DNA from: Halomonas campaniensis
GTDB lineage: Bacteria > Pseudomonadota > Gammaproteobacteria > Pseudomonadales > Halomonadaceae
Direction: 5' to 3'
Length of the DNA: 64,000 nt
Assembly: GCF_014193375.1 (NCBI RefSeq)
Contig: NZ_JACHZF010000018.1
Span: 1-64,000, forward strand
Part shown: positions 1-64,000 of the stretch, piece after piece
How the letters are laid out: each line of letters begins with the position of its first letter
Numbering within the stretch: position 1 is the first letter of the stretch
Program-made: the position numbers and the translations under genes
Notes under the pieces: model-generated
Database searches by the model: none
What the model was told of the DNA's origin: nothing
The model's input: only the letters and a program-made list of their open reading frames with translations

Positions 1-549
1 GATCAAAAAGCAGCCAATCTCCACCCCCAGAGCCCTTTTATCCCCACCGAGCATGGCATCTGGGGACTTCTGACTGACCCGGTGCAACATCCGGGCTATA
101 CCACCGCCATCGAGCGGGCCGCCGGGTTCGAGGAGCGTCTCGCCGAACTCTGCCCCGGCGTCGAGCTGATGGAGACCCAGCCGGGCAACTGGAACCGCGA
201 GCGGGCCCAGCGCGTCATGGAGGACTTCCTCACCAAGTACGACCGCATCGATGGCGTCTACTCCGGTGACGACAACATGGGGGTCGGCGCCCTGAATGCC
301 GCCAAGGGCGCCGGCCGGGCCGACGAGATCATCTTCATCGGCGCCACCAACTTCGCCGTGGGCTATGACGCCATCGCCCGCGGGGAGTATTACGGCTCCA
401 TCTACCAGTCTCCCGTGGACGATGCCGAGGCGGCCCTGCAGACCGCACTGGATGTGCTGGCCGGCGAGGAAGTCCCCAAGCTCAACTTCTTCGAGACCCC
501 GAAGATCACCGCCGAGAACCTGGAAGAGTTCGACCGTCCGGTCTTCTGA
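1..549 (+). CDS. Sugar-type ABC transporter periplasmic binding protein, C-terminal part
   Basis: The 3' part of a periplasmic binding protein of the ribose/xylose type (Peripla_BP_4 fold), cut by the window edge. The frame is open back to base 1, so no start is visible; the GTG at 82 lies inside the fold and is not a believable start. From about base 88 the protein reads HPGYTTAIERAAGFEERL, the usual 'R..GF' helix, followed by GVYSGDDNMGVGAL and a ligand-lobe segment ending at FDRPVF. It should bind the substrate for the permeases and ATPase that follow. The ligand cannot be read from the sequence; the catabolic genes downstream suggest an aromatic, cyclitol or N-containing compound rather than a plain sugar. 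The first 80 or so bases use more AT-rich codons than the rest. Confidence 0.85.
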   Translation, partial: DQKAANLHPQSPFIPTEHGIWGLLTDPVQHPGYTTAIERAAGFEERLAELCPGVELMETQPGNWNRERAQRVMEDFLTKYDRIDGVYSGDDNMGVGALNAAKGAGRADEIIFIGATNFAVGYDAIARGEYYGSIYQSPVDDAEAALQTALDVLAGEEVPKLNFFETPKITAENLEEFDRPVF

Positions 550-564
550 CGTCACGGTCAACTG

Positions 565-602
565 CCCGGGGCAGGCGTCGCACGAGCGATGCCTGCCCCG
601 GG
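565..602 (+). other. Intercistronic hairpin after the binding-protein gene
   Basis: CCCGGGGCAGGC at 565-576 pairs perfectly with GCCTGCCCCGGG at 591-602 across a 14-base loop. There is no T-run. Hairpins like this after binding-protein genes are known to protect the upstream mRNA or attenuate read-through, giving more binding protein than membrane subunits; that role is inferred here. Confidence 0.6.
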
Positions 603-665
603 TGACAGGACTGGCCGGAGCGCAGTCATTCCTTACGCACGGTCCTACCTCAACAGGTGATTCTC

Positions 666-1676
666 ATGTCTTCTGCAGAACAAACCAAAACACGACTCCT
701 GGCGGGAAATGTCAGCAAGGCGGGGGTGATGAGCTTCCTCTCCGCCCAGGGTATCCTGATCTTCTTCCTGCTGGGCATGGTCGTCTTCTCATTCTTCTCC
801 GAGCAGTTTCTCTCCCAATCGAACATCATGACGGTGGTCCGGCAGGCCTCGATCATCGGCATCATCGCCGTCGGCGTCACGGTCGTGATCATCGGCGGTA
901 ACCTGGACCTTTCCGTGGGTTCGATGCTGTCGTTCGCCACCGTCCTGGTGGTGGATCTCCACGACAAGATCGGCCCGACCAACGCGATCCTGATGATGTT
1001 CGCCCTGACCCTGATGCTCGGCGCCGTGAATGGCATCCTGATCGGCTTCATGCGGCTGAACTCCCTGATCGTCACCCTGGCCATGCTCTCCATCATCCAG
1101 GGCCTGGTACTGATCTACAGCGGTGGCCAGAACGTGGATATCGCCAATCAGGATGGCACCTGGTTCGCCTTCTTCGGTCGCGGCTATGTGCTGGGGATCG
1201 CGGTGCCGGTGCTGCTGTTCGGACTGCTGGCCATCCTGATGCAGATCGTCATGTCCCGCACCGGCTACGGGCGGCGCATCTTCGCCGTCGGCGGCAACCC
1301 CATGGCGGCGGTCTACTCGGGCATTCGCAAGAACTGGTGCGTCTTCAGCACCTACCTGATCTCGGCCTTCTGCGTGGCCTGCGCCGCCCTGGTGCTCGGC
1401 TCGCGGGTCATGGGCTCCCAGAACAACGTGGGCCAGGGCTACGAGCTGCTGGTGCTGGCCGGCATCATCCTGGGGGGCACCAGCCTGCTCGGCGGCGCCG
1501 GCAGCATCTGGAAGACGGTGATCGGCGTGCTGATCCTCGGCTTCATCCAGAACGGCCTGCTGCTCATGGGCTACCCCTACTACACCCAGTGGATCGTGAC
1601 CTGGGTGATCATCATCCTGGCCGTCTGGCTGGATCTCGCCAACAAGCGCAAGCGCCTGTTGACGACCCACTCGTGA
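666..1676 (+). CDS. ABC transporter permease, RbsC/XylH type (first of two)
   Basis: Inner-membrane subunit of a carbohydrate-uptake-2 type ABC importer (BPD_transp_2 family), 336 residues, with about eight to ten hydrophobic segments. It carries the family signature GGNLDLSVGSML after the second or third membrane span, the GGNPMAAVYSGI loop and the C-terminal LGGTSLLGGAGSIW loop that contacts the ATPase. I chose ATG 666 over the GTG at 657 because the protein then begins with a normal short cytoplasmic tail (MSSAEQTKTRLL). It probably pairs with the permease at 1693 as a heterodimer, an arrangement that differs from the single RbsC homodimer. Confidence 0.9.
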   Translation: MSSAEQTKTRLLAGNVSKAGVMSFLSAQGILIFFLLGMVVFSFFSEQFLSQSNIMTVVRQASIIGIIAVGVTVVIIGGNLDLSVGSMLSFATVLVVDLHDKIGPTNAILMMFALTLMLGAVNGILIGFMRLNSLIVTLAMLSIIQGLVLIYSGGQNVDIANQDGTWFAFFGRGYVLGIAVPVLLFGLLAILMQIVMSRTGYGRRIFAVGGNPMAAVYSGIRKNWCVFSTYLISAFCVACAALVLGSRVMGSQNNVGQGYELLVLAGIILGGTSLLGGAGSIWKTVIGVLILGFIQNGLLLMGYPYYTQWIVTWVIIILAVWLDLANKRKRLLTTHS

Positions 1677-1692
1677 CGCGGAGGCATGACGC

Positions 1693-2652
1693 ATGATGTC
1701 AATCAAAGGTTTCTTCCGTGGCAGGGCGGCGATCCAGCCGATCTGGATCTTCGTCATCGCCATCTTCATCTTCTTCAGCTTCATGTCGGAGTACTTCCTG
1801 TCGCTGGGCAACATCACCAATATCCTGGTCCAGACCTCGACCATCGGCCTGATCGCCCTGGGCATGACCTACGTGATGATCAACGGCAACATCGATCTCT
1901 CGGTGGGGGCAATACTCGGGCTTGCCGCCTCGCTGGCGGTGGGTCTCCAGGATTATGGCCTGACCATCGCCATCATCGCGGCACTGGCCTCCGGCATGCT
2001 GCTCGGGGCGATCAACGGCCTGGTGGTGTGGAAGACCGGGGTCAACGCCTTCATCGTCACCCTGGGCGCCATGCTGGGCATCCGCGGGCTGATCTTCCTC
2101 TACACCGGCGAGCAGTCCTTCTACTCGATGAACTTCGCCTTCTCGGACTTCGGCGCCAGCAGCATCGGGCCGTTTCCGGTGCTGGCGATCATCTTCCTGC
2201 TCTGCACCCTGGTGATGCACCTGGTGCTGACCCGCACCGGCCACGGGCGCAATACCTTCGCGGTGGGCGGCAACCCGGAGGCCTCCATCGATGCCGGCAT
2301 CCGTCTCGGCCGCCACATGATGATCAACTTCATCATCGTCGGCTTCTTCGCGGCCCTGGCCGGGGTGCTGCTGGCCAGCCAGATGGGGGCGGCCACGCCC
2401 AACCTCGGGCGTGACTACGAGCTGTGGACCATCACCGCGGTGGTGCTCGGCGGCACCAAGCTCACCGGCGGCTACGGCAGCATCGTCGGCACCCTGGGCG
2501 GCGTGCTGGCCATCGGTATCCTGCGCAACGGCATGAACCTGATGCAGGTGCCGGCCTTCTACGTGCTGGTCGTGCTCGGGGTGATCCTGATCTCGGTGCT
2601 GATCATCGACAAGAAGCTCAATGTGCCCTCGACCAAGGAGGTGCGGATATGA
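1693..2652 (+). CDS. ABC transporter permease, RbsC/XylH type (second of two)
   Basis: Second inner-membrane subunit of the same importer, 319 residues, with the signatures NGNIDLSVGAILG, GGNPEASIDAGI and LGGTKLTGGYGSIVG seen in RbsC-like permeases. A clear GGAGG at 1680-1684 lies 8 bases before the ATG. Its TGA overlaps the ATG of the ATPase by four bases (2649-2652), so the two are probably translationally coupled. It shares the family fold with the preceding permease but the two are clearly different paralogues. Confidence 0.9.
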   Translation: MMSIKGFFRGRAAIQPIWIFVIAIFIFFSFMSEYFLSLGNITNILVQTSTIGLIALGMTYVMINGNIDLSVGAILGLAASLAVGLQDYGLTIAIIAALASGMLLGAINGLVVWKTGVNAFIVTLGAMLGIRGLIFLYTGEQSFYSMNFAFSDFGASSIGPFPVLAIIFLLCTLVMHLVLTRTGHGRNTFAVGGNPEASIDAGIRLGRHMMINFIIVGFFAALAGVLLASQMGAATPNLGRDYELWTITAVVLGGTKLTGGYGSIVGTLGGVLAIGILRNGMNLMQVPAFYVLVVLGVILISVLIIDKKLNVPSTKEVRI

Positions 2653-4208
2653 CTCCCGTCCACGCCAGGACTGGCCAGCGCCAGCCGATCGACGCCGACC
2701 CGGTGCTCAAGCTCGAAGGCATCACCAAGCGCTTTCCCGGGGTGGTGGCCCTCAACAAGGTCGACTTCGACGTTCGCCCCGGGGAGGTCCATGCCCTGCT
2801 CGGCGAGAACGGCGCCGGCAAGTCCACCCTGATGAAGGTGCTGGCCGGCAAGCACCAGGCCAACGAGGGGCGGATCATCCTCGGCGGCGAGGAGATGGCC
2901 TTCGAGAACCCCAAGCATGCCAAGCGGGCCGGGGTGGTGCTGATCCACCAGGAGCAGTCGCTGGTGCCGGAGATGACCGTGGCCGAGAACATCTTCCTCG
3001 GCAGCCTGCCGAAGAAGTGGGGCAACCGTGTCGACTGGCGCAAGCTGCGCGAGGACACCAATGCCATCCTCGAGACCCTCAAGTGCAGCTTCCAGCACGA
3101 CGACCTGGTGGGGTCGCTGTCGATCGCCAAGAAGCAGATGGTCGAGATCGGCCGGGCGCTGGTCTTCACCCCCCGGGTGGTGGTGTTCGACGAGCCGACC
3201 GCCTCGCTGACCGACCACGAGAAGCCGGTACTCTATGACGTGATCCACTCGCTTTGCGAGCAGGGCGTGGGGATCGTCTACATCTCGCACCGCATGGACG
3301 AGATCTTCCACCTCTCCCATCGCATCTCGGTGCTGCGTGACGGCGAATACACCGGCACGGTGAATACCTGCGAGACCCATGAGGACGAGGTCACGCGGAT
3401 GATGATCGGCCGCAGCCTGGAGCTCGACCACGCCAGCAAGCCCACCGATTTCGGCGAGAACATGCTCGAACTGCGCAACCTCACGGTGAAGCGGATCTTC
3501 GAGGATGTCAGCTTCAACGTCCGCAAGGGCGAGATCGTCGGCATGTACGGGCTGGTGGGGGCGGGGCGTTCCGAGGTGGCCGAGACCATCTTCGGGCTGC
3601 GCACGCCCGTGGCGGGCGAGGTGGTGCTGGATGGCGAGGTGGTGAACTTCCGCAGCACCCACGATGCGGTGGCCGCGGGCATCGCCCTGGTGCCCGAGGA
3701 TCGCAAGGACCAGGGGCTGATCCTGGGCATGAACTGCCGGGACAACATGACCCTGGCGAGCCTCTCCAGCGTCTCCTCCGGGGGGTTCATGAAGGGCTCG
3801 GCCGAGCGCAGCGTCTACGACAAGTACCACCAGGCGATGAAGATCAAGACGCCCAGCTGGCGCCAGAAGGTCGGCAACCTCAGCGGCGGCAACCAGCAGA
3901 AGATCGTCATCGGCAAGTGGCTGCATACCCATCCCAAGCTGCTGATCCTCGACGAGCCGACCCGCGGCATCGATGTGGGCTCCAAGGCCGAGATTCACGC
4001 CCTGGTCAAGGACCTCGCCAAGTCCGGCTACGCGGTGCTGGTGATCTCCTCGGAGATGCCGGAGGTGCTCGGCCTGAGCAACCGCATCATCGCCATGTAC
4101 GACGGCCGGGTCACCGCCGAGTTCGACGGCGACAGCGTCAGCGAGGACGCGCTGGTGCAGGCGATTACCGGAATGGGCACGTCAGCCCCGGCGGCGGCGA
4201 CCGCCTAG
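2649..4208 (+). CDS. ABC transporter double ATP-binding protein, RbsA/XylG type
   Basis: Cytoplasmic ATPase with two fused nucleotide-binding domains, 519 residues, the normal size for RbsA-like proteins. Domain 1 has Walker A GENGAGKST (52-60), Q-loop Q101, signature LSIAKKQ (157-163), Walker B VVVFDEP (177-183) and YISHR. Domain 2 has a degenerate Walker A, GLVGAGRS (301-308), with Arg where the Lys should be, yet an intact LSGGNQQ (411-417) and LILDEP (432-437). One degenerate site is typical of this family. The ATG overlaps the preceding stop (ATGA). Following genes are catabolic, so the importer and a degradation route are one operon. Confidence 0.93.
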   Translation: MTPVHARTGQRQPIDADPVLKLEGITKRFPGVVALNKVDFDVRPGEVHALLGENGAGKSTLMKVLAGKHQANEGRIILGGEEMAFENPKHAKRAGVVLIHQEQSLVPEMTVAENIFLGSLPKKWGNRVDWRKLREDTNAILETLKCSFQHDDLVGSLSIAKKQMVEIGRALVFTPRVVVFDEPTASLTDHEKPVLYDVIHSLCEQGVGIVYISHRMDEIFHLSHRISVLRDGEYTGTVNTCETHEDEVTRMMIGRSLELDHASKPTDFGENMLELRNLTVKRIFEDVSFNVRKGEIVGMYGLVGAGRSEVAETIFGLRTPVAGEVVLDGEVVNFRSTHDAVAAGIALVPEDRKDQGLILGMNCRDNMTLASLSSVSSGGFMKGSAERSVYDKYHQAMKIKTPSWRQKVGNLSGGNQQKIVIGKWLHTHPKLLILDEPTRGIDVGSKAEIHALVKDLAKSGYAVLVISSEMPEVLGLSNRIIAMYDGRVTAEFDGDSVSEDALVQAITGMGTSAPAAATA

Positions 4209-4274
4209 GCGGATTCGCCGCCGCGGCGCCCGCTGGGGCGCCCCCATGCACCTTCAACGTCTGAGGAAAGACCC

Positions 4275-5354
4275 ATGCAACCCTTTGTCTATCATGGCCT
4301 GCCATCCCGGGTGGTATTCGGCCAGGGGACCCTGTCGCGCCTCGCCGAGGAAATCGAGCAGCTCGGCTGCCGCCGGGCCCTGGTGCTGGCCACTCCCCAG
4401 CAGCAGGAACAGGCCCGCGCGGTGCTGGAGCAGCTGGGCGAGCGCGGGGCCGGGCTGTTCACCGAGGCCGCCATGCACACGCCGGTCGAGGTGACCGAGC
4501 GCGCCATGCGGGTGGTCGAGGAGCTGGCGGTGGACTGCACCGTGGCCATCGGCGGCGGTTCGACCATCGGCCTGGGCAAGGCCATCGCGCTGCGCACCTG
4601 GCTCCCCCAGGTGGCCATCCCCACCACCTATGCCGGCTCCGAGATGACGCCGATCCTCGGCGAGACCCGCGACGGCATCAAGACCACCCAGCGCACCCTG
4701 GAGGTGCTGCCCGAGACGGTGATCTACGACGTCGACCTGACCCTCTCGCTGCCCGCCGGGATGTCCGGCACCAGCGGCATCAATGCCATCGCCCATGCGG
4801 TGGAGGCGCTCTATGCCCGCGACCGCAACCCGGTGATCTCGCTGATGGCCGAGGAGGGCATCGCCGCGCTGGCCCGCAGTCTGCCGGTGATCGCCGGCGA
4901 CCCGGGCAATGCCGAGGCGCGCGCCGATGCCCTGTATGGCGCCTGGCTGTGCGGTACCTGCCTGGGGTCGGTGGGCATGTCGCTGCACCACAAGCTCTGC
5001 CACACCCTGGGCGGCTCCTTCGACCTGCCCCATGCCGAGACCCATACCATCGTGCTGCCCCATGCGGTGGCCTACAACGCCCCGGCGGCCCCCGAGGCGA
5101 TGTCGCGCATCGCCCGGGCCCTGGGCTGCGAGGATCCCGCCGCCGGCCTCTTCGACCTGGCCCGTGCGGTGGGTGCGCCCACGGCACTGGAGCAGATCGG
5201 CCTCAAGCCGAGTGATGTCGAGCGCGCCACCGAGATCGCCACCCGCAACCCCTACTGGAATCCCCGCGAGGTCGAGGCCCAGGGCATCCATCGCCTGCTG
5301 AGCCATGCCCTGGTCGGCCAGCGACCGGCGAGCGAGGAGGGAGTCCAAACATGA
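4275..5354 (+). CDS. Maleylacetate reductase
   Basis: Iron-type alcohol dehydrogenase family enzyme of 359 residues that reduces maleylacetate to 3-oxoadipate with NAD(P)H, the last step of the hydroxyquinol and chlorocatechol routes. Visible marks are the nucleotide motif GGGS (93-96), PTTYAGSE (116-123) and LHHKLCHTLGG (237-247) followed by DLPHAETH, the block that distinguishes maleylacetate reductases from other members. Context agrees: a hydroxyquinol dioxygenase lies three genes downstream. The product, beta-ketoadipate, would be finished by PcaIJ and PcaF at 28.5-31.4 kb. Its TGA overlaps the next ATG by four bases. Confidence 0.9.
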   Translation: MQPFVYHGLPSRVVFGQGTLSRLAEEIEQLGCRRALVLATPQQQEQARAVLEQLGERGAGLFTEAAMHTPVEVTERAMRVVEELAVDCTVAIGGGSTIGLGKAIALRTWLPQVAIPTTYAGSEMTPILGETRDGIKTTQRTLEVLPETVIYDVDLTLSLPAGMSGTSGINAIAHAVEALYARDRNPVISLMAEEGIAALARSLPVIAGDPGNAEARADALYGAWLCGTCLGSVGMSLHHKLCHTLGGSFDLPHAETHTIVLPHAVAYNAPAAPEAMSRIARALGCEDPAAGLFDLARAVGAPTALEQIGLKPSDVERATEIATRNPYWNPREVEAQGIHRLLSHALVGQRPASEEGVQT

Positions 5355-6715
5355 AGACGCTATTTACGAATGCCACCGTGATCACCATGGACCCCGAGCT
5401 CGGCGACCTGGCCGACGGCCAGGTGCTGGTGGAAGGCGACCGGATCCTGGCCGTGGGCCATGACCTGCCGGCCGAGGGGGCCGAGGTCATCGACTGCCGC
5501 GGCGGCATCCTGATCCCCGGGCTGGTCAACGCCCACATGCATACCTGGCAGACCGCCCTGCGCGGGGTGGCCGCCAACTGGACGCTGCTCGAGTACTTCG
5601 GCCATGTCCACCGCGGCCTGGCGACGCTCTTCACCCCCGACGATATCCAGATCGCCACCCGCATGGGGGCGCTCAACCAGCTCAACTGCGGCACCACCAC
5701 CCTGGGGGACTGGTGCCACAACAACCCCACCCCCGAGCACACCGATGCGGCGGTGCGCGGGCTCAAGGCGTCCGGCATCCGGGCGCTGTTCTTCCACGGC
5801 TCGCCCAAGCCGGATCCCAAGCCGGGGCAGCCCCACTTCAGCGAGATCCCCCATCCGCGCAGCGAGGTCGAGCGGCTGCTCGAGGGCGAACTGGCCGACC
5901 CCGAGGGGCGCGTGACCCTGGGGCTGGCCATCCTCGGGCCGCACTACTCCACCCTCGAGGTCAGCCTGCAGGACTTCGAGCTGGCCAAGGAGTTCGGCCT
6001 GGTGGCCTCCATGCACCAGGGCGGCGGCGAGGCCGTCAGTCCCGGCGGCTGGGACGTGATCGAGGAGAAGGGGCTCTTGGGGCCGGACATCAACATCGTC
6101 CACGGCCAGAGCCTCAGCGACGCTCAGCTGGCGCGCTTCTGCGCGCAGGGGGTGACCTTCTCCGTCGCGCCCGAGAACGAGATGACCCAGGGGCACGGCT
6201 TCCCGATCACCGGCCACGTTCGCCGGCATGGCGGCGTGGTCTCCCTGGGGGTGGACCTGGAATCGGTGATCTCCGGTGACATGTTCACCGTGGCCCGCAT
6301 GGCGCTCGGCATGCAGCGCTCGCTGGACAACGATGCCTCACGGCGCGAGCGGGGCGGCATTCCCGAGACCTCGACCATCCGCACTCGCGAGGCGCTTGGG
6401 TGGATCACCCTCGACGGTGCCCGCGCCCTGGGCCTGGAGGCGCGCATCGGCAGCCTGACGCCGGGCAAGCAGGCCGACCTGGTGCTGCTGGACAGCGGCC
6501 TGCTGAACATGCAGCCGGTCAGCGACCCGGTCTCCACCGTGGTCATGCAGGCGAGCCTGGCCAATGTCGACAGCGTCATGGTGGCGGGAGAGTTCCACAA
6601 GCGACACGGTAGGCTGCTGGCGGACGTCGAGGAGGGGGTCCGCCACCTGGCAGCCTCCGGTCACCGCATCTACGCCGAGCTTCAGTCACGGCAACAAGGG
6701 GGGACAACACAATGA
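5351..6715 (+). CDS. Amidohydrolase, cytosine deaminase/TRZ-ATZ-like
   Basis: Metal-dependent hydrolase of the amidohydrolase superfamily, 454 residues. It shows the N-terminal beta-sandwich, the metal motif HMHTW (H62, H64), later histidines in SMHQGGG and NIVHGQSLSD, the aspartate region SLGVDLES and the C-terminal LTPGKQADLVLLD block. The nearest families hydrolyse C-N bonds: deamination of nucleobase-like rings or dechlorination of triazines. It is four-base coupled to genes on both sides, so it very likely acts in the same route. The substrate is unknown; its presence suggests the imported compound contains an amino, amide or ring-nitrogen group. Confidence 0.8.
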   Translation: MKTLFTNATVITMDPELGDLADGQVLVEGDRILAVGHDLPAEGAEVIDCRGGILIPGLVNAHMHTWQTALRGVAANWTLLEYFGHVHRGLATLFTPDDIQIATRMGALNQLNCGTTTLGDWCHNNPTPEHTDAAVRGLKASGIRALFFHGSPKPDPKPGQPHFSEIPHPRSEVERLLEGELADPEGRVTLGLAILGPHYSTLEVSLQDFELAKEFGLVASMHQGGGEAVSPGGWDVIEEKGLLGPDINIVHGQSLSDAQLARFCAQGVTFSVAPENEMTQGHGFPITGHVRRHGGVVSLGVDLESVISGDMFTVARMALGMQRSLDNDASRRERGGIPETSTIRTREALGWITLDGARALGLEARIGSLTPGKQADLVLLDSGLLNMQPVSDPVSTVVMQASLANVDSVMVAGEFHKRHGRLLADVEEGVRHLAASGHRIYAELQSRQQGGTTQ

Positions 6716-7629
6716 CAGCCACCAACAAGGTCGCCTGGATCGGCCTCGGCAAGCTGGGCCTGCCCATGGCCGCGCGGATCGCTGCGGCGGGGACCCCCGT
6801 CCAGGGGTTCGACCTCAGCCCCGAGCGGATGGCCCTGGCCGAGCAGGCCGGCATCGCCCCTCACCCGTCCCTGGCCGCCGCCGTCGAGGGGTGCCGCCTG
6901 GTGTTCGTCTCGATCCCCGATGATCGGGCGCTGCTGGGCCTGCACCTGGGAGCGGATGGCCTGATCGAGGCGATGGCCCCGGGCAGCGTGCTGATCGAGA
7001 CCAGCACCGTCAGCATCGAGGCCTCCGCCCGGGTGGCCGAGGCCGCCGAGGCGCGGGGCATCGCCTATCTGCGCAGCCCGGTGTCGGGGAATCCGGTCGC
7101 CGCCGAGTCCGGCACCCTGTCGGCCATGGTCTCCGGCCCGCGCGACGCCCTGGAGGCGGCCGTGCCGGTGATGGCCGCCTTCACCAAGGCCCAGTACTGG
7201 CTCGGAGACGCGGAGCAGGCCCGCTACGCCAAGCTGGCGATCAACCTGATGATCGCGGTGAGCGCCGGCATGATGGGCGAGGCCCTGGCCATGGCCCGCA
7301 AGGGCAACATCGGCTGGGAGGCGATGCTGGACCTGATGGCCGACAGCGCCGTCGGTTCGCCGATGGTCAAGTACAAGACCCAGCCGCTGAAGGATCGCGA
7401 CTTCACCTCCACCTTCTCGGCCGCCCAGATGGCCAAGGACCTGGACCTGATCCTCGGCTGTGCCCACGCCGACGGTGTCGCCGTGCCCCTGGCCGCCCAG
7501 ATGCGCGAGGCCTACAGCTCGCTGATCGGCACGGGCCACGGCGAGGACGACTACATCGCCACGATCCACCACACCGAGCGCCTTTCCGGGCTGCCGGCCA
7601 TCGAGAGCGCCTCCGGCGCCAAGGGATGA
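6712..7629 (+). CDS. NAD(P)-dependent beta-hydroxyacid dehydrogenase, 3-hydroxyisobutyrate dehydrogenase family
   Basis: Soluble oxidoreductase of 305 residues. It has a Rossmann GLGKLG (11-16), the substrate-binding block SPVSGNPVAAESGTL (S125 in the serine position of the family) and the catalytic lysine region YAKLAINLM (K174, N178). Members oxidise 3-hydroxyisobutyrate, tartronate semialdehyde, 4-hydroxybutyrate and similar 2- or 3-hydroxy acids; the exact substrate cannot be assigned. The ATG overlaps the stop of the amidohydrolase. Together with the RutE-like reductase downstream it suggests a semialdehyde or hydroxyacid side product. Confidence 0.82.
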   Translation: MTATNKVAWIGLGKLGLPMAARIAAAGTPVQGFDLSPERMALAEQAGIAPHPSLAAAVEGCRLVFVSIPDDRALLGLHLGADGLIEAMAPGSVLIETSTVSIEASARVAEAAEARGIAYLRSPVSGNPVAAESGTLSAMVSGPRDALEAAVPVMAAFTKAQYWLGDAEQARYAKLAINLMIAVSAGMMGEALAMARKGNIGWEAMLDLMADSAVGSPMVKYKTQPLKDRDFTSTFSAAQMAKDLDLILGCAHADGVAVPLAAQMREAYSSLIGTGHGEDDYIATIHHTERLSGLPAIESASGAKG

Positions 7630-7633
7630 CGAG

Positions 7634-8497
7634 ATGCGAAACCTCAATGCCGTGAACATCACCGATGCCGTGATCGAGCAGTTCGCCGGCTGCGGTGACG
7701 AGCGCCTGAAGCAGGTGCTAAACAGCCTGGTCACCCACCTGCATGGCTTCATCCGCGAGGTGGAGCCCACCGAGCAGGAGTGGACCCAGGCCATCGACTT
7801 CCTGACCCGCACCGGCCAGATGTGCGACGACAAGCGCCAGGAGTTCATCCTGCTCTCCGACACCCTGGGCGTCACCATGCTGGTCGACGCCATCAATCAC
7901 CAGACGTCGGACCCCATGGTCTCCGAGAGCACGGTGCTGGGCCCCTTCTATGTGGCCGACCCGCCCCAGGCCGCCCGGGGCGAGTCGATCGACTGGAACG
8001 TCGAGGGGGAGCCCTTCTTCGTGGAGGGGCGGGTGCATGACGAGCGCGGCGAGCCCCTGGCCAATGTGGTCATCGATGTCTGGCAATCGGACAGCGAAGG
8101 GTTCTACGACGTCCAGAAGGAGCTCGAGGGCGCCTCGCTGCGGGCCCGGTTCACCACCGACGACCAGGGGCGCTATGCCTTCTGGACGGTGACCCCCTCG
8201 CCCTACCCGATCCCCACCGACGGCCCGGTCGGCAAGATGCTGGAAGTCACCGGTCGCCACCCTTATCGCCCCGCCCACGTGCACTTCATGCTCATGGCCG
8301 AGGGCTTTGAAACCCTGGTGACCCAGGTCTTCGCCGAGGACGACCCCTATCTCGACTCCGACGCCGTCTTCGGCGTCAAGGATTCCCTGGTCAGGGAGTA
8401 CCAGCTGCTGCCGCCGGGAAAGGCACCGGATGGGCGGTCGATGGAAGTCCCCTTCCGCCATCTGACCTACGACTTCGGCCTCAAGGCGAGCCGCTAG
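7634..8497 (+). CDS. Hydroxyquinol 1,2-dioxygenase (intradiol)
   Basis: Non-haem Fe(III) dioxygenase of 287 residues that would cleave 1,2,4-trihydroxybenzene to maleylacetate. The N-terminal helical linker domain (to about 105) typical of catechol and hydroxyquinol dioxygenases is followed by the catalytic domain with the four expected iron ligands: Y158 (EGFYD), Y191 (SPYPIP), H215 and H217 (RPAHVHF). A catechol 1,2-dioxygenase is the main alternative, but maleylacetate reductase in the same operon favours hydroxyquinol. There is no hydroxylase here to make hydroxyquinol, so that step is either elsewhere or unrecognised. Confidence 0.85.
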   Translation: MRNLNAVNITDAVIEQFAGCGDERLKQVLNSLVTHLHGFIREVEPTEQEWTQAIDFLTRTGQMCDDKRQEFILLSDTLGVTMLVDAINHQTSDPMVSESTVLGPFYVADPPQAARGESIDWNVEGEPFFVEGRVHDERGEPLANVVIDVWQSDSEGFYDVQKELEGASLRARFTTDDQGRYAFWTVTPSPYPIPTDGPVGKMLEVTGRHPYRPAHVHFMLMAEGFETLVTQVFAEDDPYLDSDAVFGVKDSLVREYQLLPPGKAPDGRSMEVPFRHLTYDFGLKASR

Positions 8498-8552
8498 TCC
8501 CACTGCAAGACGACACCCTGAAGCCAATACCATCCAGCAAGAGGAAAGCGAC

Positions 8553-9143
8553 ATGACTGTTATCGACAACTCCGCGGTCGAGACCCTGTTCACCAAGGCG
8601 CGTACCCACAACGTCTGGCAGGATCGTGACGTCAGCGACGAGACCCTGCACGAGCTCTACCACCTGATGCACTTCGGCCCGACCTCCATGAACTGCCAGC
8701 CGACCCGCATCCTCTTTCTCAGGAGCCAGGAAGCCAAGGAGCGCCTCAAGCCCGCGCTGCTGCCGGGCAACCAGGAGAAGACCATGAAGGCCCCGGTGGT
8801 CGCGGTGCTGGGCTTCGACACCGAGTTCCACGAGCACCTGCCGCGCATGTTCTCCCACAACAAGGACGCCAAGTCGCTGTTCGAGGGCAAGCCGGACTTC
8901 ATCCATACCACCGCCTTCCGCAACAGCTCCATCCAGGGCGGCTACTTCATCCTGGCGGCTCGGGCGCTGGGCCTGGATGCCGGGCCGATGTCCGGCTTCA
9001 ACAATGCCGCCGTCGACGAGGCCTTCTTCCCGGACGGCAAGGTGAAGAGCAACTTCCTCTGCAACCTGGGCTACGGGGATGCCGAGGCGCTCTTCCCGCG
9101 CCAGGAGCGCTTCGCCTTCGAGGAGATCTGCGAGGTCCTGTAA
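8553..9143 (+). CDS. RutE/HadB-like nitroreductase (malonic semialdehyde reductase family)
   Basis: FMN-dependent nitroreductase-fold protein of 196 residues, the same length as Escherichia coli RutE, which reduces malonic semialdehyde to 3-hydroxypropionate in pyrimidine degradation. Family marks are the FGPTSMNCQPTRI segment near the N terminus, RNSSIQGGYFILAARALGLDAGPMSGF and NFLCNLGYGD. AGAGGAAAG just before the ATG is a good ribosome binding site. It is the last gene of the operon, followed by a strong terminator. A role in clearing a toxic aldehyde, or in reducing a quinone or nitro-aromatic, is possible. Confidence 0.8.
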   Translation: MTVIDNSAVETLFTKARTHNVWQDRDVSDETLHELYHLMHFGPTSMNCQPTRILFLRSQEAKERLKPALLPGNQEKTMKAPVVAVLGFDTEFHEHLPRMFSHNKDAKSLFEGKPDFIHTTAFRNSSIQGGYFILAARALGLDAGPMSGFNNAAVDEAFFPDGKVKSNFLCNLGYGDAEALFPRQERFAFEEICEVL

Positions 9144-9174
9144 CCCCGTCTTTCGGGAGGCGACTCCCGGAAGC

Positions 9175-9198
9175 CCGTGAGGCACTCTCCTCACGGGA
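9175..9198 (+). other. Hairpin after the hydroxyquinol operon
   Basis: CCCGTGAGG at 9175-9183 pairs with CCTCACGGG at 9190-9198, a perfect 9-bp stem without a T-run. It precedes the true terminator at 9220-9245. Confidence 0.5.
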
Positions 9199-9219
9199 GC
9201 CAATGGCAAACTCCGATTG

Positions 9220-9245
9220 GGCCGTGATCGCCACGGCCCCTTTTT
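9220..9245 (+). terminator. Rho-independent terminator
   Basis: GGGCCGTG (9220-9227) and CACGGCCC (9233-9240) form an 8-bp GC-rich stem with a 5-base loop followed directly by TTTTT. It ends the operon that finishes at 9143. Confidence 0.85.
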
Positions 9246-9272
9246 GTACCTGGTCACAGAGCAGGGGCCCGC

Positions 9273-10010
9273 ATGCTGTACGACTGGCAGTTCATCGTGT
9301 TGATCATCATCGCCGTACTGATCACCGGCATCTCGAAATCCGGCTTCGCCGGCGGTGTCGGGGTAGTGGCGGTGCCGCTGATCTCGCTCAAGGCCAGCCC
9401 GGCCTTCGCCGTGGCCGTGATGCTGCCGCTGCTGATCGTGATGGATGTGTTCAGCCTCAAGGCCTGGTGGCGTCACCGTGTGGGCGCCGTGCTCTGGCTG
9501 ATGTTTCCCCCGGCGGTGCTGGGGGTGACGGTCGGCTACCTGACCTACGGCCGCCTCGACGAGGACCTGCTGAAGGTACTGCTGGGGGTGTTCTCGATCC
9601 TGTTCGGCCTGTGGGGGCTGCTCAAGCCCTTCCGCGGCCGGGTGCTGCCCGCCTGGACGGGCGCGCTGAGCGGCGGTATCGCCGGCTTCACCAGCTTCAT
9701 CGCCCACGCCGGGGGGCCGCCGCTCAACTTCTACCTGCTGCAGTGCCGGCTCTCCAAGGAGCAGTTCCTGGGAACCGCCGTGGTCTTCCTGGCCGCCACC
9801 AACCTGGTCAAGCTGGTGCCCTACGGCATGCTCGGCCTGCTGAACGTCGAGAACCTCACCATCGCGCTGCTGCTGATCCCGGTGGCCTGGCTGGGGGTGC
9901 GCCTGGGGCTGGTCATCCAGCGGCGGCTGAGCGGTGAGCTGTTCTTCCGGATCATCCTGGGCCTGCTGATCCTGCTGGGCATTCGGCTGATCGTCGACGG
10001 CTGGGGATAG
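9273..10010 (+). CDS. TauE/SafE family sulfite/organoanion exporter
   Basis: Integral membrane protein of 245 residues with about eight hydrophobic segments arranged as two similar halves, characteristic of the TauE/SafE family. Each half has the GxxxGxxxxGG-like pattern (ITGISKSGFAGGVGVV and ALSGGIAGFTSFIAHAGGPP). Members export sulfite, sulfoacetate or other small organic anions. It lies after a terminator, so it is probably a separate unit. A ligand cannot be inferred; it may export an organic acid from the neighbouring pathway. Confidence 0.8.
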   Translation: MLYDWQFIVLIIIAVLITGISKSGFAGGVGVVAVPLISLKASPAFAVAVMLPLLIVMDVFSLKAWWRHRVGAVLWLMFPPAVLGVTVGYLTYGRLDEDLLKVLLGVFSILFGLWGLLKPFRGRVLPAWTGALSGGIAGFTSFIAHAGGPPLNFYLLQCRLSKEQFLGTAVVFLAATNLVKLVPYGMLGLLNVENLTIALLLIPVAWLGVRLGLVIQRRLSGELFFRIILGLLILLGIRLIVDGWG

Positions 10011-10091
10011 CCGCGTTGGCGTCGCGTTTGCGGCCAGGCGTGGGGCGGCGCTATCTTGTGGCACTCCCTTACTTCCTGCCTCGAGGCGACC

Positions 10092-11864
10092 ATGAGCGAC
10101 CTCCCCGACGAGAGCCATCCCGAGGGGCCCTACGACAGGCTGTCCCAGACGCCGAGGTCGAAGCTCTCCCATACGGAGCTCTCGCGCTTCATCGACTTCA
10201 TCGAGAAGTTCGAGGAGGAGACCGAGCACTCGCTCTCCCTGAGCCACGGCTACCGGGAGATGCGCATGATGCTCCACCTCATGCGCAACCACCTGGCCGG
10301 CCGGCTGACGACGCCCACCTCGCTGGCGGATGCGTCCGGGCTCTCCTACGGTACCGCCAAGCGCGGGATCGAGAGCATCATCCAGCGCGGGCTGATCCTG
10401 TCACGCCCCAGGACGAAATCGGGCAAGACCGTCTCGCTGCACCCCTCGCCCATGATGATCGAGGAGTGGGAGACCTATGCGCACCACATCAAGGGCCTGC
10501 TGGGGCCCCTGTTCGGGGTGGATCCGGCGTCGGACACCGGGCGCCGGATCTTCCTCGATGCGGCCGAGACGGGGCGCGTGATCTCCCCGCCAGCGGTGCT
10601 CTCGGCACGGCTCGAACTGAAGGGCGGGCTGCGCGGGCTCATCCACGCCGATCCCACCTTCATGGCGATGCACAACCTCAAGCAGCAGCTGGAGTCGATC
10701 TTCGGTCTCGAGATCCACAACTCCGCCAGGTCGATCGACGACCTGCTCGAGGCGATCCTCACCAATGCCGGCCGGGCGAAGTCCCGCTATGACCTGGTGG
10801 CCTGCGACCTGCCCTGGTTCGGCGAACTGGCCTCGAAGGGCATCCTGATGCCCCTCGATCGCTTCATCCGGCGCGATGCCCATGACCTCTCCGACTTTCA
10901 CCCCGTTGCGGTGCAGAGCACGCGATACGCCGGTGAGCAATACGGCATTCCCCTGCAGACCACCCCGGAGCTGCTCTGCTACCGGAAGGATATCCTCGAG
11001 GAGGCGCAGCTCGAGCCCCCCACGACCACCGAGGAGCTGATCAAGGTAGCCAGGCGGCTGCATGACCCCGCCCGGGGGCGTTACGGCATTGCCTGGAATG
11101 CCGCGCGAGGCACACCGCTGGGCCATACCTTCAGCTTCCTGATGGCCAAGTTCGGTCAGCCGATCATCAACCTTCGCCGCTGCGAGGGAGGCTATGACTT
11201 CCAGCAGGCGTCCGGGGAGGAGCTGCGGCCGATGTTCCAGTCGGATGCCGCCTACCGGGCCTGCGAGTACATGCTGGATATCCTCAAGTATTCGCCCCCC
11301 AGCATTCTCCACATGGCATGGTACGAGCGAGCCCAATCCTATGCCTCCGGCGAGTCCTGCATGGCCTACTGCTACACGCTGCTGGCGCCGCTCATCGAGT
11401 TCGATCGCCAGTCGCCGGCCTGGGGCAACACGGGCTACCTGCCGCACCCCATCGGCAACCATGGCCGTGCGATCACCCCGATCGGGGGCTATGCCCTGGC
11501 CATTCCGTCCAACCTCGCCGAGGAGCGGATCGAGAGTGTCTGGACGGCCCTGCGTCATCTCACCTCGGCCAACATGTCCAAGCTCTATATCCTGAACGGC
11601 AGCCTGGTGACCCCGCGCTTCAGCGTCAGCCAGGACCCTGAGGTCTCGGCGCTGTCGCCGCTGATCGGGATCGTGGATGACATGGCGAGGAAGGACATCC
11701 TGCAGGCCTGGCCGCGGCCTCCCGTTCCGGGTATCACGGACCTGATCAGCATCGCCGGACACGAGATCTTCGAGGTGCTGGACGGGCGGCGCTCCATCAA
11801 GAAGGCCCTGTCCTTGGCGCAGGACAGGGCCGATCGGGTGATGCGAGACAGGGGCTGCTACTGA
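10092..11864 (+). CDS. Fusion of N-terminal winged-helix domain and family 1 solute-binding-protein domain, likely ligand-sensing regulator
   Basis: 590-residue protein without a signal peptide. Residues about 60-115 (REMRMMLHLMRNHL to SGLSYGTAKRGIESIIQRGLI) look like a winged helix-turn-helix, with a recognition helix around SYGTAKRGIESII. From about 165 to the end it follows the extracellular solute-binding protein family 1 pattern, including LLCYRKDILEEAQLEPPTTTEELIKVARRL. No lipobox or Sec signal is present, so the binding domain should be cytoplasmic and serve as a sensor. I chose ATG 10092 because GAGGCGACC precedes it; an in-frame upstream start at 10056 adds an unrelated tail. Convergent with the SDR gene. 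The regulatory role is inferred. Confidence 0.7.
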   Translation: MSDLPDESHPEGPYDRLSQTPRSKLSHTELSRFIDFIEKFEEETEHSLSLSHGYREMRMMLHLMRNHLAGRLTTPTSLADASGLSYGTAKRGIESIIQRGLILSRPRTKSGKTVSLHPSPMMIEEWETYAHHIKGLLGPLFGVDPASDTGRRIFLDAAETGRVISPPAVLSARLELKGGLRGLIHADPTFMAMHNLKQQLESIFGLEIHNSARSIDDLLEAILTNAGRAKSRYDLVACDLPWFGELASKGILMPLDRFIRRDAHDLSDFHPVAVQSTRYAGEQYGIPLQTTPELLCYRKDILEEAQLEPPTTTEELIKVARRLHDPARGRYGIAWNAARGTPLGHTFSFLMAKFGQPIINLRRCEGGYDFQQASGEELRPMFQSDAAYRACEYMLDILKYSPPSILHMAWYERAQSYASGESCMAYCYTLLAPLIEFDRQSPAWGNTGYLPHPIGNHGRAITPIGGYALAIPSNLAEERIESVWTALRHLTSANMSKLYILNGSLVTPRFSVSQDPEVSALSPLIGIVDDMARKDILQAWPRPPVPGITDLISIAGHEIFEVLDGRRSIKKALSLAQDRADRVMRDRGCY

Positions 11865-11889
11865 GCCATCGGCCGGCTGGCCGATGCCA

Positions 11890-12696
11890 TCACTGCAGGA
11901 TCATGCCGCCGTCGATCATCAGCAGCTGGCCGGTCATGTAGTCCGATTCGGGGCTGGCCAGGAAGGAGGCCGTGCCGACCACATCTTCCGGGTAGGAGTA
12001 GCGCTTCATCAGGATCATCTTCTCGGCGAGCTCGTCCATGGACTGGCCCTGCTTGTCGAACTTGCCGATGCTGACCAGGTCCTTGTCGAGCTGCTCCCAC
12101 AGCTCGGTGCGCACCACACCGGGGCCGTAGCCGTTGACGGTGATGTTGTGGTCGACCAGCGCCTTGGCACCGCCGTTGATCATGGCCAGCACCGCGTGCT
12201 TGCTGCAGGAGTAGGGCACCACGTCATCGAAGGCCTGGCGCGACAGGATGGAGCCCACATTGAGGATCTTGTAGGGCCCGTTCTCCTTGCCCTGCGCGAT
12301 CATCTGCTTGGCGGCTTCCTGCATGCCGAGCAGGCAGCCCAGCGCATTGACGTCCATGATCTGGTGCCAGTTCTCCTCGGTGATGTCGAGGAACATCAGC
12401 GGCTTGTTGATGCCGGCATTGTTGACCATGACATTGAGGCTGCCGAAGGCGTCGACGGTGGCCTGCACGGCGGCCTTCACCTGGTCTCTCTCGGTCACGT
12501 TGAGCTTGACCGCGATGGCCTTGCCGCCGTCCCTTGCGTTGATGCGCTGGACCACTTCCTCGCAGCCCTCGATGTTCAGGTCGGCCACGCAGACATTGGC
12601 CCCCTGGGCGGCATAATGCTCGGCGACGGCCGCCCCCATGCCGCGTGCGGCGCCGGTAATCAGGCAGTTCTTCCCTGCCAAACGTGTCTTGTCCAT
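11890..12696 (-). CDS. SDR family NAD(P)-dependent oxidoreductase
   Basis: Classical short-chain dehydrogenase of 268 residues. Cofactor motif TGAARGMG (14-21), NNAG (92-95) and catalytic S149, Y162, K166 (YSCSK) are all present. An acidic end to beta-2 (VADLN) suggests NAD(H). The start at 12696 is preceded by GAGGTGA; a longer version from 12732 adds a Pro-rich tail that is unlikely. Families close to it include sorbitol, acetoin and 3-oxoacyl reductases; the substrate is unknown. It ends 25 bases from the convergent HTH-SBP gene, which may control it. Confidence 0.82.
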   Translation of the reverse strand: MDKTRLAGKNCLITGAARGMGAAVAEHYAAQGANVCVADLNIEGCEEVVQRINARDGGKAIAVKLNVTERDQVKAAVQATVDAFGSLNVMVNNAGINKPLMFLDITEENWHQIMDVNALGCLLGMQEAAKQMIAQGKENGPYKILNVGSILSRQAFDDVVPYSCSKHAVLAMINGGAKALVDHNITVNGYGPGVVRTELWEQLDKDLVSIGKFDKQGQSMDELAEKMILMKRYSYPEDVVGTASFLASPESDYMTGQLLMIDGGMILQ

Positions 12697-12743
12697 CGGG
12701 TCACCTCTTGGAGTTGTTGAAGGCAAAGGCATGGCGACATGCC

Positions 12744-12753
12744 ATATCGATAT
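12744..12753. promoter_or_regulatory. Short palindrome upstream of the SDR gene
   Basis: ATATCGATAT is a perfect 10-bp palindrome about 48 bases upstream of the SDR start, in an AT-richer patch of the 262-base gap 12697-12958. It could be an operator. I see nothing else convincing in this gap. Confidence 0.3.
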
Positions 12754-12958
12754 CTGGCCCCCGAGTCAGGAAGCCGGTCTGGGTGCCGGGAATCCTGCTG
12801 ATGTTCCCGGCCATGAAAGCAGCCTGGCGACTTCAGGGTTTCGCTGTGGTCTTGCTGATCCGCATTGTCGGCAGGGCAGGGGGGAATTCACAGCCGAGGT
12901 CAGGGGCAATATGACCAGATTGGATTTTTTACCAGGGCGCCAAGAGGGGGGAGGGGCG

Positions 12959-13621
12959 TTACAGCTTGGTCAGGGCCAACTCCAGGCCGGTTAGGTCGAC
13001 TGCGGTGACCACGTCGTCGGGGAAGGGTGAGGCGGCCGGGTCGGCGGTGATGCCGATGAAGCGGGTGCCGTTGGAGCGTGCGGCACGATAGTCGTTGTAG
13101 GAGTCGCCGATCATGACGGTATCTTGAGCGGCATGCTCGCGGCGTGCCAGCAGGTTGCGCAGGCCGGTGACCTTGTCCGGGGGCGAGCCGACCACCTCCA
13201 GAAAGTAACGGGTCAGGTCGCGGCGCTCGACAATTGTCCGGAGCTCATGCTCAGGTGTGGCCGAGAGCAGGTAGAGCGGTAGCCGACCTTGCCAGCGTTC
13301 CAGAAACTCCAGCGCGCCGGGAATCGCAGGTGCCTCAAGCAGTCGCTTCTCGACGCTTGCCTTGAAGCGCTCGCAGAGTTCGCGGATGCTCTCTTCGCTG
13401 GCCTTTCGGCCGAGGATGTGGGCCTCGATATGGCGAAACTTTACTTCTCGCGGCTGCCCGCCGCGCCGGCTCAGATAGGCGACTACCGACCGACGCCTTT
13501 CCTCGGGCTCGTCGCGATAGAGGTCAGCGAAGGCTTGACGCTTGAGCGTCGCCGAGTCGAGCACCACTCCGTCGAAATCGAAGACCAGTGCATAACCGGA
13601 TGTCGCGATATCGTCACTCAA
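12959..13621 (-). CDS. HAD family hydrolase (phosphatase-like)
   Basis: 220-residue haloacid dehalogenase superfamily protein. Motif I is VFDFDGVVLDS (nucleophile D15, acid D17), motif II is LLSATPE, a Lys lies in SPPDKVTG and motif IV is IGDSYNDY. The helical cap between motifs I and II is of the phosphoglycolate phosphatase/beta-phosphoglucomutase type. It probably dephosphorylates a small metabolite; the substrate is not evident. It stands alone between the SDR gene and the tripartite transporter and may be unrelated to aromatic catabolism. Confidence 0.8.
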   Translation of the reverse strand: MSDDIATSGYALVFDFDGVVLDSATLKRQAFADLYRDEPEERRRSVVAYLSRRGGQPREVKFRHIEAHILGRKASEESIRELCERFKASVEKRLLEAPAIPGALEFLERWQGRLPLYLLSATPEHELRTIVERRDLTRYFLEVVGSPPDKVTGLRNLLARREHAAQDTVMIGDSYNDYRAARSNGTRFIGITADPAASPFPDDVVTAVDLTGLELALTKL

Positions 13622-13673
13622 GCCCCTTTCCTCCAGAACATCGCCGATGGTATCGGTTCGCCGGGTCCTGAAC

Positions 13674-13702
13674 GGCAGCGCGGCCCATCGGGCCGCGCTG
13701 CC
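13674..13702 (-). terminator. Strong hairpin after tctA
   Basis: A perfect 13-bp stem, GGCAGCGCGGCCC (13674-13686) against its complement at 13690-13702, with a 3-base loop, sits just downstream of the tctA stop. No T-run follows, so termination is inferred from position. Confidence 0.5.
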
Positions 13703-13724
13703 TACTACTGATGGACAGGCAGGC

Positions 13725-15227
13725 TCAGTTTCGCTGGAAGCGGCCCACCAGCCAACCCTTCAGGGGAGTGTTGCCCAATAGTACCAGCGCGATCACCGTG
13801 GTCAGCACCAGCGACAGAGGGTTGGCGACCAGGGCGAGCAGGAAGTCGCCACCGCGATCGCCCACCGAGGACATGGCCTGGCGGTAGGATTCGTCGAGCA
13901 GTGGCCCGAGGATCACGCCGAGGATGATCGGCCCCATCTGAAAACCAAACACCTTGAGCCAGTAGCCGAGGATGCCGAAGCCCAGCATCCAGTAGACTTC
14001 CATCATGTTGCTGTTGAGCGAATAGGTGCCGACGACGCACAGCACCAGGATCAGCGGGATCATGATCGCCTTGGGGACCTCGACGATCTTCGAGAAGATC
14101 CTGATGCCGGTGAGGCCGAACACCAGCAGGAAGATATTGGCCAGGGCCAGGTTGCCCACCGTGAACCAGAAGATGTGCGGCGTCTCGATCATCAGCATCG
14201 GACCAGGGTTGAGGCCGTGGATGACCAGGGCGCCAATGATGACGGCGGTCACCGCATCACCCGGCATACCGAGCGTCAGCATGGGCACATAGGCGCCGCC
14301 CACCGCCGCATTGTTGGCGGTCTCCGGGGCGACAAGACCCTCATAGGCCCCCTCGCCGAACGGGGTGCTCGGGTTCTTGACGGTACGCTTGGCATGGTCA
14401 TAGGCGAACAGCGAAGCGATGTCGCCACCGGTGCCGGGCAGGGCGCCGACGACCACGCCGATGATTGAAGTACGGATGGACAGCGGAAGGAACTTCAGCA
14501 CCATGTTCAACGGCGGAATGATCTTGTCGACTTTCTGCTTGACCGGCACCTTGGCCATGTTGTGCAACTGGTAGAAGGCCTCGGCTACGCCAAACAGGCC
14601 GATCATCACCACCACGTAGTGGATGCCGCCCAGCAGCTCCATGCTGCCCAGGGTCAGACGTGGCTGTGCGGTGACCATGTCCATGCCCACCAGGCCGATG
14701 GTAGCGCCCAGTGCCACCGAGAAGATGCCGCGGGCCAATGACTTGCCCGACAGAGAGCTGACCAGCAGCAGGCCCAGGATGGCGATCAGGAAATAGTCGC
14801 GTGGGGCGAACTGCAGCGCCAGGTCTGCCAGATGTGGGGCGGTGCCGGCCAGCACGGCCACGCCAATCAGGCCGCCGATCACTGACATGACGGTACTCAG
14901 CCCGATGGCGCGGCCCGCTTCACCCTTCTGGGCCAGCGGGTAGCCGTCGAAGGCCGTGGTAACGGCTGAGGGGGCACCGGGGATGTTGAGCAGGATGGCG
15001 GTGCGCGAGCCGCCATAGACGCCGCCCACATAGATGCCGACCATCAGCGCCAGGGCATTATTGATGTCCCAGGCGAAAGTGAAGGAGATGAGGATCGATA
15101 CGGCCATGGTGACCGACAGGCCAGGGATGGCGCCAATGTAGATGCCGGCCAGCACGCCCAGGGCTGTCAGGCCAAGCAGACCTGGATCGAGCCAGGCCAT
15201 GAGCAGATAGGAGAAGGTATCACTCAT
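13725..15227 (-). CDS. tctA: Tripartite tricarboxylate transporter large permease TctA
   Basis: Large membrane subunit of a TTT-family secondary transporter, 500 residues with about 12 hydrophobic segments. Characteristic features are the N-terminal GIYIGAIPGLSVTMAVSI block, GGVYGGSRTAILLNIPG and the second-half repeat GALPGTGGDIASLFAYDHAK. It works with TctB (15243) and the periplasmic TctC (15778) to import a carboxylate using the ion gradient. The operon points away from the quinate-type genes and shares an intergenic region with them that contains a PcaR-like site, so hydroaromatic or aromatic acids are likelier substrates than citrate. Confidence 0.9.
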   Translation of the reverse strand: MSDTFSYLLMAWLDPGLLGLTALGVLAGIYIGAIPGLSVTMAVSILISFTFAWDINNALALMVGIYVGGVYGGSRTAILLNIPGAPSAVTTAFDGYPLAQKGEAGRAIGLSTVMSVIGGLIGVAVLAGTAPHLADLALQFAPRDYFLIAILGLLLVSSLSGKSLARGIFSVALGATIGLVGMDMVTAQPRLTLGSMELLGGIHYVVVMIGLFGVAEAFYQLHNMAKVPVKQKVDKIIPPLNMVLKFLPLSIRTSIIGVVVGALPGTGGDIASLFAYDHAKRTVKNPSTPFGEGAYEGLVAPETANNAAVGGAYVPMLTLGMPGDAVTAVIIGALVIHGLNPGPMLMIETPHIFWFTVGNLALANIFLLVFGLTGIRIFSKIVEVPKAIMIPLILVLCVVGTYSLNSNMMEVYWMLGFGILGYWLKVFGFQMGPIILGVILGPLLDESYRQAMSSVGDRGGDFLLALVANPLSLVLTTVIALVLLGNTPLKGWLVGRFQRN

Positions 15228-15242
15228 CGGATGCCTCGAGGG

Positions 15243-15719
15243 TCAGGGGAGGTAGACGCGAAAAACCATGGTGAAAAGCACGTAGATCACCGCGATGGCC
15301 AGAGAGGTAATGATCAGCGAGCTGATGATCCTGCCCTGGCGATAGTAGATGAACATCGCTGCCAGGAAGATGAAGGTGCTGATGTAGAAGCTTGCCCAGA
15401 TGATCGCGGCCAGATAGATAACGGAGACGACCGAGAACACCACGATGTGGGGTTGAAAGTGTTCATGCAGAAACACCTGGCACTCGTGCAGGGCACTGCG
15501 GATGCGCGGGTCACGCCGCTTGCGGCGGTGACTGAACAGGATGGCTATCGAGGAAGCCAGCATCACCAAGGCGAGGCCGACCGGAAAGGAGCCGGCCGAG
15601 TTGAGCCTCAGGCCCCCATCGATCCGGAAGGCCTCGACCAGGACGCCAACGCTGAACAGGAGCAGCAACCAGTCGAAGACCTTCTCACCGGCCTGGGTTT
15701 GCTCGATTTTCTTGCTCAT
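15243..15719 (-). CDS. tctB: Tripartite tricarboxylate transporter small subunit TctB
   Basis: 158-residue protein with four hydrophobic segments (VFDWLLLLFSVGVLVEAF, the ALVMLASSIAILF segment, HIVVFSVVSVIYLAAI and the C-terminal pair), matching the small TctB membrane subunit. The start at 15719 is chosen because GGAG lies seven bases upstream; a TTG at 15737 would add only six residues. It sits between tctC and tctA in the standard order. Confidence 0.85.
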   Translation of the reverse strand: MSKKIEQTQAGEKVFDWLLLLFSVGVLVEAFRIDGGLRLNSAGSFPVGLALVMLASSIAILFSHRRKRRDPRIRSALHECQVFLHEHFQPHIVVFSVVSVIYLAAIIWASFYISTFIFLAAMFIYYRQGRIISSLIITSLAIAVIYVLFTMVFRVYLP

Positions 15720-15777
15720 GGACAGACTCCGGGGCAAGGAGGGCAGTGCCCTCCTTCCCTAGTCTCAATGGGTGGGG

Positions 15778-16779
15778 TCAGGGGCGGGGGATACCCAGCT
15801 CCTCGGGCGAGGTCTCGACGGCTTCGGCCTCGTACATGGACCAGGCGGTCACTGACTGCCAGTTGTCCAGGTACTGCTGTGCCGCGTCGCCGCTCAGGTT
15901 CAGGGTGGTGCCACCGAAGTTTTCCAGAAACTCCTGGAAACCGTCGCTGGCCACGGCCTGCTGGTAGGCATCCTCGAGAATGGTCTTGATATCGTCAGGC
16001 GTGTCCTGATGGACGAAGACGCCCCAGAACGGCCCCCACGGGAGGAATGACTCGATGTCGGGCAGGGCCTCGGTGATTGGAGGGACCCCCGGGAGCTCTT
16101 CCAGTTCTTCGCTGTTGAGTACCGCCAGGCCCTTCAGGCGACCGCCACGGATCTGCTCTGCGACTGCCGAGAGGCTCAAGGGCATGAAGTCGATGTGTTC
16201 ACCCAGCAGGGCGGTAACGCCCGGGCCATCGCCACCGAAGGTGACGGTGCGCACATCGAGCTCCCCTACGGCATTGATCATCGCATGGATGGTGCTGGGG
16301 AGGCCGCCGGCACCGGTGCCGCCCATGCGCAGTTCGCCCGGGTTCTCGTTGGCGTACTCGAGCAGCTCGGCGAAGGTGTCAAAGGGGCTGTCCGGGTGGG
16401 TGGCGATCACCACCAGGCCCTGACCGATGATGTTGACCGCATGCATATCGTCGTAGGTGAAGTCGGCGAGGCCCATCAGCGGGTAGAGCTGCGGGTTCTC
16501 GGCACCGAACAGCAGGTTGTAACCATCGGGTCGCTGGCGCATGACATGGTTCATGCCGATTACCCCGGTGCCGCCCGGGCGGTTGGTCAGCACGATGGTT
16601 GTGCCGAGGATCTCCTCGACGTGAGGCGTCAGGCTGCGCACCACGTTGTCGGTAGCGCCACCGGCACCCCACTGGATGGTGCCCTGGATGTTGCGCTCCG
16701 GATACTCGGCCAGCGCATTGCCGGTGAGAGCGAGGGTGCCGGCGGCGACGGCGAGTCCGGTCAGAAGCGGTTTGAACAT
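15778..16779 (-). CDS. tctC: Tripartite tricarboxylate transporter periplasmic binding protein TctC
   Basis: 333-residue Bug/TctC family receptor. A Sec signal peptide (FKPLLTGLAVAAGTLALTGNALA) is followed by the mature start EYPERNIQGTIQWGAGGATDN, close to the family's 'yP.kpI..ivp...GG..D' pattern, and by NRPGGTGVIGMNHV. GGAGG seven bases before ATG 16779 fixes the start. It captures the substrate in the periplasm for TctAB. First gene of the operon, facing quiC across a 440-base regulatory gap. Confidence 0.9.
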   Translation of the reverse strand: MFKPLLTGLAVAAGTLALTGNALAEYPERNIQGTIQWGAGGATDNVVRSLTPHVEEILGTTIVLTNRPGGTGVIGMNHVMRQRPDGYNLLFGAENPQLYPLMGLADFTYDDMHAVNIIGQGLVVIATHPDSPFDTFAELLEYANENPGELRMGGTGAGGLPSTIHAMINAVGELDVRTVTFGGDGPGVTALLGEHIDFMPLSLSAVAEQIRGGRLKGLAVLNSEELEELPGVPPITEALPDIESFLPWGPFWGVFVHQDTPDDIKTILEDAYQQAVASDGFQEFLENFGGTTLNLSGDAAQQYLDNWQSVTAWSMYEAEAVETSPEELGIPRP

Positions 16780-17219
16780 GGGGAATCCTCCGGGAGAGTT
16801 ATTGTGTTGTGCGCCGTACCAGGTGACTGGTCTCGGCAGGGTTGCCTTCTTCTTGTTCGCTTGTCGAACGCTAGTGCTGTGGGCGAACACTAGAACTCGC
16901 TTCCATTTGTGTCAATGCCCATCTGCCCATCTTCGACCAAGGTAGAGTGCTGAGTGGCCTTTCGGAGTCAGGCCTCGTACGGCGTTGACCGAACTGCCCT
17001 GCTGATCGGTCCCTGCCACTATAGTAGTCGTTGAATGATCCGGGCCGGCGAAGGTATGCCGCATCATGGCTGGTGAGGCTCGCGCATGTTGCGAACTAAA
17101 GAACGCTATGCGAACATTAAAACCGAGTTCTATTATTTGATCCGGGCCGGGGGATACCCTTCCTGATGACAAGAGAGGCTCCTTTGCCATCTGGCGAAAG
17201 GGGCCGGGAGAGGATGAGG
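16780..17219. other. Divergent regulatory region tctC/quiC
   Basis: A 440-base gap without a convincing gene. It holds the PcaR-like site at 16855-16869, scattered GCGAAC half-sites near 17091 and 17110, and an AT-richer patch at about 17100-17140 that could hold the quiC promoter. Confidence 0.5.
16855..16869. promoter_or_regulatory. PcaR-like operator between tctC and quiC
   Basis: GTTCG-CTTGT-CGAAC is a perfect 5-bp inverted repeat with a 5-base spacer, identical in design to the sites before pcaB and pcaI. A further CGAACAC half-site follows at 16884-16890 inside a wider CTAGTG/CACTAG repeat. It lies about 75 bases upstream of the tctC start. Confidence 0.55.
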
Positions 17220-19064
17220 ATGCGTGCCATAGCGACCGTCTGCCTGAGCGGCGACCTGAGAACCAAGCTTGAGGCCATCGCCCGTGCCGGTTTCGATGGC
17301 GTCGAGATCTTCGAGAACGACCTCCTCTCCTTCGATGGCTCCCCTGAGGAGGTGAGGGCCCTTTGCGAGCGCCTGGGCCTGGCCATCGTGGCCTTCCAGC
17401 CGTTTCGCGATTTCGAGGCCATGCCCGAGCCCCAGCGTAGCCGCAACCTAAAGCGTGCCGAGCGCAAGTTTGACCTCATGGAGCAACTGGGCACCGATTT
17501 TCTGCTGGTCTGCAGTAGCGTTTCGCCCCAGGCCATCGACGACATGGATCGGGTCGTGGCGGATCTGCGCGAACTGGCCGAGCGGGCGGCACGGCGAAAT
17601 ATGCGGGTGGGTTTCGAGGCACTGGCCTGGGGGCGGCATATCTCCGACTACCGGGATGCCTGGGAAGCGGTGCGCCGCGCCGACCATCCCAACCTCGGCG
17701 TAGTGCTCGACAGCTTCCATATCCTCTCGCGGGGGCATGACCTCTCCACCATCGGCAAGATTCCTCGGGAGAAGATCTTCTTCGTCCAGGTGGCCGATGC
17801 CCCGCTGCTGGAGATGGATATCCTTCAATGGAGCCGCCACTTCCGCTGCTTCCCTGGCCAGGGGCGCCTGCCGCTCAAGCCGTTCATGGAAGCGCTGGCC
17901 CGGTCCGGCTATGACGGGCCGCTGTCGCTGGAGATCTTCAGCGATGCCTTCCGCGCCGCCCCCACCGAGATCACCGCCCTGGACGGGCTGCGCTCGTTGA
18001 TCTGGCTCGAGAACCTGCTGCCCGAGGGGCCCTGGGCCGGCAAGATCCCGCCGGCGCCGCACTACGGTGGCATCCATTTCATCGAGTTCACCCTGGACGA
18101 GGAGAGTGCCGCCCCTCTCGGCGAGTTCATCGAGGCGCTGGGCTTCCGCCACGTGGGGCGCCACCGCTCCAAGAACGTCGAGCTCTGGAAGCAGGGCGAG
18201 ATCCATCTGGTGCTCAACTTCGAGACCGACAGCTTCGCCCACACCTTCCGGTTGCTGCATGGCACCTCGGTATGCGCCGTCGGCTTCCGGGTCGATGACG
18301 TCGAGGTTGCCCTGGCCCGCGCCAAGGCCTTCAAGGCCCCGACATTCCGCGGCCAGGTGGGCGAAGGCGAGATGGAGATTCCCGCACTGCGCGGCATCGA
18401 GGGCAGCCTGGTCTATCTGGTGGATGATGCGGCGGCCGATGACCTCCAGTGGCGAACCGACTTCGAGCTGTTCGATCAGGACAGTCGCAACGAGGCAGGC
18501 CTGGCTCGCATCGACCACCTCTCCTACGTGCTGCCGGCGACCCAGCTGCTGGGCTGGCAGCTGTTCCACCGTACCGTCTTCGGTTTCGATGCCGAGCCGG
18601 AGAACGAGATCATCGACCCGCGGGGCATGCTGGTGAGCCAGGCGGTGGTCAGCCCCGACCGCAGCATCCGCCTGCCGCTGACGGTCTCCCAGGCCCAGGA
18701 GACCCAACCGGGGCGCTTTCTCAGCGAGTTCCGCGGCGGCGTGCAGCAGATCGCCTTCGAGAGCCACGACATCTTCGCCACCGTCGACGAGATCCAGGCC
18801 CGGGGCCTGCCGCTGCTGAAGATCCCGCAGAACTACTACGACGACCTGGAGGCGCGCTTCGGCCTCGACGAGGCGCTGCTGGAGGCGCTGCGCCAGCGCA
18901 ATATCCTCTTCGACCGCAATGAGGAAGGGGACTTCTTCCACGCCTACACCGAGACCTTCTCGGGGCGCTTCTTCTTCGAGATCGTCGAGCGGCGTGGCGG
19001 CTACCAGCAGTTCGGTGCGGCCAACGCGGGCATCCGCCTGGCGGCCCAGGCCGCCCAGCGCTGA
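17220..19064 (+). CDS. quiC: 3-dehydroshikimate dehydratase (sugar isomerase/HPPD-like fusion)
   Basis: 614-residue two-part enzyme converting 3-dehydroshikimate to protocatechuate. Residues 1 to about 275 form an AP-endonuclease-2-type TIM barrel with metal-ligand candidates in GFEALAWG, VVLDSFHI and LSLEIFSD. From about 290 two vicinal-oxygen-chelate (4-hydroxyphenylpyruvate dioxygenase-like) repeats follow, including GIHFIEFTLDE, LARIDHLSYVLP and GRFFFEIVERRGGYQQFGAAN. This domain order is the one seen in Pseudomonas QuiC-type dehydratases. I chose ATG 17220, with GGGAGAGG six bases upstream; earlier ATGs at 17166 and 17214 are less well placed. First gene of the quinate/shikimate arm. Confidence 0.88.
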   Translation: MRAIATVCLSGDLRTKLEAIARAGFDGVEIFENDLLSFDGSPEEVRALCERLGLAIVAFQPFRDFEAMPEPQRSRNLKRAERKFDLMEQLGTDFLLVCSSVSPQAIDDMDRVVADLRELAERAARRNMRVGFEALAWGRHISDYRDAWEAVRRADHPNLGVVLDSFHILSRGHDLSTIGKIPREKIFFVQVADAPLLEMDILQWSRHFRCFPGQGRLPLKPFMEALARSGYDGPLSLEIFSDAFRAAPTEITALDGLRSLIWLENLLPEGPWAGKIPPAPHYGGIHFIEFTLDEESAAPLGEFIEALGFRHVGRHRSKNVELWKQGEIHLVLNFETDSFAHTFRLLHGTSVCAVGFRVDDVEVALARAKAFKAPTFRGQVGEGEMEIPALRGIEGSLVYLVDDAAADDLQWRTDFELFDQDSRNEAGLARIDHLSYVLPATQLLGWQLFHRTVFGFDAEPENEIIDPRGMLVSQAVVSPDRSIRLPLTVSQAQETQPGRFLSEFRGGVQQIAFESHDIFATVDEIQARGLPLLKIPQNYYDDLEARFGLDEALLEALRQRNILFDRNEEGDFFHAYTETFSGRFFFEIVERRGGYQQFGAANAGIRLAAQAAQR

Positions 19065-19126
19065 AGGGCCGCCCACAACAACGACAGGGAGGTGGCATGG
19101 CGCCGCCTTCGCTTGGGAGGATAGTT

Positions 19127-19990
19127 ATGAAACTCGGTCTCATCGGCAAGGCCATCATGAACTCTAGCTCGCCCGACCTGCACGTGCGGCTCGGCGAGCT
19201 GACCGGCATCCCGACCACCTACGATCTTTTCGACGCCAATGAGCAGCCCATCGCCTCGCTGGAGGAGCAGGTGCGCAAGGTGATTGCCGGGGGCTATCGG
19301 GGCGTCAATGTCACCTACCCCTGGAAGGAGGCCGCCGTGTCGCTGGCCACCCGCCCCTCGGAGGGCGCACGCATGGTGGGGGCGGCCAACACCCTGGTGT
19401 TCGAGGAGGGCGAGATCATCGCCGAGAACACCGACTTCACCGGCTTCATGAGCGGTTTCCGGGCCACCCTGGGCGATCGTGACCCGGGGCGCGTGCTGTT
19501 GATCGGCACCGGGGGCGTGGGCAAGGCGGTGGCCTTCGGCCTGGGCAAGCTCGGCGCCTCCGAGGTGGTCCTGATGGATCTCGATCCGGCCAAGTCGCGC
19601 CAGCTGGCCGGGGAGCTCGAGGCCCAGGGCTTCGCCTCCTCCACCATCACGGCCGAGCAACTTGCCGAGACGGTGCCGGGCTGCGACGGCCTGGTCAACT
19701 GCACCCCCATCGGCCATGAGAAGAGCCCCGGCTGCCCGCTGCCCAAGGAGCTGATTCAGGCCCACCACTGGATCTTCGATGCGGTCTATGTGCCGGCAGT
19801 CACCGAGTTCATTGCCGCTGCGACAGCCGTGGGGGCCAGCGTGGTGAGCGGCGTCAGCCTGTTCGTCTTCCAGGGCGTCGACGCCTTCAAGCTGTTCTGC
19901 GAGGATCAGGCCAGGCGCGCCGCCGCCGATGAGCAGGCGGCCACCCTGTTTGCCCACTACAAGCGTGAACTGCTGAAGGAGAATGGCTGA
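19127..19990 (+). CDS. Quinate/shikimate dehydrogenase, AroE family, probably catabolic and NAD-dependent
   Basis: 287-residue shikimate dehydrogenase family enzyme that would oxidise quinate or shikimate to the 3-dehydro acid. Substrate residues are conserved: SSSP (13-16), NVTYPWK with K67, and NTDFTG with D103. The dinucleotide motif is GTGGVGKA (127-134). After beta-2 it reads MDLDP (D151, D153) instead of the basic NRT patch of NADP-using AroE, pointing to NAD and a catabolic role. ATG 19127 has GGGAGG six bases upstream; an in-frame ATG at 19097 also has a GGGAGG and adds ten residues. Followed by the dehydroquinase with a one-base overlap. Confidence 0.85.
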
Positions 19991-20436
19991 TGAGCCAGGG
20001 CAAGGTGCTGGTCCTGCACGGGCCCAACCTCAATCTGCTGGGCACCCGCCAGCCGGAGATCTACGGCTACGAGGCCCTGGACGACGTCAACAACGCCCTG
20101 CGCGAGAAGGCGGTCCTGGCCGGCTGGGACCTCGATTGCCGGCAGAGCAACCACGAGGGCGAACTGATCGACGCTATCCATGCCGCTCGCCTCGACGGGA
20201 CCAAAGCGATCATCATCAACCCCGCGGCCTATACCCATACCTCGGTGGCGATCCTCGATGCCCTGAACGCCTTCGAAGGCAAGGTCTTCGAGGTGCACAT
20301 CTCCAACGTGCACCAGCGCGAGAGCTTCCGCCACCACTCCTACGTCTCCCTGCGCGCCGACGGCGTGATCGCCGGCCTCGGCACCCAGGGCTACAAGGCG
20401 GCGCTGGATGCCGTGATCCAGGCCGCCGACGGCTGA
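19990..20436 (+). CDS. aroQ: Type II 3-dehydroquinate dehydratase
   Basis: 148-residue dodecameric-type dehydroquinase that interconverts 3-dehydroquinate and 3-dehydroshikimate. It starts with the family signature [18 protein letters not shown] (R20, Y25), and has [10 protein letters not shown] (N78, H83), [18 protein letters not shown] (E101, H103, R110). Its TGATG overlap with the dehydrogenase shows that both are one operon with quiC, so here it serves quinate catabolism (a QuiB role), though it could also serve biosynthesis. Confidence 0.93.
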
Positions 20437-20461
20437 TTCCGGACCCGTAGGCCTTTCCAGG

Positions 20462-20496
20462 CGACAACGCCAGCGGCACGGCCGCTGGCGTTGTCG
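20462..20496. terminator. Bidirectional hairpin between convergent genes
   Basis: A perfect 16-bp stem (20462-20477 with 20481-20496) closed by the 3-base loop ACG, lying between the ends of aroQ and the convergent DMT transporter gene. No T-run, but position and stem strength suggest termination in both directions. Confidence 0.6.
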
Positions 20497-20545
20497 TTGC
20501 TGGGGCCGTTTCGTGGTCAGGGGCTGAGTCCCTCGTTTTCCCTGC

Positions 20546-21439
20546 TTATCCCCGGCGTGTGGCGAGGAAGAGCCCGGCCCCGATGATCAGCACGGCACCC
20601 AGGTAGGTTGCCAGCAGCGGGACATCGCCGAACACCAGGTGGCCGGCCAGGGTGGCCCAGACGATCTGCAGGTAGAGGAAGGGCGAGACCAGGGAGGCGG
20701 GTGCGCAGCGCATGGCCAGGATCAGGCCGAGCTGGCTCACGGCTCCGAGGGTGCCGACCAGCAGGAAGAGGGGGATGTGGCCGACGGCGATGGGCGTCCA
20801 GACGAAAGGAACCACCAGGGAGCTGACCAGAGCGCCGGCCAGGCCCGCATAGAACAGCGAGGCAAGCGGATGGTCGTTGCGTCCGAAGCGACGCGTGGCC
20901 AGCTGGTAGAGCGCGAAGCAGAACGCCATCCCGAAGGGCAGCAGGGCGGCGGGTTGGGCACGCCAGTCCACCGGGCCCACGGCGATCACCACCCCGATGA
21001 AGCCGGTCACGACAGCGGCGCCGCGTGCCGGGGTCACCTTCTCCTTCAGCAGCGGAATCGCCAGCAGGGTCACCAGTAGCGGCGCGCTGAAATTGATCAC
21101 ATAGACCTGCAGCAGCGGCAGTTCGCGGAAGGCCAGGAAAGCGAAGGTGCTGGCCCCCAGCAGCAGCAGGCCTCGCAGGAACTGGCCGGGAAGCGACTCG
21201 ATGGAGGCCAGGATTTCCCGGCAACGGGGCCAGCCGAGCATCAGCAGGTATCCGCCCAGCACCAGCATATGACCGGCGTAGCGCGCCCAGACCACCTGCA
21301 CGGGCGAATAGCTCTGGGTGAGCCACTTGACCCCGGTATCGAGCAGGGTGAACAGCAGTCCGGCCCCCAGCATGAAGGCGATGCCCAGCAGGGGGCGGTC
21401 GGCGGTGGGGGCGGGAAGCGTGGTCGTGGAAGGCGTCAT
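20546..21439 (-). CDS. DMT superfamily (EamA) transporter
   Basis: 297-residue inner-membrane protein with ten predicted membrane spans in two EamA repeats, e.g. LLGIAFMLGAGLLFTLLDTGVKWLTQ and LLPFGMAFCFALYQLATRRF. Family members export amino acids, nucleosides or other small metabolites. I prefer ATG 21439; a TTG at 21457 would add six residues. The gene converges on aroQ and is first in line after a gap, so a link to the hydroaromatic genes is only positional. Confidence 0.8.
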   Translation of the reverse strand: MTPSTTTLPAPTADRPLLGIAFMLGAGLLFTLLDTGVKWLTQSYSPVQVVWARYAGHMLVLGGYLLMLGWPRCREILASIESLPGQFLRGLLLLGASTFAFLAFRELPLLQVYVINFSAPLLVTLLAIPLLKEKVTPARGAAVVTGFIGVVIAVGPVDWRAQPAALLPFGMAFCFALYQLATRRFGRNDHPLASLFYAGLAGALVSSLVVPFVWTPIAVGHIPLFLLVGTLGAVSQLGLILAMRCAPASLVSPFLYLQIVWATLAGHLVFGDVPLLATYLGAVLIIGAGLFLATRRG

Positions 21440-21515
21440 GGCGCTCGGGCGTCTCAAGGTAGAAGCTTAATACTAGCAGGCTAATTGATAGGTGCCAGGT
21501 GCCAACTGTTGGGGC

Positions 21516-22343
21516 CTACCGGCTGGCGACGAGGGTTCGAGCCTTCTCGAGCGCCAGCCTCGCCCGCTCCAGCGCGGTGACGCCCTGCCGGCGCAGCGAC
21601 TCGGTGGGGATCTCCAGGCTGAGCGGTGCCTCGGGTGGCAGCGTCCTCAGCAAGGCCTTGAGGTCGATATCACCATCGCCGGGAAAGCAGCGCTGCTGCC
21701 TGGCCTCGTGCAGGATCTTTTCCATGCTGGCGGGGACTGGACCTGCGACATCACAGAGCTGGGCGTAGCGCGTCCACTCGGCGGGTATTTCAGCCAGCTC
21801 CTCCAGACGACTGCTCGAACGGTTGAAGTGGAAGGCGTCGACCAACAGGCAGGCATTGGTATGGCCGGCATCACGAACTGCGGAGACGATTCGTTGTGCC
21901 TGGGAAAGATTCTTCGCACCTGTCCAGGGCATGAACTCCAGATGGGGGTGCAGGCCGAGAGGCGCGGCCAGTTCGCAGAGCGACGCGAAGTTATCGACCA
22001 GGCGCACGTGGTCCTCGTCGTTCCCAGCCACCAGCACCTCGCTGGCCCCCAGCTCTGCGCCGATCTCCAGCACACGATGGAAGTCCCGGCCCACCTCGGT
22101 ATCCGGCCTGAGGCGCAGGATCTCGATATCGAGGACCCTGAGGCCTGTCTCCCCCAGGCGCTGTCGAGTGCGCCGCAGCAAGCCTGCATCGCTTGCCAGG
22201 GGATAGTGGTGCTCCTCCGGCGTCGCCGGGATCAGCCGCAGGCCGACGGCATCGTAGCCGGCAGTGGCAGCGGCCTCCACCATGTCGGGGGGCGAGAGTT
22301 CCAGGACCGTCAGGGCGGCCAGAGAGAAGAGGCGATCAGACAT
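21516..22343 (-). CDS. Sugar phosphate isomerase/epimerase family TIM-barrel protein
   Basis: 275-residue AP-endonuclease-2/xylose-isomerase-like TIM barrel. Visible metal or proton-transfer candidates lie in LHPHLEFMPW (Glu), CLLVDAFHFNRS (Asp/His), RYAQLCDVAG and LSLEIPTE (Glu). This is the same fold as the N-terminal half of the dehydratase at 17220, so a dehydratase or isomerase step on a hydroaromatic acid is plausible. Its start at 22343 overlaps the end of the flavoprotein gene by eight bases, so the two are co-translated. Confidence 0.75.
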   Translation of the reverse strand: MSDRLFSLAALTVLELSPPDMVEAAATAGYDAVGLRLIPATPEEHHYPLASDAGLLRRTRQRLGETGLRVLDIEILRLRPDTEVGRDFHRVLEIGAELGASEVLVAGNDEDHVRLVDNFASLCELAAPLGLHPHLEFMPWTGAKNLSQAQRIVSAVRDAGHTNACLLVDAFHFNRSSSRLEELAEIPAEWTRYAQLCDVAGPVPASMEKILHEARQQRCFPGDGDIDLKALLRTLPPEAPLSLEIPTESLRRQGVTALERARLALEKARTLVASR

Positions 22344-24081
22344 CGTCGGCGAGCTCGCTTCTTGATTCGGCGGGAATGACGGCGCCCTTGCCGGTAGCAT
22401 GCAGGCCGGCGATATGCCCGAAGGTCATGGCCGGGCCCAGGTTGATGCCGCCGGCCGGGTAGTAGCCGCCCATGATGCTGGCCATGTCGGTACCTGCCGC
22501 ATAGAGACCGCCAATCGGATGCCCTTGAGCATCCAGCACCTGGGCGTGCTCGTTGGTCTTGAGCCCGGCGAAGGTGCCGAAGCAGCCGGGGACCACTTTC
22601 ACCGCGTAGAAGGGGCCCTGGTCCAGGGGCGCCACGCAGGGGTTGGGGCCATGGGCCGGGTCGCCCTGCTTGCGGTTGTAGGGGGTGGAGCCGCGGCCGA
22701 ATTCCGGGTCCTCACCCCGAGCGGCGTGGTGGTTGTACTCGGCGACCGTGGCTGCGAGCCCGTCCGGGTCGATGCCGCAGTTCCTGGCCAGTTCCTCGAT
22801 AGTGCGCCCGACCTTGAGGTAGCCCTTGCGGATCCAGTGCTTGAAGGGCACCGGAGACGGGCGGGTAATGCCGAGGCCGTACCGGCGCTGAAAGCGGTGG
22901 GTGCAGATCAGCCAGGAGCAGAGCTCCTCGCCTTCCGGCACCGCCTTGACCATGGCATCCACATAGTCGTAGTAGCCGTGGGCCTCGTTGACGAAGCGCC
23001 TACCGCTGGCCAGCACGCCTATGATGCCGGGCTTGCCGCGATCGATGATATGCGGGAAGTGGCCGACGCGTCCGTCCCGGTAGGGCACCAGCGAGACCGG
23101 CGCCCAGGCCACCGGCGAGTAGAGGCTGGTGTCCACCTCGCCGCCAACCGACTCTCCCAGGCGTAGGCCATCGCCGCTGGCGGAGGGCGGGGGCAGTGGC
23201 CAGTGCTCCTGGCCGGTGGGGGTGTGCGGGAAGAGCGCCTTGCGCCGTGCGATATCCCAGGGGAAGCCGCCAGCGGCCAGCACCACGCCGCGCCGGGCGT
23301 TGAGGGTCACCTCGCCGTCTGGAGCCTCCACCACCACACCGCCGACCCGTCCTTCCACGCGGATAAGCTGCTTCGCCGGTGATGCAACGCGTAGCTCTAC
23401 CCCCAGGTCGTCGGCGGACTTGGCCAGCCGGCCGATCAGAGCCACGCCGTTGACCAGCTGCATGGCGCGGCCATGGCGGGCCAGATCATAGAGGTGGCGA
23501 GTGAAGCGTTTGGTGACATGGACAAAGGACCTGAGCGAACGAGTGACGGTCAGAAACGCCATCAGGTCCGGCCCGGCCTGGATCGGCATGCCGAGGAAGG
23601 CGGTCTCTGGCATGGTCTTGCGCAGCTTGGCCAGCGTCTGACGACTTAGTTCGCGGCCGTCGAAGGGGGCGGCGATTACCGAACGGCCGCCGGTGCCAGC
23701 CCCGGGACTATCGCCATGGACATCGGCGATGGCGTTGCCGTCGGCGAACTGCAGCGCGGTCTTCTCTTGGAAGAATTCGACCATCTTCGGCGCGGCGGCG
23801 AGGAAGGCGTCAACCCTGGCTGGGTCATAGCGCTCGCCCAGCTCGTGGCGCAGGTAGGTGCGCACCGTCTCCGGGTCTTCCTCGATGCCGGCGGCGCGGG
23901 CCAGGGGGTTCAGCGGGGTCCACATCCATCCGCCGGACCAGGCTGTGGCGCCACCCAGAGTCGCGGCCTTCTCAACCACCACGACCCTGAGGCCCTGATA
24001 GGCCGCTGTGACGGCGGCGGAGAGACCGGCGGCGCCGGACCCGATTACCACCAGATCGTAGTCGTCCTGCATGTTGGCCAT
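22336..24081 (-). CDS. FAD-dependent oxidoreductase, 3-ketosteroid dehydrogenase/fumarate reductase flavoprotein family
   Basis: 581-residue flavoprotein. The N-terminal Rossmann VIGSGAAGLSAAVTAAYQG, the acidic VVEKAATLGGATAWSGGWMW and the C-terminal FAD block GGYYPAGGINLGPAMTFGHIAG are those of the KstD/flavocytochrome c family, which introduces or removes C-C double bonds next to a carbonyl. GAGGG precedes the ATG. With an isomerase-type TIM barrel coupled to its end and an IclR regulator nearby, it may desaturate a cyclohexanone or cyclohexenone carboxylate toward an aromatic ring. That reaction is a hypothesis; the family assignment is solid. Confidence 0.8.
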   Translation of the reverse strand: MANMQDDYDLVVIGSGAAGLSAAVTAAYQGLRVVVVEKAATLGGATAWSGGWMWTPLNPLARAAGIEEDPETVRTYLRHELGERYDPARVDAFLAAAPKMVEFFQEKTALQFADGNAIADVHGDSPGAGTGGRSVIAAPFDGRELSRQTLAKLRKTMPETAFLGMPIQAGPDLMAFLTVTRSLRSFVHVTKRFTRHLYDLARHGRAMQLVNGVALIGRLAKSADDLGVELRVASPAKQLIRVEGRVGGVVVEAPDGEVTLNARRGVVLAAGGFPWDIARRKALFPHTPTGQEHWPLPPPSASGDGLRLGESVGGEVDTSLYSPVAWAPVSLVPYRDGRVGHFPHIIDRGKPGIIGVLASGRRFVNEAHGYYDYVDAMVKAVPEGEELCSWLICTHRFQRRYGLGITRPSPVPFKHWIRKGYLKVGRTIEELARNCGIDPDGLAATVAEYNHHAARGEDPEFGRGSTPYNRKQGDPAHGPNPCVAPLDQGPFYAVKVVPGCFGTFAGLKTNEHAQVLDAQGHPIGGLYAAGTDMASIMGGYYPAGGINLGPAMTFGHIAGLHATGKGAVIPAESRSELADDV

Positions 24082-24102
24082 GTCGAGCCCTCACTGGAAT
24101 AC

Positions 24103-24124
24103 TGTTCTGGTAAAATCTAGAACA
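24103..24124. promoter_or_regulatory. Inverted repeat upstream of the flavoprotein gene
   Basis: TGTTCT at 24103-24108 and AGAACA at 24119-24124 form a perfect 6-bp inverted repeat with a 10-base AT-rich centre, 22 bases upstream of the start codon. A good candidate operator for the IclR regulator at 25223. Confidence 0.5.
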
Positions 24125-24190
24125 TAATTCCACTTTTAGCAATGGCCGAGCGCGACGTGCCGCCATGGTTCCGGGTGGCAGTGGATGTAT

Positions 24191-25147
24191 TCAGCCGGCC
24201 GGCAGCAGGTCGTAGTGCTTCATCAGGCCTATGGCGAGGCTTAGTGTCACGAAAGCGCCCAGGGTGGCGACCATAAGGGCGGTGGCGCTGACCCCGGCCA
24301 GACCGTAGCGCTGGCCGAGCAAGGGATAGACACTGATCATCGGTGCGCAGGCGAACAGCAGCGCGCCGGCAAGCAGCATCGGGTCTGCCTCGGGCATCAG
24401 CAGGAAGAAGCCGAGTATCGCGAGGGGATGGAGGAGCAGCTTGCCAATCACGATCTGGCCGACGTCACCGGCCATGCCGCGCACCTGAAGGCCGAATAGC
24501 GTGCCACCGATCACGAACAGGGCGGCAGGACCCGCGGCGCTGGCCAGCATGTCGACGACCTGTGCCATGGGGCGAGGCAGGGAGGTGTCGGTCACCGCCA
24601 GCATCACGCCCAGTGTCAGGCCGATCAGTATCGGATTGCGAACCAGACGGACGACCGTCTTGCGGGCGGCGGTGATGATTCCGGCGCCGCTCTGGCGGCC
24701 CGCTTCGGCCAGGATCAGCGCCGCCGGGATGATCAGCAGGTTCTCGATCAGCATGTTCAAGGCCAGGAAGATGGCTGCTGGCGAAGCGCCGAGTACCATG
24801 GCGGCCACCGGATAGCCGATGAAGCCGCTGTTGGAGGCAGACATGCCCAAGGCATGCATGGCCCCCTCGCTGAGAGATTTCCCCTGCAGACGCAGGGTCA
24901 GCAGCAGGGCGACCGCGAATACCGCGACAGAGCCAAGTCCATAGGCCAGCAGGTAGTGGGGCTGGATGACTTCGTCGAGGGGGTTCTGGGTCAGGGCCCG
25001 GATCACCAGTGACGGCAGCGCGAAGTAGAGCACGAAGGTGCCGATGCCCTGTATCTGCTCGCGGTTTACCAGCTTGGTGGCCATGGCCAGATAGCCCGTG
25101 CCGATCAGCAGGAAGATCGGCGTGGTGATGACCAGTATCTCGAGCAC
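24191..25147 (-). CDS. AEC (auxin efflux carrier) family transporter
   Basis: 318-residue membrane protein with about ten spans in two halves, matching the AEC family (malonate, malate and other carboxylate carriers). The hydrophobic start is LEILVITTPIFLLIGTGYLA and the mid-protein crossover shows ALGMSASNSGFIGYPV, with a Gly/Asn-rich pattern typical of the family. I chose the GTG at 25147 because GGAGG is five bases upstream. Probably imports or exports the acid handled by the adjacent flavoprotein. Confidence 0.8.
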   Translation of the reverse strand: MLEILVITTPIFLLIGTGYLAMATKLVNREQIQGIGTFVLYFALPSLVIRALTQNPLDEVIQPHYLLAYGLGSVAVFAVALLLTLRLQGKSLSEGAMHALGMSASNSGFIGYPVAAMVLGASPAAIFLALNMLIENLLIIPAALILAEAGRQSGAGIITAARKTVVRLVRNPILIGLTLGVMLAVTDTSLPRPMAQVVDMLASAAGPAALFVIGGTLFGLQVRGMAGDVGQIVIGKLLLHPLAILGFFLLMPEADPMLLAGALLFACAPMISVYPLLGQRYGLAGVSATALMVATLGAFVTLSLAIGLMKHYDLLPAG

Positions 25148-25222
25148 GGAGGCCTCCTTGCCGTGGCTCCAGGGAGCAGAGGCCGGCATGCTGAGTCAGC
25201 AATGGTGCCGGCCTGCGATCGT

Positions 25223-26002
25223 TCAGGTAAACAGCGGGGAGGTCGGGGCGACCTGGGAGAGCTCCTGGGCGGCCTGCAGCATTGCCGGTGCCAGCGCCGC
25301 CACGCGTTCGGCATCCAGTCGCACGCTGGGGCCTGCGATGCTCAGCACGCCCTGGGGGTGGCCGTCCGCAGGGTGCCGGATCAGTGCCGCCATCGCCGTG
25401 GTGCCGGGACCCATGCTGTCGCTGACCCAGCTGTAGCCGCGACTCCGCGTCCACTCGAGGTGCTCGAGGACCTCTTCACGGCTTCGGGGCGCCTGGGGGC
25501 CCACCGGGTGGTCGGTCTCCAGGCCGTGGCGCTCAAGCAGCGCCAGTGCCTCTTCAGGGGGCAGGGCGGCGAGCCAGGCGTGACCGCTGGCGGTGCAGAA
25601 CAGCGGCGCCGCCTTGCCCATATCGGGGTCGTAGCGCAGACCGCTGCGTGCGCCCTGGGCCTTGGCGATCCAGGTCAGGTGGTCACCCTCGATCACCGAG
25701 AGCCTAACGAGTTCGCCGCTCTGCTCGGCCAGGCGGTCGAGGATCGGCTGGATGAGGTCGCTGGTCCCGGTGCTGGCCAGGTATCGGAACCCCATTGCTA
25801 CCAGGCGGGTGGTGAGCTGGTAGCGCTGGCTCATGGGATCCTGGCGCACATGCCCCAGCCGGATCAGTTCGTTGCAGATGCGATGCGCCGCACTCTTGGG
25901 GATGCCCAGGCGATCGGCAACGACCAGCAGCGGCAGGCCGCTGGCATCTTCGGAGAGGGCTTCCAGTACGCCCAGAGTGCGTTCGATCAGGCTCCCCGCC
26001 AT
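25223..26002 (-). CDS. IclR family transcriptional regulator
   Basis: 259-residue regulator. N-terminal winged helix SLIERTLGVLEALSEDASGLPLLVVADRLGIPKSAAHRICNEL is followed by the IclR effector domain (GLRYDPDMGKAAPLFCTASGHAWLA and the C-terminal GPGTTAMAALIRHPADG, GVLSIAGPSVRL). ATG 26002 is used; GTG 26008 is two codons upstream. It reads in the same direction as the AEC, flavoprotein and isomerase genes and probably controls them through the GTTCT/AGAAC repeat at 24103. A related half-site pair (AGAAC and GTTC) lies before its own gene at 26036-26046. Confidence 0.85.
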   Translation of the reverse strand: MAGSLIERTLGVLEALSEDASGLPLLVVADRLGIPKSAAHRICNELIRLGHVRQDPMSQRYQLTTRLVAMGFRYLASTGTSDLIQPILDRLAEQSGELVRLSVIEGDHLTWIAKAQGARSGLRYDPDMGKAAPLFCTASGHAWLAALPPEEALALLERHGLETDHPVGPQAPRSREEVLEHLEWTRSRGYSWVSDSMGPGTTAMAALIRHPADGHPQGVLSIAGPSVRLDAERVAALAPAMLQAAQELSQVAPTSPLFT

Positions 26003-26035
26003 GGTCACATCTCGCTATCCAAAAGATTTACTTTA

Positions 26036-26046
26036 GAACGTTGTTC
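26036..26046. promoter_or_regulatory. Possible autoregulatory site of the IclR gene
   Basis: GAAC-GTT-GTTC sits 34 bases upstream of the IclR start at 26002. It contains AGAAC and GTTC half-sites like those at 24103-24124 but with different spacing, so the match is weak. Confidence 0.3.
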
Positions 26047-26072
26047 AGGAAAAGTCATCGCGCATTGATGGT

Positions 26073-26864
26073 TCAGTTGACGGTGGCGCGAATATCGCGG
26101 GCCTTCTGTTGCAGCAGTGGCAGGTACTCCGTCATCAGGGTGTCGAATGCCACTCGCGCGGCATTGGTGCTGATGTTGATGGCGCCCAGCAGCTTGCCGT
26201 TGGCGTCGAAGGCCGGCACGGCGATGGAGCGCAGCCCGGAGTCGAGCTCCTGGTCGGCGATGGCGTAGCCCTGCTGGCGCACCTTGAGGATGCACTTCCT
26301 GAGCTCGGCCTTGTCGGTGATGGTCTTGTCGGTATGCTTCTCCAGCACGGCCCGCTCGAGCCAGGCATCGAGCTCCTCGTCCGGCAACTGGGCCAGCAGC
26401 ACGCGCCCCATGGAGGTATGGGCCGCCGGCAGGCGGGTGCCCACCGAGAGGGTGATGGCCATCAGCCGATGGCGCGAGGAGGAGCGCGCCACGTAGGTGA
26501 CCTCGTCGCCATCCAGCACCCCCAGCGACGAGGATTCGCCGCAGGCCTCGGTGATATCCTCGAGTACCTGCTGGATCACGCTGCGATAGTCGTTGGCGGA
26601 GAGGAAGGCATAGCCCAGCTGCAGCACCCTGGGGGCCAGCTCGAAGACGCGTTGCTGCTTGCGCACGTAGCCCAGGGCATGCAGGGTCAGCAGGAAGCGC
26701 CGGGCGCGGGCGCGGTTCATGCCGGTGCGTGCGGCGACCTCGCTGAGGGTCATGCGGGGATGTTCCTCGTCGAAGGCCAGGATCACCTCCAGGCCGCTGG
26801 CCAGGGCGGTGACGAAATCGCGATCGTCGGGGGTCAGGACCTCATCCTGTGCTGCGGTTGCCAT
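26073..26864 (-). CDS. pcaR: IclR family regulator of the beta-ketoadipate pathway, PcaR/PcaU type
   Basis: 263-residue IclR protein. The helix-turn-helix lies at about 35-62 (RMTLSEVAARTGMNRARARRFLLTLHALG); the effector domain includes CGESSSLGVLDGDEVTYVARS, LPAAHTSMGRVLLA and the ISTNAARV segment near the end. The wording 'SxSLGVLDGxExxYVARS' is that of PcaR/PobR/CatR regulators, which respond to beta-ketoadipate or its precursors. It is divergent from pcaB, with a perfect GTTCG-N5-CGAAC palindrome between them. Confidence 0.88.
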   Translation of the reverse strand: MATAAQDEVLTPDDRDFVTALASGLEVILAFDEEHPRMTLSEVAARTGMNRARARRFLLTLHALGYVRKQQRVFELAPRVLQLGYAFLSANDYRSVIQQVLEDITEACGESSSLGVLDGDEVTYVARSSSRHRLMAITLSVGTRLPAAHTSMGRVLLAQLPDEELDAWLERAVLEKHTDKTITDKAELRKCILKVRQQGYAIADQELDSGLRSIAVPAFDANGKLLGAINISTNAARVAFDTLMTEYLPLLQQKARDIRATVN

Positions 26865-26914
26865 CCTTCGTGTCCTTGGTCGTGTTGCTCGAATCCACGC
26901 TCCAATCTAGCATA

Positions 26915-26933
26915 GTGTTCGAATTGCGAACAC
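26915..26933. promoter_or_regulatory. PcaR operator between pcaR and pcaB
   Basis: GTGTTCG-AATTG-CGAACAC is a perfect 7-bp inverted repeat with a 5-base spacer. The core GTTCG-N5-CGAAC resembles the 15-bp PcaR site of Pseudomonas (GTTCG-N5-CGCAC, as I recall). It lies about 50 bases from each start codon, suited to control both genes. Confidence 0.7.
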
Positions 26934-26988
26934 TTGTACGACTTTTTGGCTAGCCCCCGCTGGCCCCTGCCATCGCCGGAGATCACCG

Positions 26989-28332
26989 ATGCCTGCCGCC
27001 CTGATCCAGCACCCCTTCATGAGCCAGTCGGCCCTGGCCGAATGCAACGCCGAGGCGATGGTCCAGGCCATGCTGGCCTTCGAGCTGGCCCTGGCCGAGG
27101 CTCAGGAGGCCCGCGGTGCCGTCCCCGAGCAGATGAGTGCCCAGATGCGCCATCTCCTCGAGGGCCACCGCTTCGATATCGATGCCATCGCCGCCGGCAT
27201 CGCCAGCGGCGGCAACGCGGCGATTCCCTTCGTCAAGCAGGCCAGGGCGGCCCTGCCCGCCGAACTCAAGCGCTATTTCCACCAGGGGGCCACCAGCCAG
27301 GACGTGGTCGACTCCGCGCTGATGCTGCTGCTCAAGCCGCGCCTGGCGGCCCTGGATGCGCTGCTGCGGCGCTGCCGGGCCGCCGCCATGGCGCTGATGG
27401 AGGCCCATGACGAGACCGTGATGGTGGGGCGCACCCTGATGCAGCAGGCGCTGCCGATCACCTTTGGGGTCAAGGTGGCGCACTGGGCCATCGGCCTGGA
27501 GCAGGCGCGCCGCCGGCTGGCCGGGGTCGAGCTGCCGGTGCAGTTCGGCGGCGCCGTGGGAGTGCACTCTGGTCTGGAAGAGCCGGGCCGGGATGACCGG
27601 GGGCTTGATTACATGGACGCCCTGGCCGAGCGGCTGGGGCTGAGTGCCCCGGTGCTGCCCTGGCACACCGACCGCCAGCCGGTGCATGCCCTGGGCACGG
27701 CGCTGGACGCGGTAGCGGGTGCCGCCGAGAAGCTGGCCCTGGACGTGGCACTGCTGACCCAGACCGAGGTGGGCGAGGTAGCCGAGCCCTCGGCCCCCGG
27801 CATGGGCGAGTCCTCCTCCATGCCCCACAAGCGCAACCCGGTGCGCTGCGCGCTGATCCGCGGCGCGGCCCGCCAGGTGCATGGCCATGCCACGGTGCTG
27901 CTCAACGCCGCCGCCCAGCCCCTGGAGCGGGGCCTGGGGGAGTGGCATGCGGAGTGGGCGCCGCTGGTCGACAGTGCCCTGCTGCTGGAGGGGGCCCTGG
28001 AGCAGGCCGCGGTGCTGCTGGAGGGGCTGGAGGTGCACCCCGAGGCGATGCAACGCAATCTGGCCGCTACCGGCGGCGGGATCATGGCCGAGCCGGTGGC
28101 GAAGCTGCTGGCGCCGACCCTGGGGCCGGACGCCGCCAAGCGCATCAGCGCCGAGGCCGCCGAGACGGCGCGCCTGCAGGGAGTGGCCTACGCCGCGGCG
28201 CTCAATGTCCATCCCGAGGTGCAGGGCCGGCTGGACCCGGAGGAGGTGGCCCGTGTCACGGATCCGTCATTATACCTTGGTAGCAGTCGGGTTCAGGTGG
28301 CGCGCGCCGCCGAGTGGCTGATGACCAGTTAA
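26989..28332 (+). CDS. pcaB: 3-carboxy-cis,cis-muconate cycloisomerase
   Basis: 447-residue member of the fumarase/aspartase superfamily that lactonises 3-carboxymuconate to 4-carboxymuconolactone, the step after protocatechuate ring opening. It shows the first conserved block FHQGATSQDVVDS (GATSQD 100-105) and the superfamily signature GESSSMPHKRNP (273-284). Length fits bacterial PcaB. GGAG is eight bases before the ATG. It is transcribed alone and ends at a strong hairpin; the other pca genes follow as separate units. Confidence 0.93.
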   Translation: MPAALIQHPFMSQSALAECNAEAMVQAMLAFELALAEAQEARGAVPEQMSAQMRHLLEGHRFDIDAIAAGIASGGNAAIPFVKQARAALPAELKRYFHQGATSQDVVDSALMLLLKPRLAALDALLRRCRAAAMALMEAHDETVMVGRTLMQQALPITFGVKVAHWAIGLEQARRRLAGVELPVQFGGAVGVHSGLEEPGRDDRGLDYMDALAERLGLSAPVLPWHTDRQPVHALGTALDAVAGAAEKLALDVALLTQTEVGEVAEPSAPGMGESSSMPHKRNPVRCALIRGAARQVHGHATVLLNAAAQPLERGLGEWHAEWAPLVDSALLLEGALEQAAVLLEGLEVHPEAMQRNLAATGGGIMAEPVAKLLAPTLGPDAAKRISAEAAETARLQGVAYAAALNVHPEVQGRLDPEEVARVTDPSLYLGSSRVQVARAAEWLMTS

Positions 28333-28371
28333 GCGACTGTCCGGGAAGACATTGTGTCGTACGAGAGGGGA

Positions 28372-28402
28372 AGGCCTGGCCTTCCCCTCTCGGCGTTCAG
28401 AG
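28372..28402. terminator. Hairpin after pcaB
   Basis: A perfect 13-bp stem starting CGAGAGGGGAAGG (28372-28384) with its complement at 28390-28402 and a 5-base loop lies 40 bases after the pcaB stop. No T-run. Confidence 0.55.
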
Positions 28403-28457
28403 CGTCGACAATTTGACGCTGGCCGACGGCGGGAGTAATTTGTTCGCATCACAAAAC

Positions 28458-28478
28458 AAAGTTCGTTATTCGAACTTT
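28458..28478. promoter_or_regulatory. PcaR operator upstream of pcaI
   Basis: AAAGTTCG-TTATT-CGAACTTT is an 8-bp perfect inverted repeat with the same 5-base spacer as the pcaB site, ending 30 bases before the pcaI start. A second GTTCG half-site is at 28442-28446, suggesting tandem binding. Confidence 0.7.
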
Positions 28479-28507
28479 TGCGAGAGTCACCGCCAGGAGG
28501 AGATCCC

Positions 28508-29338
28508 ATGGCCGAGTTCCTTAGCCTGCATGACGCGGTTGCGCGCTACGTCGAGGATGGCGCTACCGTTGCCATGGAGGGCTTCACCCACCTGATTCCC
28601 TTCGCCGCGGGTCACGAGGTGATTCGCCAGAAGAAACGCGACCTGACCCTGATCCGCATGACCCCCGACCTGATCTACGATCAGCTGATCGGCGCGGGCT
28701 GCGCGAAGAAGGTGATCTTCTCCTGGGGCGGCAACCCCGGCGTGGGCTCCCTGCATCGCCTGCGCGACGCCGTGGAGAAGGGTTGGCCCCACAGGGTCGA
28801 GATCCTCGAGCACAGCCATGCCGCCATGGCCTGCGCCTTCGAGGCCGGCGCGGCGGGCCTGCCCCTGGCGGTACTGCGCGGCTACGTGGGCAGCGAGCTG
28901 CCCAGCGTCAACGACCAGATCAAGTTCATCGAGTGCCCCTTCACCGGTGAGCGCCTGGCCGCGGTGCCCTCGGTGCGCCCGGACGTCTCCATCGTCCACG
29001 CCCAGAAGGCCGACCGCGCCGGCAACGTGCTGGTGGAAGGCATCGTCGGCGTGCAGAAGGAGGCGGTGCTGGCGGCCAAGAAGAGCATCGTCACCGTCGA
29101 GGAGATCGTCGAGGACCTGCGCACCGAGCCCGGCTACCACCCCAACACCTGCATCATTCCCGGCTGGGCCATCGACGCCATCGCGGTGGCCGAGAAGGGC
29201 TCGCTGCCCTCCTATGCCCACGGCTACTACCCGCGCAACAACGCCTTCTACAAGGAGTGGGATGCCATCGCCCGGGATCGCGACACCTTCACGGCCTGGA
29301 TCGAAGAAAACGTCATGAACGCAGGGGGTAACGCCTGA
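28508..29338 (+). CDS. pcaI: 3-oxoadipate CoA-transferase subunit A
   Basis: 276-residue alpha subunit of the succinyl-CoA:3-oxoadipate CoA-transferase, which activates beta-ketoadipate. Family 1 CoA-transferase alpha features include the N-terminal DAVARYVEDGATVAMEGFTHLIPFAAGHEVIR and the FSWGGNPGVGSLHRLRDAVE segment. AGGAGGAG seven bases before ATG 28508 fixes the start. It overlaps pcaJ by one base (TGATG). Confidence 0.92.
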   Translation: MAEFLSLHDAVARYVEDGATVAMEGFTHLIPFAAGHEVIRQKKRDLTLIRMTPDLIYDQLIGAGCAKKVIFSWGGNPGVGSLHRLRDAVEKGWPHRVEILEHSHAAMACAFEAGAAGLPLAVLRGYVGSELPSVNDQIKFIECPFTGERLAAVPSVRPDVSIVHAQKADRAGNVLVEGIVGVQKEAVLAAKKSIVTVEEIVEDLRTEPGYHPNTCIIPGWAIDAIAVAEKGSLPSYAHGYYPRNNAFYKEWDAIARDRDTFTAWIEENVMNAGGNA

Positions 29339-30111
29339 TGAGCCTCGACTACACTTCCTCGGAGATGATGACCGTCACCGCGGCTCGCGCCCTGGAGAAC
29401 GGCACCACCTGCTTCGTCGGCATCGGCCTGCCCTCCGAGGCGGCCAACCTGGCGCGCCTGACCCACGCCCCCGACGTGGTGCTGATCTACGAGTCCGGCA
29501 CCCTGCAGACCAAACCCGACGTGCTGCCGCTCTCCATCGGAGACGGCGAGCTGGCCGAGACGGCGCTCACCACCGTGGCGGTGCCGGAGATGTTCCGCTA
29601 CTGGCTGCAGGGCGGGAAGATCGACGTGGGCTTCCTGGGCACCGCCCAGATCGACCGCTACTGCAACCTCAACACCACCCTGATCGGCGACTACCGCGAG
29701 CCCAAGGTGCGCCTGCCGGGCGGCGGCGGGGCGCCGGAGATCGCAACGAATGCGGGCGAGGTCTTCATCACCCTGAAGCACTCCAGGCGCGCCTTCGTCG
29801 ACCGGGTCGACTTCGTCACCACCCTGGGCTTCGGCCGTGACGGCAAGGGCCGCGACGGCGTGCCCAATATCGGCAAGGGCCCGACCCGGGTGATCACCGA
29901 TCTGTGCGTGATGAAGCCGGACCCCGAGACCAAGGAGCTCGTCGTGGTGTCGCTCCATCCGGGCGTGACCCGCGAGGAGGTGATCGAGGCCACCGGCTGG
30001 GAGATCCGCTTCGCCGAGCGGCTCGAGACCACACCTGTGCCCTCGGCCCATGAGCTCGAGATCCTGCGGGACCTGAAGGACCGCACCGCCCGCGCCCATG
30101 CCGGGGCGTGA
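29338..30111 (+). CDS. pcaJ: 3-oxoadipate CoA-transferase subunit B
   Basis: 257-residue beta subunit of the same CoA-transferase. The likely catalytic glutamate is E52 in LIYESGTLQTKP, the position that forms the glutamyl-CoA intermediate in this family. GGGGAPEIATNAGEVF and the C-terminal LHPGVTREEVIEATGWEIRFAERLE segment also match. It serves both the protocatechuate and the hydroxyquinol branches. Confidence 0.92.
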   Translation: MSLDYTSSEMMTVTAARALENGTTCFVGIGLPSEAANLARLTHAPDVVLIYESGTLQTKPDVLPLSIGDGELAETALTTVAVPEMFRYWLQGGKIDVGFLGTAQIDRYCNLNTTLIGDYREPKVRLPGGGGAPEIATNAGEVFITLKHSRRAFVDRVDFVTTLGFGRDGKGRDGVPNIGKGPTRVITDLCVMKPDPETKELVVVSLHPGVTREEVIEATGWEIRFAERLETTPVPSAHELEILRDLKDRTARAHAGA

Positions 30112-30147
30112 TGCCGCCACTCGCAGCGATTTCCAGGAGATAAGGCA

Positions 30148-31350
<1,203 letters not shown>

Positions 31351-31363
31351 CAGGAGAGTTTCC

Positions 31364-32539
31364 ATGGCATTTCTGAACATCAACGGGCGCAGCGTCGCCT
31401 ATCGCCTGCTCGGCAGCGAGGCCAACCCCCTGGTGGTGCTGGCGCACCCCCTGGGGATGAGCCAGGCGGTATGGGACGACGTCCTGCCGGCGCTGCTGCC
31501 GCGCTACCGGGTGCTGACCTGGGACCTGCCCGGCCACGGCGCCAGCCAGGCCTGGGGCGAGCGTCCGGTCACCCCGGTCGACCTGGCCGCCGAGGCCCTG
31601 GCCCTGGCCGATCTCGCCGGTGCCGAGCGCTTCCACTTCGCCGGCACCTCCATCGGCGGCGTGGTGGGCCAGCAGCTGATCAGCGAGCACGCCGAGCGCC
31701 TGCTCTCCGCCACCCTGACCAACACCGGGGCGGTGATCGGCAATGCCGAACTGTGGAACACCCGCGCCGGCCGCATCCGCCAGGAAGGCCTGGCGGCGAT
31801 GTCCGAGGAGATCGTGCCGCGCTGGTTCGCCCCGGCCTGCTTCGAGGCGGAGCCTGCCCTCAAGGCGGGCTGGTGCACCCAGATGGGCCGCGGCGACGAT
31901 GACGCCTACGCCAGGCTGTGCGAGATGCTGGGCAGCCACGCCTTTACCGGCAAGCTCAGCGGCAAGCCGGTGAAGGTGCAGTTGCTGGGCGGCAGCGAGG
32001 ACCTTGCTACCCCGCCGGCGACCCTCGAGGCCCTGGCCGCGGAGCTCGACGGCGCGCCCCTCGAGATCCTCGAGGGCGTCGGTCACGTGCCCTCCGTGGA
32101 GGTGCCCGGCCTGTTCGCCGAGAAGCTGCTGGCGGTGATGGCGGTGGACCTGGGCGATGTCGGCCATCAGGGCGTCGACTACGCCACGGGCCTTGAGACC
32201 CGCAAGCAGGTGCTGGGCGAGGCCCACGTGGCGCGCTCCACCGAGAACGCCACCAGCCTGGACGCCCCCTTCCAGCAGATGATCACCCGCCTGGCCTGGG
32301 GCGAGCTGTGGAGCAACGACGACCTGACCCGTCGCGAGCGCAGCATGATCACCACCGGCATCCTGGCCGCGCTGGGCCGCGAGGAGCTGACGCTGCACCT
32401 CAAGACGGCGAAGCGCATCGGCCTGACCGAGGCGGAGCTGCGTCAGGTGCTGATGCACGTGGCCATCTATGGCGGCGTGCCGGCGGCCAACCACGCCTTC
32501 GCCCTGGCCAAGGAGCTGGGCTGGGGTGATGCCCGCTAG
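31364..32539 (+). CDS. pcaDC: Fused 3-oxoadipate enol-lactonase / 4-carboxymuconolactone decarboxylase (PcaDC, PcaL type)
   Basis: 391-residue fusion. Residues 1 to about 255 are an alpha/beta hydrolase (PcaD) with nucleophile S96 in AGTSIGGVVG and the His in EGVGHVPSVE. Residues about 265-391 are a carboxymuconolactone decarboxylase domain (PcaC) with TRRERSMITTGILAALGREELTLHLK and HVAIYGGVPAANHAFA. It converts 4-carboxymuconolactone to beta-ketoadipate in two steps. Such PcaL fusions are known in actinobacteria and several proteobacteria, so the fusion is real and not a sequencing effect. Confidence 0.92.
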   Translation: MAFLNINGRSVAYRLLGSEANPLVVLAHPLGMSQAVWDDVLPALLPRYRVLTWDLPGHGASQAWGERPVTPVDLAAEALALADLAGAERFHFAGTSIGGVVGQQLISEHAERLLSATLTNTGAVIGNAELWNTRAGRIRQEGLAAMSEEIVPRWFAPACFEAEPALKAGWCTQMGRGDDDAYARLCEMLGSHAFTGKLSGKPVKVQLLGGSEDLATPPATLEALAAELDGAPLEILEGVGHVPSVEVPGLFAEKLLAVMAVDLGDVGHQGVDYATGLETRKQVLGEAHVARSTENATSLDAPFQQMITRLAWGELWSNDDLTRRERSMITTGILAALGREELTLHLKTAKRIGLTEAELRQVLMHVAIYGGVPAANHAFALAKELGWGDAR

Positions 32540-32550
32540 GTGACGGTCGC

Positions 32551-32570
32551 GCCCCGCTCCCTGGCGGGGC
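32551..32570 (+). terminator. Possible terminator after pcaDC
   Basis: GCCCCGC (32551-32557) and GCGGGGC (32564-32570) form a 7-bp stem with a 6-base loop, followed by a short TGTCT. Weak T-run. Confidence 0.4.
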
Positions 32571-32609
32571 TGTCTCGACGCCCCCTGTGGGCGCCGGCAG
32601 GAGGTGGAC

Positions 32610-33533
32610 ATGCTCAATGCCCGGATCAAGCTGCGTCACCTGCAGGCCTTCCTGGAGGTCGCCCGGCAGCGCAGCTTTGCACGTGCCGCCGAGCGCCTGG
32701 CGATCACCCAGCCGGGGATCTCCAAGACCATCCGTGAGCTCGAGGAGATCCTGACGGCCAGCCTGTTCGAGCGCACCCCTAAGGGGGTGGCGCTGACCCA
32801 GGCGGGCCTGACCCTGCTGCGCCATGCCGGCCCTGCCATTCGCGCCCTGGAGGAGGGGGTCGGCGCCATCGGCGAGGCCCGCGATGGCGAGCGTCCGCTG
32901 CGGGTGGGGGCGCTCTCCACCGTGGAGAGTCGGTTGCTGCCCGAGGCATTGCGGCGCTGGCACGCGGAGGGGGCGGAGCATGCCGACGTCGGCGTGAACG
33001 TGGTGACCGGCCCCAGCGCCTTCCTGCTCTCGCGGCTGCGCCGCGGCGAGCTGGACCTGGTGGTGGGGCGCATGACCGAGGCGCGCGAGATCCAGGACCT
33101 GGCCTTCGAGCACCTCTATTACGAGCGGCTGCTGCTGATGGTGCGTGCCGGCCACCCGCTGGCCGGCGTGAGCCCGCTGCCGGCCGACGCGCTGGGCGCC
33201 TACCCCTGGGTGCTGCCGCCGCCCCAGACGACCCTGCGCCAGCAGGTGGACAGCTTCTGCCTGAGCCACGCCCTGGTCCTGCCGGCGCGGCGGCTGGAGA
33301 CGCTGTCGCTGCCGCTGAGTCGCGGCTACACCCTGGGCAGCGATGCGATCTGGGTGGCGCCCGAGGAGGCCGTGGAAGGGAGCGTGGCGGCAGGAGAGCT
33401 CTGCGAGCTGGCGTTGCCCCTGGAGCAGCAGGGCGGCTCGGTGGGGCTCTGCCTCAATGCCACCCTGCGACCCTCGCTGGCGCTGGAGGCCTTCTGCGAG
33501 CGCCTGAGGCAGGTGGCGGCCAGCCTGAAGTGA
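32610..33533 (+). CDS. pcaQ: LysR family activator of protocatechuate genes, PcaQ type
   Basis: 307-residue LysR regulator. The N-terminal helix-turn-helix reads LRHLQAFLEVARQRSFARAAERLAITQPGISKTIRELEE; the cofactor domain begins near residue 90. The sequence start 'IKLRHLQ.FL' and the TQPaiSKTIrELE helix are those of PcaQ and its relatives. ATG 32610 is chosen because AGGAGG lies five bases upstream; GTG 32604 is inside that site. It is followed by an ATAACC-N4-GGTTAT site and pcaHG, so it most likely activates pcaHG in response to a pathway lactone. Confidence 0.88.
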   Translation: MLNARIKLRHLQAFLEVARQRSFARAAERLAITQPGISKTIRELEEILTASLFERTPKGVALTQAGLTLLRHAGPAIRALEEGVGAIGEARDGERPLRVGALSTVESRLLPEALRRWHAEGAEHADVGVNVVTGPSAFLLSRLRRGELDLVVGRMTEAREIQDLAFEHLYYERLLLMVRAGHPLAGVSPLPADALGAYPWVLPPPQTTLRQQVDSFCLSHALVLPARRLETLSLPLSRGYTLGSDAIWVAPEEAVEGSVAAGELCELALPLEQQGGSVGLCLNATLRPSLALEAFCERLRQVAASLK

Positions 33534-33548
33534 GAACGGTGCCTTCCC

Positions 33549-33564
33549 ATAACCTGGGGGTTAT
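33549..33564. promoter_or_regulatory. PcaQ binding site upstream of pcaH
   Basis: ATAACC-TGGG-GGTTAT is a perfect 6-bp inverted repeat with a 4-base spacer, 88 bases upstream of pcaH. It matches the PcaQ consensus ATAACC-N4-GGTTAA that I recall from Sinorhizobium, except for the last base. Confidence 0.75.
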
Positions 33565-33651
33565 ATCGGGTGGCCGAGACGTCAATGGTCAGCCGGTGTC
33601 AATGCCGCGACACTGACCCAGGTCAATCATCCACCCCCGGAGACGATCGTC

Positions 33652-34374
33652 ATGCAGGAAGAGAACAAGCGCTTCGTCGAGCGCGACCGCAACTGGCATC
33701 CGCCGGCCTATGCCCCCGGCTACAAGACCTCCGTGGCCCGCTCCCCGCAGCAGGCCCTGGTCAGCATGCAGAAGCCCACCGTGTCGGAGCTCTCCGGTCC
33801 CGATTTCCGGCATCTGCGCATGGGCCCCCACGACAACGACCTGCTGCTCAACTTCACTCAGGGTCAGGGCCTTCCCCAGGGCGAGCGCATCATCATGTTC
33901 GGCCGCGTGGTCGACCAGTTCGGCAAGCCGGTGCCCCACACCCTGGTGGAGATGTGGCAGGCCAACGCCGGCGGCCGCTACCGCCACAAGAACGACCGCT
34001 ACCTGGCGCCGCTGGATCCCAACTTCGGCGGCGTGGGCCGCTGCCTGACCGATGACCAGGGCTGGTACCGCTTCCGCACCATCAAGCCGGGCCCCTATCC
34101 CTGGCCGAACGACATGAACAGCTGGCGTCCGTCCCATATCCACGTCTCGGTGATGGGGCCGTCGATCTCCACGCGCCTGATCACCCAGATGTACTTCGAG
34201 GGCGATCCGCTGATTCCGCTGTGCCCCATCGTCAACACCATCAAGGATCGCGACGCCGTCGAGACCATGATCGGTCGCCTGGACATGGCCCGCAGCAACC
34301 CCATGGACTGCCTGGCCTATCGCTTCGACCTGGTGGTACGAGGCGAGCTGCAGACCTATTTCGAGAATCAGTGA
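33652..34374 (+). CDS. pcaH: Protocatechuate 3,4-dioxygenase beta subunit
   Basis: 240-residue iron-carrying subunit of protocatechuate 3,4-dioxygenase, which opens protocatechuate between its hydroxyl groups to 3-carboxy-cis,cis-muconate. All four iron ligands are present with the spacing of the Pseudomonas enzyme: Y110 (GGRY), Y149 (PGPYPW), H162 and H164 (RPSHIHV). The [18 protein letters not shown] block is also typical. It is paired with pcaG 13 bases downstream and is preceded by the PcaQ site. Confidence 0.95.
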
Positions 34375-34387
34375 CAGGGGCAACGAG

Positions 34388-35020
34388 ATGAACCAGCCGA
34401 ATTCCCGACCCACCAGCGAACTGATGCTTCGCGAGACCGCTTCCCAGACCGCCGGGCCCTACGTGCATATCGGCCTGGCCCTGGCCGCCGCCGGTAACCC
34501 GACCCGCGACGAGGAGATCTGGAACGAGATGGCCCGTGATGGGGCCGAGGGTGAGCAGATCGAGATCGTCGGTACCGTGATCGACGGCAACGGCGACCTG
34601 GTGCGCGACGCCTTCATCGAGGCCTGGCAGGCCGATGCCAATGGCGAGTACCAGCGCGAGTTCGACCTGAAGAAGCCGTTCAACAGCTTCGGTCGCACCG
34701 CCACAACCTTCGACCACGGCAGCGAATGGTCGCTCAAGACCATCAAGCCGGGCTCGGTGGCCCATGCCAGCGGGCAGTCCCAGGCACCGCACATCAACCT
34801 GACGATCTTCGCCCGGGGCATCAACATCCACCTGCAGACGCGCCTCTACTTCGAGGACGAGGCCGAGGCCAACGGCAAGTGCCCTGTGCTGACCCGCATC
34901 GAGTCGCCGACCCGCCGCCAGACCCTGATCGCCCGGCGCGAGGAGGTCGACGGCAAGGTGCGCTATCGCCTCGATATTCGCCTGCAGGGCGAGGGTGAAA
35001 CCGTCTTCTTCGATTTCTGA
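34388..35020 (+). CDS. pcaG: Protocatechuate 3,4-dioxygenase alpha subunit
   Basis: 210-residue partner subunit with the intradiol dioxygenase fold but without the iron ligands, as expected for alpha subunits. Characteristic stretches are TASQTAGPYVHIGLA near the N terminus, DAFIEAWQADANGEY and APHINLTIFARGINIHLQTRLYFEDE. Each PcaG forms a protomer with PcaH, and the alpha chain completes the active site. Confidence 0.94.
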   Translation: MNQPNSRPTSELMLRETASQTAGPYVHIGLALAAAGNPTRDEEIWNEMARDGAEGEQIEIVGTVIDGNGDLVRDAFIEAWQADANGEYQREFDLKKPFNSFGRTATTFDHGSEWSLKTIKPGSVAHASGQSQAPHINLTIFARGINIHLQTRLYFEDEAEANGKCPVLTRIESPTRRQTLIARREEVDGKVRYRLDIRLQGEGETVFFDF

Positions 35021-35055
35021 TTGGGCGCCCTGGTCTTCAGGGTCCCGGTCATCCG

Positions 35056-35075
35056 CGCCGCCCCCCGGGGCGGCG
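35056..35075 (+). terminator. GC-rich hairpin after pcaG
   Basis: CGCCGCCCC and GGGGCGGCG face each other across two or four bases at 35056-35075. There is no T-run; a second small hairpin (GGGGG/CCCCC) lies at about 35107-35120. Confidence 0.35.
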
Positions 35076-35168
35076 TTCGGCGTTGCTGACGCCGAGCACC
35101 AGCCGCGGGGGAAATCCCCCTGATGACAATAGAGCCACGGTACCGCTTCGGTACCAAGAGAGATCACC

Positions 35169-36002
35169 ATGTCCAACCCCTGCATCATCTGTGTCGCCAT
35201 CACCGGCAGCCTGCCGCGCAAGGAAAACAACCCGGCCGTGCCGATCACCGTCGAGGAGCAGATCGAGAGCACTCAGGCGGCCTTCGAGGCCGGAGCGACC
35301 ATCGCCCACTGCCACGTGCGCAACGATGACCAGACCCCCAGCTCCGACCCGGAGAAGTTCGCGCGCCTGGTGGAAGGCCTGAAGAAGCACTGCCCGGGCA
35401 TGATCATCCAGCTCTCCACCGGCGGCCGCTCCGGGGCCGGCGAGGAGCGTGGCGGCATGCTGCCGCTCAAGCCCGACATGGCAAGCCTGTCGGTGGGCTC
35501 CAACAACTTCCCCAACCGGGTCTACGAGAACTCCCCCCAGCTGGTCGACTGGCTGGCCGGCGAGATGCTCAAGTACGACATCAAGCCCGAGATCGAGGCC
35601 TTCGACCTGTCGCACATCCACCAGGCGGTCAACCTGTCGAAGCAGGGCAAGCTCAAGGCGCCGCTCTACGTGCAGTTCGTGATGGGCGTGAAGAACGCCA
35701 TGCCGGCCGACAAGCCGACCTTCGACTTCTACATCGAGACCCTCAAGCGCCTGGCGCCGGATGCCCAGTGGTGCGGCGCCGGTGTCGGTTCCAACCAGCT
35801 CAAGCTCAACGAGTGGTCCATCGCCGCCGGCGGCCATACCCGCACCGGCCTCGAGGACAACGTGCGCATCGACCGCGACACCCTGGCCCCCTCCAACGCG
35901 GCCCTGGTCGAGCGTGCCGTGGCGCTGTGCGAGAAGTACGAGCGTCCGGTGGCCACCTGGCAGCAGGCTCGCGAGATCCTGGGCCTCGGCCAGCCCGCCT
36001 GA
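35169..36002 (+). CDS. Beta-keto acid cleavage enzyme (BKACE, DUF849)
   Basis: 277-residue zinc TIM-barrel enzyme of the family that began with 3-keto-5-aminohexanoate cleavage enzyme. Members transfer the acyl end of a beta-keto acid to a CoA thioester, giving acetoacetate and a new acyl-CoA. Zinc ligands H47 and H49 are in AHCHVR; GAGVGSNQ and GGHTRTGLEDN are conserved. Substrate classes include beta-ketoadipate, beta-ketoglutarate and dehydrocarnitine. Its place right after pcaHG makes a beta-keto acid from aromatic breakdown likely, but the residues that set specificity cannot be judged by eye. It is followed by a strong terminator. Confidence 0.85.
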   Translation: MSNPCIICVAITGSLPRKENNPAVPITVEEQIESTQAAFEAGATIAHCHVRNDDQTPSSDPEKFARLVEGLKKHCPGMIIQLSTGGRSGAGEERGGMLPLKPDMASLSVGSNNFPNRVYENSPQLVDWLAGEMLKYDIKPEIEAFDLSHIHQAVNLSKQGKLKAPLYVQFVMGVKNAMPADKPTFDFYIETLKRLAPDAQWCGAGVGSNQLKLNEWSIAAGGHTRTGLEDNVRIDRDTLAPSNAALVERAVALCEKYERPVATWQQAREILGLGQPA

Positions 36003-36021
36003 TCCAACCGCACGGGGTGCA

Positions 36022-36053
36022 CGCCGCCTGCCGTCTCACGGCAGGCGGCGTTT
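36022..36053 (+). terminator. Terminator after the BKACE gene
   Basis: A perfect 13-bp stem beginning CGCCGCCTGCCGT (36022-36034) with its complement at 36038-36050, loop CTC, followed by TTT. Confidence 0.7.
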
Positions 36054-36083
36054 GCATGACTTCGATACCAGGAGGGGAAGCGC

Positions 36084-36491
36084 ATGAACACGACAGTCGA
36101 CGAACGTACGCCCGACCATGACGAGATCGTCCGCGTGGTGCAGGGCTATGTGGAGGGCTTTCAGGGTCGTCGGGACAAGCTCGAGGAGGCCTTCCACGAG
36201 GACGCTTGGATCCTGGCAGTGGACGCCGAGGGCGGCTTCAGCAAGGACCTGATCAGCGACCGCTTCGAGCGCTGGGCGGCCAGCCACCGGCAGGTGCGCG
36301 GTCGCGTCATCCAGGTGACCCAGGCCGGCGAGGTGGCCAGCGTGCTGCTGGGCTTCGACAACACCGAGACCCCGGCCGACTCCTGGGTGGACGTGCTGGC
36401 GCTGCTCAAGCTCGACGGCCGCTGGCAGATCACCCACAAGAGCGCCGTGCACAGCACCCGGGCGGCCTGGGCAAGCCCGGTCGCGTCCTGA
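36084..36491 (+). CDS. NTF2-like (SnoaL/lumazine-binding type) small protein
   Basis: 135-residue protein with the pattern of a cone-shaped NTF2-like fold: an N-terminal helix pair DEIVRVVQGYVEGFQGRRDKLEEAF, the HEDAWILAVDAEGGF strand region and the closing DSWVDVLALLKLDGRWQITHKSAVHS, characteristic of the putative lumazine-binding family. Such proteins act as small isomerases, hydrolases or ligand carriers, often next to catabolic genes. AGGAGGGGAAG precedes the ATG. It follows the BKACE terminator, so it may be expressed separately. Function unknown. Confidence 0.7.
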   Translation: MNTTVDERTPDHDEIVRVVQGYVEGFQGRRDKLEEAFHEDAWILAVDAEGGFSKDLISDRFERWAASHRQVRGRVIQVTQAGEVASVLLGFDNTETPADSWVDVLALLKLDGRWQITHKSAVHSTRAAWASPVAS

Positions 36492-36507
36492 ATCAGGCTT
36501 GAGACTG

Positions 36508-36532
36508 GCGGGCGCCGATCGAGCGCCCGCCT
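36508..36532. terminator. Bidirectional terminator between convergent genes
   Basis: GGCGGGCGC (36508-36516) and GCGCCCGCC (36524-36532) form a 9-bp stem with a 7-base loop between the NTF2-like gene and the sigma-54 activator gene. Confidence 0.6.
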
Positions 36533-38242
36533 TCAGCGCAGCCCGTACTTCTTCAGCCGGTAGGCGTAGGCGGGGCGGGTCATGCCCAGGCGGCGAGCGG
36601 CGGCGGCGATATTGCCGTCACTTGCGGCCTGGGCCGCCACCAGCATCTCCCTCTCGATATCCTCCGGCGTCAGCCCGGCGTCGAACAGCGCCTGGATATG
36701 CCGGCGAGGCGAGGCGTCCTCGTGCGAGGCGTCCGCCGACTCGACCAGGCGCCCCTGGTCGTCCAGCCCCTGGCTCTTCTCCCGCTGCAGCGTCGGCACC
36801 TGGTAGTCGCCGAACAGCGCACGCTCGGTGATGTGCTTGTGATCCGCGGTCAGGATCACGCCGCGCTCGATGGTGTTCTTGAGCTCGCGCACGTTGCCCG
36901 GCCAGGCGTACTGGAGCATGGCCGCGCGCGCCTGGTCGGAGAAGCCGAGGGTGCGCCGCTGGTAGTGGTGCTCGCAGCGGGCGAGGAAGTGCTCGGCCAG
37001 GGCGGAAGTGTCCTCGCGGCGCTCGCGCAGGGGCGGCACCGTCAGGGTGAAGGCGTTGAGGCGGAAGAACAGGTCACGGCGGAAGCGGCCCTCCTCGACG
37101 CGCTGGTGAAGATCGGTGTGGGTGGCGGCCACCACCCGGACATCCACCTCCCTGACCTCCTGGCCGCCGACGCGCTCGATCTGATGCTCCTGCAGGGCGC
37201 GCAGCAACGCCGCCTGGGCGCGGGGCGAGAGCTCGGCCAGCTCATCCAGGAAGAGAGTGCCCCCGTGGGCGCGCTCGAAGCGCCCGAGGCGTGACTGGGT
37301 CGCGCCGGTGTAGGCGCCCTTCTCCACGCCGAACAGCTCCGACTCGATCAGCTCCGGCGGGATGGCGGCACAGTTGACGGCGATGAAGGGGCCCTCGGCG
37401 CGCTGGCTGTGGTCGTGCAGGCGCCGGGCCAGGATCTCCTTGCCGGTGCCGGTCTCGCCCAGCAGCAGCACCGGCACCTCGGCGGCGGCGGCGCTGTCGA
37501 GCATGGCGAGCATCTCGCGAAAGGCCGGGGCCGAACCGATGGGGCCCCAGTCCTCGTCGCGGGGTCGCCGGGCGAGATCTCCCTCCAGGGTGGCCACCCG
37601 AGCCTGCAGGTCGTAGAGCTCGTCGATCAGCGGGGCTTCGCGCAGCAGGGCCGAGAAGGCCTCATGATCCGACCACTCCTCGGCAAACCGCCCTTCGATG
37701 CGGCACTGGGCATCGCCGCAGCCCATGCACTCCACTTCCCGATACTGCACCTCGCGTCCCAGCAGCTGGGTGGCATAGCCGGAGGCGTAGCCCAGCAGCG
37801 TCCAGCAGACCGGGGTGGCCTGCACGCCCCGGGGGCGCCACACCTCCACCTCGAAGGAGCCCTTCCAGATGAACTCGCTGTGGAAGCGGTTGTGCTCGGG
37901 GTCGATCTCGACCCGGACCGGGATCGCCTGCACGTGCCCCTGCAGGGCATGCAGCTGGGGGCCGGCCAGGAAGCTGTCGCGCAGGCCCAGCGCCTTGCCG
38001 CGCAGCGCCTCGCCCAGCTCGGCATCCTGCAGCCCGGAGTAGTAGCCCAGGCGAATGAAGACGCCCCGAGCGCGTTCGATGCCCAGCGTAGTGACCAGCT
38101 CGTTGCGGAAGAAGGCCGATGCCTGAAGAGACATCAGCAGCATGCGCTGCTCGCCCAGCCAGATCTGCCCCTCTTCCGGCAGGAAGCGCAGGGCATCCAT
38201 CAGGTCGCGGGCGCTGGGGTAGTCATGGGGAATGGCGGGCAT
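36533..38242 (-). CDS. Sigma-54-dependent activator of the XylR/DmpR family
   Basis: 569-residue enhancer-binding protein. Domains in order: XylR_N sensor (RFLPEEGQIWLGEQRMLLMS), a V4R domain with the Cys-rich ECMGCGDAQCRIEG, a linker, an AAA+ domain with Walker A LLGETGTGKEI, the sigma-54 loop GAYTGA, GGTLFLDEL, the Arg-finger region RRDLFFRLN and AWPGNVREL, and a C-terminal Fis helix-turn-helix GNIAAAARRLGMTRPAYAYRLKKYG. XylR_N activators bind phenols or alkylbenzenes directly. It faces the p-cresol genes, where a candidate UAS and -24/-12 site are seen. GTG 38278 is an alternative start. GAYTGA replaces the usual GAFTGA. Confidence 0.88.
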   Translation of the reverse strand: MPAIPHDYPSARDLMDALRFLPEEGQIWLGEQRMLLMSLQASAFFRNELVTTLGIERARGVFIRLGYYSGLQDAELGEALRGKALGLRDSFLAGPQLHALQGHVQAIPVRVEIDPEHNRFHSEFIWKGSFEVEVWRPRGVQATPVCWTLLGYASGYATQLLGREVQYREVECMGCGDAQCRIEGRFAEEWSDHEAFSALLREAPLIDELYDLQARVATLEGDLARRPRDEDWGPIGSAPAFREMLAMLDSAAAAEVPVLLLGETGTGKEILARRLHDHSQRAEGPFIAVNCAAIPPELIESELFGVEKGAYTGATQSRLGRFERAHGGTLFLDELAELSPRAQAALLRALQEHQIERVGGQEVREVDVRVVAATHTDLHQRVEEGRFRRDLFFRLNAFTLTVPPLRERREDTSALAEHFLARCEHHYQRRTLGFSDQARAAMLQYAWPGNVRELKNTIERGVILTADHKHITERALFGDYQVPTLQREKSQGLDDQGRLVESADASHEDASPRRHIQALFDAGLTPEDIEREMLVAAQAASDGNIAAAARRLGMTRPAYAYRLKKYGLR

Positions 38243-38357
38243 GGCGGTCTCGCTGAACACCGGGAAGCGAACCGGCACAGGATAGCATCCCGTGTCGCCG
38301 GGCGGGGCCGCGCGGGCGACGAGAACCTGTCGGCGGAGATGCTGATTTGGTCACGGG

Positions 38358-38373
38358 CTCATCAAATGATTAA
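38358..38373. promoter_or_regulatory. Candidate upstream activating sequence for the XylR-type regulator
   Basis: On the minus strand this 16-mer reads TTAATCATTTGATGAG, matching 12 of 16 positions of the XylR-family UAS TTGATCAATTGATCAA. It is about 100 bases upstream of the -24 element, the normal enhancer distance. Confidence 0.45.
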
Positions 38374-38462
38374 GCGAAAATATCGAACACCTGTCCGTCA
38401 AGCGCACGAGAAGGGCCGAAGCGCCTCCCTAGGTCGTTGATGCCTCGCATCTTTCCGAATCC

Positions 38463-38477
38463 GGCACGGTTCTTGAC
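38463..38477 (+). promoter_or_regulatory. Candidate sigma-54 promoter before the p-cresol genes
   Basis: GGCACGGTTCTTGAC has the -24 GG and the TTG of the -12 element at the right distance compared with TGGCACG-N4-TTGC; the -12 GC is GA here, so the match is imperfect. It is about 115 bases upstream of the cytochrome gene. Confidence 0.45.
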
Positions 38478-38592
38478 AGGGTAATGGCGTGGAGCCGGGT
38501 GCTAACCCTTTGTTTTATACGAAAGTATAAGAGTGATGGGCGGCCTGCTCTGCTGATGACATGCCCTTGACGACAAGACGGGTGACACTGAC

Positions 38593-38967
38593 ATGCAACA
38601 CACAAAAACGCCGCCCTCACGGCACCTCTCCGCGTACCGGCTCGGGGCCCTGGCCCTGTTCGGTGCCTTGCTGCTGCCCACCACGCTCTCGGCCGGCGAG
38701 CCGGATGCCCGCGAGCCCGCCGAGGTCTACCGCCAGGTCTGCGCCCACTGCCACGCCCCGGACAAGGCGGTCGGCCCGGTGATCACCAACGCCTTTCCCG
38801 AGGCGGCCCAGGAGGCCTGGGTCAACTACATCCGCATGACCGTGCGCAACGGTCGGGCCGCCATGCCCTCCTTCCGCCCGGCCAAGATCAGCGACACCGA
38901 GCTCGATGCCCTGAGCGCGGCTCTGGCCCGCGGTGATTTTGCCGACACCGCCGCTGGCGAGGAGTGA
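38593..38967 (+). CDS. pchC: c-type cytochrome, likely electron acceptor subunit of p-cresol methylhydroxylase
   Basis: 124-residue exported monohaem cytochrome c. A signal peptide (LGALALFGALLLPTTLSAG) precedes the haem motif CAHCH (50-54), and M91 in AAMPSF is the expected sixth ligand. Size and its place ahead of the flavoprotein gene fit PchC, the small subunit of p-cresol methylhydroxylase that passes electrons from FAD to the respiratory chain in the periplasm. One extra gene (38972) separates it from the flavoprotein. Confidence 0.8.
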   Translation: MQHTKTPPSRHLSAYRLGALALFGALLLPTTLSAGEPDAREPAEVYRQVCAHCHAPDKAVGPVITNAFPEAAQEAWVNYIRMTVRNGRAAMPSFRPAKISDTELDALSAALARGDFADTAAGEE

Positions 38968-38971
38968 GGCC

Positions 38972-39511
38972 ATGAAACTGACGCGTCGACAGCTGCTCAA
39001 GAATGGCCTGCTGCTGGGCTCGGCGGTACCGCTGACCATGGCCGCCGCTTGGGCCGGCCAGGCGACCCCGGGCGGGGCGCCCATCCATGGGGCGATTCGC
39101 CTCTACGGCGTGGACCGCTCGGCCACCGAGCTGGGCCTGGGGCTGCGCCAGCAGGGCTGGGAGCCGCGCTACGAGGGGCGCCTCGACCCCCTGGCGCTCA
39201 ATGCGCTGCCGGCGGGGACCCTGATCACCGGCTTCACCGATGAGGCGGGCCTGGTGCTGCTGACCAGCCTGCTGGCCGGCCGGGGACAGATCCTGGCCCT
39301 GGGGCGCCATGACGAGGGTCGCCACCACCTGGTGAGCCACCGCGGCCCGGTCGCCGAGCCGCTGGCGCTCTCCGGCGGCAGCTGGCAGTCCGCTCTGGGA
39401 CGCGAGTACGCCCGCCTGGCGCTGGCCGGCGCGGCCGGTCGCGAGGCGCGCCAGTTCCGCCGCCCTGCCGATACCGGTGCCCGCGAGCTGAGCTTCCTGG
39501 TCCGGGTCTGA
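38972..39511 (+). CDS. Unrecognised exported protein with twin-arginine-like signal
   Basis: 179 residues. The N terminus MKLTRRQLLKNGLLLGSAVPLTMAAAWA looks like a Tat signal (TRRQLLKNG with a hydrophobic stretch and an AWA cleavage site). The mature part, about 150 residues, has no family motif I recognise; it is rich in Leu, Gly and Arg with short strands such as GTLITGFTDEAGLVLLTSLLAG. GAGGAGTGAGG fixes ATG 38972. Lying between the cytochrome and flavoprotein genes, it probably assists assembly, cofactor insertion or export of the methylhydroxylase. That role is inferred from position only. Confidence 0.6.
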   Translation: MKLTRRQLLKNGLLLGSAVPLTMAAAWAGQATPGGAPIHGAIRLYGVDRSATELGLGLRQQGWEPRYEGRLDPLALNALPAGTLITGFTDEAGLVLLTSLLAGRGQILALGRHDEGRHHLVSHRGPVAEPLALSGGSWQSALGREYARLALAGAAGREARQFRRPADTGARELSFLVRV

Positions 39512-39542
39512 GCCCCTACTACAACAAGCGAGAGAACACCCC

Positions 39543-41093
39543 ATGAGCACGACACAGCGCATTCTTCCCAAGGGCGTCAGCGAGGCGGACTTCGACACCG
39601 CCCTGAGCCGTTTTCGCGAGATTGTCGGGGCCGACAGCGTCCTGACCGAAGGGAGCCAGCTGGCGCCCTACACCAAGATCATGATGGCCGGCGACGACCG
39701 CGACTACATTCCCTCGGCGGCGGTGATGCCGACCAGCGCCGAGCAGGTCCAGGCGATCGTGCGCACCTGCAACGAGTTCAAGGTGCCGATCTGGACCATC
39801 TCCACCGGCAAGAACCTGGGCTACGGCTCGGCGGCGCCGGGGGAGACCGGCCAGGTGATCCTCGACCTGCACCGCATGAATCGCATCCTCGAGGTGGATC
39901 CGGACTCCTGCACCGCGTTGGTGGAGCCCGGCGTCACCTACCAGCAGCTCTACGACTACATCCAGGAGAAGGGCCACAAGCTGTGGCTCTCGGTGCCGGC
40001 CCCCTCGGCCATCGCCGGCCCGGTGGGTAACACCCTGGATCGCGGCGTGGGCTACACCCCCTATGGCGAGCACTTCATGTTCCAGTGCGGCATGGAGGTG
40101 GTGCTGGCCAACGGCGAGATGATCCGTACCGGGATGGGCGGCATCGAGAACTCGACCTCCTGGCAGGTTTTCAAGTGGGGCTATGGCCCCTACCTGGACG
40201 GCCTCTTCTCACAGTCCAACTACGGCGTCGTCACCAAGATGGGGCTGTGGCTGATGCCGGAGCCGCCGGCCTATCGCCCCTTCCTGATCCAGTACCCCGA
40301 TCCGGAGGATATCGAGGAGATCGTCGAGATCATGCGCCCGCTGCGCATCGCGCAGATCATCCCCAACGCCGTGGTGATCGTGCACACCCTGTGGGATGCC
40401 GGTACCCACGTGGAGCGCAAGGCCTACTACGACGGCACCGAGTCCATCCCGCGGGAGGCCATCGAGCGCATCAAGCAGGACGAGGGGATCGGCGAGTGGA
40501 ACATCTACGCCGCCCTCTACGGCACGCCGGAGCAGATCGAGGTCAACTGGAACATCATCGAGCAGGCCTTCAGCAAGAGCGGCAAGGCCCAGATCATGTT
40601 CGGCGCGGAAGCCGAGAAGCGCGGCGGCGGCTTCGAGTACCGTTCGGCGCTGATGAAGGGTGAGATGAACCTGCAGGAGTTCGGCCTCTATAACTGGCGC
40701 GGGGGCGGCGGCTCCATGTGGTTCGCCCCGGTCTCCCAGGCCAAGGGCAGCGAGACCCGCGACCAGACCGAGCTGGCTCAGCAGATCCTCGGCAAGTACG
40801 GCTTCGACTACGTGGCCGAGTACATCGTCGGCTGGCGCGATATGCACCACGTCATCGACCTGCTCTACAACCGCCAGGACCCGGAGGAGACCCGGCGCGC
40901 CCACGACTGCTTCGCCGAGCTGATCGACGAGTTCGCCAAGCGCGGCTATGGCCTCTACCGTACCAACAACGAGTTCATGGAGCAGGTGGCCGGCACCTTC
41001 GGCGAGCCGCTGCGCGAGGTACACACCACCCTGAAGCGTGCCCTGGACCCCAACGGGATTCTCTCCCCGGGCAAGTCCGGCATTCGCCTGTAA
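39543..41093 (+). CDS. pchF: 4-cresol dehydrogenase (hydroxylating) flavoprotein subunit
   Basis: 516-residue FAD oxidase of the vanillyl-alcohol oxidase family. The FAD-binding half includes STGKNLGYGSAAPGETGQ and GNTLDRGVGYTPYGEHF with GMEVVLANGEMIRTGMGG, and LFSQSNYGVVTKMGLWLMPEP, all hallmarks shared by VAO and PchF. It oxidises p-cresol, with water addition, to 4-hydroxybenzyl alcohol and 4-hydroxybenzaldehyde. No signal peptide is visible, as in PchF, which is carried to the periplasm with its partner. 4-Ethylphenol methylhydroxylase or eugenol hydroxylase are alternative specificities. Confidence 0.85.
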   Translation: MSTTQRILPKGVSEADFDTALSRFREIVGADSVLTEGSQLAPYTKIMMAGDDRDYIPSAAVMPTSAEQVQAIVRTCNEFKVPIWTISTGKNLGYGSAAPGETGQVILDLHRMNRILEVDPDSCTALVEPGVTYQQLYDYIQEKGHKLWLSVPAPSAIAGPVGNTLDRGVGYTPYGEHFMFQCGMEVVLANGEMIRTGMGGIENSTSWQVFKWGYGPYLDGLFSQSNYGVVTKMGLWLMPEPPAYRPFLIQYPDPEDIEEIVEIMRPLRIAQIIPNAVVIVHTLWDAGTHVERKAYYDGTESIPREAIERIKQDEGIGEWNIYAALYGTPEQIEVNWNIIEQAFSKSGKAQIMFGAEAEKRGGGFEYRSALMKGEMNLQEFGLYNWRGGGGSMWFAPVSQAKGSETRDQTELAQQILGKYGFDYVAEYIVGWRDMHHVIDLLYNRQDPEETRRAHDCFAELIDEFAKRGYGLYRTNNEFMEQVAGTFGEPLREVHTTLKRALDPNGILSPGKSGIRL

Positions 41094-41130
41094 CCGTCCG
41101 TCGATGAACCGACCGTAAGGAAGAGATCAG

Positions 41131-42597
41131 ATGAGCACTGCATACAGCGACTTTCAGCTTCAGCCCATCGCCGGCGAGTGGCGCAAGGGCAGCGGCGAGC
41201 GCACCGCCCGCGTGACCAGCCCCTACGACGGCAGCGAGCTGCTCGAGATCCAGCTGGCCACTCGGGATGACCTCGACGCCGCCTTCCTGGCCGCCGAGAA
41301 GGCTCAGGCCGCCTGGGCGGCGACCCCGCCGGCCCAGCGCAGCGCCCTGCTGCAGCGCGTTGTGGCGATCTTCGATGCCCGCAAGGAGGAGATCATCGAC
41401 TGGCTGATCCGCGAGTCGGGCAGTACCCGACTCAAGGCCAACGTCGAGTGGGGTGCGGCCCGCGGGATCACCCTGGAGGCCGCCAGCATGCCGGGCCGGG
41501 TCCACGGCATGACCCTGGCCTCCAACGTGCCGGGCAAGGAGAACCGCGTCTATCGCAAGCCCCTGGGCGTGGTCGGCGTGATCAGCCCCTGGAACTTCCC
41601 GCTGCACCTCTCCCAGCGCTCCATCGCCCCGGCGCTGGCCCTGGGCAATGCCGTGGTGGTCAAGCCGGCCAGCGACACGCCGGTCACCGGCGGCCTGCTG
41701 CTGGCGAAGATCTTCGAGGAGGCCGGCCTGCCCGAGGGGCTGCTCAGCGTGGTGGTGGGTGCCGGCAGCGAGATCGGCGACGCCTTCGTCGAGCACCGGG
41801 TGCCGCGCCTGATCTCCTTCACCGGCTCCACCCAGGTGGGCCGCGGCATCGGCCGCATCGCCAGCGGCGGCGAGCATATCAAGAAGGTCTCCCTGGAGCT
41901 GGGCGGCAATAGCCCCTTCGTGGTGCTGGACGACGCCGATATCGAGCAGGCGGTGAATGCCGCGGCCATGGGCAAGTTCCTGCACCAGGGCCAGATCTGC
42001 ATGGCGGTCAACCGCATCATCGTGGACGAGAGCCGCTATGACGCCTTCGTCGAGCGCTTCGTGGAGAAGGTCAAGGGGCTCCAGGTGGGCGACCCCGATG
42101 ACATGGCCACCGTGGTGGGCCCGGTGATCAACGCCAAGCAGCGCGAGGGGCTGGAGGAGAAGATCGCCACCGCCAAGCGCGAGGGCGCGACCGTGCTGCT
42201 GGAGGGCGAGATCCAGGGTCAGCTGGTGCCGCCCCATGTGTTCGGCGACGTCACCGCGGAGATGGAGATCAGCCGCGAGGAGATCTTCGGTCCGCTGGTG
42301 GGCATCCAGAAGGCCCGCGACGAGGCCCACGCCCTGGAACTGGCTAACGGCACAGAGTACGGCCTCTCCAGCGCGGTGTTCAGCGGCGACCTGGCCCGCG
42401 GCCTGCGCTTCGCCCAGGGCATCAAGGCGGGCATGACCCACGTCAACGACATGCCGGTCAACGATGAGGCTCACGTGCCCTTCGGCGGTGAGAAGAACTC
42501 CGGCCTGGGCCGCTTCAACGGCGACTGGGCCATCGAGGAGTTCACCACCGACCACTGGATCAGCGTGCAGCACGCGCCGCGTGGCTATCCCTTCTGA
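41131..42597 (+). CDS. Aromatic aldehyde dehydrogenase (4-hydroxybenzaldehyde/benzaldehyde type)
   Basis: 488-residue NAD(P)-dependent aldehyde dehydrogenase. [12 protein letters not shown] (N155), [16 protein letters not shown], the general base E256 in LELGGN and nucleophile C290 in GQICMAVNR are all in place. The GQICM wording and GGHSPF-like GGNSPF are common in benzaldehyde and vanillin dehydrogenases. It should oxidise 4-hydroxybenzaldehyde to 4-hydroxybenzoate. It follows the flavoprotein gene by 37 bases in the same operon. Confidence 0.87.
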
Positions 42598-42663
42598 GAC
42601 CGCGTGCACCGGGCCACCTCGGGGTGGCCCGGCTTTCGAATCATCAAGGCGAGGAGACTATCC

Positions 42664-43755
42664 ATGCAGATCAAGGCAGCTGTGACCCAGGCGCTGGGGC
42701 ATGACTTCGAATGGCAGGCGGTCGAGCTGGCCGAGCCCGCCCTGGGCGAGATTCGCGTGCGCATCGTGGCCACGGGCGTCTGCCATACTGATGCGGTGGC
42801 CCGGGATCTGGGCATCGCGCCCTTCCCCATCGTGCTGGGCCACGAGGGGGCCGGCGTGGTGGAGGCACTCGGCGAGGGGGTGACCGGGCTCGAGGTGGGC
42901 GACCACGTGGTGCTGTCGTTTGGCCACTGTGGCGGCTGCGGCCACTGCCTGACCGGCCACCCCACCGTCTGCGATACCTTCAACGCGCTCAACTTCGGCG
43001 GCGCCATGGATGACGGCAGCCACCGCCTGGCACGGGACGGCGAGGCGCTGGCCACCTTCTTCGGCCAGTCGTCGTTTGCCACCCATGCCGTGGTCAGCGC
43101 CCGCAACGCGGTCAAGGTCGACCCGGAGGTGGACCTGGCGCTGCTGGGCCCGCTGGGCTGCGGCATCCAGACCGGCGCCGGCACCGTGCTCAACCGGCTC
43201 AAGCCCGAGTTCGGGTCGAGCCTGGTGGTCTATGGCTGCGGGGCCGTAGGGCTCTCCGCCATCATGGCGGCCCGCATTGCCGGCTGCCGGCACATCATTG
43301 CGGTGGACGTTCACGACAGCCGTCTCGAGCTGGCCCGTGAGCTGGGTGCTACCCATGCGATCAACGGCCAGCAGGAAGACACCATCGAGCGGGTGCGTGA
43401 GATCACCGGTGGCGGCAGCCAGTTCGCCGTCGAGACCACCGGGGTGCCGGTGGTGGTGCGCCAGTCGCTGCAGGCGCTCAAGCCGCTGGGCGTCTCGGCC
43501 ATCGTCGGCGTCACCCCCGAGGTGACCCTGGACGTGCACCACGACCTGATGGCCGAGGGCAAGTCGATGATCGGGGTGATCGAGGGCGACTCCGTGCCGC
43601 GGGTCTTCATCCCGCAGCTGGTGGCCTACTTCAAGGAGGGGCGCTTCCCCTTCGATCGGCTGGTGAAGTTCTACGCCCCCGAGCAGATCAACGAGGCCTT
43701 CGAGGACTCGAAGAACGGCACCACCGTCAAGCCGGTGCTGAAGATCGCCGACTGA
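42664..43755 (+). CDS. Zinc aryl-alcohol dehydrogenase
   Basis: 363-residue medium-chain alcohol dehydrogenase similar to benzyl alcohol dehydrogenase XylB. Catalytic zinc ligands C40 and H60 (GHEGAG), structural zinc cysteines C89, C92, C95 and C103, and the NAD motif GCGAVG are present; VDVHDSRLELA after beta-2 suggests NAD. GAGGAG before ATG 42664 fixes the start. It would oxidise 4-hydroxybenzyl alcohol to the aldehyde. Last gene of the p-cresol operon, followed by a strong terminator. Confidence 0.88.
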   Translation: MQIKAAVTQALGHDFEWQAVELAEPALGEIRVRIVATGVCHTDAVARDLGIAPFPIVLGHEGAGVVEALGEGVTGLEVGDHVVLSFGHCGGCGHCLTGHPTVCDTFNALNFGGAMDDGSHRLARDGEALATFFGQSSFATHAVVSARNAVKVDPEVDLALLGPLGCGIQTGAGTVLNRLKPEFGSSLVVYGCGAVGLSAIMAARIAGCRHIIAVDVHDSRLELARELGATHAINGQQEDTIERVREITGGGSQFAVETTGVPVVVRQSLQALKPLGVSAIVGVTPEVTLDVHHDLMAEGKSMIGVIEGDSVPRVFIPQLVAYFKEGRFPFDRLVKFYAPEQINEAFEDSKNGTTVKPVLKIAD

Positions 43756-43776
43756 CCCTGCTTATGCGGCCATCAC

Positions 43777-43813
43777 GAGGGGGCATCTGCCAGGGCAGGT
43801 GCCCCCTCTTTCT
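43777..43813 (+). terminator. Rho-independent terminator after the p-cresol operon
   Basis: GAGGGGGCATCTGC (43777-43790) pairs over 14 positions with 43795-43808 (one G-T pair), loop of four, then TTTCT. Confidence 0.85.
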
Positions 43814-44510
43814 ATTCGGCGAACATCGCGAAGAGCAGGCCGCGCAGCCAGCGGTTGCCGGCGTCGCGGTGGTAGCGGCGGTGCCAGAAGAGGTTGATGG
43901 GGATCTCGGGAAAGGGCAGGGGGTGCTCGCGCACCGCCAGGCCGAAGCGTCTCCGGGTCGCCTCGGCGAACTTGTCGGTCACCGTCACCACCAGGTCGCT
44001 CTCGCTGATGATGTAGGGCACGGCGGCGAAGTGGGGCAGCTGCAGGCGGACCGGGCGGTCGATGCCCGCCCGGGCGAGCTGCTCCTCGACGATGCCGTGC
44101 CCGGTGGCCTTCGCCACCACCACCGCGTGGGTGGCCGCCATGAAGGCCTCCATGCTGAAGTCGCCCGCCGCCAGCGGGTGGCCCGCCCGCATCAGGCAGA
44201 CATAGCGCTGCACGAAGAGCCGCTACTGGTAGAAGCCTGCCCCCAGCTGGGGGATCAGGCCAACGGCCAGGTCGATCCGCCCCTCCTCCATCTCCCGTTT
44301 CAGGTCCTCCCGATGGCTGCGCACCGTGCTGAGCCGGATGCCGGGCGCCTCCCTGGCCAGGTGCTCGAGCAGCCGCGGCAGGAAGACGATCTCGCCGATA
44401 TCGGTCATCGCCAGTTGGAAGGTGCGCTCGCTGCTGGCCGGTTCGAAGTCATCGCGCAGGTTGAGGGTCTCATGCAGCCGGCCCAGCGCCTCGGCGATGC
44501 CGGGATGATG
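43812..44510 (-). pseudogene. LysR family regulator, broken (no HTH, internal amber stop)
   Basis: The minus strand encodes a LysR effector domain: TFQLAMTDIGEIVFLPRLLEHLAREAPGI, then EEGRIDLAVGLIPQLGAGFYQ, a TAG at 44223-44225, and in the same frame RLFVQRYVCLMRAGHPLA through to SDLVVTVTDKFAEA and HRRYHRDAGNRWLRGLLF. Upstream of about 44510 the homology stops, so the DNA-binding domain is gone. One amber codon plus truncation means it cannot work as a regulator. The wording resembles NodD/NahR-type LysR proteins of aromatic operons. Loss fits the IS debris beside it. Confidence 0.8.
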
Positions 44511-44514
44511 CTGA

Positions 44515-44637
44515 TCCGCCCGCGGCGTCGGCGAGGCGGCGTTGGAGACGCGGCTGTTTCAGGCCAAGACACCGCCGCTGCGATTCACGGCACCGGGCTA
44601 CTTCCAGGTCCACCAGGCGCTCAAGCGCAGGGCGTGA
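44515..44637 (+). pseudogene. Fragment of an unknown coding sequence
   Basis: An open stretch without a start, ending at TGA 44637, reads ETRLFQAKTPPLRFTAPGYF and finishes QVHQALKRRA. It looks protein-like and lies between the truncated LysR and the IS21 fragment. I do not recognise the family; it may be the tail of a transposase or another gene brought in by rearrangement. Confidence 0.35.
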
Positions 44638-44645
44638 CCCTGTAA

Positions 44646-44773
44646 CTGGTGTGGGCGGAGCACGACGAGGTTCACGGCGACAAGGCCTACCGGTACAGCC
44701 AGTTCTGCCAGCACTATCGGACGTGGCGAAAGCGGCACAGCATGCGACAAGTCCAGAGGGCCGGTGAGAACAC
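44646..44773 (+). pseudogene. IS21 family IstA fragment
   Basis: The frame reads LVWAEHDEVHGDKAYRYSQF, then CQHYRTWRKRHSMRQVQRAGEN, the short linker just before the DDE domain of IstA transposases (compare 'Y.YS.FC..Y..W.......MRQ.H.AGE'). Nothing before or after it belongs to IstA, so it is a roughly 40-codon remnant cut on its right by the IS256 copy. It differs from the IstA at 60794-62154 and comes from another IS21 subgroup. Confidence 0.7.
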
Positions 44774-44800
44774 GAGCTATGGTGATTTCTGGTGTACGGG
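44774..44800 (+). repeat. IS256 left inverted repeat
   Basis: Imperfect copy of the minus-strand sequence at 46130-46156; about 18 of 27 positions agree, with TCTGGTG shared exactly. Confidence 0.6.
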
Positions 44801-44873
44801 AGGGGGTAGGAAGGGTGGCGTATCCTGTTGATTGATCACGACCAAGATCTCAATCAACACGAGTGGATACGCC

Positions 44874-46127
44874 ATGACCGATTCTACCCTCCGGGCTCTT
44901 TCACAACCAGAACCCCAGGTCGCTGACCCGCTGCACGAGCTGCTGCGCCAAGGCGCCCGTGACCTGATCGCCAAGGCCGTCGAGGCCGAACTGGCCACCT
45001 TCTTGGCACAGTACGCCGACCAACGGCTTGATGATGGGCGCCAAGCCGTGGTCCGCAATGGCTACCTGCCAGAGCGCACCGTCCAGACCGGGATCGGGGA
45101 TGTCAGCGTGCAGGTGCCCAAGGTGCGCGACCGCAGCGGCGGTGGCGTTCGGTTCAACAGCAGCCTGCTGCCGCCCTACCTGAAGCGGGCCCGCAGCATC
45201 GAGGAGCTGATCCCCTGGCTCTACCTGAAGGGGATCTCCACCGGCGACTATCAGGAGGCCCTGGCGGCGCTGCTGGGCGACCAGGCCAAGGGGTTGTCAG
45301 CCAACACGGTGCCACGGCTCAAGAAGCAGTGGGAAGACGAGCATGCCGAGTGGCAGAAGCGGGACCTTGCCGACAAACGCTACGTCTACTGGTGGGCCGA
45401 CGGCGTGTACAGCAACATCCGCATGGGCGACCGCCTGTGCCTGCTGGTGATCATCGGCGTCACCGAGCAGGGCCGCAAGGAGCTGGCGGCTGTCGAGGAC
45501 GGCTTCCGCGAGTCGGCAGCCAGCTGGGAGACCCTGCTGACAGGTCTGCGAGAGCGTGGCTTGACCCAGGCTCTCAAGCTGGCAGTAGGCGACGGTGCCA
45601 TGGGGTTCTGGGCGGCGCTGAGCAAGATTTACCCGGCAACCGATCATCAGCGCTGCTGGGTCCACAAGACGGCTAACATGCTGAACAAGCTGCCGAAATC
45701 TGTTCAGCCGAAGGTCAAGGCTGACTTCCATGAAATCTGGATGGCCGAGACCCGCGACGGGGCGCACAAGGCTTTTGATCGCACGGTGAAACGTTTCGAG
45801 GCCAAGTACCCCAAGGCGATGGCGTGCCTGGCCAAGGATCGGGACGAGCTGCTGGCGTTTTACGACTACCCGGCAGAGCACTGGGTGCATATCCGCACCA
45901 CCAACCCGATCGAGTCGACCTTCGCCACGGTCCGGCTGAGGACCAAGCGGAGCCGGAACTGCGGCTCCCGAGCGACGACCCTGGCGATGGTCTTCAAGCT
46001 GCTCCAGAGCGCCCAAAAGCGATGGAGGAGGATCAAGCACTTCCAGAAGCTGGAACTGGTCGTCAGCAACGTCAAGTTCCAGGACGGGGAGCAAGTAGTT
46101 GATCAATCAGACAGGAGTGCGGCCTGA
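44874..46127 (+). CDS. IS256 family transposase
   Basis: 417-residue Mutator-type DDE transposase, full length for the family. Acidic residues sit in [12 protein letters not shown] (first D), [11 protein letters not shown] (second D) and [20 protein letters not shown] (E); the [19 protein letters not shown] helix after the second D is the IS256 family signature. ATG 44874 is used. The gene looks intact and may be active. Confidence 0.93.
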
Positions 46128-46129
46128 TC

Positions 46130-46156
46130 GCCATCCACCAGATTTGGCGATAACTC
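46130..46156 (-). repeat. IS256 right inverted repeat
   Basis: Reads inward as GAGTTATCGCCAAATCTGG on the minus strand and is the partner of 44774-44800. Confidence 0.6.
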
Positions 46157-46605
46157 CCGAAAAAGCCGGTACGGTTCAATCATTCGCGGGTGGCCTTCAG
46201 CAGCTTTCACCCGGACGAAACGGGCTGGAACGCTTGCCTGGCCCTGCTCCAGGCCGTGCGTTATTACGCCAGCCTGGGTGTCCGCTTTACCCGGGTGCTC
46301 ACCGACAACGGTGCCTGCTACCGCTCCCGGCGCTTGCAGCGCCTGTGCCGGCGGCTGAGGCTGAAACACCGTCGGACCAAGCCATAAGTCCACGCACCAA
46401 TGGCAAGGCAGAGCGGTTCATCCAGACGGCGCTACGTGAGTGGGCCTACGCTCGCTCCTACGGCAGCTCGGAAGAACGCGGCAGGCACCTGCCTGCCTGG
46501 CTTCATCAGTACAACTGGAATCGGCCGCATGCCAGCCTGGACTATCACCCTCCGGTTAGCCGGCTGGGCCTTTCCGTGAACAACCTGATGGGTTTACACA
46601 GCTAG
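46157..46605 (+). pseudogene. IS481 family transposase remnant, truncated and frameshifted
   Basis: The catalytic half of an IS481-type DDE transposase. From about 46175 one frame reads SRVAFSSFHPDETGWNACLA, then LTDNGACYRS (second Asp) and ends RRTKP at a false stop near 46385. The frame then shifts by one base and continues PRTNGKAERFIQTALREWAY (catalytic Glu in KAERF) and HQYNWNRPHASLDYHPPVSR to a normal stop. A one-base deletion explains the shift. The N-terminal half with the HTH and first Asp is missing at the IS256 boundary. Confidence 0.85.
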
Positions 46606-46674
46606 GTGCAGCTGGAGGGAGGGGCTACGTCAGCATCGCGGTGTCCGATCCACGAGGATGCGACTTTAGTCTGT

Positions 46675-46702
46675 TTGACATGGCCGATCGAGGCGCTATG
46701 GT
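46675..46702 (+). promoter_or_regulatory. Sigma-70 promoter of the phthalate-type oxygenase operon
   Basis: TTGACA (46675-46680) and TATGGT (46697-46702) are separated by 16 bases, about 85 bases upstream of the oxygenase gene. The -35 is a consensus match, in an AT-richer stretch. Confidence 0.6.
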
Positions 46703-46712
46703 TAGGCATAGA

Positions 46713-46728
46713 AGTTAGATATCTAAGT
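46713..46728. promoter_or_regulatory. Operator palindrome downstream of the -10
   Basis: AGTTAGATATCTAAGT contains the perfect 12-bp palindrome TTAGATATCTAA and covers the expected transcription start. The site before the reductase gene at 57766-57781 matches it at 13 of 16 positions. Likely bound by the MarR regulator at 54992. Confidence 0.6.
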
Positions 46729-46785
46729 TTATCGGCGAGAGCTGCTCATATAGCTCACTACCCCTTGAAACGGAGACCGTGCCTT

Positions 46786-48099
46786 ATGCTGACACAAGAA
46801 GAGAACGACCTGCTGTGCCGTGTTGAAGGTGATGCGCCCATGGGGCAGATTATGCGTCGTCACTGGCTGCCCGCTTGCCTATCCGAGGAAATCGAGGAGC
46901 CGGACGGTGATCCGGTGCGGGTTCGGCTGCTCGGTGAGGATCTGGTGGCTTTCCGCGATACCGAAGGGCGCGTAGGGGTGCTGGACGAGATGTGCCCGCA
47001 TCGGCGCGCGTCGTTGGTGCTGGGTCGTAACGAGGAGTGTGGACTGCGCTGCTTATACCATGGCTGGAAGATGGATGTCGAGGGCAATGTCCTGGAGATG
47101 GCTTCCGAACCACCCGAATCGAAGATGACCGAGAAGGTCAAGCACAAGGCGTACCCCACCCATGAGGCGGCCGGTTTTGTCTGGGTCTATATGGGGCCTC
47201 CCGAGGAGCAGCCGGAGTTCATGCCGCCAGTGTTCCAGCCGACGCCGGAAACCAAGGTGTCCATCTCTAAGGTGATTGTCGATTGCAACTGGGCCCAGAT
47301 CCTCGAGGGCGCCATCGACTCGGCCCACTCCTCGAGCCTGCATTCCACCGACATGGTGCCGGCCCGCAAGGATGGTGCCGAGGCCACCGACAAGCTCTGG
47401 CTACGCCCGTCCACGGACAAGGCACCGCGTCTGCAGGTGCAGCCCACGCCGTTCGGTTTTCGCTATGCCGCGATACGTCGTCCGATCAAGGACGCCAAGA
47501 CGCATGATTACGTGCGCACCACGCTGTTCATAGCCCCCTACACCGTGCAGATTCCACCCAACAACCTCTACGATATCGCGATCCTGCACGTGCCGATCGA
47601 TGACACCCATACAGCGTTCCACTTCATCGCATGGGGCGACGCGAGTACCACGCCTGATACAGAGTCCTGGCGTAAGTTCCTCGGCACGCAGATCGGGATC
47701 GATGTCGACGAGCACTTCCGCAAGTTCCGCACCCGCGAAAACAACTACTGGCAGGATCGCCGCATCATGCAACTCGGTACAAGTTTCACCGGGATCAAGG
47801 GCATCCCCAATCAGGACATCGCGATGTGGGAAACCATGGGCCCGATTGCCGATCGTACCCATGATCGTCTCGGTGCGAGTGACCTGGCGATCGTCGAATT
47901 CCGTCGCCAGATGGTGCAGGCTGCCAAGACCATGCAGCAAGGAGGGCCAGCCATTGGCACTAAGGAGCCGCGGATTCCGCATTACAAGCTCAAGTCCTTC
48001 CAGGGTATCGTCCCCAAAGAAGAGGATTGGCGTCAATTGGGTACCGCTCCGGAAGAGGCGGAGCTGTATGACGGCGAGCCGCACCACTACTACCGTTAG
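46786..48099 (+). CDS. Rieske aromatic ring-hydroxylating oxygenase, phthalate 4,5-dioxygenase type
   Basis: 437-residue terminal oxygenase of the PDO/VanA-like class. The Rieske cluster is C70-P-H72 with C89-x2-H92 (CLYHGW), and the mononuclear iron site lies in EGAIDSAHSSSLHST (H181, H186, with D178 bridging). ENYWQDRRIMQLGTSFTGI-type text and the long C-terminal domain match phthalate 4,5-dioxygenase (Pht3/OphA2). The substrate should be a phthalate-like diacid giving the 4,5-cis-dihydrodiol. Electrons come from the PDR-type reductase at 56753, which lies at the far end of the island on the other strand. Confidence 0.85.
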   Translation: MLTQEENDLLCRVEGDAPMGQIMRRHWLPACLSEEIEEPDGDPVRVRLLGEDLVAFRDTEGRVGVLDEMCPHRRASLVLGRNEECGLRCLYHGWKMDVEGNVLEMASEPPESKMTEKVKHKAYPTHEAAGFVWVYMGPPEEQPEFMPPVFQPTPETKVSISKVIVDCNWAQILEGAIDSAHSSSLHSTDMVPARKDGAEATDKLWLRPSTDKAPRLQVQPTPFGFRYAAIRRPIKDAKTHDYVRTTLFIAPYTVQIPPNNLYDIAILHVPIDDTHTAFHFIAWGDASTTPDTESWRKFLGTQIGIDVDEHFRKFRTRENNYWQDRRIMQLGTSFTGIKGIPNQDIAMWETMGPIADRTHDRLGASDLAIVEFRRQMVQAAKTMQQGGPAIGTKEPRIPHYKLKSFQGIVPKEEDWRQLGTAPEEAELYDGEPHHYYR

Positions 48100-48181
48100 G
48101 AAATAGATACGCTGAGCCAAGGAGCAACCCCATTCATGTTGCTGAACGTTCCGAATCACGGATAACAAAGTAGGAGCCCTG

Positions 48182-49174
48182 ATGAACAAGCTGGAACTTT
48201 CGGTTGCCGTCGGCAATTACGACCGCGTGAGACCATTGATCGATGGAGAGGTGCAGATCGATGGTGTGGATCCTGTATTCATGCTGCATGATCCGGAGGA
48301 GATTTTCTTTCGCGCCTTCCGTCATGCCGATTTCGATATCACGGAGCTCTCGCTGAGCAGCTACACCGTGAAAACAGCGGCGGGTGATTGTCCCTATATT
48401 GGGGTGCCCGTCTTCCCCTCTCGCGCCTTTCGGCATACCTCCATCTACATTCGGACCGATCGCGGCATCGAATCGCCGGCCGACCTGCGGGGCAAGCGCA
48501 TTGGAGTCCCCGAATATCAGTTGACCGCCAATGTCTGGGCCCGTTTGTTCCTCGAGGAGGATCATGGCCTCCAGCCCCGTGATGTGACCTGGATGCGTGG
48601 CGGTTACGAGGAGCCAGGCCGGGTCGAGAAAATCAACCTCGATCTCCCCGAAGGAGTTAGAGTGGAGAATATTCCCGAAGGGGAAACGCTCTCCGGTATG
48701 CTGGCCTCCGGCGAGTTGGATGCGGTAATGGGGCCTCGAGCGCCGTCCTGTTTCATGCAGGGGCATCCTCATGTGGGGTACCTCTACCGTGATCCTCAAC
48801 AGGCAGCCTCGGACTGGTATCGGCGAACCGGCATCTTCCCCATCATGCATCTGCTGGGTATTCGCAAGACGCTTGTAGAGCGCCATCCCTGGCTACCGTT
48901 CTCCGTCTACAAAGCATTCGAGCAATCCAAGGCTAGCGCACTGGCGAAGCTCAGTGATACCTCAGCAACCAAGGTGACACTTCCGTTCGTCGAGGACCAG
49001 CTCCAAGCCGCTCGGAGCCTGATGGGTGAGGATTTCTGGTCCTATGGATTTTCTCCCAATCGACAAACGCTGGAGAGGTTTCTTGAGCAACACCATGCGG
49101 AGGGACTTTCCCGGCGGCTCCTGAAGCCGGAGGAACTGTTCCATCCCGCCACGCTGGAAAGCTTCAAGATCTAA
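48182..49174 (+). CDS. 4,5-dihydroxyphthalate decarboxylase type protein (Pht5)
   Basis: 330-residue protein with a periplasmic-binding-protein-like fold but no signal peptide. The stretch ADFDITELSLSSYTVKTAAGDCPYIGVPVFPSRAFRHTSIYI with DLRGKRIGVPEYQLTANVWARLFLEEDHGL is characteristic of Pht5/OphC decarboxylases, which convert 4,5-dihydroxyphthalate to protocatechuate. Length matches Pht5. Position after the oxygenase supports this. A few family members are solute-binding proteins, but those have signal peptides. Confidence 0.85.
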   Translation: MNKLELSVAVGNYDRVRPLIDGEVQIDGVDPVFMLHDPEEIFFRAFRHADFDITELSLSSYTVKTAAGDCPYIGVPVFPSRAFRHTSIYIRTDRGIESPADLRGKRIGVPEYQLTANVWARLFLEEDHGLQPRDVTWMRGGYEEPGRVEKINLDLPEGVRVENIPEGETLSGMLASGELDAVMGPRAPSCFMQGHPHVGYLYRDPQQAASDWYRRTGIFPIMHLLGIRKTLVERHPWLPFSVYKAFEQSKASALAKLSDTSATKVTLPFVEDQLQAARSLMGEDFWSYGFSPNRQTLERFLEQHHAEGLSRRLLKPEELFHPATLESFKI

Positions 49175-49277
49175 AATGCGTTTATACGAAGATTGTTTTC
49201 GTTGCACAGCGACATATTTACAAAAACAAGCAATTCCCTGTAGAACCAATGACGACGCCAGTACAAAAGGTAAACAA

Positions 49278-50276
49278 ATGAAAAAATCAATCAAGAAGTC
49301 TTTGATGGCCATGGCCCTTGTTGCTCCTGGGCTGATGATGAATGTCGCTTCAGCTCAAAGCTATAACATGACTGTCTCTGGCGCATCCCCAGGTGGTCTG
49401 TGGTCGTTACTCGGTGCGGGTCTAGACAGTGCCCTGAAAGAAGACTTTCCGGGCTCGACTGTTACTTACCAAACGTCAGGAGGAGGTATTGCCAACGTTG
49501 CTATCCTGCAGCGCGATGATGCAAACCTTGCCATTATTGAGGATTCTGTATTGCAACTGGCTCGTGATGGTGAAGCACCGTTTCGTGAGCCAGTAAATGA
49601 CGACATCAGAGTGCTTGCTTATCTCTATACTTGGTCTCCTATGCAAGCTGTCATAAGGGAGTCTGTCGCTGAGAGGTATGGGATTAAAAACTTTGAGGAT
49701 ATTTCTGAAGTCGAGGAGCCACTTACCATAGCCATAAATAGACGAGGAAATATCGCATCTAATGTTGCCGAAGTCATGTTGGAAACCATTGGGGCTGGGC
49801 CGGATGAACTCAAGAGCTGGGGAGGTGATATCATCTATGCAGCATCAGGTGAGCAGACTAGCCTGATCCAGGATCGCCGGATTGATATGTTCTTGAACAG
49901 CCTTTTCGTCGGGCAGGCTTCCATCATGCAGGCTGCGTCAAGCGTTGATTTGAAACTGTTGTCACTGGCTGATGAAACTATCAATACAGTAGCGGAGAGG
50001 ACCGGCACTAACCCATTCGTTATCCCTGGCGGCGCTTATGAATGGGCGCCAGGCGACACCCCGACTGTAACGGTTAGTGCTGCCTTGGCTGTGCGAAGCG
50101 ACATGGATGAGGATATGGCATATGATTTAACAAAAGCATTTTATGAAAACTATGAAAAAATTGCTGGTGTTCACTCTGCAATGAGAGCTTTGACACCGGA
50201 AATCATGGCTTCTGTTGAAGTTGTGCCGTATCATGATGGCGCCGCACGTTATCTAAGCGAAGTAGGCCTCCGATAA
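49278..50276 (+). CDS. TAXI family TRAP transporter solute-binding protein
   Basis: 332-residue periplasmic receptor. A signal peptide (MKKSIKKSLMAMALVAPGLM to ASAQS) is followed by the TAXI-type mature start YNMTVSGASPGGLWSLLGAGL and GGGIANVAILQRDDANLAIIEDSVL. AAAGG precedes ATG 49278. Codon use is much more AT-rich than in the pca genes. It should bring the phthalate-type acid to the fused permease next door. Confidence 0.87.
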   Translation: MKKSIKKSLMAMALVAPGLMMNVASAQSYNMTVSGASPGGLWSLLGAGLDSALKEDFPGSTVTYQTSGGGIANVAILQRDDANLAIIEDSVLQLARDGEAPFREPVNDDIRVLAYLYTWSPMQAVIRESVAERYGIKNFEDISEVEEPLTIAINRRGNIASNVAEVMLETIGAGPDELKSWGGDIIYAASGEQTSLIQDRRIDMFLNSLFVGQASIMQAASSVDLKLLSLADETINTVAERTGTNPFVIPGGAYEWAPGDTPTVTVSAALAVRSDMDEDMAYDLTKAFYENYEKIAGVHSAMRALTPEIMASVEVVPYHDGAARYLSEVGLR

Positions 50277-50312
50277 GTTATTAAAATAATGATTCAGCCA
50301 AGAGGCTTAATT

Positions 50313-52229
50313 ATGAGTCATATCTTATTTCTGCTAGCGGGGACCGGCTCCAAGAGGAACCTGACAGGGATGTTGGGTATGGCAGTGCATGGATGCGCTG
50401 CCCTTGTAGCGCTGGCGGTCATTTATACGACGACAATCATATACATTGATCTTTATGTCATGATGGTCGTCTTTCTATCCGCTATGTTGGCTCTTTTGTT
50501 TATCAATATTAGTGCTGGGCCCAAGGGGCGGCAGGATCGCCCCAGCCTGATCGACTGGTGCTTTGTCGTAGCCAGCATCATCGTCGGTGCTTATTTCTTT
50601 ATGGAAAGCCAGAGGATAGCCGAGCGGATCACCCTATTCGATCCACTGGAGACGCCGGACTTGCTAGCGGCTAGCGTGCTTTTGGCGCTGACAATTGAAG
50701 CGACTCGTCGCACCGTGGGTTTTGGTCTTACCAGTGTAGTGTTGGTCTTTGTCGCCTACAATCTTTGGGGTCACTCCCTCCCGGGTGCATTTGGCTTCAG
50801 GGAGGTCAGCTACAATCACTTCCTTGATATTATGATGTTTACCTCGGATGGATTGTTCGGGGTACCGCTCAGGGTGGCGGCGACTTATGCCTTCCTGTTC
50901 GTGATGTTCGGAACCTTTCTGTCTAAAGCGGGTGGGGCCGAGTTTTTCTATAATTTGTCGTCGGCTATTGCTGGAAGAAAGCCTGGAGGCCCGGCTAAGA
51001 TCGCCGTCATTTCATCTGGCCTTTATGGTACCATGTCAGGTAGTCCTACCTCCGATGTGGTCACAACGGGCTCCGTTACCATCCCTATTATGCAGCGTCT
51101 TGGATACAGCAAACCGCTATCGGGCAGTGTTGAAGTAGCTGCATCAACGGGGGGAAGCCTTTTGCCTCCAGTGATGGGGTCAGCAGCATTTATCATGGCG
51201 GAATATACTGGAATCGAATACCGCGATATCGTAATTGCCGGCATTGTTCCGGCGCTACTTTATTTCCTTTGCGTTTATGTTCAGGTGCATTTGCGCTCAC
51301 AGAAACTCGGCCTGAAGGGGCTCTCGGAGGATGAAACGCCGCGCCTCCAACAAACGCTTAAGAACGGCGGCTTGTTTATTCTTCCATTGGTAGCCTTGTC
51401 AGTGGCTCTAGTGATGGGTTACTCTCCGACTTATGTGGCGGTGATTGCTACTGTCTCGGTTCTACTTGTATCTGCAATTCGATCTTCGACTCGGATGAGT
51501 CTTAAGGCGATCTGGGACGCCTTGGCTGTTACCACGCTGCGTATGGTGTCCGTCGTGGCAGCCTGCGCGGCGGCTGGACTGGTGATAGGCGGAATTTCCA
51601 TGACAGGGCTGGGAGGAAAGTTTGCCGAACTCGTCTTTATGCTCGCTGGTGATAGCACGTTTATTGCGCTGATCATTTCTGCCATGCTAGCTATCATCCT
51701 GGGAATGGGAATGCCGACACCCTCAGCCTTCATCTTGGCAGCTGTACTGGTCGGGCCCACTCTGCTGAGCATGGATTTAAGTGTCCTCCAGGCGAACATG
51801 TTCATCCTGTATTTTGCCGTGCTCTCAGCCATGACGCCACCAGTTGCCGTAGCGGCATTCGCTGCCGCGGCGATCGCCGATGCCAAGCCTCTGGAAATTG
51901 CTACTGGGGCAGTGAGACTGGCCATTACGGCCTTCATCGTGCCGTTTGCATTCGTGCATGGCGAGGGCTTGCTGCTGGTAGGTAGCTGGATAGAGATCGC
52001 CATTTCTTGCATTTCTGCAGTGGTGGGAGTGCTATTGCTCAGTGTCGCGGTAGAAGGCTTCTGGCGCCAGAAGCTGACTAAGGCTCTCCCGAGAGTTGGC
52101 TTTGGCCTGGCCGGTCTACTCTTTATCATGCCAAGTTGGTGGGCTATAGTGATCGCGACCATTTGTGTTGCCCTAGCCATAATGGCAACACCGCATCTAC
52201 GATTATATGCAAATAAAGTGGTAGTGTAA
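50313..52229 (+). CDS. Fused TRAP transporter permease (DctQM type) of a TAXI system
   Basis: 638-residue membrane protein in which the small (DctQ) and large (DctM) subunits are joined, the standard form for TAXI systems. The TRAP signature is visible in PGGPAKIAVISSGLYGTMSGSPTSDVVTTGSVTIPIM and GSLLPPVMGSAAFIMAEYTGIEY, and in LGMGMPTPSAFILAAVL of the second half. ATG 50313 has AAGAGG seven bases upstream. It forms an uptake system with the preceding gene. Confidence 0.9.
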   Translation: MSHILFLLAGTGSKRNLTGMLGMAVHGCAALVALAVIYTTTIIYIDLYVMMVVFLSAMLALLFINISAGPKGRQDRPSLIDWCFVVASIIVGAYFFMESQRIAERITLFDPLETPDLLAASVLLALTIEATRRTVGFGLTSVVLVFVAYNLWGHSLPGAFGFREVSYNHFLDIMMFTSDGLFGVPLRVAATYAFLFVMFGTFLSKAGGAEFFYNLSSAIAGRKPGGPAKIAVISSGLYGTMSGSPTSDVVTTGSVTIPIMQRLGYSKPLSGSVEVAASTGGSLLPPVMGSAAFIMAEYTGIEYRDIVIAGIVPALLYFLCVYVQVHLRSQKLGLKGLSEDETPRLQQTLKNGGLFILPLVALSVALVMGYSPTYVAVIATVSVLLVSAIRSSTRMSLKAIWDALAVTTLRMVSVVAACAAAGLVIGGISMTGLGGKFAELVFMLAGDSTFIALIISAMLAIILGMGMPTPSAFILAAVLVGPTLLSMDLSVLQANMFILYFAVLSAMTPPVAVAAFAAAAIADAKPLEIATGAVRLAITAFIVPFAFVHGEGLLLVGSWIEIAISCISAVVGVLLLSVAVEGFWRQKLTKALPRVGFGLAGLLFIMPSWWAIVIATICVALAIMATPHLRLYANKVVV

Positions 52230-52267
52230 TTATTTAAAGATATTTTTTGGGTTTGTTGGCTCATCAA

Positions 52268-52299
52268 GGCAGGGTTCTAATATGTTCCCTGTCTTTTTT
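52268..52299 (+). terminator. Terminator after the TRAP permease gene
   Basis: GGCAGGG (52268-52274) pairs with CCCTGTC (52287-52293, one G-T pair) across a 12-base loop, followed by six Ts. Confidence 0.7.
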
Positions 52300-52319
52300 A
52301 ATTTTTATGTGAGGGCGAT

Positions 52320-53216
52320 GTGACGAGTTCGGAAGCCATCCCTATCTTACTTTCTTTAGCCTCGTCACTGATGTTTGCTGTCACATTTATTTTCGTCAAG
52401 ATGGCCGGTAAAAGTGCTTCATCCCTTGCTGCCCTATGGGTAACCCTCACCACAAATGTGGTGTTTCTCTGGGCATGGAGCTTGATGAGGGATAAAGGTA
52501 GTATCTCTCCTTCTGTGGAGTGGCAGTATTTCGCACTCGCTGGTATTTTTGCACCATTACTTGGCCGGCTATTTCAGTTTCAAGGCATGGCTAGGTTGGG
52601 TGCTAACATCACCACCCCTATCACATTGACACATCCGGTGTTTACTGTATTTCTGGCAGCCATTTTCCTAGGTGAGATTCTTGATTCCGAAATATTTTTC
52701 GGTATTATGCTTGTGCTCGCTGGAAGCATGCTTCTTGGCTTGCAGAGCGGTAAGGACTCCATGAGCTGTACTATAGCACCGAAACCGTATCTTTTATTTC
52801 CACTCGCTGCATCACTTGCTTACGGTGTATCAGTCTTATTCAGAAAGATCGGTATTGATATTGGTACGGACGCAGTCACTGCAGCAGCGGTAACAACATC
52901 CACTTCTTGGCTGTTGTTCGCTCTATACCTGGTGGCTTTCAGGCCTTCAGGAGTATTGAGGTGTGAGCTTCCAGAACTTGTTGGATTTGTAGCCGCAGGT
53001 GTTTTTTCGAGCCTTGGTCCTGTGCTTCTTTATATGGCGTTGCAAGTGGGGAGGGTTTCCGTTGTTGCCCCCTTGGCTTCGACAACCCCTTTCTTTGTGT
53101 TGCTTGTTACAGGGCTGTTCATGCGAGATGAAGAGGTCTTCAACAAATGGGTTGTGCTCGGCACCATTTTTACCGTTTTAGGTGTTGGCTTGATACTGTA
53201 TTTTGGGGTATCTTAA
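52320..53216 (+). CDS. DMT superfamily (EamA) transporter
   Basis: 298-residue membrane protein with ten spans in two EamA repeats (LASSLMFAVTFIFVKMAG and LFPLAASLAYGVSVLFRKIG). The start is a GTG at 52320 with GAGGG seven bases upstream. AT-rich codons link it to the TRAP and NadC-like genes as one acquired block. It may export an intermediate or an NAD-pathway metabolite; nothing in the sequence tells which. Confidence 0.78.
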   Translation: MTSSEAIPILLSLASSLMFAVTFIFVKMAGKSASSLAALWVTLTTNVVFLWAWSLMRDKGSISPSVEWQYFALAGIFAPLLGRLFQFQGMARLGANITTPITLTHPVFTVFLAAIFLGEILDSEIFFGIMLVLAGSMLLGLQSGKDSMSCTIAPKPYLLFPLAASLAYGVSVLFRKIGIDIGTDAVTAAAVTTSTSWLLFALYLVAFRPSGVLRCELPELVGFVAAGVFSSLGPVLLYMALQVGRVSVVAPLASTTPFFVLLVTGLFMRDEEVFNKWVVLGTIFTVLGVGLILYFGVS

Positions 53217-53246
53217 AGCCTTATACTTCATAGGCGAGCGTGAAAT

Positions 53247-54095
53247 ATGTATCAACTGGATAGAAATAACCTTTGTGCTGACATGCGGCGGAATGTTGCT
53301 GCTGCACTGATGGAGGATGTTGGAGACGGAGATGTTACTGCTAAATTAGTGCCATTTGATTGCATTGGTGAGGCTGTTATTACAGCAAAGGAAACAGCTA
53401 TAGTATGTGGTGCTGGCTGGGTTGATGAGGTTTTTTATCAAATTGATCCGGAGGTAAGAGTCTTCTGGAGCGTCAAGGATGGTGACGAGGTAGAGGTCGG
53501 TCAAGGTATCTGTCAGATTACCGGGCGTGCGAGATCACTTCTGGCAGGTGAAAGAACGGCACTCAACTATCTGCAGACTCTCTCGGGAACAGCAACTCGT
53601 AGCTGGTCTTATTGTAAATTAATTGAAGGGACATCGGTTAAGCTTCTGGATACCAGGAAGACGCTGCCAGGAATGCGCTTGGCTCAGAAATATGCGGTGC
53701 GTTGCGGAGGCTGCCATAGTCACCGAATGGGATTGTACGATGCTTACCTTATCAAAGAGAATCATATAGCAGCTTGTGGGGGTATAGCATTGGCAATAAA
53801 CGAAGCGAGACGCTTGGCGCCCGAGAAGTCGATTGAAGTAGAAGTCGAAGACATTGAGGAATTCCATCAAGCACTTGAGGCGAGTCCCGATATTATCATG
53901 TTGGATAACTTCGGGGTCGAGGACATGTGTACGGCAGTCCGTTTAGCAGCAGGGCGCGTGGTGCTTGAGGCCTCTGGAGGCATCACGGAGGCCACCTTGA
54001 TCGATATCGCAAGGACAGGAGTGGACTACATCTCCCTTGGCACCCTGACCAAGGACCTCGAGGCGATTGATCTGTCGATGCGTCTATCGATATAA
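53247..54095 (+). CDS. NadC-like quinolinate phosphoribosyltransferase paralogue
   Basis: 282-residue type II phosphoribosyltransferase resembling NadC, which converts quinolinate to nicotinate mononucleotide. Family motifs: [38 protein letters not shown] (R138, K139), [37 protein letters not shown] and [11 protein letters not shown]. The usual GGGxNHR is GGCHSHR here (C156, S158), inside the quinolinate site. No nadA or nadB is nearby. Phthalate resembles quinolinate and is a known inhibitor of this enzyme, so the gene may supply a resistant copy during growth on phthalate. Confidence 0.82.
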
Positions 54096-54180
54096 AAAGG
54101 CGAGAGGACAATGGACTGCCGACGTCAATCGAATAATACCGTGGTGTCGGCAGTTAGATGTATCTCCGATGTACAAGGGT

Positions 54181-54945
54181 TCAAAATCTGCCAAGGTGAG
54201 TTTGTGCTTGGCGTGCTCGCATTTTCCAAAGTTGCCAGGGCCTTTCCACCTGCCCCTCGGTCGTCTCCCTGGCTGAGCGTGCCTCGTCGAGGGTAAGGTA
54301 CTCGATGGGGCCAAGTCGCAGTGCATCAGCTTGAAGCCGTGCATTTACTTCGACATAGATGGCTCGATAGACTGCTTGCTTCAAGGTAGGTCCGGCGACC
54401 GTCGCGCCATGCCCACGCATCAGTACGACATTGTCGTTTCCCAGGGAATCGGCAAGTGAAGCCCCCAGCGAACGATCCCGGATCAGCAGGTCAGTCGCCG
54501 TGCCTGCCGTGTCCCGGATCTCGAAGATCGGCGCACCAGCACCCAAGAAGCCGCTCATATGGCACATCGGCCGCAAAGGAGTCGACTTGACGGCACTGAA
54601 GGGGACGACGGAAGGAGAGTGGCTATGTACAACCGCCATGACATCCGGTCGTGCCCGGTAGATCTCTCCATGAATGAAGCGCTCAAGATAGACGGGCCGG
54701 TCATCTGCATCGATGGGGTTGCCATCGAGATCGAATGTCAGGATATCGTCCAACGTGACGAGCCCGGGTGCCATGTTCCGCGCCAGCAGAAACCGTTCGG
54801 TATTTTCCGGGTGCCGGATGCTGACATGTCCGAAGGCATCGAGTACGCCTTCATTGAAAAGGATATGGTTAGCATCTACGAGGTCCCTCAATAGATCTTC
54901 TGTGCTTTGGGTGGCCGTAACTGAGGTCGAATTATCGGTATTCAT
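54181..54945 (-). CDS. Class II aldolase/adducin family protein, possible aromatic decarboxylase (PhtC-like)
   Basis: 254-residue class II aldolase-fold protein. Metal-ligand histidines are in VVHSHSPSV and RGHGATVAG; the N-terminal FNEGVLDAFGHVSIRHPENTERFLLARNMAPG is typical of the branch that includes 3,4-dihydroxyphthalate 2-decarboxylase (PhtC) of Arthrobacter and other non-oxidative decarboxylases. In this cluster a decarboxylase is a better guess than an aldolase. It is the last gene of the minus-strand operon behind marR. Confidence 0.75.
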   Translation of the reverse strand: MNTDNSTSVTATQSTEDLLRDLVDANHILFNEGVLDAFGHVSIRHPENTERFLLARNMAPGLVTLDDILTFDLDGNPIDADDRPVYLERFIHGEIYRARPDVMAVVHSHSPSVVPFSAVKSTPLRPMCHMSGFLGAGAPIFEIRDTAGTATDLLIRDRSLGASLADSLGNDNVVLMRGHGATVAGPTLKQAVYRAIYVEVNARLQADALRLGPIEYLTLDEARSARETTEGQVERPWQLWKMRARQAQTHLGRF

Positions 54946-54991
54946 CGCTATTCCATAGGGTGGTGAGTGTATAAGTGGTCGGGGTCAGAAA

Positions 54992-55477
54992 TTATTCGTT
55001 AGCCTCGGCCAAGTTGCTGATGATCTTGAGCAAGGTGCGCCGTGTCACTCGAAGATCTTCACATTCGACACCTTGCACGGCAATATCATTGACTTCCTCA
55101 GCCAGTGGGATCAGGGTTTTCTTGAGATTACGCCCTTTTTCCGTAAGGTAGATATGTATGTTCTTGCGGTTACCATTGAGTTGTCGGCGCTCGATCAGGC
55201 CTTTGGCCTCCATTGCTTTCAGGGCGGTAAAGGTCGTGGGCTCCATCAGTCCAGCCTGTTCACTGAGCTCGCGTTGCGTCAATCCTTCCGTTACCCAGAG
55301 GATGCGCAGAAACGACCAGTGGCCGAAGCTTACTGAGTGCTCTGCCAAGCGTGTCTGTAGGCTCTTTGTCAGAACTCGGCCTGCATCGCGTATCAAGTGG
55401 GCCAGGCGATCGTCCGGAACATCCTCTTGCCAATGACGAAGAACCGTTTGCGTTTCCCTATTGTTGGTACGGGGCAT
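54992..55477 (-). CDS. MarR family transcriptional regulator
   Basis: 161-residue winged-helix regulator: HSVSFGHWSFLRILWVTEGLTQRELSEQAGLMEPTTFTALKAMEAKGLIERRQLNGNRKNIHIYLTEKGR is the complete MarR DNA-binding region with its wing (GNRKNI). GGAGG eight bases before ATG 55477 fixes the start. It lies inside the operon that runs from 57730 to 54181 and is the only regulator in the island, so it is the best candidate for binding the two TTAGATAT sites. It probably responds to the aromatic acid or its CoA/diol product. Confidence 0.87.
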   Translation of the reverse strand: MPRTNNRETQTVLRHWQEDVPDDRLAHLIRDAGRVLTKSLQTRLAEHSVSFGHWSFLRILWVTEGLTQRELSEQAGLMEPTTFTALKAMEAKGLIERRQLNGNRKNIHIYLTEKGRNLKKTLIPLAEEVNDIAVQGVECEDLRVTRRTLLKIISNLAEANE

Positions 55478-55542
55478 CGTGACGTCCTCCAAGAAAGCAA
55501 TATTGCCCTACTCCAACGTTTCATTATAACACACCAGTTCCG

Positions 55543-56724
55543 TCATGCGTGCTGGTGAGATAGCGTGACTTCATGTCCATGTCGTGCGGATTCAAGCAGT
55601 GCAAAACAGACTTCCATCGTGGCCATGCCCCATTCGCCGGTGTGAATGGGGGGACGGTCATGGCGTATGGCACCTATCAGTTCATCCAGGACTTCACGCC
55701 TCGGGATCTCCGGTGACGGCAATGTTTCTAGATAGCGGCGAGTATGGGCATAGACCTGTACCCCGTGCGGTAGGGGACGAAGGTCGGCACCATCACAGGA
55801 AACAAGGATGAAGCCAAAATGATTGTGTGCCGAGTCTGGTAGTTGACTATTGGCTAGGGACAGGCCGGCGCCATAGGTGCGGGTATTCTTGAGAGCGGTC
55901 TCCTCTTCGGGTCCTTGAATCTTCGCCAGCTTCGCCCTGGCAGTGCCGTACTGGTTGGGATCTCGAGGCTGGCCTAGTTCGCCAGACCATCCGCAGAGTT
56001 CGTCGCTATCAAAATGCGCGAATCCGCTGTAGGTCATGTTGGCAAAGACACCGTTATTGAAGGTGAGTAGCGCACTATAGGCGCCTTCCGTGGGGCGTGC
56101 AGGATCCCAGCTTCCAGTGGCGGCCCGTACGCTTTTGACGTGCCCGCCGCCGAGTAGACGCACGATATCGACCTGATGAGCAGCCTGGCTGAACACCACA
56201 CCGCCGCCCTGCGAGGTATCCAGCTCTTCCGGACGGCGGGGGCGGTAGAGAAAGTCGGTGTAATTGAGGGCGCTGATCATGCGCACCGCCCCGAACCCTT
56301 GGCTGTCGATCATCTCGCGAGTGCGCAGATAAGGCGCATCGAAGCTATGACTGTGTCCGACGACTAGCCAGCGTCTGGCGCGGCGCATGGCATCGATCAT
56401 GGCCTGGCAATCCTCAAGGGAGAGTGCCATCGGCTTCTCGACTAGGGCATGCTTGCCATGTGCCGCCGCCAGTTCGACATGCTCGCGATGCAGCTGGTGG
56501 GGAGTGGCGACATATATCGCTTCCACGTCAGGATCGGCGCACAGGTCGGCGACCTGGGCATAGGTTCTCGCGCCGAAGTCGGCTCTAAACTGCCGGCGAG
56601 CCTCCTCTCGCGGATCGGCTGCTCCCACTAAGCGAATACCTGGATGGGCCGCGAGGGTGGGCAACAGCAGCATGAAGCCACGCCCTAGGCCGGCAACGCC
56701 GAGTTTCAAGCGGGGTACTGGCAT
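55543..56724 (-). CDS. Gfo/Idh/MocA family dehydrogenase, likely cis-dihydrodiol dehydrogenase (Pht4-like)
   Basis: 393-residue oxidoreductase. The N-terminal Rossmann domain has GVAGLGRGFML and the family's VEKPMALSLEDC; the second half is the Gfo/Idh C-terminal fold with GGGVVFSQAAHQVDIVRLLGG. Phthalate 4,5-dihydrodiol dehydrogenase (Pht4/OphB) belongs to this family, so NAD-dependent rearomatisation of the dihydrodiol to 4,5-dihydroxyphthalate is the likely reaction. ATG 56724 is preceded by GGAG; an in-frame ATG at 56748 adds eight residues. Confidence 0.83.
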   Translation of the reverse strand: MPVPRLKLGVAGLGRGFMLLLPTLAAHPGIRLVGAADPREEARRQFRADFGARTYAQVADLCADPDVEAIYVATPHQLHREHVELAAAHGKHALVEKPMALSLEDCQAMIDAMRRARRWLVVGHSHSFDAPYLRTREMIDSQGFGAVRMISALNYTDFLYRPRRPEELDTSQGGGVVFSQAAHQVDIVRLLGGGHVKSVRAATGSWDPARPTEGAYSALLTFNNGVFANMTYSGFAHFDSDELCGWSGELGQPRDPNQYGTARAKLAKIQGPEEETALKNTRTYGAGLSLANSQLPDSAHNHFGFILVSCDGADLRPLPHGVQVYAHTRRYLETLPSPEIPRREVLDELIGAIRHDRPPIHTGEWGMATMEVCFALLESARHGHEVTLSHQHA

Positions 56725-56752
56725 CGTGAGCACTCCGTGGTGATGCAATGGA

Positions 56753-57730
56753 TTATTCCGCTAGATCGATTACCAGTTCCTTCGAACGTGCGCGCGAGAC
56801 ACAGACCATGATGTGATTCTGTCGCTCGGCTTCTGACAAAACCAGGTCACGGTGCTCCGCCTCACCTTCCAACAGCCGGGTTCGACAGGAGCCGCAGGTA
56901 CCACTTTCGCAGGAGTAGGGCACATGATGGCCGTTCACTCTCAATGCCTCGAGGATCGATACGCCTGCCGGTACCGGAATCGCCTCGCCGGTCTTGTGGA
57001 GGCGTACGGTGAAAGGCGTATCCTCTACTGTGCTGGCTGTCTGGCTCCCGCCGAAGTCCTCGAAGTGCACACTGGAGGGTGTCCAGTGGCCGGTCATGTC
57101 GCGAACCGCCTCCATCAGTCCCCGGGGGCCGCAACAGTAGATGTGGGCTCCCTTGGGCTGCTCGAGGACCGGCCACAGGTCATAGGCGTTGTCGGGATCG
57201 CCATGGTCATGATGGATCACCACCTTGCCTCGATACTCGGGGGCGCTGAGTTCCTCGAGAAAGGCAGTTTGCGACGGCTCGCGCGTCAAGTAATAGAGCT
57301 TGAAGGGTTTGCCTCCCGTTGCCTGCAGGTGATGAATCATCGAGAGAATCGGGGTGATGCCGATTCCGCCGGCGATGAAAATGTAGCGAGCGGGGTTGCC
57401 TGTCAGCTCGAAGTCGTTGCGCGGCGCCGATACCTTGAGGTGATCGCCCACCCGGGTTTCGTCAATCAGGCTCCTCGATCCGCCGGTGCCTTCCTCCTCG
57501 CGCTTGACCGCAATGACATACCGCTCCTGCTCGTCGGGATCGTTGCACAGCGAGTAATGTCTCATCTGGCCGCTGGGAGTCTCGATGCGCACATGAGCTC
57601 CAGGTGCGAATTCGGGAAGGTCGTCGCCATTGGGGTCAACGAGCTCTATGCGGTAGATGCCATCAGCGATTGCGTCCAGTGCGGAGACGAGCAGTTCGCT
57701 CATGGGGAGTTCGTTGGAGGCGCTGGCCAT
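56753..57730 (-). CDS. PDR/VanB-type flavin iron-sulfur reductase (phthalate dioxygenase reductase)
   Basis: 325-residue electron-transfer protein with domains in the order FMN (RHYSLCND), NADH (FIAGGIGITPILSMI, YCCGPRGLM) and C-terminal plant-type [2Fe-2S] ferredoxin (YSCESGTCGSCRTRL with the last Cys in IMVCVS). This order is specific to phthalate dioxygenase reductase and VanB. It should pass electrons from NADH to the Rieske oxygenase at 46786. First gene of the minus-strand operon; its promoter contains the same operator as the oxygenase. Confidence 0.9.
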   Translation of the reverse strand: MASASNELPMSELLVSALDAIADGIYRIELVDPNGDDLPEFAPGAHVRIETPSGQMRHYSLCNDPDEQERYVIAVKREEEGTGGSRSLIDETRVGDHLKVSAPRNDFELTGNPARYIFIAGGIGITPILSMIHHLQATGGKPFKLYYLTREPSQTAFLEELSAPEYRGKVVIHHDHGDPDNAYDLWPVLEQPKGAHIYCCGPRGLMEAVRDMTGHWTPSSVHFEDFGGSQTASTVEDTPFTVRLHKTGEAIPVPAGVSILEALRVNGHHVPYSCESGTCGSCRTRLLEGEAEHRDLVLSEAERQNHIMVCVSRARSKELVIDLAE

Positions 57731-57765
57731 TGGATACCCACCTTTCTTGTCATGTGGCTGAATAT

Positions 57766-57781
57766 ACTTCTATATCTAAGT
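57766..57781. promoter_or_regulatory. Operator shared with the oxygenase promoter
   Basis: Minus strand ACTTAGATATAGAAGT agrees at 13 of 16 positions with AGTTAGATATCTAAGT at 46713-46728. Confidence 0.6.
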
Positions 57782-57797
57782 ATTTTTCCGGCGACAA
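57769..57797 (-). promoter_or_regulatory. Promoter of the reductase operon
   Basis: On the minus strand TTGTCG (57797-57792) and TATAGA (57774-57769) are 17 bases apart, ending 38 bases before the reductase start. The -10 lies inside the operator 57766-57781, which fits repression. Confidence 0.5.
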
Positions 57798-58183
57798 TGC
57801 AAGACATGAGGTTGCGACTTTGGTCGCATGGGCTGGGTGCCGCCTGTTGCGGCTCGACACGCTGCCAACCTGACTGTGGAGAGGGCTGGCATGGCCAGGA
57901 AGAGATGGAGGCGAGGAGGGCGTAGGTCCGCTGGGCTGTGTGCCGCCGGTCCAGTATGTCAACGAAGTACAGCTAGGGAGCGAATCCCGTGTTGAGCGTG
58001 GGCTCCTGTCAATGGCCATCTGAGGAGAGGTCACCGGGGTTGAAGTCGTCGGTTATTCCTTGAGAGAGTAAAATGACCTGTGTCAAAGAAAATATCTCAT
58101 GTCGTCCTATGATGGTTAGATATGAAAGTATTTTGCAGCGTGCGTTTTTTGCACTGATTTACCAACCTGGAGGATGGGACATC

Positions 58184-58627
58184 ATGAATATCCGTATCGA
58201 TTGTTTGGTGGCTGGCATGCAAAGGGTTTCGGATTTTTTCTATAAAAGTTCTCTCTCGAAAGTGGTCCTCGATATACAGGAGGGATCTACCGAAACCTAT
58301 CGAAAGATGATTCAGGATGCCGACTTCAAGCTTGAAGCCGATTTCGAGCGAGAAGTGGCGAGGCAGCTGAGCAGTGGTGGCCGCTGGGGTTTGATACCAG
58401 CCGAAACGCTGATGCCGGTGATGATGAGTCGGTTTGGGGTGTCGAGGAATGACTTTTCAAACACAGAGTCGTCTCAGCTTGAAGCCTTGGAGGAAGCTTG
58501 CAATAACTGTCCGGTAGTTGGTATCTGCTGGAAGTCCATGCGTTCAGGAGCTTCTGTCGCGGAGGCTCGAAATTTCTGTCCCAGTGCGAAATTTTTTGAA
58601 AGGTTGGGTAAGGTCCTGATTCCGTGA
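58184..58627 (+). CDS. DUF6455-like cysteine-rich small protein, 3' end reshaped by an IS
   Basis: 147 residues of unknown function. The C-terminal part ALEEACNNCPVVGICWKSMR with ARNFCPSAKFFERL matches the Cys pattern of the DUF6455 family (C..C....C, then FCP.A). GGAGG lies ten bases before ATG 58184; in-frame ATGs upstream would give up to 184 residues. The stop falls inside the left inverted repeat of the IS1380 element, so the last four codons come from the IS and the original C terminus is lost or altered. AT-rich like the island's centre. Confidence 0.6.
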   Translation: MNIRIDCLVAGMQRVSDFFYKSSLSKVVLDIQEGSTETYRKMIQDADFKLEADFEREVARQLSSGGRWGLIPAETLMPVMMSRFGVSRNDFSNTESSQLEALEEACNNCPVVGICWKSMRSGASVAEARNFCPSAKFFERLGKVLIP

Positions 58628-58634
58628 AGCCAGC
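58614..58634 (+). repeat. IS1380 left inverted repeat
   Basis: Partner of 62683-62703 on the other strand; TCCTGA and TCCGTGA are shared exactly. Confidence 0.75.
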
Positions 58635-58842
58635 GCCGACACTTCCCCTATCACCGCCAGCGAGCATTTTTTGACCTCCGATTCCGTCTCAACCGCTGAA
58701 CGCATACCGGGGAGGGCCAACCATGGCGACGCCGACCGGCGAGAGCAGCCCATTTTGACATGCATTTCTACCCGCCGGACACGGTGATACTGGCTGCCGG
58801 TAACCGTCAGCCCTCTGCGTGGTGCCTTTGTCCGACAGGCGA

Positions 58843-59881
58843 TCAGCATGGCGTTCCTTGCGGATAGCGCAGGCGGCTTCGCAGGGTGTTCAATACCGTC
58901 ATGCGTCCGATGTCCTGCCCGAAGTCGAGGACGATCTGGCGCGCCTTGTGAATCACGAGCGCCGCACGATGCACCAGTTCTTGTAGCACGGTGCGTATCC
59001 GGCGCCGTTTGGCGGGATGACGCACCGGGCTCAGCTCGCCGGTCATGCCCAGCTGTCCCATCAGTCGCAGGATGTTGTAGGCCAGCTGGGCGAGGCGCAG
59101 GATCAGATCGTTGGTGGCGAACTTGCCCGACGGCAGCCGCTCCAGGTCGAGATTGGTCTTGATTTCGCTGTGGAATTGCTCGTGAGTGGCATGTGCCTGG
59201 TAGCGCTTGATCACCGCCTCCGGCGACTCGTCGAGGCTGGTCCACCAGCCTTCCAGCTCATAGTTTGGTTCGAGCAGCAACTGACCATCGCGATCGGCAG
59301 TGCGCTCGACCAGGCGCATCACGCGTTGGACGACGTATTCGGTCCTGTTGTCGTCTTGGATCGAGACGGTCTGCGTCCACAGCGCCTGGCGCTTGCCAGG
59401 ACGCAGCTCTTCCCAATAGTCCGCCGCCACGGCCCGCCAGGTTTCCTGATCGGCCGTGGCCGAGCCGCGCGGGTTCCATTTGACGACATAGTCGAGCCGG
59501 CGCCCCTCGTCGGCAAAGACCTGGCGCTGCTGTTCGAGAAGCGCCAGGTGCGCCTGGCTGTCGAAGCCGCTGTCCTCGCGTAACAGGATCGGTTGCTCGG
59601 TCAGGCCTTGGGCGCGAGGCAGTACTCGCTCCAGGAAGGCGTTGCTCTCCTTCATGGTGTGCTGCTTGCCAGGACGCAGCTCCAGGCCCAGGCACCACCC
59701 TTCGTTGCCCAGATAGGCGGCGATCGGGGTGTAGCCATCGACCTTCTGGTAGGTCCGCGAGACGCCTTCCTTCTTCGAGTTGCTGTTGTCTATGACGAAG
59801 GTGTCGATGTCCAGGCAGACGTGTGTTGTTTCGGCAGTGATCGGTGCCTCGACCTGTAGCGCGTCAATCTGGATGAGAAGC
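58843..59881 (-). pseudogene. IS1380 transposase, C-terminal part
   Basis: Encodes the DDE core of an IS1380 transposase. VCLDIDTFVIDNSNSKKEGVSR is the first catalytic Asp region, LREDSGFDS the second, and AHATHEQFHSEIKTNLDLERLPSGKFATNDLIL the Glu region, followed by a normal C terminus and stop at 58843. The first roughly 90 residues lie on the other side of the IS21 copy (62346-62610), so no intact transposase can be made from this copy. Confidence 0.88.
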
Positions 59882-59902
59882 CAGCGACAATCAGGATGAG
59901 AA
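59882..59902 (+). repeat. IS21 right-end inverted repeat
   Basis: CAGCGACAATCAGGATGAGA; differs from the other end at one base in 20. Confidence 0.8.
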
Positions 59903-59927
59903 CCGGGGTGTCGCGGCCCCTTCGCTT

Positions 59928-60793
59928 TTACCCTGCCTCGCCAGGTAAACAAGGCAGGTCAGGCGCATCATTGTCGCTGGGCGACACGGGGTGACTGGTC
60001 TTGCGTGTCGCGCGCGTCGCCGGCCTCCCGCGTGAGCGCTTGTTGTCCATCGCGGTGCGGCGACGGTAGCTGTCGACGTTGAGCTCGAAGAGGGTGGCGT
60101 GGTGGACCAGGCGGTCGACGGCGGCCAACGTCATGGCGGGATCGGGGAAGATCTTGCCCCACTCGCCGAATGGCTGGTTGGCGGTGATCAGCAGCGAGCG
60201 TTGCTCATAGCGGGCGCTGATCAGCTCGAACAGCACGCTGGTCTCGGCCTGATCCTTGGTGACATACGCCAGGTCGTCGAGGATCAGCAGATGGTACTTG
60301 TCGAGCTTGGCGATGGCGGCCTCGAGGGTAAGCTCCCGACGCGCTATCTGGAGCCGCTGCACCAGGTCGGTGGTGCGGGTGTAGAGCACCCGATAGCCCG
60401 CCTCCACCAAGGCCAGGCCGATGGCGGCGGCCAGGTGGCTCTTGCCCCCGCCAGGAGGGCCGAAGAGGATCAGGTTGGCGCCTTCATCGAGCCAGCGGTC
60501 ACCACTGGTCAAGGCCATCACCTGAGCCTGGGAGGCCATCGGCACCACCGTGAAATCGAAGTTGTCGAGCGTCTTGCCCGGCGGCAGCCGGGCAGTGCTC
60601 AAGTGGCGTTCGAGCCGGCGCCGGGCACGCTCGGCGAGCTCGTGTTCGGCGAGGGTGGCCAGCAGCCGCGCCGCCGGCCAGCCCTCCTGATCCGCTTGGT
60701 CGGCGAAGCGCGACCACACCGCCTTGATGGTGGGCAGGCGCAGGTCGTTGAGCATCAGGGCGAGCCGCGCGGCATCGGTCATCGAGGAAGCTT

Positions 60794-60797
<4 letters not shown>
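59928..60797 (-). CDS. istB: IS21 helper ATPase IstB
   Basis: 289-residue AAA+ protein that helps IstA choose targets. Walker A GPPGGGKSH, Walker B LLILDDLAY, sensor SLLITANQPFGEWGKIFPD and the C-terminal LVHHATLFELNVDSYRRR are the IstB pattern. Its ATG overlaps the istA stop by four bases (60794-60797), the normal IS21 arrangement. The reading frame is intact, with a C-terminal tail somewhat longer than usual. Confidence 0.93.
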
Positions 60798-62184
<1,387 letters not shown>

Positions 62185-62301
62185 CTAAGCCGGGTTGGCC
62201 GCGATCACCCGGCGGGCTCCCCTTGGGGATCCCGCCGTTCTTGTGTCGTCGAGGTCGTTCGGGCTACGCCCTCACGACGTCGACGACATAAGGTGTCGGC
62301 T

Positions 62302-62345
62302 TTCTCAACTTGATTGTCGCGTGACTCTCATCTTGATTGTCGCTG
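62302..62345 (-). repeat. IS21 left-end repeats, two copies
   Basis: Terminal copy 62326-62345 and inner copy 62302-62321 of the CGACAATCAA-TGAGA motif in the same orientation, typical transposase binding sites of IS21 ends. Confidence 0.75.
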
Positions 62346-62610
62346 CACACTCGACCAGTGACAGCAGGGTCGTGGACCAGGTGGCGGTGCGCGCCTGCAG
62401 GTCGTTGGCGGCAAGTTTCTCCAGCCGCTGTCGCAGCGTCGCCGTGCTCGGCACCTTTTGCAGGGTCAGCAGCTGTTGGAAGGGCTTGTCGCGGCGGAAG
62501 TTTTCGATGGCGTCATAGTCGCTCATGCCCAGACACAGCAGGCCCAGGTAGCTTTTGACCACGTCGCTGGTGCGCATGCCCAGCGTGGCGCGGAACTTGA
62601 CGTTGGGCAT
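62346..62610 (-). pseudogene. IS1380 transposase, N-terminal part
   Basis: Encodes RTSDVVKSYLGLLCLGMSDY, then AIENFRRDKPFQQLLTLQKV and STATLRQRLEKLA, the N-terminal domain of IS1380 transposases, ending at SLVECA where the IS21 end begins. The continuing half is at 58843-59881. Confidence 0.85.
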
Positions 62611-62682
62611 GGCACTGTCTGGGTGAATGGCGATATCCGCTATATTGCCATGCAGGTCAGTTGGTTAGAAACATTTCTGGGG

Positions 62683-62703
62683 GCCGGTCTCACGGATTCA
62701 GGA
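62683..62703 (-). repeat. IS1380 right inverted repeat
   Basis: Partner of 58614-58634. It ends two bases before the stop codon of the MarR gene at 62705. Confidence 0.75.
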
Positions 62704-62704
62704 T

Positions 62705-63178
62705 TTATTGTACCGCCTGGCGCACCGGCACTCGGCTCAGGTGGTTGTTCTCGTCGGCCAGGGTCTGCAGCAGCCGGCACAGGGTCTCGCGCTCCTGCTC
62801 CTGCAGGGGAGCGAGGATCTCCTCCTGCACCTCGGCCACGGAGGGTTCGGCGGCGTGGCGCAGGCGCTCCCCCTCCTTGGTCAGGGTCACCAGCATGGCG
62901 CGGCGATCCTCGGGGTTGCGCTGGCGGGTGACCAGGCCACGCTCCTCCAGCTTCTTCACCACCACGGCCACGGTGTTGCGGTCCAGGGCCGTATGGCCGC
63001 CCAGGGTGATCTGGTCGATGGAGCCGTGCTCCTCCAGCGCGCAGAGGATGATGTACTGCAGCTGGGTCAGCTGGTAGGCCTCGCACTTGCGCAGGAAGAT
63101 CGCCACGCTGATCTGGTGGCAGCGCCGGAGCAGGTTGCCGGGAAACTGGCTGGCCTCTGAGAAGGGGGCTGCGGTCAT
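62705..63178 (-). CDS. MarR family transcriptional regulator
   Basis: 157-residue winged-helix regulator: YQLTQLQYIILCALEEHGSIDQITLGGHTALDRNTVAVVVKKLEERGLVTRQRNPEDRRAMLVTLTKEGERL is a complete MarR DNA-binding region. The text is close to HpaR/BadR-like regulators of aromatic operons. ATG 63178 is used; an upstream ATG at 63232 adds 18 residues. The stop lies right at the IS1380 boundary, so the last residues could have been altered by the insertion, though length looks normal. It points the same way as the TRAP gene upstream. Confidence 0.85.
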   Translation of the reverse strand: MTAAPFSEASQFPGNLLRRCHQISVAIFLRKCEAYQLTQLQYIILCALEEHGSIDQITLGGHTALDRNTVAVVVKKLEERGLVTRQRNPEDRRAMLVTLTKEGERLRHAAEPSVAEVQEEILAPLQEQERETLCRLLQTLADENNHLSRVPVRQAVQ

Positions 63179-63270
63179 GGTCTCGTTCTGCTCGAGGATG
63201 GAAGGGAATAGCGTGAAGGCCACCCGCCGCATGCAGCGGGTAGCCTGCGCGCTAACTTAGCAGACCAGGT

Positions 63271-63293
63271 GGGCTCGGGCACCTGCCGAGCCC
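63271..63293 (-). terminator. Hairpin after the TRAP DctM gene
   Basis: GGGCTCGG (63271-63278) and CCGAGCCC (63286-63293) form an 8-bp stem with a 7-base loop, just past the end of the DctM gene. No T-run on either strand. Confidence 0.4.
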
Positions 63294-63305
63294 CGTCGGG
63301 GCACA

Positions 63306-64000
63306 TCAGCGAAATACGCTGACCAGCCAGGGATTGAAGATGGTCAGCAGGATCACCAGGCAGGCCGCCAGCACGAAGGGCATGATCCACCTGGTGATGC
63401 GCGGCAGGCTGACGTTGCTGATCGCCGAGGCGACGTAGAGCCCGGCGCCCACCGGCGGCGTCAGCAGCCCCAGGCTCAGGGTCATGCAGGTGACGATGCC
63501 GAAGTGGATGGGGTCGATGCCGTAGCTCTGCTGGGCCACCGGCAGCAGGATCGGCACCAGGATGATCAGGGCGGCGATGCCGTCGAGCACCATGCCCACC
63601 ACGATCAGCATCACGAAGACCAGCAGCATGAAGATCAGCGGGCTCTCGGTGGCCCCCTGCATCAGCCTGGCCACCTGCTGGGGAATCTGGTTGTAGACCA
63701 GCACCCAGCCGAAGGCCTTGGCGGCGGCGATCAGGAACAGCACGATGGCGGTGTTGCGTGCCGTCCGCTGGAGCACTCCGGGGAGCTGTCCCCACTTCAG
63801 TTCGCGGAAGAACAGGCCGCCGATGATCAGCGCCATCAGGGTCGCCGCAGCCGCCGACTCGGTCGGGGTGACGATGCCGAAGGCGATGCCGCCGACGATC
63901 ACAATCGGGATGACCAGGGTCAGCAGGGCGCCCCGGGTGGCGCCCCACAGGGGAATAGGCTGCTTGTTGCCGGTATCCCGCTTCTTCGCCCGCCCGGCCA
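63306..64000 (-). CDS. TRAP transporter large permease DctM, C-terminal part
   Basis: The last roughly 230 residues of a DctM-type membrane subunit; the 5' end lies beyond the window. The frame is open to base 64000 (AGRAKKRDTGNKQPIPLWGA, then TRGALLTLVIP before GGIAFGIVTPTESAAAATLMALI). GIVTPTES, VLDGIAALIILVPILLPVA and LGLLTPPVGAGLYVASAI are TRAP DctM signatures. Unlike the fused TAXI permease at 50313 this is a DctP-type system, whose other subunits should lie beyond the right edge. The MarR gene follows. Confidence 0.92.
   Translation of the reverse strand, partial: AGRAKKRDTGNKQPIPLWGATRGALLTLVIPIVIVGGIAFGIVTPTESAAAATLMALIIGGLFFRELKWGQLPGVLQRTARNTAIVLFLIAAAKAFGWVLVYNQIPQQVARLMQGATESPLIFMLLVFVMLIVVGMVLDGIAALIILVPILLPVAQQSYGIDPIHFGIVTCMTLSLGLLTPPVGAGLYVASAISNVSLPRITRWIMPFVLAACLVILLTIFNPWLVSVFR

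Follow-up and report, generated by a model that had tools for sequence, protein, structure and literature searches.

An operon at the start of a contig of the salt-loving bacterium Halomonas campaniensis may import a cyclitol-like alicycle and convert it, by oxidation and dehydrative aromatisation, into hydroxyquinol with no ring hydroxylase involved; this is the reading that we prefer, and we hold it tentatively. Textbook accounts usually have hydroxyquinol made from phenols by monooxygenases. A search of the open-access literature (subscription papers lay outside its scope) found no description of the operon or of such a route. The window referred to below is the whole stretch of DNA analysed, 64,000 nucleotides.

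Layout of the operon and its lower pathway

Genes were called with a simple ORF script, and profile and family matches recovered all the genes named in the first-pass annotation, in the claimed order. The binding-protein gene is cut because the window begins at base 1 of contig C18, leaving the C-terminal part of a CUT2 (ribose-type) substrate-binding protein (1..549; Peripla_BP_4, 1.2e-27) that is full-length in relatives such as locus L004. Folding of the region 550-665 placed an 18-bp stem-loop (564..603) between this gene and the first permease gene (z = -5.05; none of 200 shuffles was equally stable). Two BPD_transp_2 permeases (666..1676 and 1693..2652) are followed by a CUT2 double ATPase (2649..4208) with two ABC_tran stretches, for which the best models, AraG and RbsA, both scored below their equivalog cut-offs. 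Next are a maleylacetate reductase (4275..5354; 3jzd 5.6e-131, 3hl0 1.3e-128, 3w5s 1.8e-127), an amidohydrolase-superfamily enzyme of the PRK08204 subfamily (5351..6715; NF006056, 583.3 bits against a cut-off of 391), a beta-hydroxyacid dehydrogenase of the HIBADH/6PGDH family (6712..7629; NAD_binding_2 and NAD_binding_11), an intradiol hydroxyquinol 1,2-dioxygenase (7634..8497) and a RutE-like nitroreductase-family flavoprotein, proposed here as a hydroxyquinone reductase (8553..9143; NF003768, 297.8 bits against a cut-off of 152). All of these features are on the + strand.

The translational coupling described in the first pass held for three 4-base overlaps (permease 2/ATPase, maleylacetate reductase/amidohydrolase, amidohydrolase/dehydrogenase) and failed between the ATPase and the maleylacetate reductase, which are separated by a 66-base gap. 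The unit was also not confined to the first 9143 bases but extends to 12732. The added genes encode a putative TauE/SafE-like exporter (9273..10010, + strand; a 30 % homologue in L143 is annotated so, and the family name is otherwise our assumption), a proposed regulator with an SBP_bac_1-type sensor domain (10092..11864, + strand; 5.7e-21, residues 229-504 of a longer frame from 10056) whose N-terminal region, matched by no Pfam model, may be an HTH, and an acetoin/iditol-dehydrogenase-like SDR (11890..12732, - strand; 3wye 6.8e-54, 4e6p 4.7e-46; TIGR02415, 237.7 bits, below its cut-off of 304.35). Of 28 Halomonadaceae loci, 27 retain these three genes.

The lower half of the pathway is ordinary and, judged from sequence, well supported. 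The dioxygenase matched the hydroxyquinol-type structures PnpC (3n9t, 6.5e-82) and 1tmx (1.6e-80), whereas the best catechol dioxygenase reached only 4.2e-37; together with the maleylacetate reductase it would take hydroxyquinol to beta-ketoadipate, as first proposed. Inside the window, 18-26 kb downstream of the operon, lie pca-type genes (26989..35020, + strand: pcaB-like, a CoA-transferase pair, thiolase, pcaDC-like, LysR, pcaH and pcaG) and a 3-oxoadipate:acetyl-CoA acetyltransferase gene (BKACE; 35169..36002, + strand; NF053568, 501.7 bits against a cut-off of 350). pcaH scored above its cut-off, pcaDC (384.5 vs 390) and pcaB (320.6 vs 355.75) fell below theirs, and the remaining pca-type names are presumptive.

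Ring hydroxylases and related operons

The absence of a ring hydroxylase from the operon, which the first-pass annotation had pointed out, was borne out. All 18 PF01494 matches of the genome lie outside the window, the nearest at C18:66474, and a genome-wide search gave no match to HpaB. A Rieske oxygenase of the LigXa type is encoded at 46606-48099, 37 kb from the operon. The same genome carries an unlinked phenol 2-monooxygenase (C18:66381-68270; 913.8 bits against a cut-off of 560; about 57 kb from the operon), PobA, two PRK08132-type monooxygenases on C4 and one P450 match, so hydroxyquinol could be made from elsewhere.

To place the operon among its relatives we compiled 91 amidohydrolase loci, comprising 80 genome loci (the best of 417 relatives) and 11 plasmid loci hand-picked from 33 records; because the 80 were chosen by amidohydrolase match, counts are biased toward this enzyme. 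Halomonadaceae, Marinobacterium and Skermanella share the gene order, whereas Rhizobiales and Burkholderiales have the genes rearranged; conservation over such distances by chance is, judged without a formal estimate, not plausible. A dioxygenase was found within 6 kb of the amidohydrolase in 55 of the 91 loci. Only 3 of the 55 also had a flavin hydroxylase, which in one of them (L038) was adjacent and read in the same direction. Six probes gave this figure, and a recheck with sixteen, 13 for class A and 3 for class D, gave it again; diverged or other oxygenases would escape them, luciferase-like, ABM-type and other families lay outside the searches, and some loci are cut by contig ends. A hydroxylase in every orthologous operon, which would have refuted the original idea, is thus not what these loci show. 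Among 16 other plasmid dioxygenase loci, hand-chosen among 60 listed of 444 records, the sixteen probes, several of which came from those loci, matched a nearby hydroxylase in seven (L140, L145, L146, L148, L149, L150, L151). Five had dehydrogenase/dehydratase genes instead (L138, L139, L142, L143, L152), and the other four stood alone, were of the hydroquinone type or had no clear assignment (L137, L141, L144, L147).

Genome-wide searches bear on the same point. HpaB was present somewhere in 9 of 23 genomes. In two Onishia taeanensis genomes with the operon, the full-length PF01494 matches were ubiquinone-type hydroxylases only, and no PF02332 (multicomponent phenol hydroxylase), P450 or catabolic class A flavin hydroxylase was detected; HpaB was absent from the one searched for it (G204), and the Rieske matches, named in one genome, were GbcA and BenA-like. 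A screen for class D hydroxylases with Acyl-CoA_dh_2 gave matches in all three genomes screened; the top matches in both O. taeanensis genomes adjoin a hydrolase-like gene that we take to belong to valine breakdown, and were discounted on account of this neighbour.

Operons that we take to be of the gra/resorcinol type (Rhizobium NZLR1, L140) share the dioxygenase, the maleylacetate reductase and an ABC importer, but have an FAD monooxygenase adjoining the dioxygenase, a branched-chain-type importer and no such amidohydrolase. Clusters in Paraburkholderia (L142), Rhizobium WL3 (L152/L153) and S. meliloti Rm41 (L139) resemble the operon in that no hydroxylase was found and dehydrogenases or dehydratases are present, and two of the three clusters also have YciI and a CUT2-like importer; they differ in lacking the amidohydrolase and in having other oxidoreductases. 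We know of no pathway description for these clusters. Some sister operons with neither amidohydrolase nor probe match combine a CUT2-like importer with butanediol dehydrogenase, HIBADH, YciI and a PRISE-type SDR, and others contain dehydroquinase II, MR/MLE and xylose-isomerase-like barrels. These dehydrogenase/dehydratase themes and CUT2-like importers lend support to the cyclitol-like half of the first proposal.

Importer, redox enzymes and amidohydrolase

The CUT2 class of the importer agrees with the sugar or polyol type first suggested. The binding protein is nearest to CUT2 proteins (2ioy, 5hko, 4rs3, 4rsm), and the sugar models matched by it (a fragment here), the permeases and the ATPase were, among the rows listed, all below equivalog cut-off. 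Alignment with 2ioy revealed Asp>Ser, Asn>Asp and Asp>Thr changes at three positions that are presumably sugar contacts, and the specificity for an ordinary sugar that would have told against the first-pass idea was not borne out. The motifs TNS[KR], GDDNM and GATNF were present in 31/31 gammaproteobacterial and Skermanella proteins. CUT2 importers were linked in two differing arrangements across the loci surveyed, and in L033 the importer is directly linked to the amidohydrolase with no dioxygenase.

The RutE-like enzyme has no rut-type neighbours among the scanned operon genes. Its 59 % homologue in Variovorax RA8 (L145) adjoins an HpaB-type hydroxylase, maleylacetate reductase and hydroxyquinol dioxygenase in a cluster that we assign to the tcp/had-type trichlorophenol operons; the last two enzymes and the RutE-like reductase are shared with the operon, whereas the HpaB-type hydroxylase and a flavin reductase are not, and L145 lacks the CUT2 importer and the amidohydrolase. 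On this context we reject a Rut pyrimidine role, and the enzyme is better read as a hydroxyquinone reductase. HIBADH homologues carry a K-L/I/V-x-x-N-type motif (51/51) and an SGN/SGS motif (38/51). Three unrelated types of alcohol oxidoreductase recur: the SDR in 27/28 Halomonadaceae loci, with a 53-54 % homologue within the operon in L025, L026 and L104, and GlcD-like (11/27) or GMC (3/27) enzymes in non-Halomonadaceae loci. Across loci the operon's neighbours are such polyol-type oxidoreductases, small alpha/beta-barrel proteins and CUT2 importers.

PRK08204 amidohydrolases are named hypothetical protein in NCBIfam. The AF2 model of this one (pLDDT 90.9) matched 7ww2, 4v1x and 3hpa in Foldseek, the nearest folds being isocytosine deaminase (Vcz), AtzA and TrzN. 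The fold and five metal ligands are common to these TRZ/ATZ enzymes (H62, H64, H222 and H251 in 47/47 sequences, D302 in 46/47), at about 21-26 % identity. In contrast, the HxxE glutamate, a proton shuttle in TRZ/ATZ enzymes, was absent from all 47 sequences when aligned with 3hpa and 7ww2 (Gly in 44; Ser, Asp and Ala in one each; Glu in none), and an invariant Glu277 replaces the Asn of the SN motif. The loss of the glutamate argues against ordinary ring deamination and, with the RutE-like homologue in a trichlorophenol-type cluster, weakens the N-heterocycle or pyrimidine half of the first proposal. The amidohydrolase occurs with no dioxygenase in 36/91 loci, and more distant homologues (38-46 % identity; L108, L110, L114) adjoin a class A hydroxylase; oxygenated aromatics may thus be among the family's substrates as well.

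A candidate route and its alternatives

In the route that we prefer, the CUT2 system would import a polar, cyclitol-like compound, alicyclic and possibly acidic, and an alcohol oxidoreductase (in Halomonas the SDR, elsewhere a GlcD-like FAD oxidase or GMC enzyme) would generate a ring ketone. HIBADH may provide a further redox step. The amidohydrolase, with YciI/Dabb proteins in other lineages, would then aromatise the ring by hydrolysis or dehydration, yielding hydroxyquinol or hydroxyquinone, probably in this order and direction, and the RutE-like flavoprotein would hold the product reduced as hydroxyquinol. Ring cleavage by the dioxygenase and reduction to beta-ketoadipate would follow, with PcaIJ/PcaF or BKACE completing the breakdown. 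By our own derivation, a cyclohexanepentol (C6H12O5) less 2 H and 2 H2O gives C6H6O3, and oxidising C1 while removing the hydroxyls at C3 and C5 leaves the 1,2,4 pattern of hydroxyquinol. Counting against the route, the Halomonas operon encodes no enzyme of proven dehydratase function, and the amidohydrolase's solved relatives hydrolyse C-N or C-Cl bonds. The unlinked hydroxylases of this genome, the adjacent one in L038, the loose fit of HIBADH and the loci in which the amidohydrolase lacks the dioxygenase or adjoins a class A hydroxylase tell against it too. A broader claim, possible but doubtful, is that this route is widespread and undescribed, making an aromatic from an imported cyclitol-like compound by oxidation and dehydration with no oxygenase. 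The aromatising enzyme would be the amidohydrolase, a re-purposed relative of triazine hydrolases that has lost HxxE and gained Glu277, and Rhizobiales and Burkholderiales would hold several non-homologous versions of the module. Deoxyinosose may offer a chemical precedent, and deoxy-scyllo-inosose appeared in none of the matching open-access papers listed. An analogy with phloroglucinol cyclohydrolase was dropped; the word amidohydrolase is absent from the text of PMC10470551.

A conventional lower pathway, in which an unlinked phenol or resorcinol hydroxylase supplies hydroxyquinol from a phenol and the operon merely completes its breakdown, with the importer and the amidohydrolase there for a side substrate, strikes us as unlikely. 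The genome's own phenol 2-monooxygenase and PRK08132-type enzymes, HpaB elsewhere in other genomes, and the hydroxylases of the plasmid loci and L038 would suit it; yet linkage in 3 of 55 loci is rare, the O. taeanensis genomes retain the operon with no such hydroxylase found (HpaB being sought in one of the two), and importer, amidohydrolase and lower pathway stay linked over wide distances. It is improbable that the amidohydrolase acts after ring cleavage, stripping a substituent from a muconate or lactone to give maleylacetate, with the TauE-like exporter removing sulfite. 4-Sulfocatechol is broken down on the same plan, with an intradiol enzyme followed by an amidohydrolase and maleylacetate reductase, and the exporter gene is well kept in Halomonadaceae, but the dioxygenase is of the hydroxyquinol type, the operon has no cycloisomerase, L033 joins amidohydrolase and importer with no dioxygenase, and sulfomuconolactone hydrolases belong to a branch other than this PF01979-type enzyme.

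Deamination of an imported N-heterocycle or aminophenol to hydroxyquinol receives little credence from us. The nearest folds and the retained metal ligands speak for it, as do relatives in Reyranella-type loci that lie near genes which we read, from sequence, as amidases and further amidohydrolases; the residue changes at the HxxE and SN motifs speak against it, the operon holds no other N-ring enzyme, and the RutE-like enzyme is accounted for otherwise. Very improbable, finally, is import of an oxygenated aromatic (a hydroxyquinol or methoxyhydroquinone conjugate) from whose quinone form the amidohydrolase removes a group by vinylogous ester hydrolysis. The TrzN/AtzA-like fold, the quinone-reductase-like partner and homologues that, in Shinella, Rhodococcus and a sorghum-root Burkholderia, adjoin a class A flavin hydroxylase are in its favour, but we know of no CUT2 importers for such phenols, the operon has no glycosidase or esterase, and the varying alcohol oxidases are left unaccounted for. 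A related sorgoleone/methoxyquinone idea, raised by the sorghum-root homologue, was set aside as no usable open-access literature supported it.

If the cyclitol route is correct, the same ring-cleavage enzymes would be fed from a sugar-like compound, linking carbohydrate and aromatic catabolism through an undescribed and mild biological conversion of a non-aromatic ring to an aromatic one, and PRK08204 amidohydrolases would gain a function. The operon offers directly testable candidates, namely the binding protein for a ligand screen and the amidohydrolase for assay.

Operon organisation and predicted product

The window covers the opening 64 kb of contig C18. From base 1, the operon encodes a truncated CUT2 binding protein, two permeases, a double ATPase, maleylacetate reductase (MAR), an amidohydrolase (AMH; 5351–6715), a beta-hydroxyacid dehydrogenase (HIBADH), hydroxyquinol 1,2-dioxygenase (HQDO) and a RutE-like flavoprotein. 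The last is followed on the same strand by a TauE-like gene and then one for an SBP_bac_1-domain protein, and an SDR gene lies on the opposite strand. The second permease is coupled to the ATPase, MAR to AMH, and AMH to HIBADH by 4-base overlaps of stop and start codons; HIBADH and HQDO are 4 bases apart, and the ATPase and MAR 66 bases. A strong hairpin (564–603) separates the binding-protein and permease genes, a common feature of such operons. The first-pass annotation had described importer and hydroxyquinol genes with no hydroxylase among them, and this was confirmed: the genes occur in that order, and no PF01494 match lies inside the window, all 18 of this genome falling outside it.

Structure matches for HQDO reached E values near 1e-80 with PnpC and hydroxyquinol dioxygenase, against 4e-37 at best for catechol dioxygenases; for MAR, the E values with maleylacetate reductases of solved structure were about 1e-128. 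A 3-oxoadipate:acetyl-CoA acetyltransferase family member (35169–36002) adjoins pca-type genes, where pcaH was above cut-off and the pcaDC and pcaB models matched just under theirs. Of 14 genomes searched that carry the operon, 10 had a match above the cut-off of the acetyltransferase model, and the Skermanella rosea gene run closes with MAR and a protein above the same cut-off. At the level of sequence families, the assignment of this lower pathway, which is already known, is well supported; from HQDO, MAR and the acetyltransferase/pca families, we infer that the operon output would be beta-ketoadipate.

Conservation and the source of hydroxyquinol

To profile the gene set we scanned a species-genome collection for AMH, keeping the best 80 of 417 relatives, and added 11 plasmid loci (91 loci in total). 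The nearest named relatives by AMH were Billgrantia and Halomonas. HQDO lay within 6 kb of AMH in 55 loci (28 Halomonadaceae and 27 others) and not in the remaining 36. Importer, MAR, HIBADH and RutE-like genes were present in all 28 Halomonadaceae loci, and the SDR, a proposed regulator and TauE in 27. The other 27 loci contained HIBADH (n = 20), MAR (n = 19), YciI (n = 17), importer permeases and binding protein (n = 13), a GlcD-like FAD oxidase (n = 11), Dabb (n = 10), RutE-like (n = 6) and a GMC oxidase (n = 3); the ATPase and SDR were left out of these counts because some matches were generic paralogues. Even on a Cupriavidus necator N-1 plasmid, with AMH at 41% identity, MAR, HIBADH, GMC, AMH and HQDO still form one run. 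In the Skermanella rosea operon, a ThuA-domain protein (L104:11267–11995) is encoded between the ATPase and AMH.

Using 16 hydroxylase probes (13 class A flavin hydroxylases and three class D), we detected a hydroxylase in only three of the 55 AMH- and HQDO-bearing loci, the same three as with an earlier set of six: adjacent on the same strand (L038), on the opposite strand (L050), or in a separate group upstream (L113). Hydroxyquinol may be supplied in this genome by an unlinked hydroxylase, a possible source given the nearest PF01494 matches (phenol 2-monooxygenase and PobA, at 66–74 kb of the same contig, at least 57 kb away from the operon), two further monooxygenases on contig C4 and one P450 match. 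A sharper test of hydroxylase absence is Onishia taeanensis, of which two genomes each carry the complete operon (L011 and L012). Their only full-length PF01494 matches were tandem UbiH and UbiH/UbiF/VisC-subfamily ubiquinone hydroxylases, and neither genome had a PF02332 or P450 match. Each had two Rieske-type matches; in the one genome fetched, one was a glycine-betaine monooxygenase and the other resembled benzoate 1,2-dioxygenase, just under cut-off. HpaB was not found in that genome.

The amidohydrolase, the importer and the candidate substrate

The substrate had been suggested to be either an N-containing ring or a cyclitol-like compound. The former is weakened by an AMH lacking the HxxE glutamate and by a RutE-like homologue in an HpaB-type cluster; the latter is strengthened, as a candidate only. 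Searches of an open-access library gave no description of this gene combination and upper route.

AMH belongs to subfamily PRK08204, and its AlphaFold2 model (mean pLDDT 90.9) best matched isocytosine deaminase, AtzA, TrzN and one uncharacterised amidohydrolase. The metal ligands are retained. None of the 47 aligned AMH sequences has the HxxE glutamate, a proton shuttle in the deaminases and TrzN (44 have Gly there), and an invariant Glu277 takes the place of the Asn in the SN motif that follows. Another structural match is 6sj2, a protein of amidohydrolase fold listed with 3-HAA; we take it to catalyse dehydrative ring closure, which would set a precedent in this fold for chemistry other than hydrolysis. 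At L033, the AMH gene overlaps that of a CUT2 importer ATPase where HQDO and MAR are absent, which favours action of AMH on the imported compound. More distant AMH relatives (38–46%) in Shinella, Burkholderia anthina and Rhodococcus have class A hydroxylases next to them, which counts against a purely alicyclic substrate. At ten loci without the dioxygenase (L048, L051, L052, L055, L059, L065, L066, L070, L072 and L075), AMH relatives lie beside a cluster c12 protein, presumably MetE-like.

In Variovorax RA8, a 59% RutE-like homologue is flanked by an HpaB-type hydroxylase on one side and MAR/HQDO on the other, the place we take to be that of TcpB, a quinone reductase. By this analogy, the simplest putative role for the RutE-like enzyme is hydroxyquinone reduction.

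The binding protein was closest to CUT2 proteins including 4rs3 and 4rsm, which we take to be Mycobacterium proteins with polyol ligands. Three aligned positions, presumably ribose contacts, carry Ser, Asp and Thr instead of Asp, Asn and Asp, with basic residues retained, and the three motifs concerned are conserved in all 31 gammaproteobacterial and Skermanella proteins. The changed contacts and kept basic residues hint at a ligand other than an ordinary sugar, perhaps acidic. The proposed regulator (10092–11864) has a MalE-type solute-binding (SBP_bac_1) domain behind an N-terminal extension; we read it as a one-component regulator that would respond to a sugar-like ligand, with a predicted HTH and cytoplasmic location. 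It travels with the operon: 27 of 28 Halomonadaceae loci have a relative, as do L025, L026, L104, L073 and L152.

Hydroxylase-free clusters without AMH and other genes in the window

Three unrelated kinds of alcohol oxidoreductase occur in the cluster by lineage (SDR, GlcD-like FAD oxidase and GMC), and the small alpha/beta-barrel proteins YciI and Dabb recur outside Halomonadaceae. Among 16 hand-chosen plasmid HQDO loci without AMH, seven had a hydroxylase nearby, five had none (also by probe) and carried dehydrogenase or dehydratase genes instead, and the remaining four were dioxygenases standing alone, a cluster of the hydroquinone-dioxygenase type, or not classed. The five comprise Paraburkholderia largidicola (CUT2 importer, butanediol dehydrogenase, 41% HIBADH, YciI, HQDO, MAR and a PRISE-type SDR), Rhizobium WL3 (also a Gfo/Idh/MocA enzyme, Dabb and a 29% relative of the proposed regulator), S. 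meliloti Rm41 (dehydroquinase II, an MR/MLE enzyme, a xylose-isomerase-like barrel and a FAD_binding_2 flavoprotein), S. americanum (GMC, MR/MLE, TIM barrels and a TauE-like gene) and Caballeronia NK8 (TIM barrel, SDR and aldo/keto reductase). The hydroxylase-free theme therefore extends beyond the AMH version.

At five Mesorhizobium/Kaistia loci (L034, L040, L041, L073 and L079), AMH is paired with a 42–43% dioxygenase, beside what we take to be malonate-CoA enzymes, an OYE, a FAH-family hydrolase and a Gfo/Idh enzyme. MAR was not found in the stretches fetched; perhaps these loci share the upper route and form a different product.

Quinate/shikimate-type genes (17166–20436 and 22336–24081) lie downstream of the hydroxyquinol operon and ahead of the pca genes; they include a 3-dehydroshikimate dehydratase/4-HPPD-like fusion (QuiC model, below cut-off), a KstD-like flavoprotein and, presumably, shikimate dehydrogenase and dehydroquinase II. 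A lower-GC3 stretch (44832–59952) between Mutator-type and DDE-type transposase genes looks like a mobile catabolic island, encoding a LigXa-type Rieske oxygenase, a ferredoxin-reductase-type protein, a Gfo/Idh enzyme, a quinolinate phosphoribosyltransferase-like protein and a TRAP transporter.
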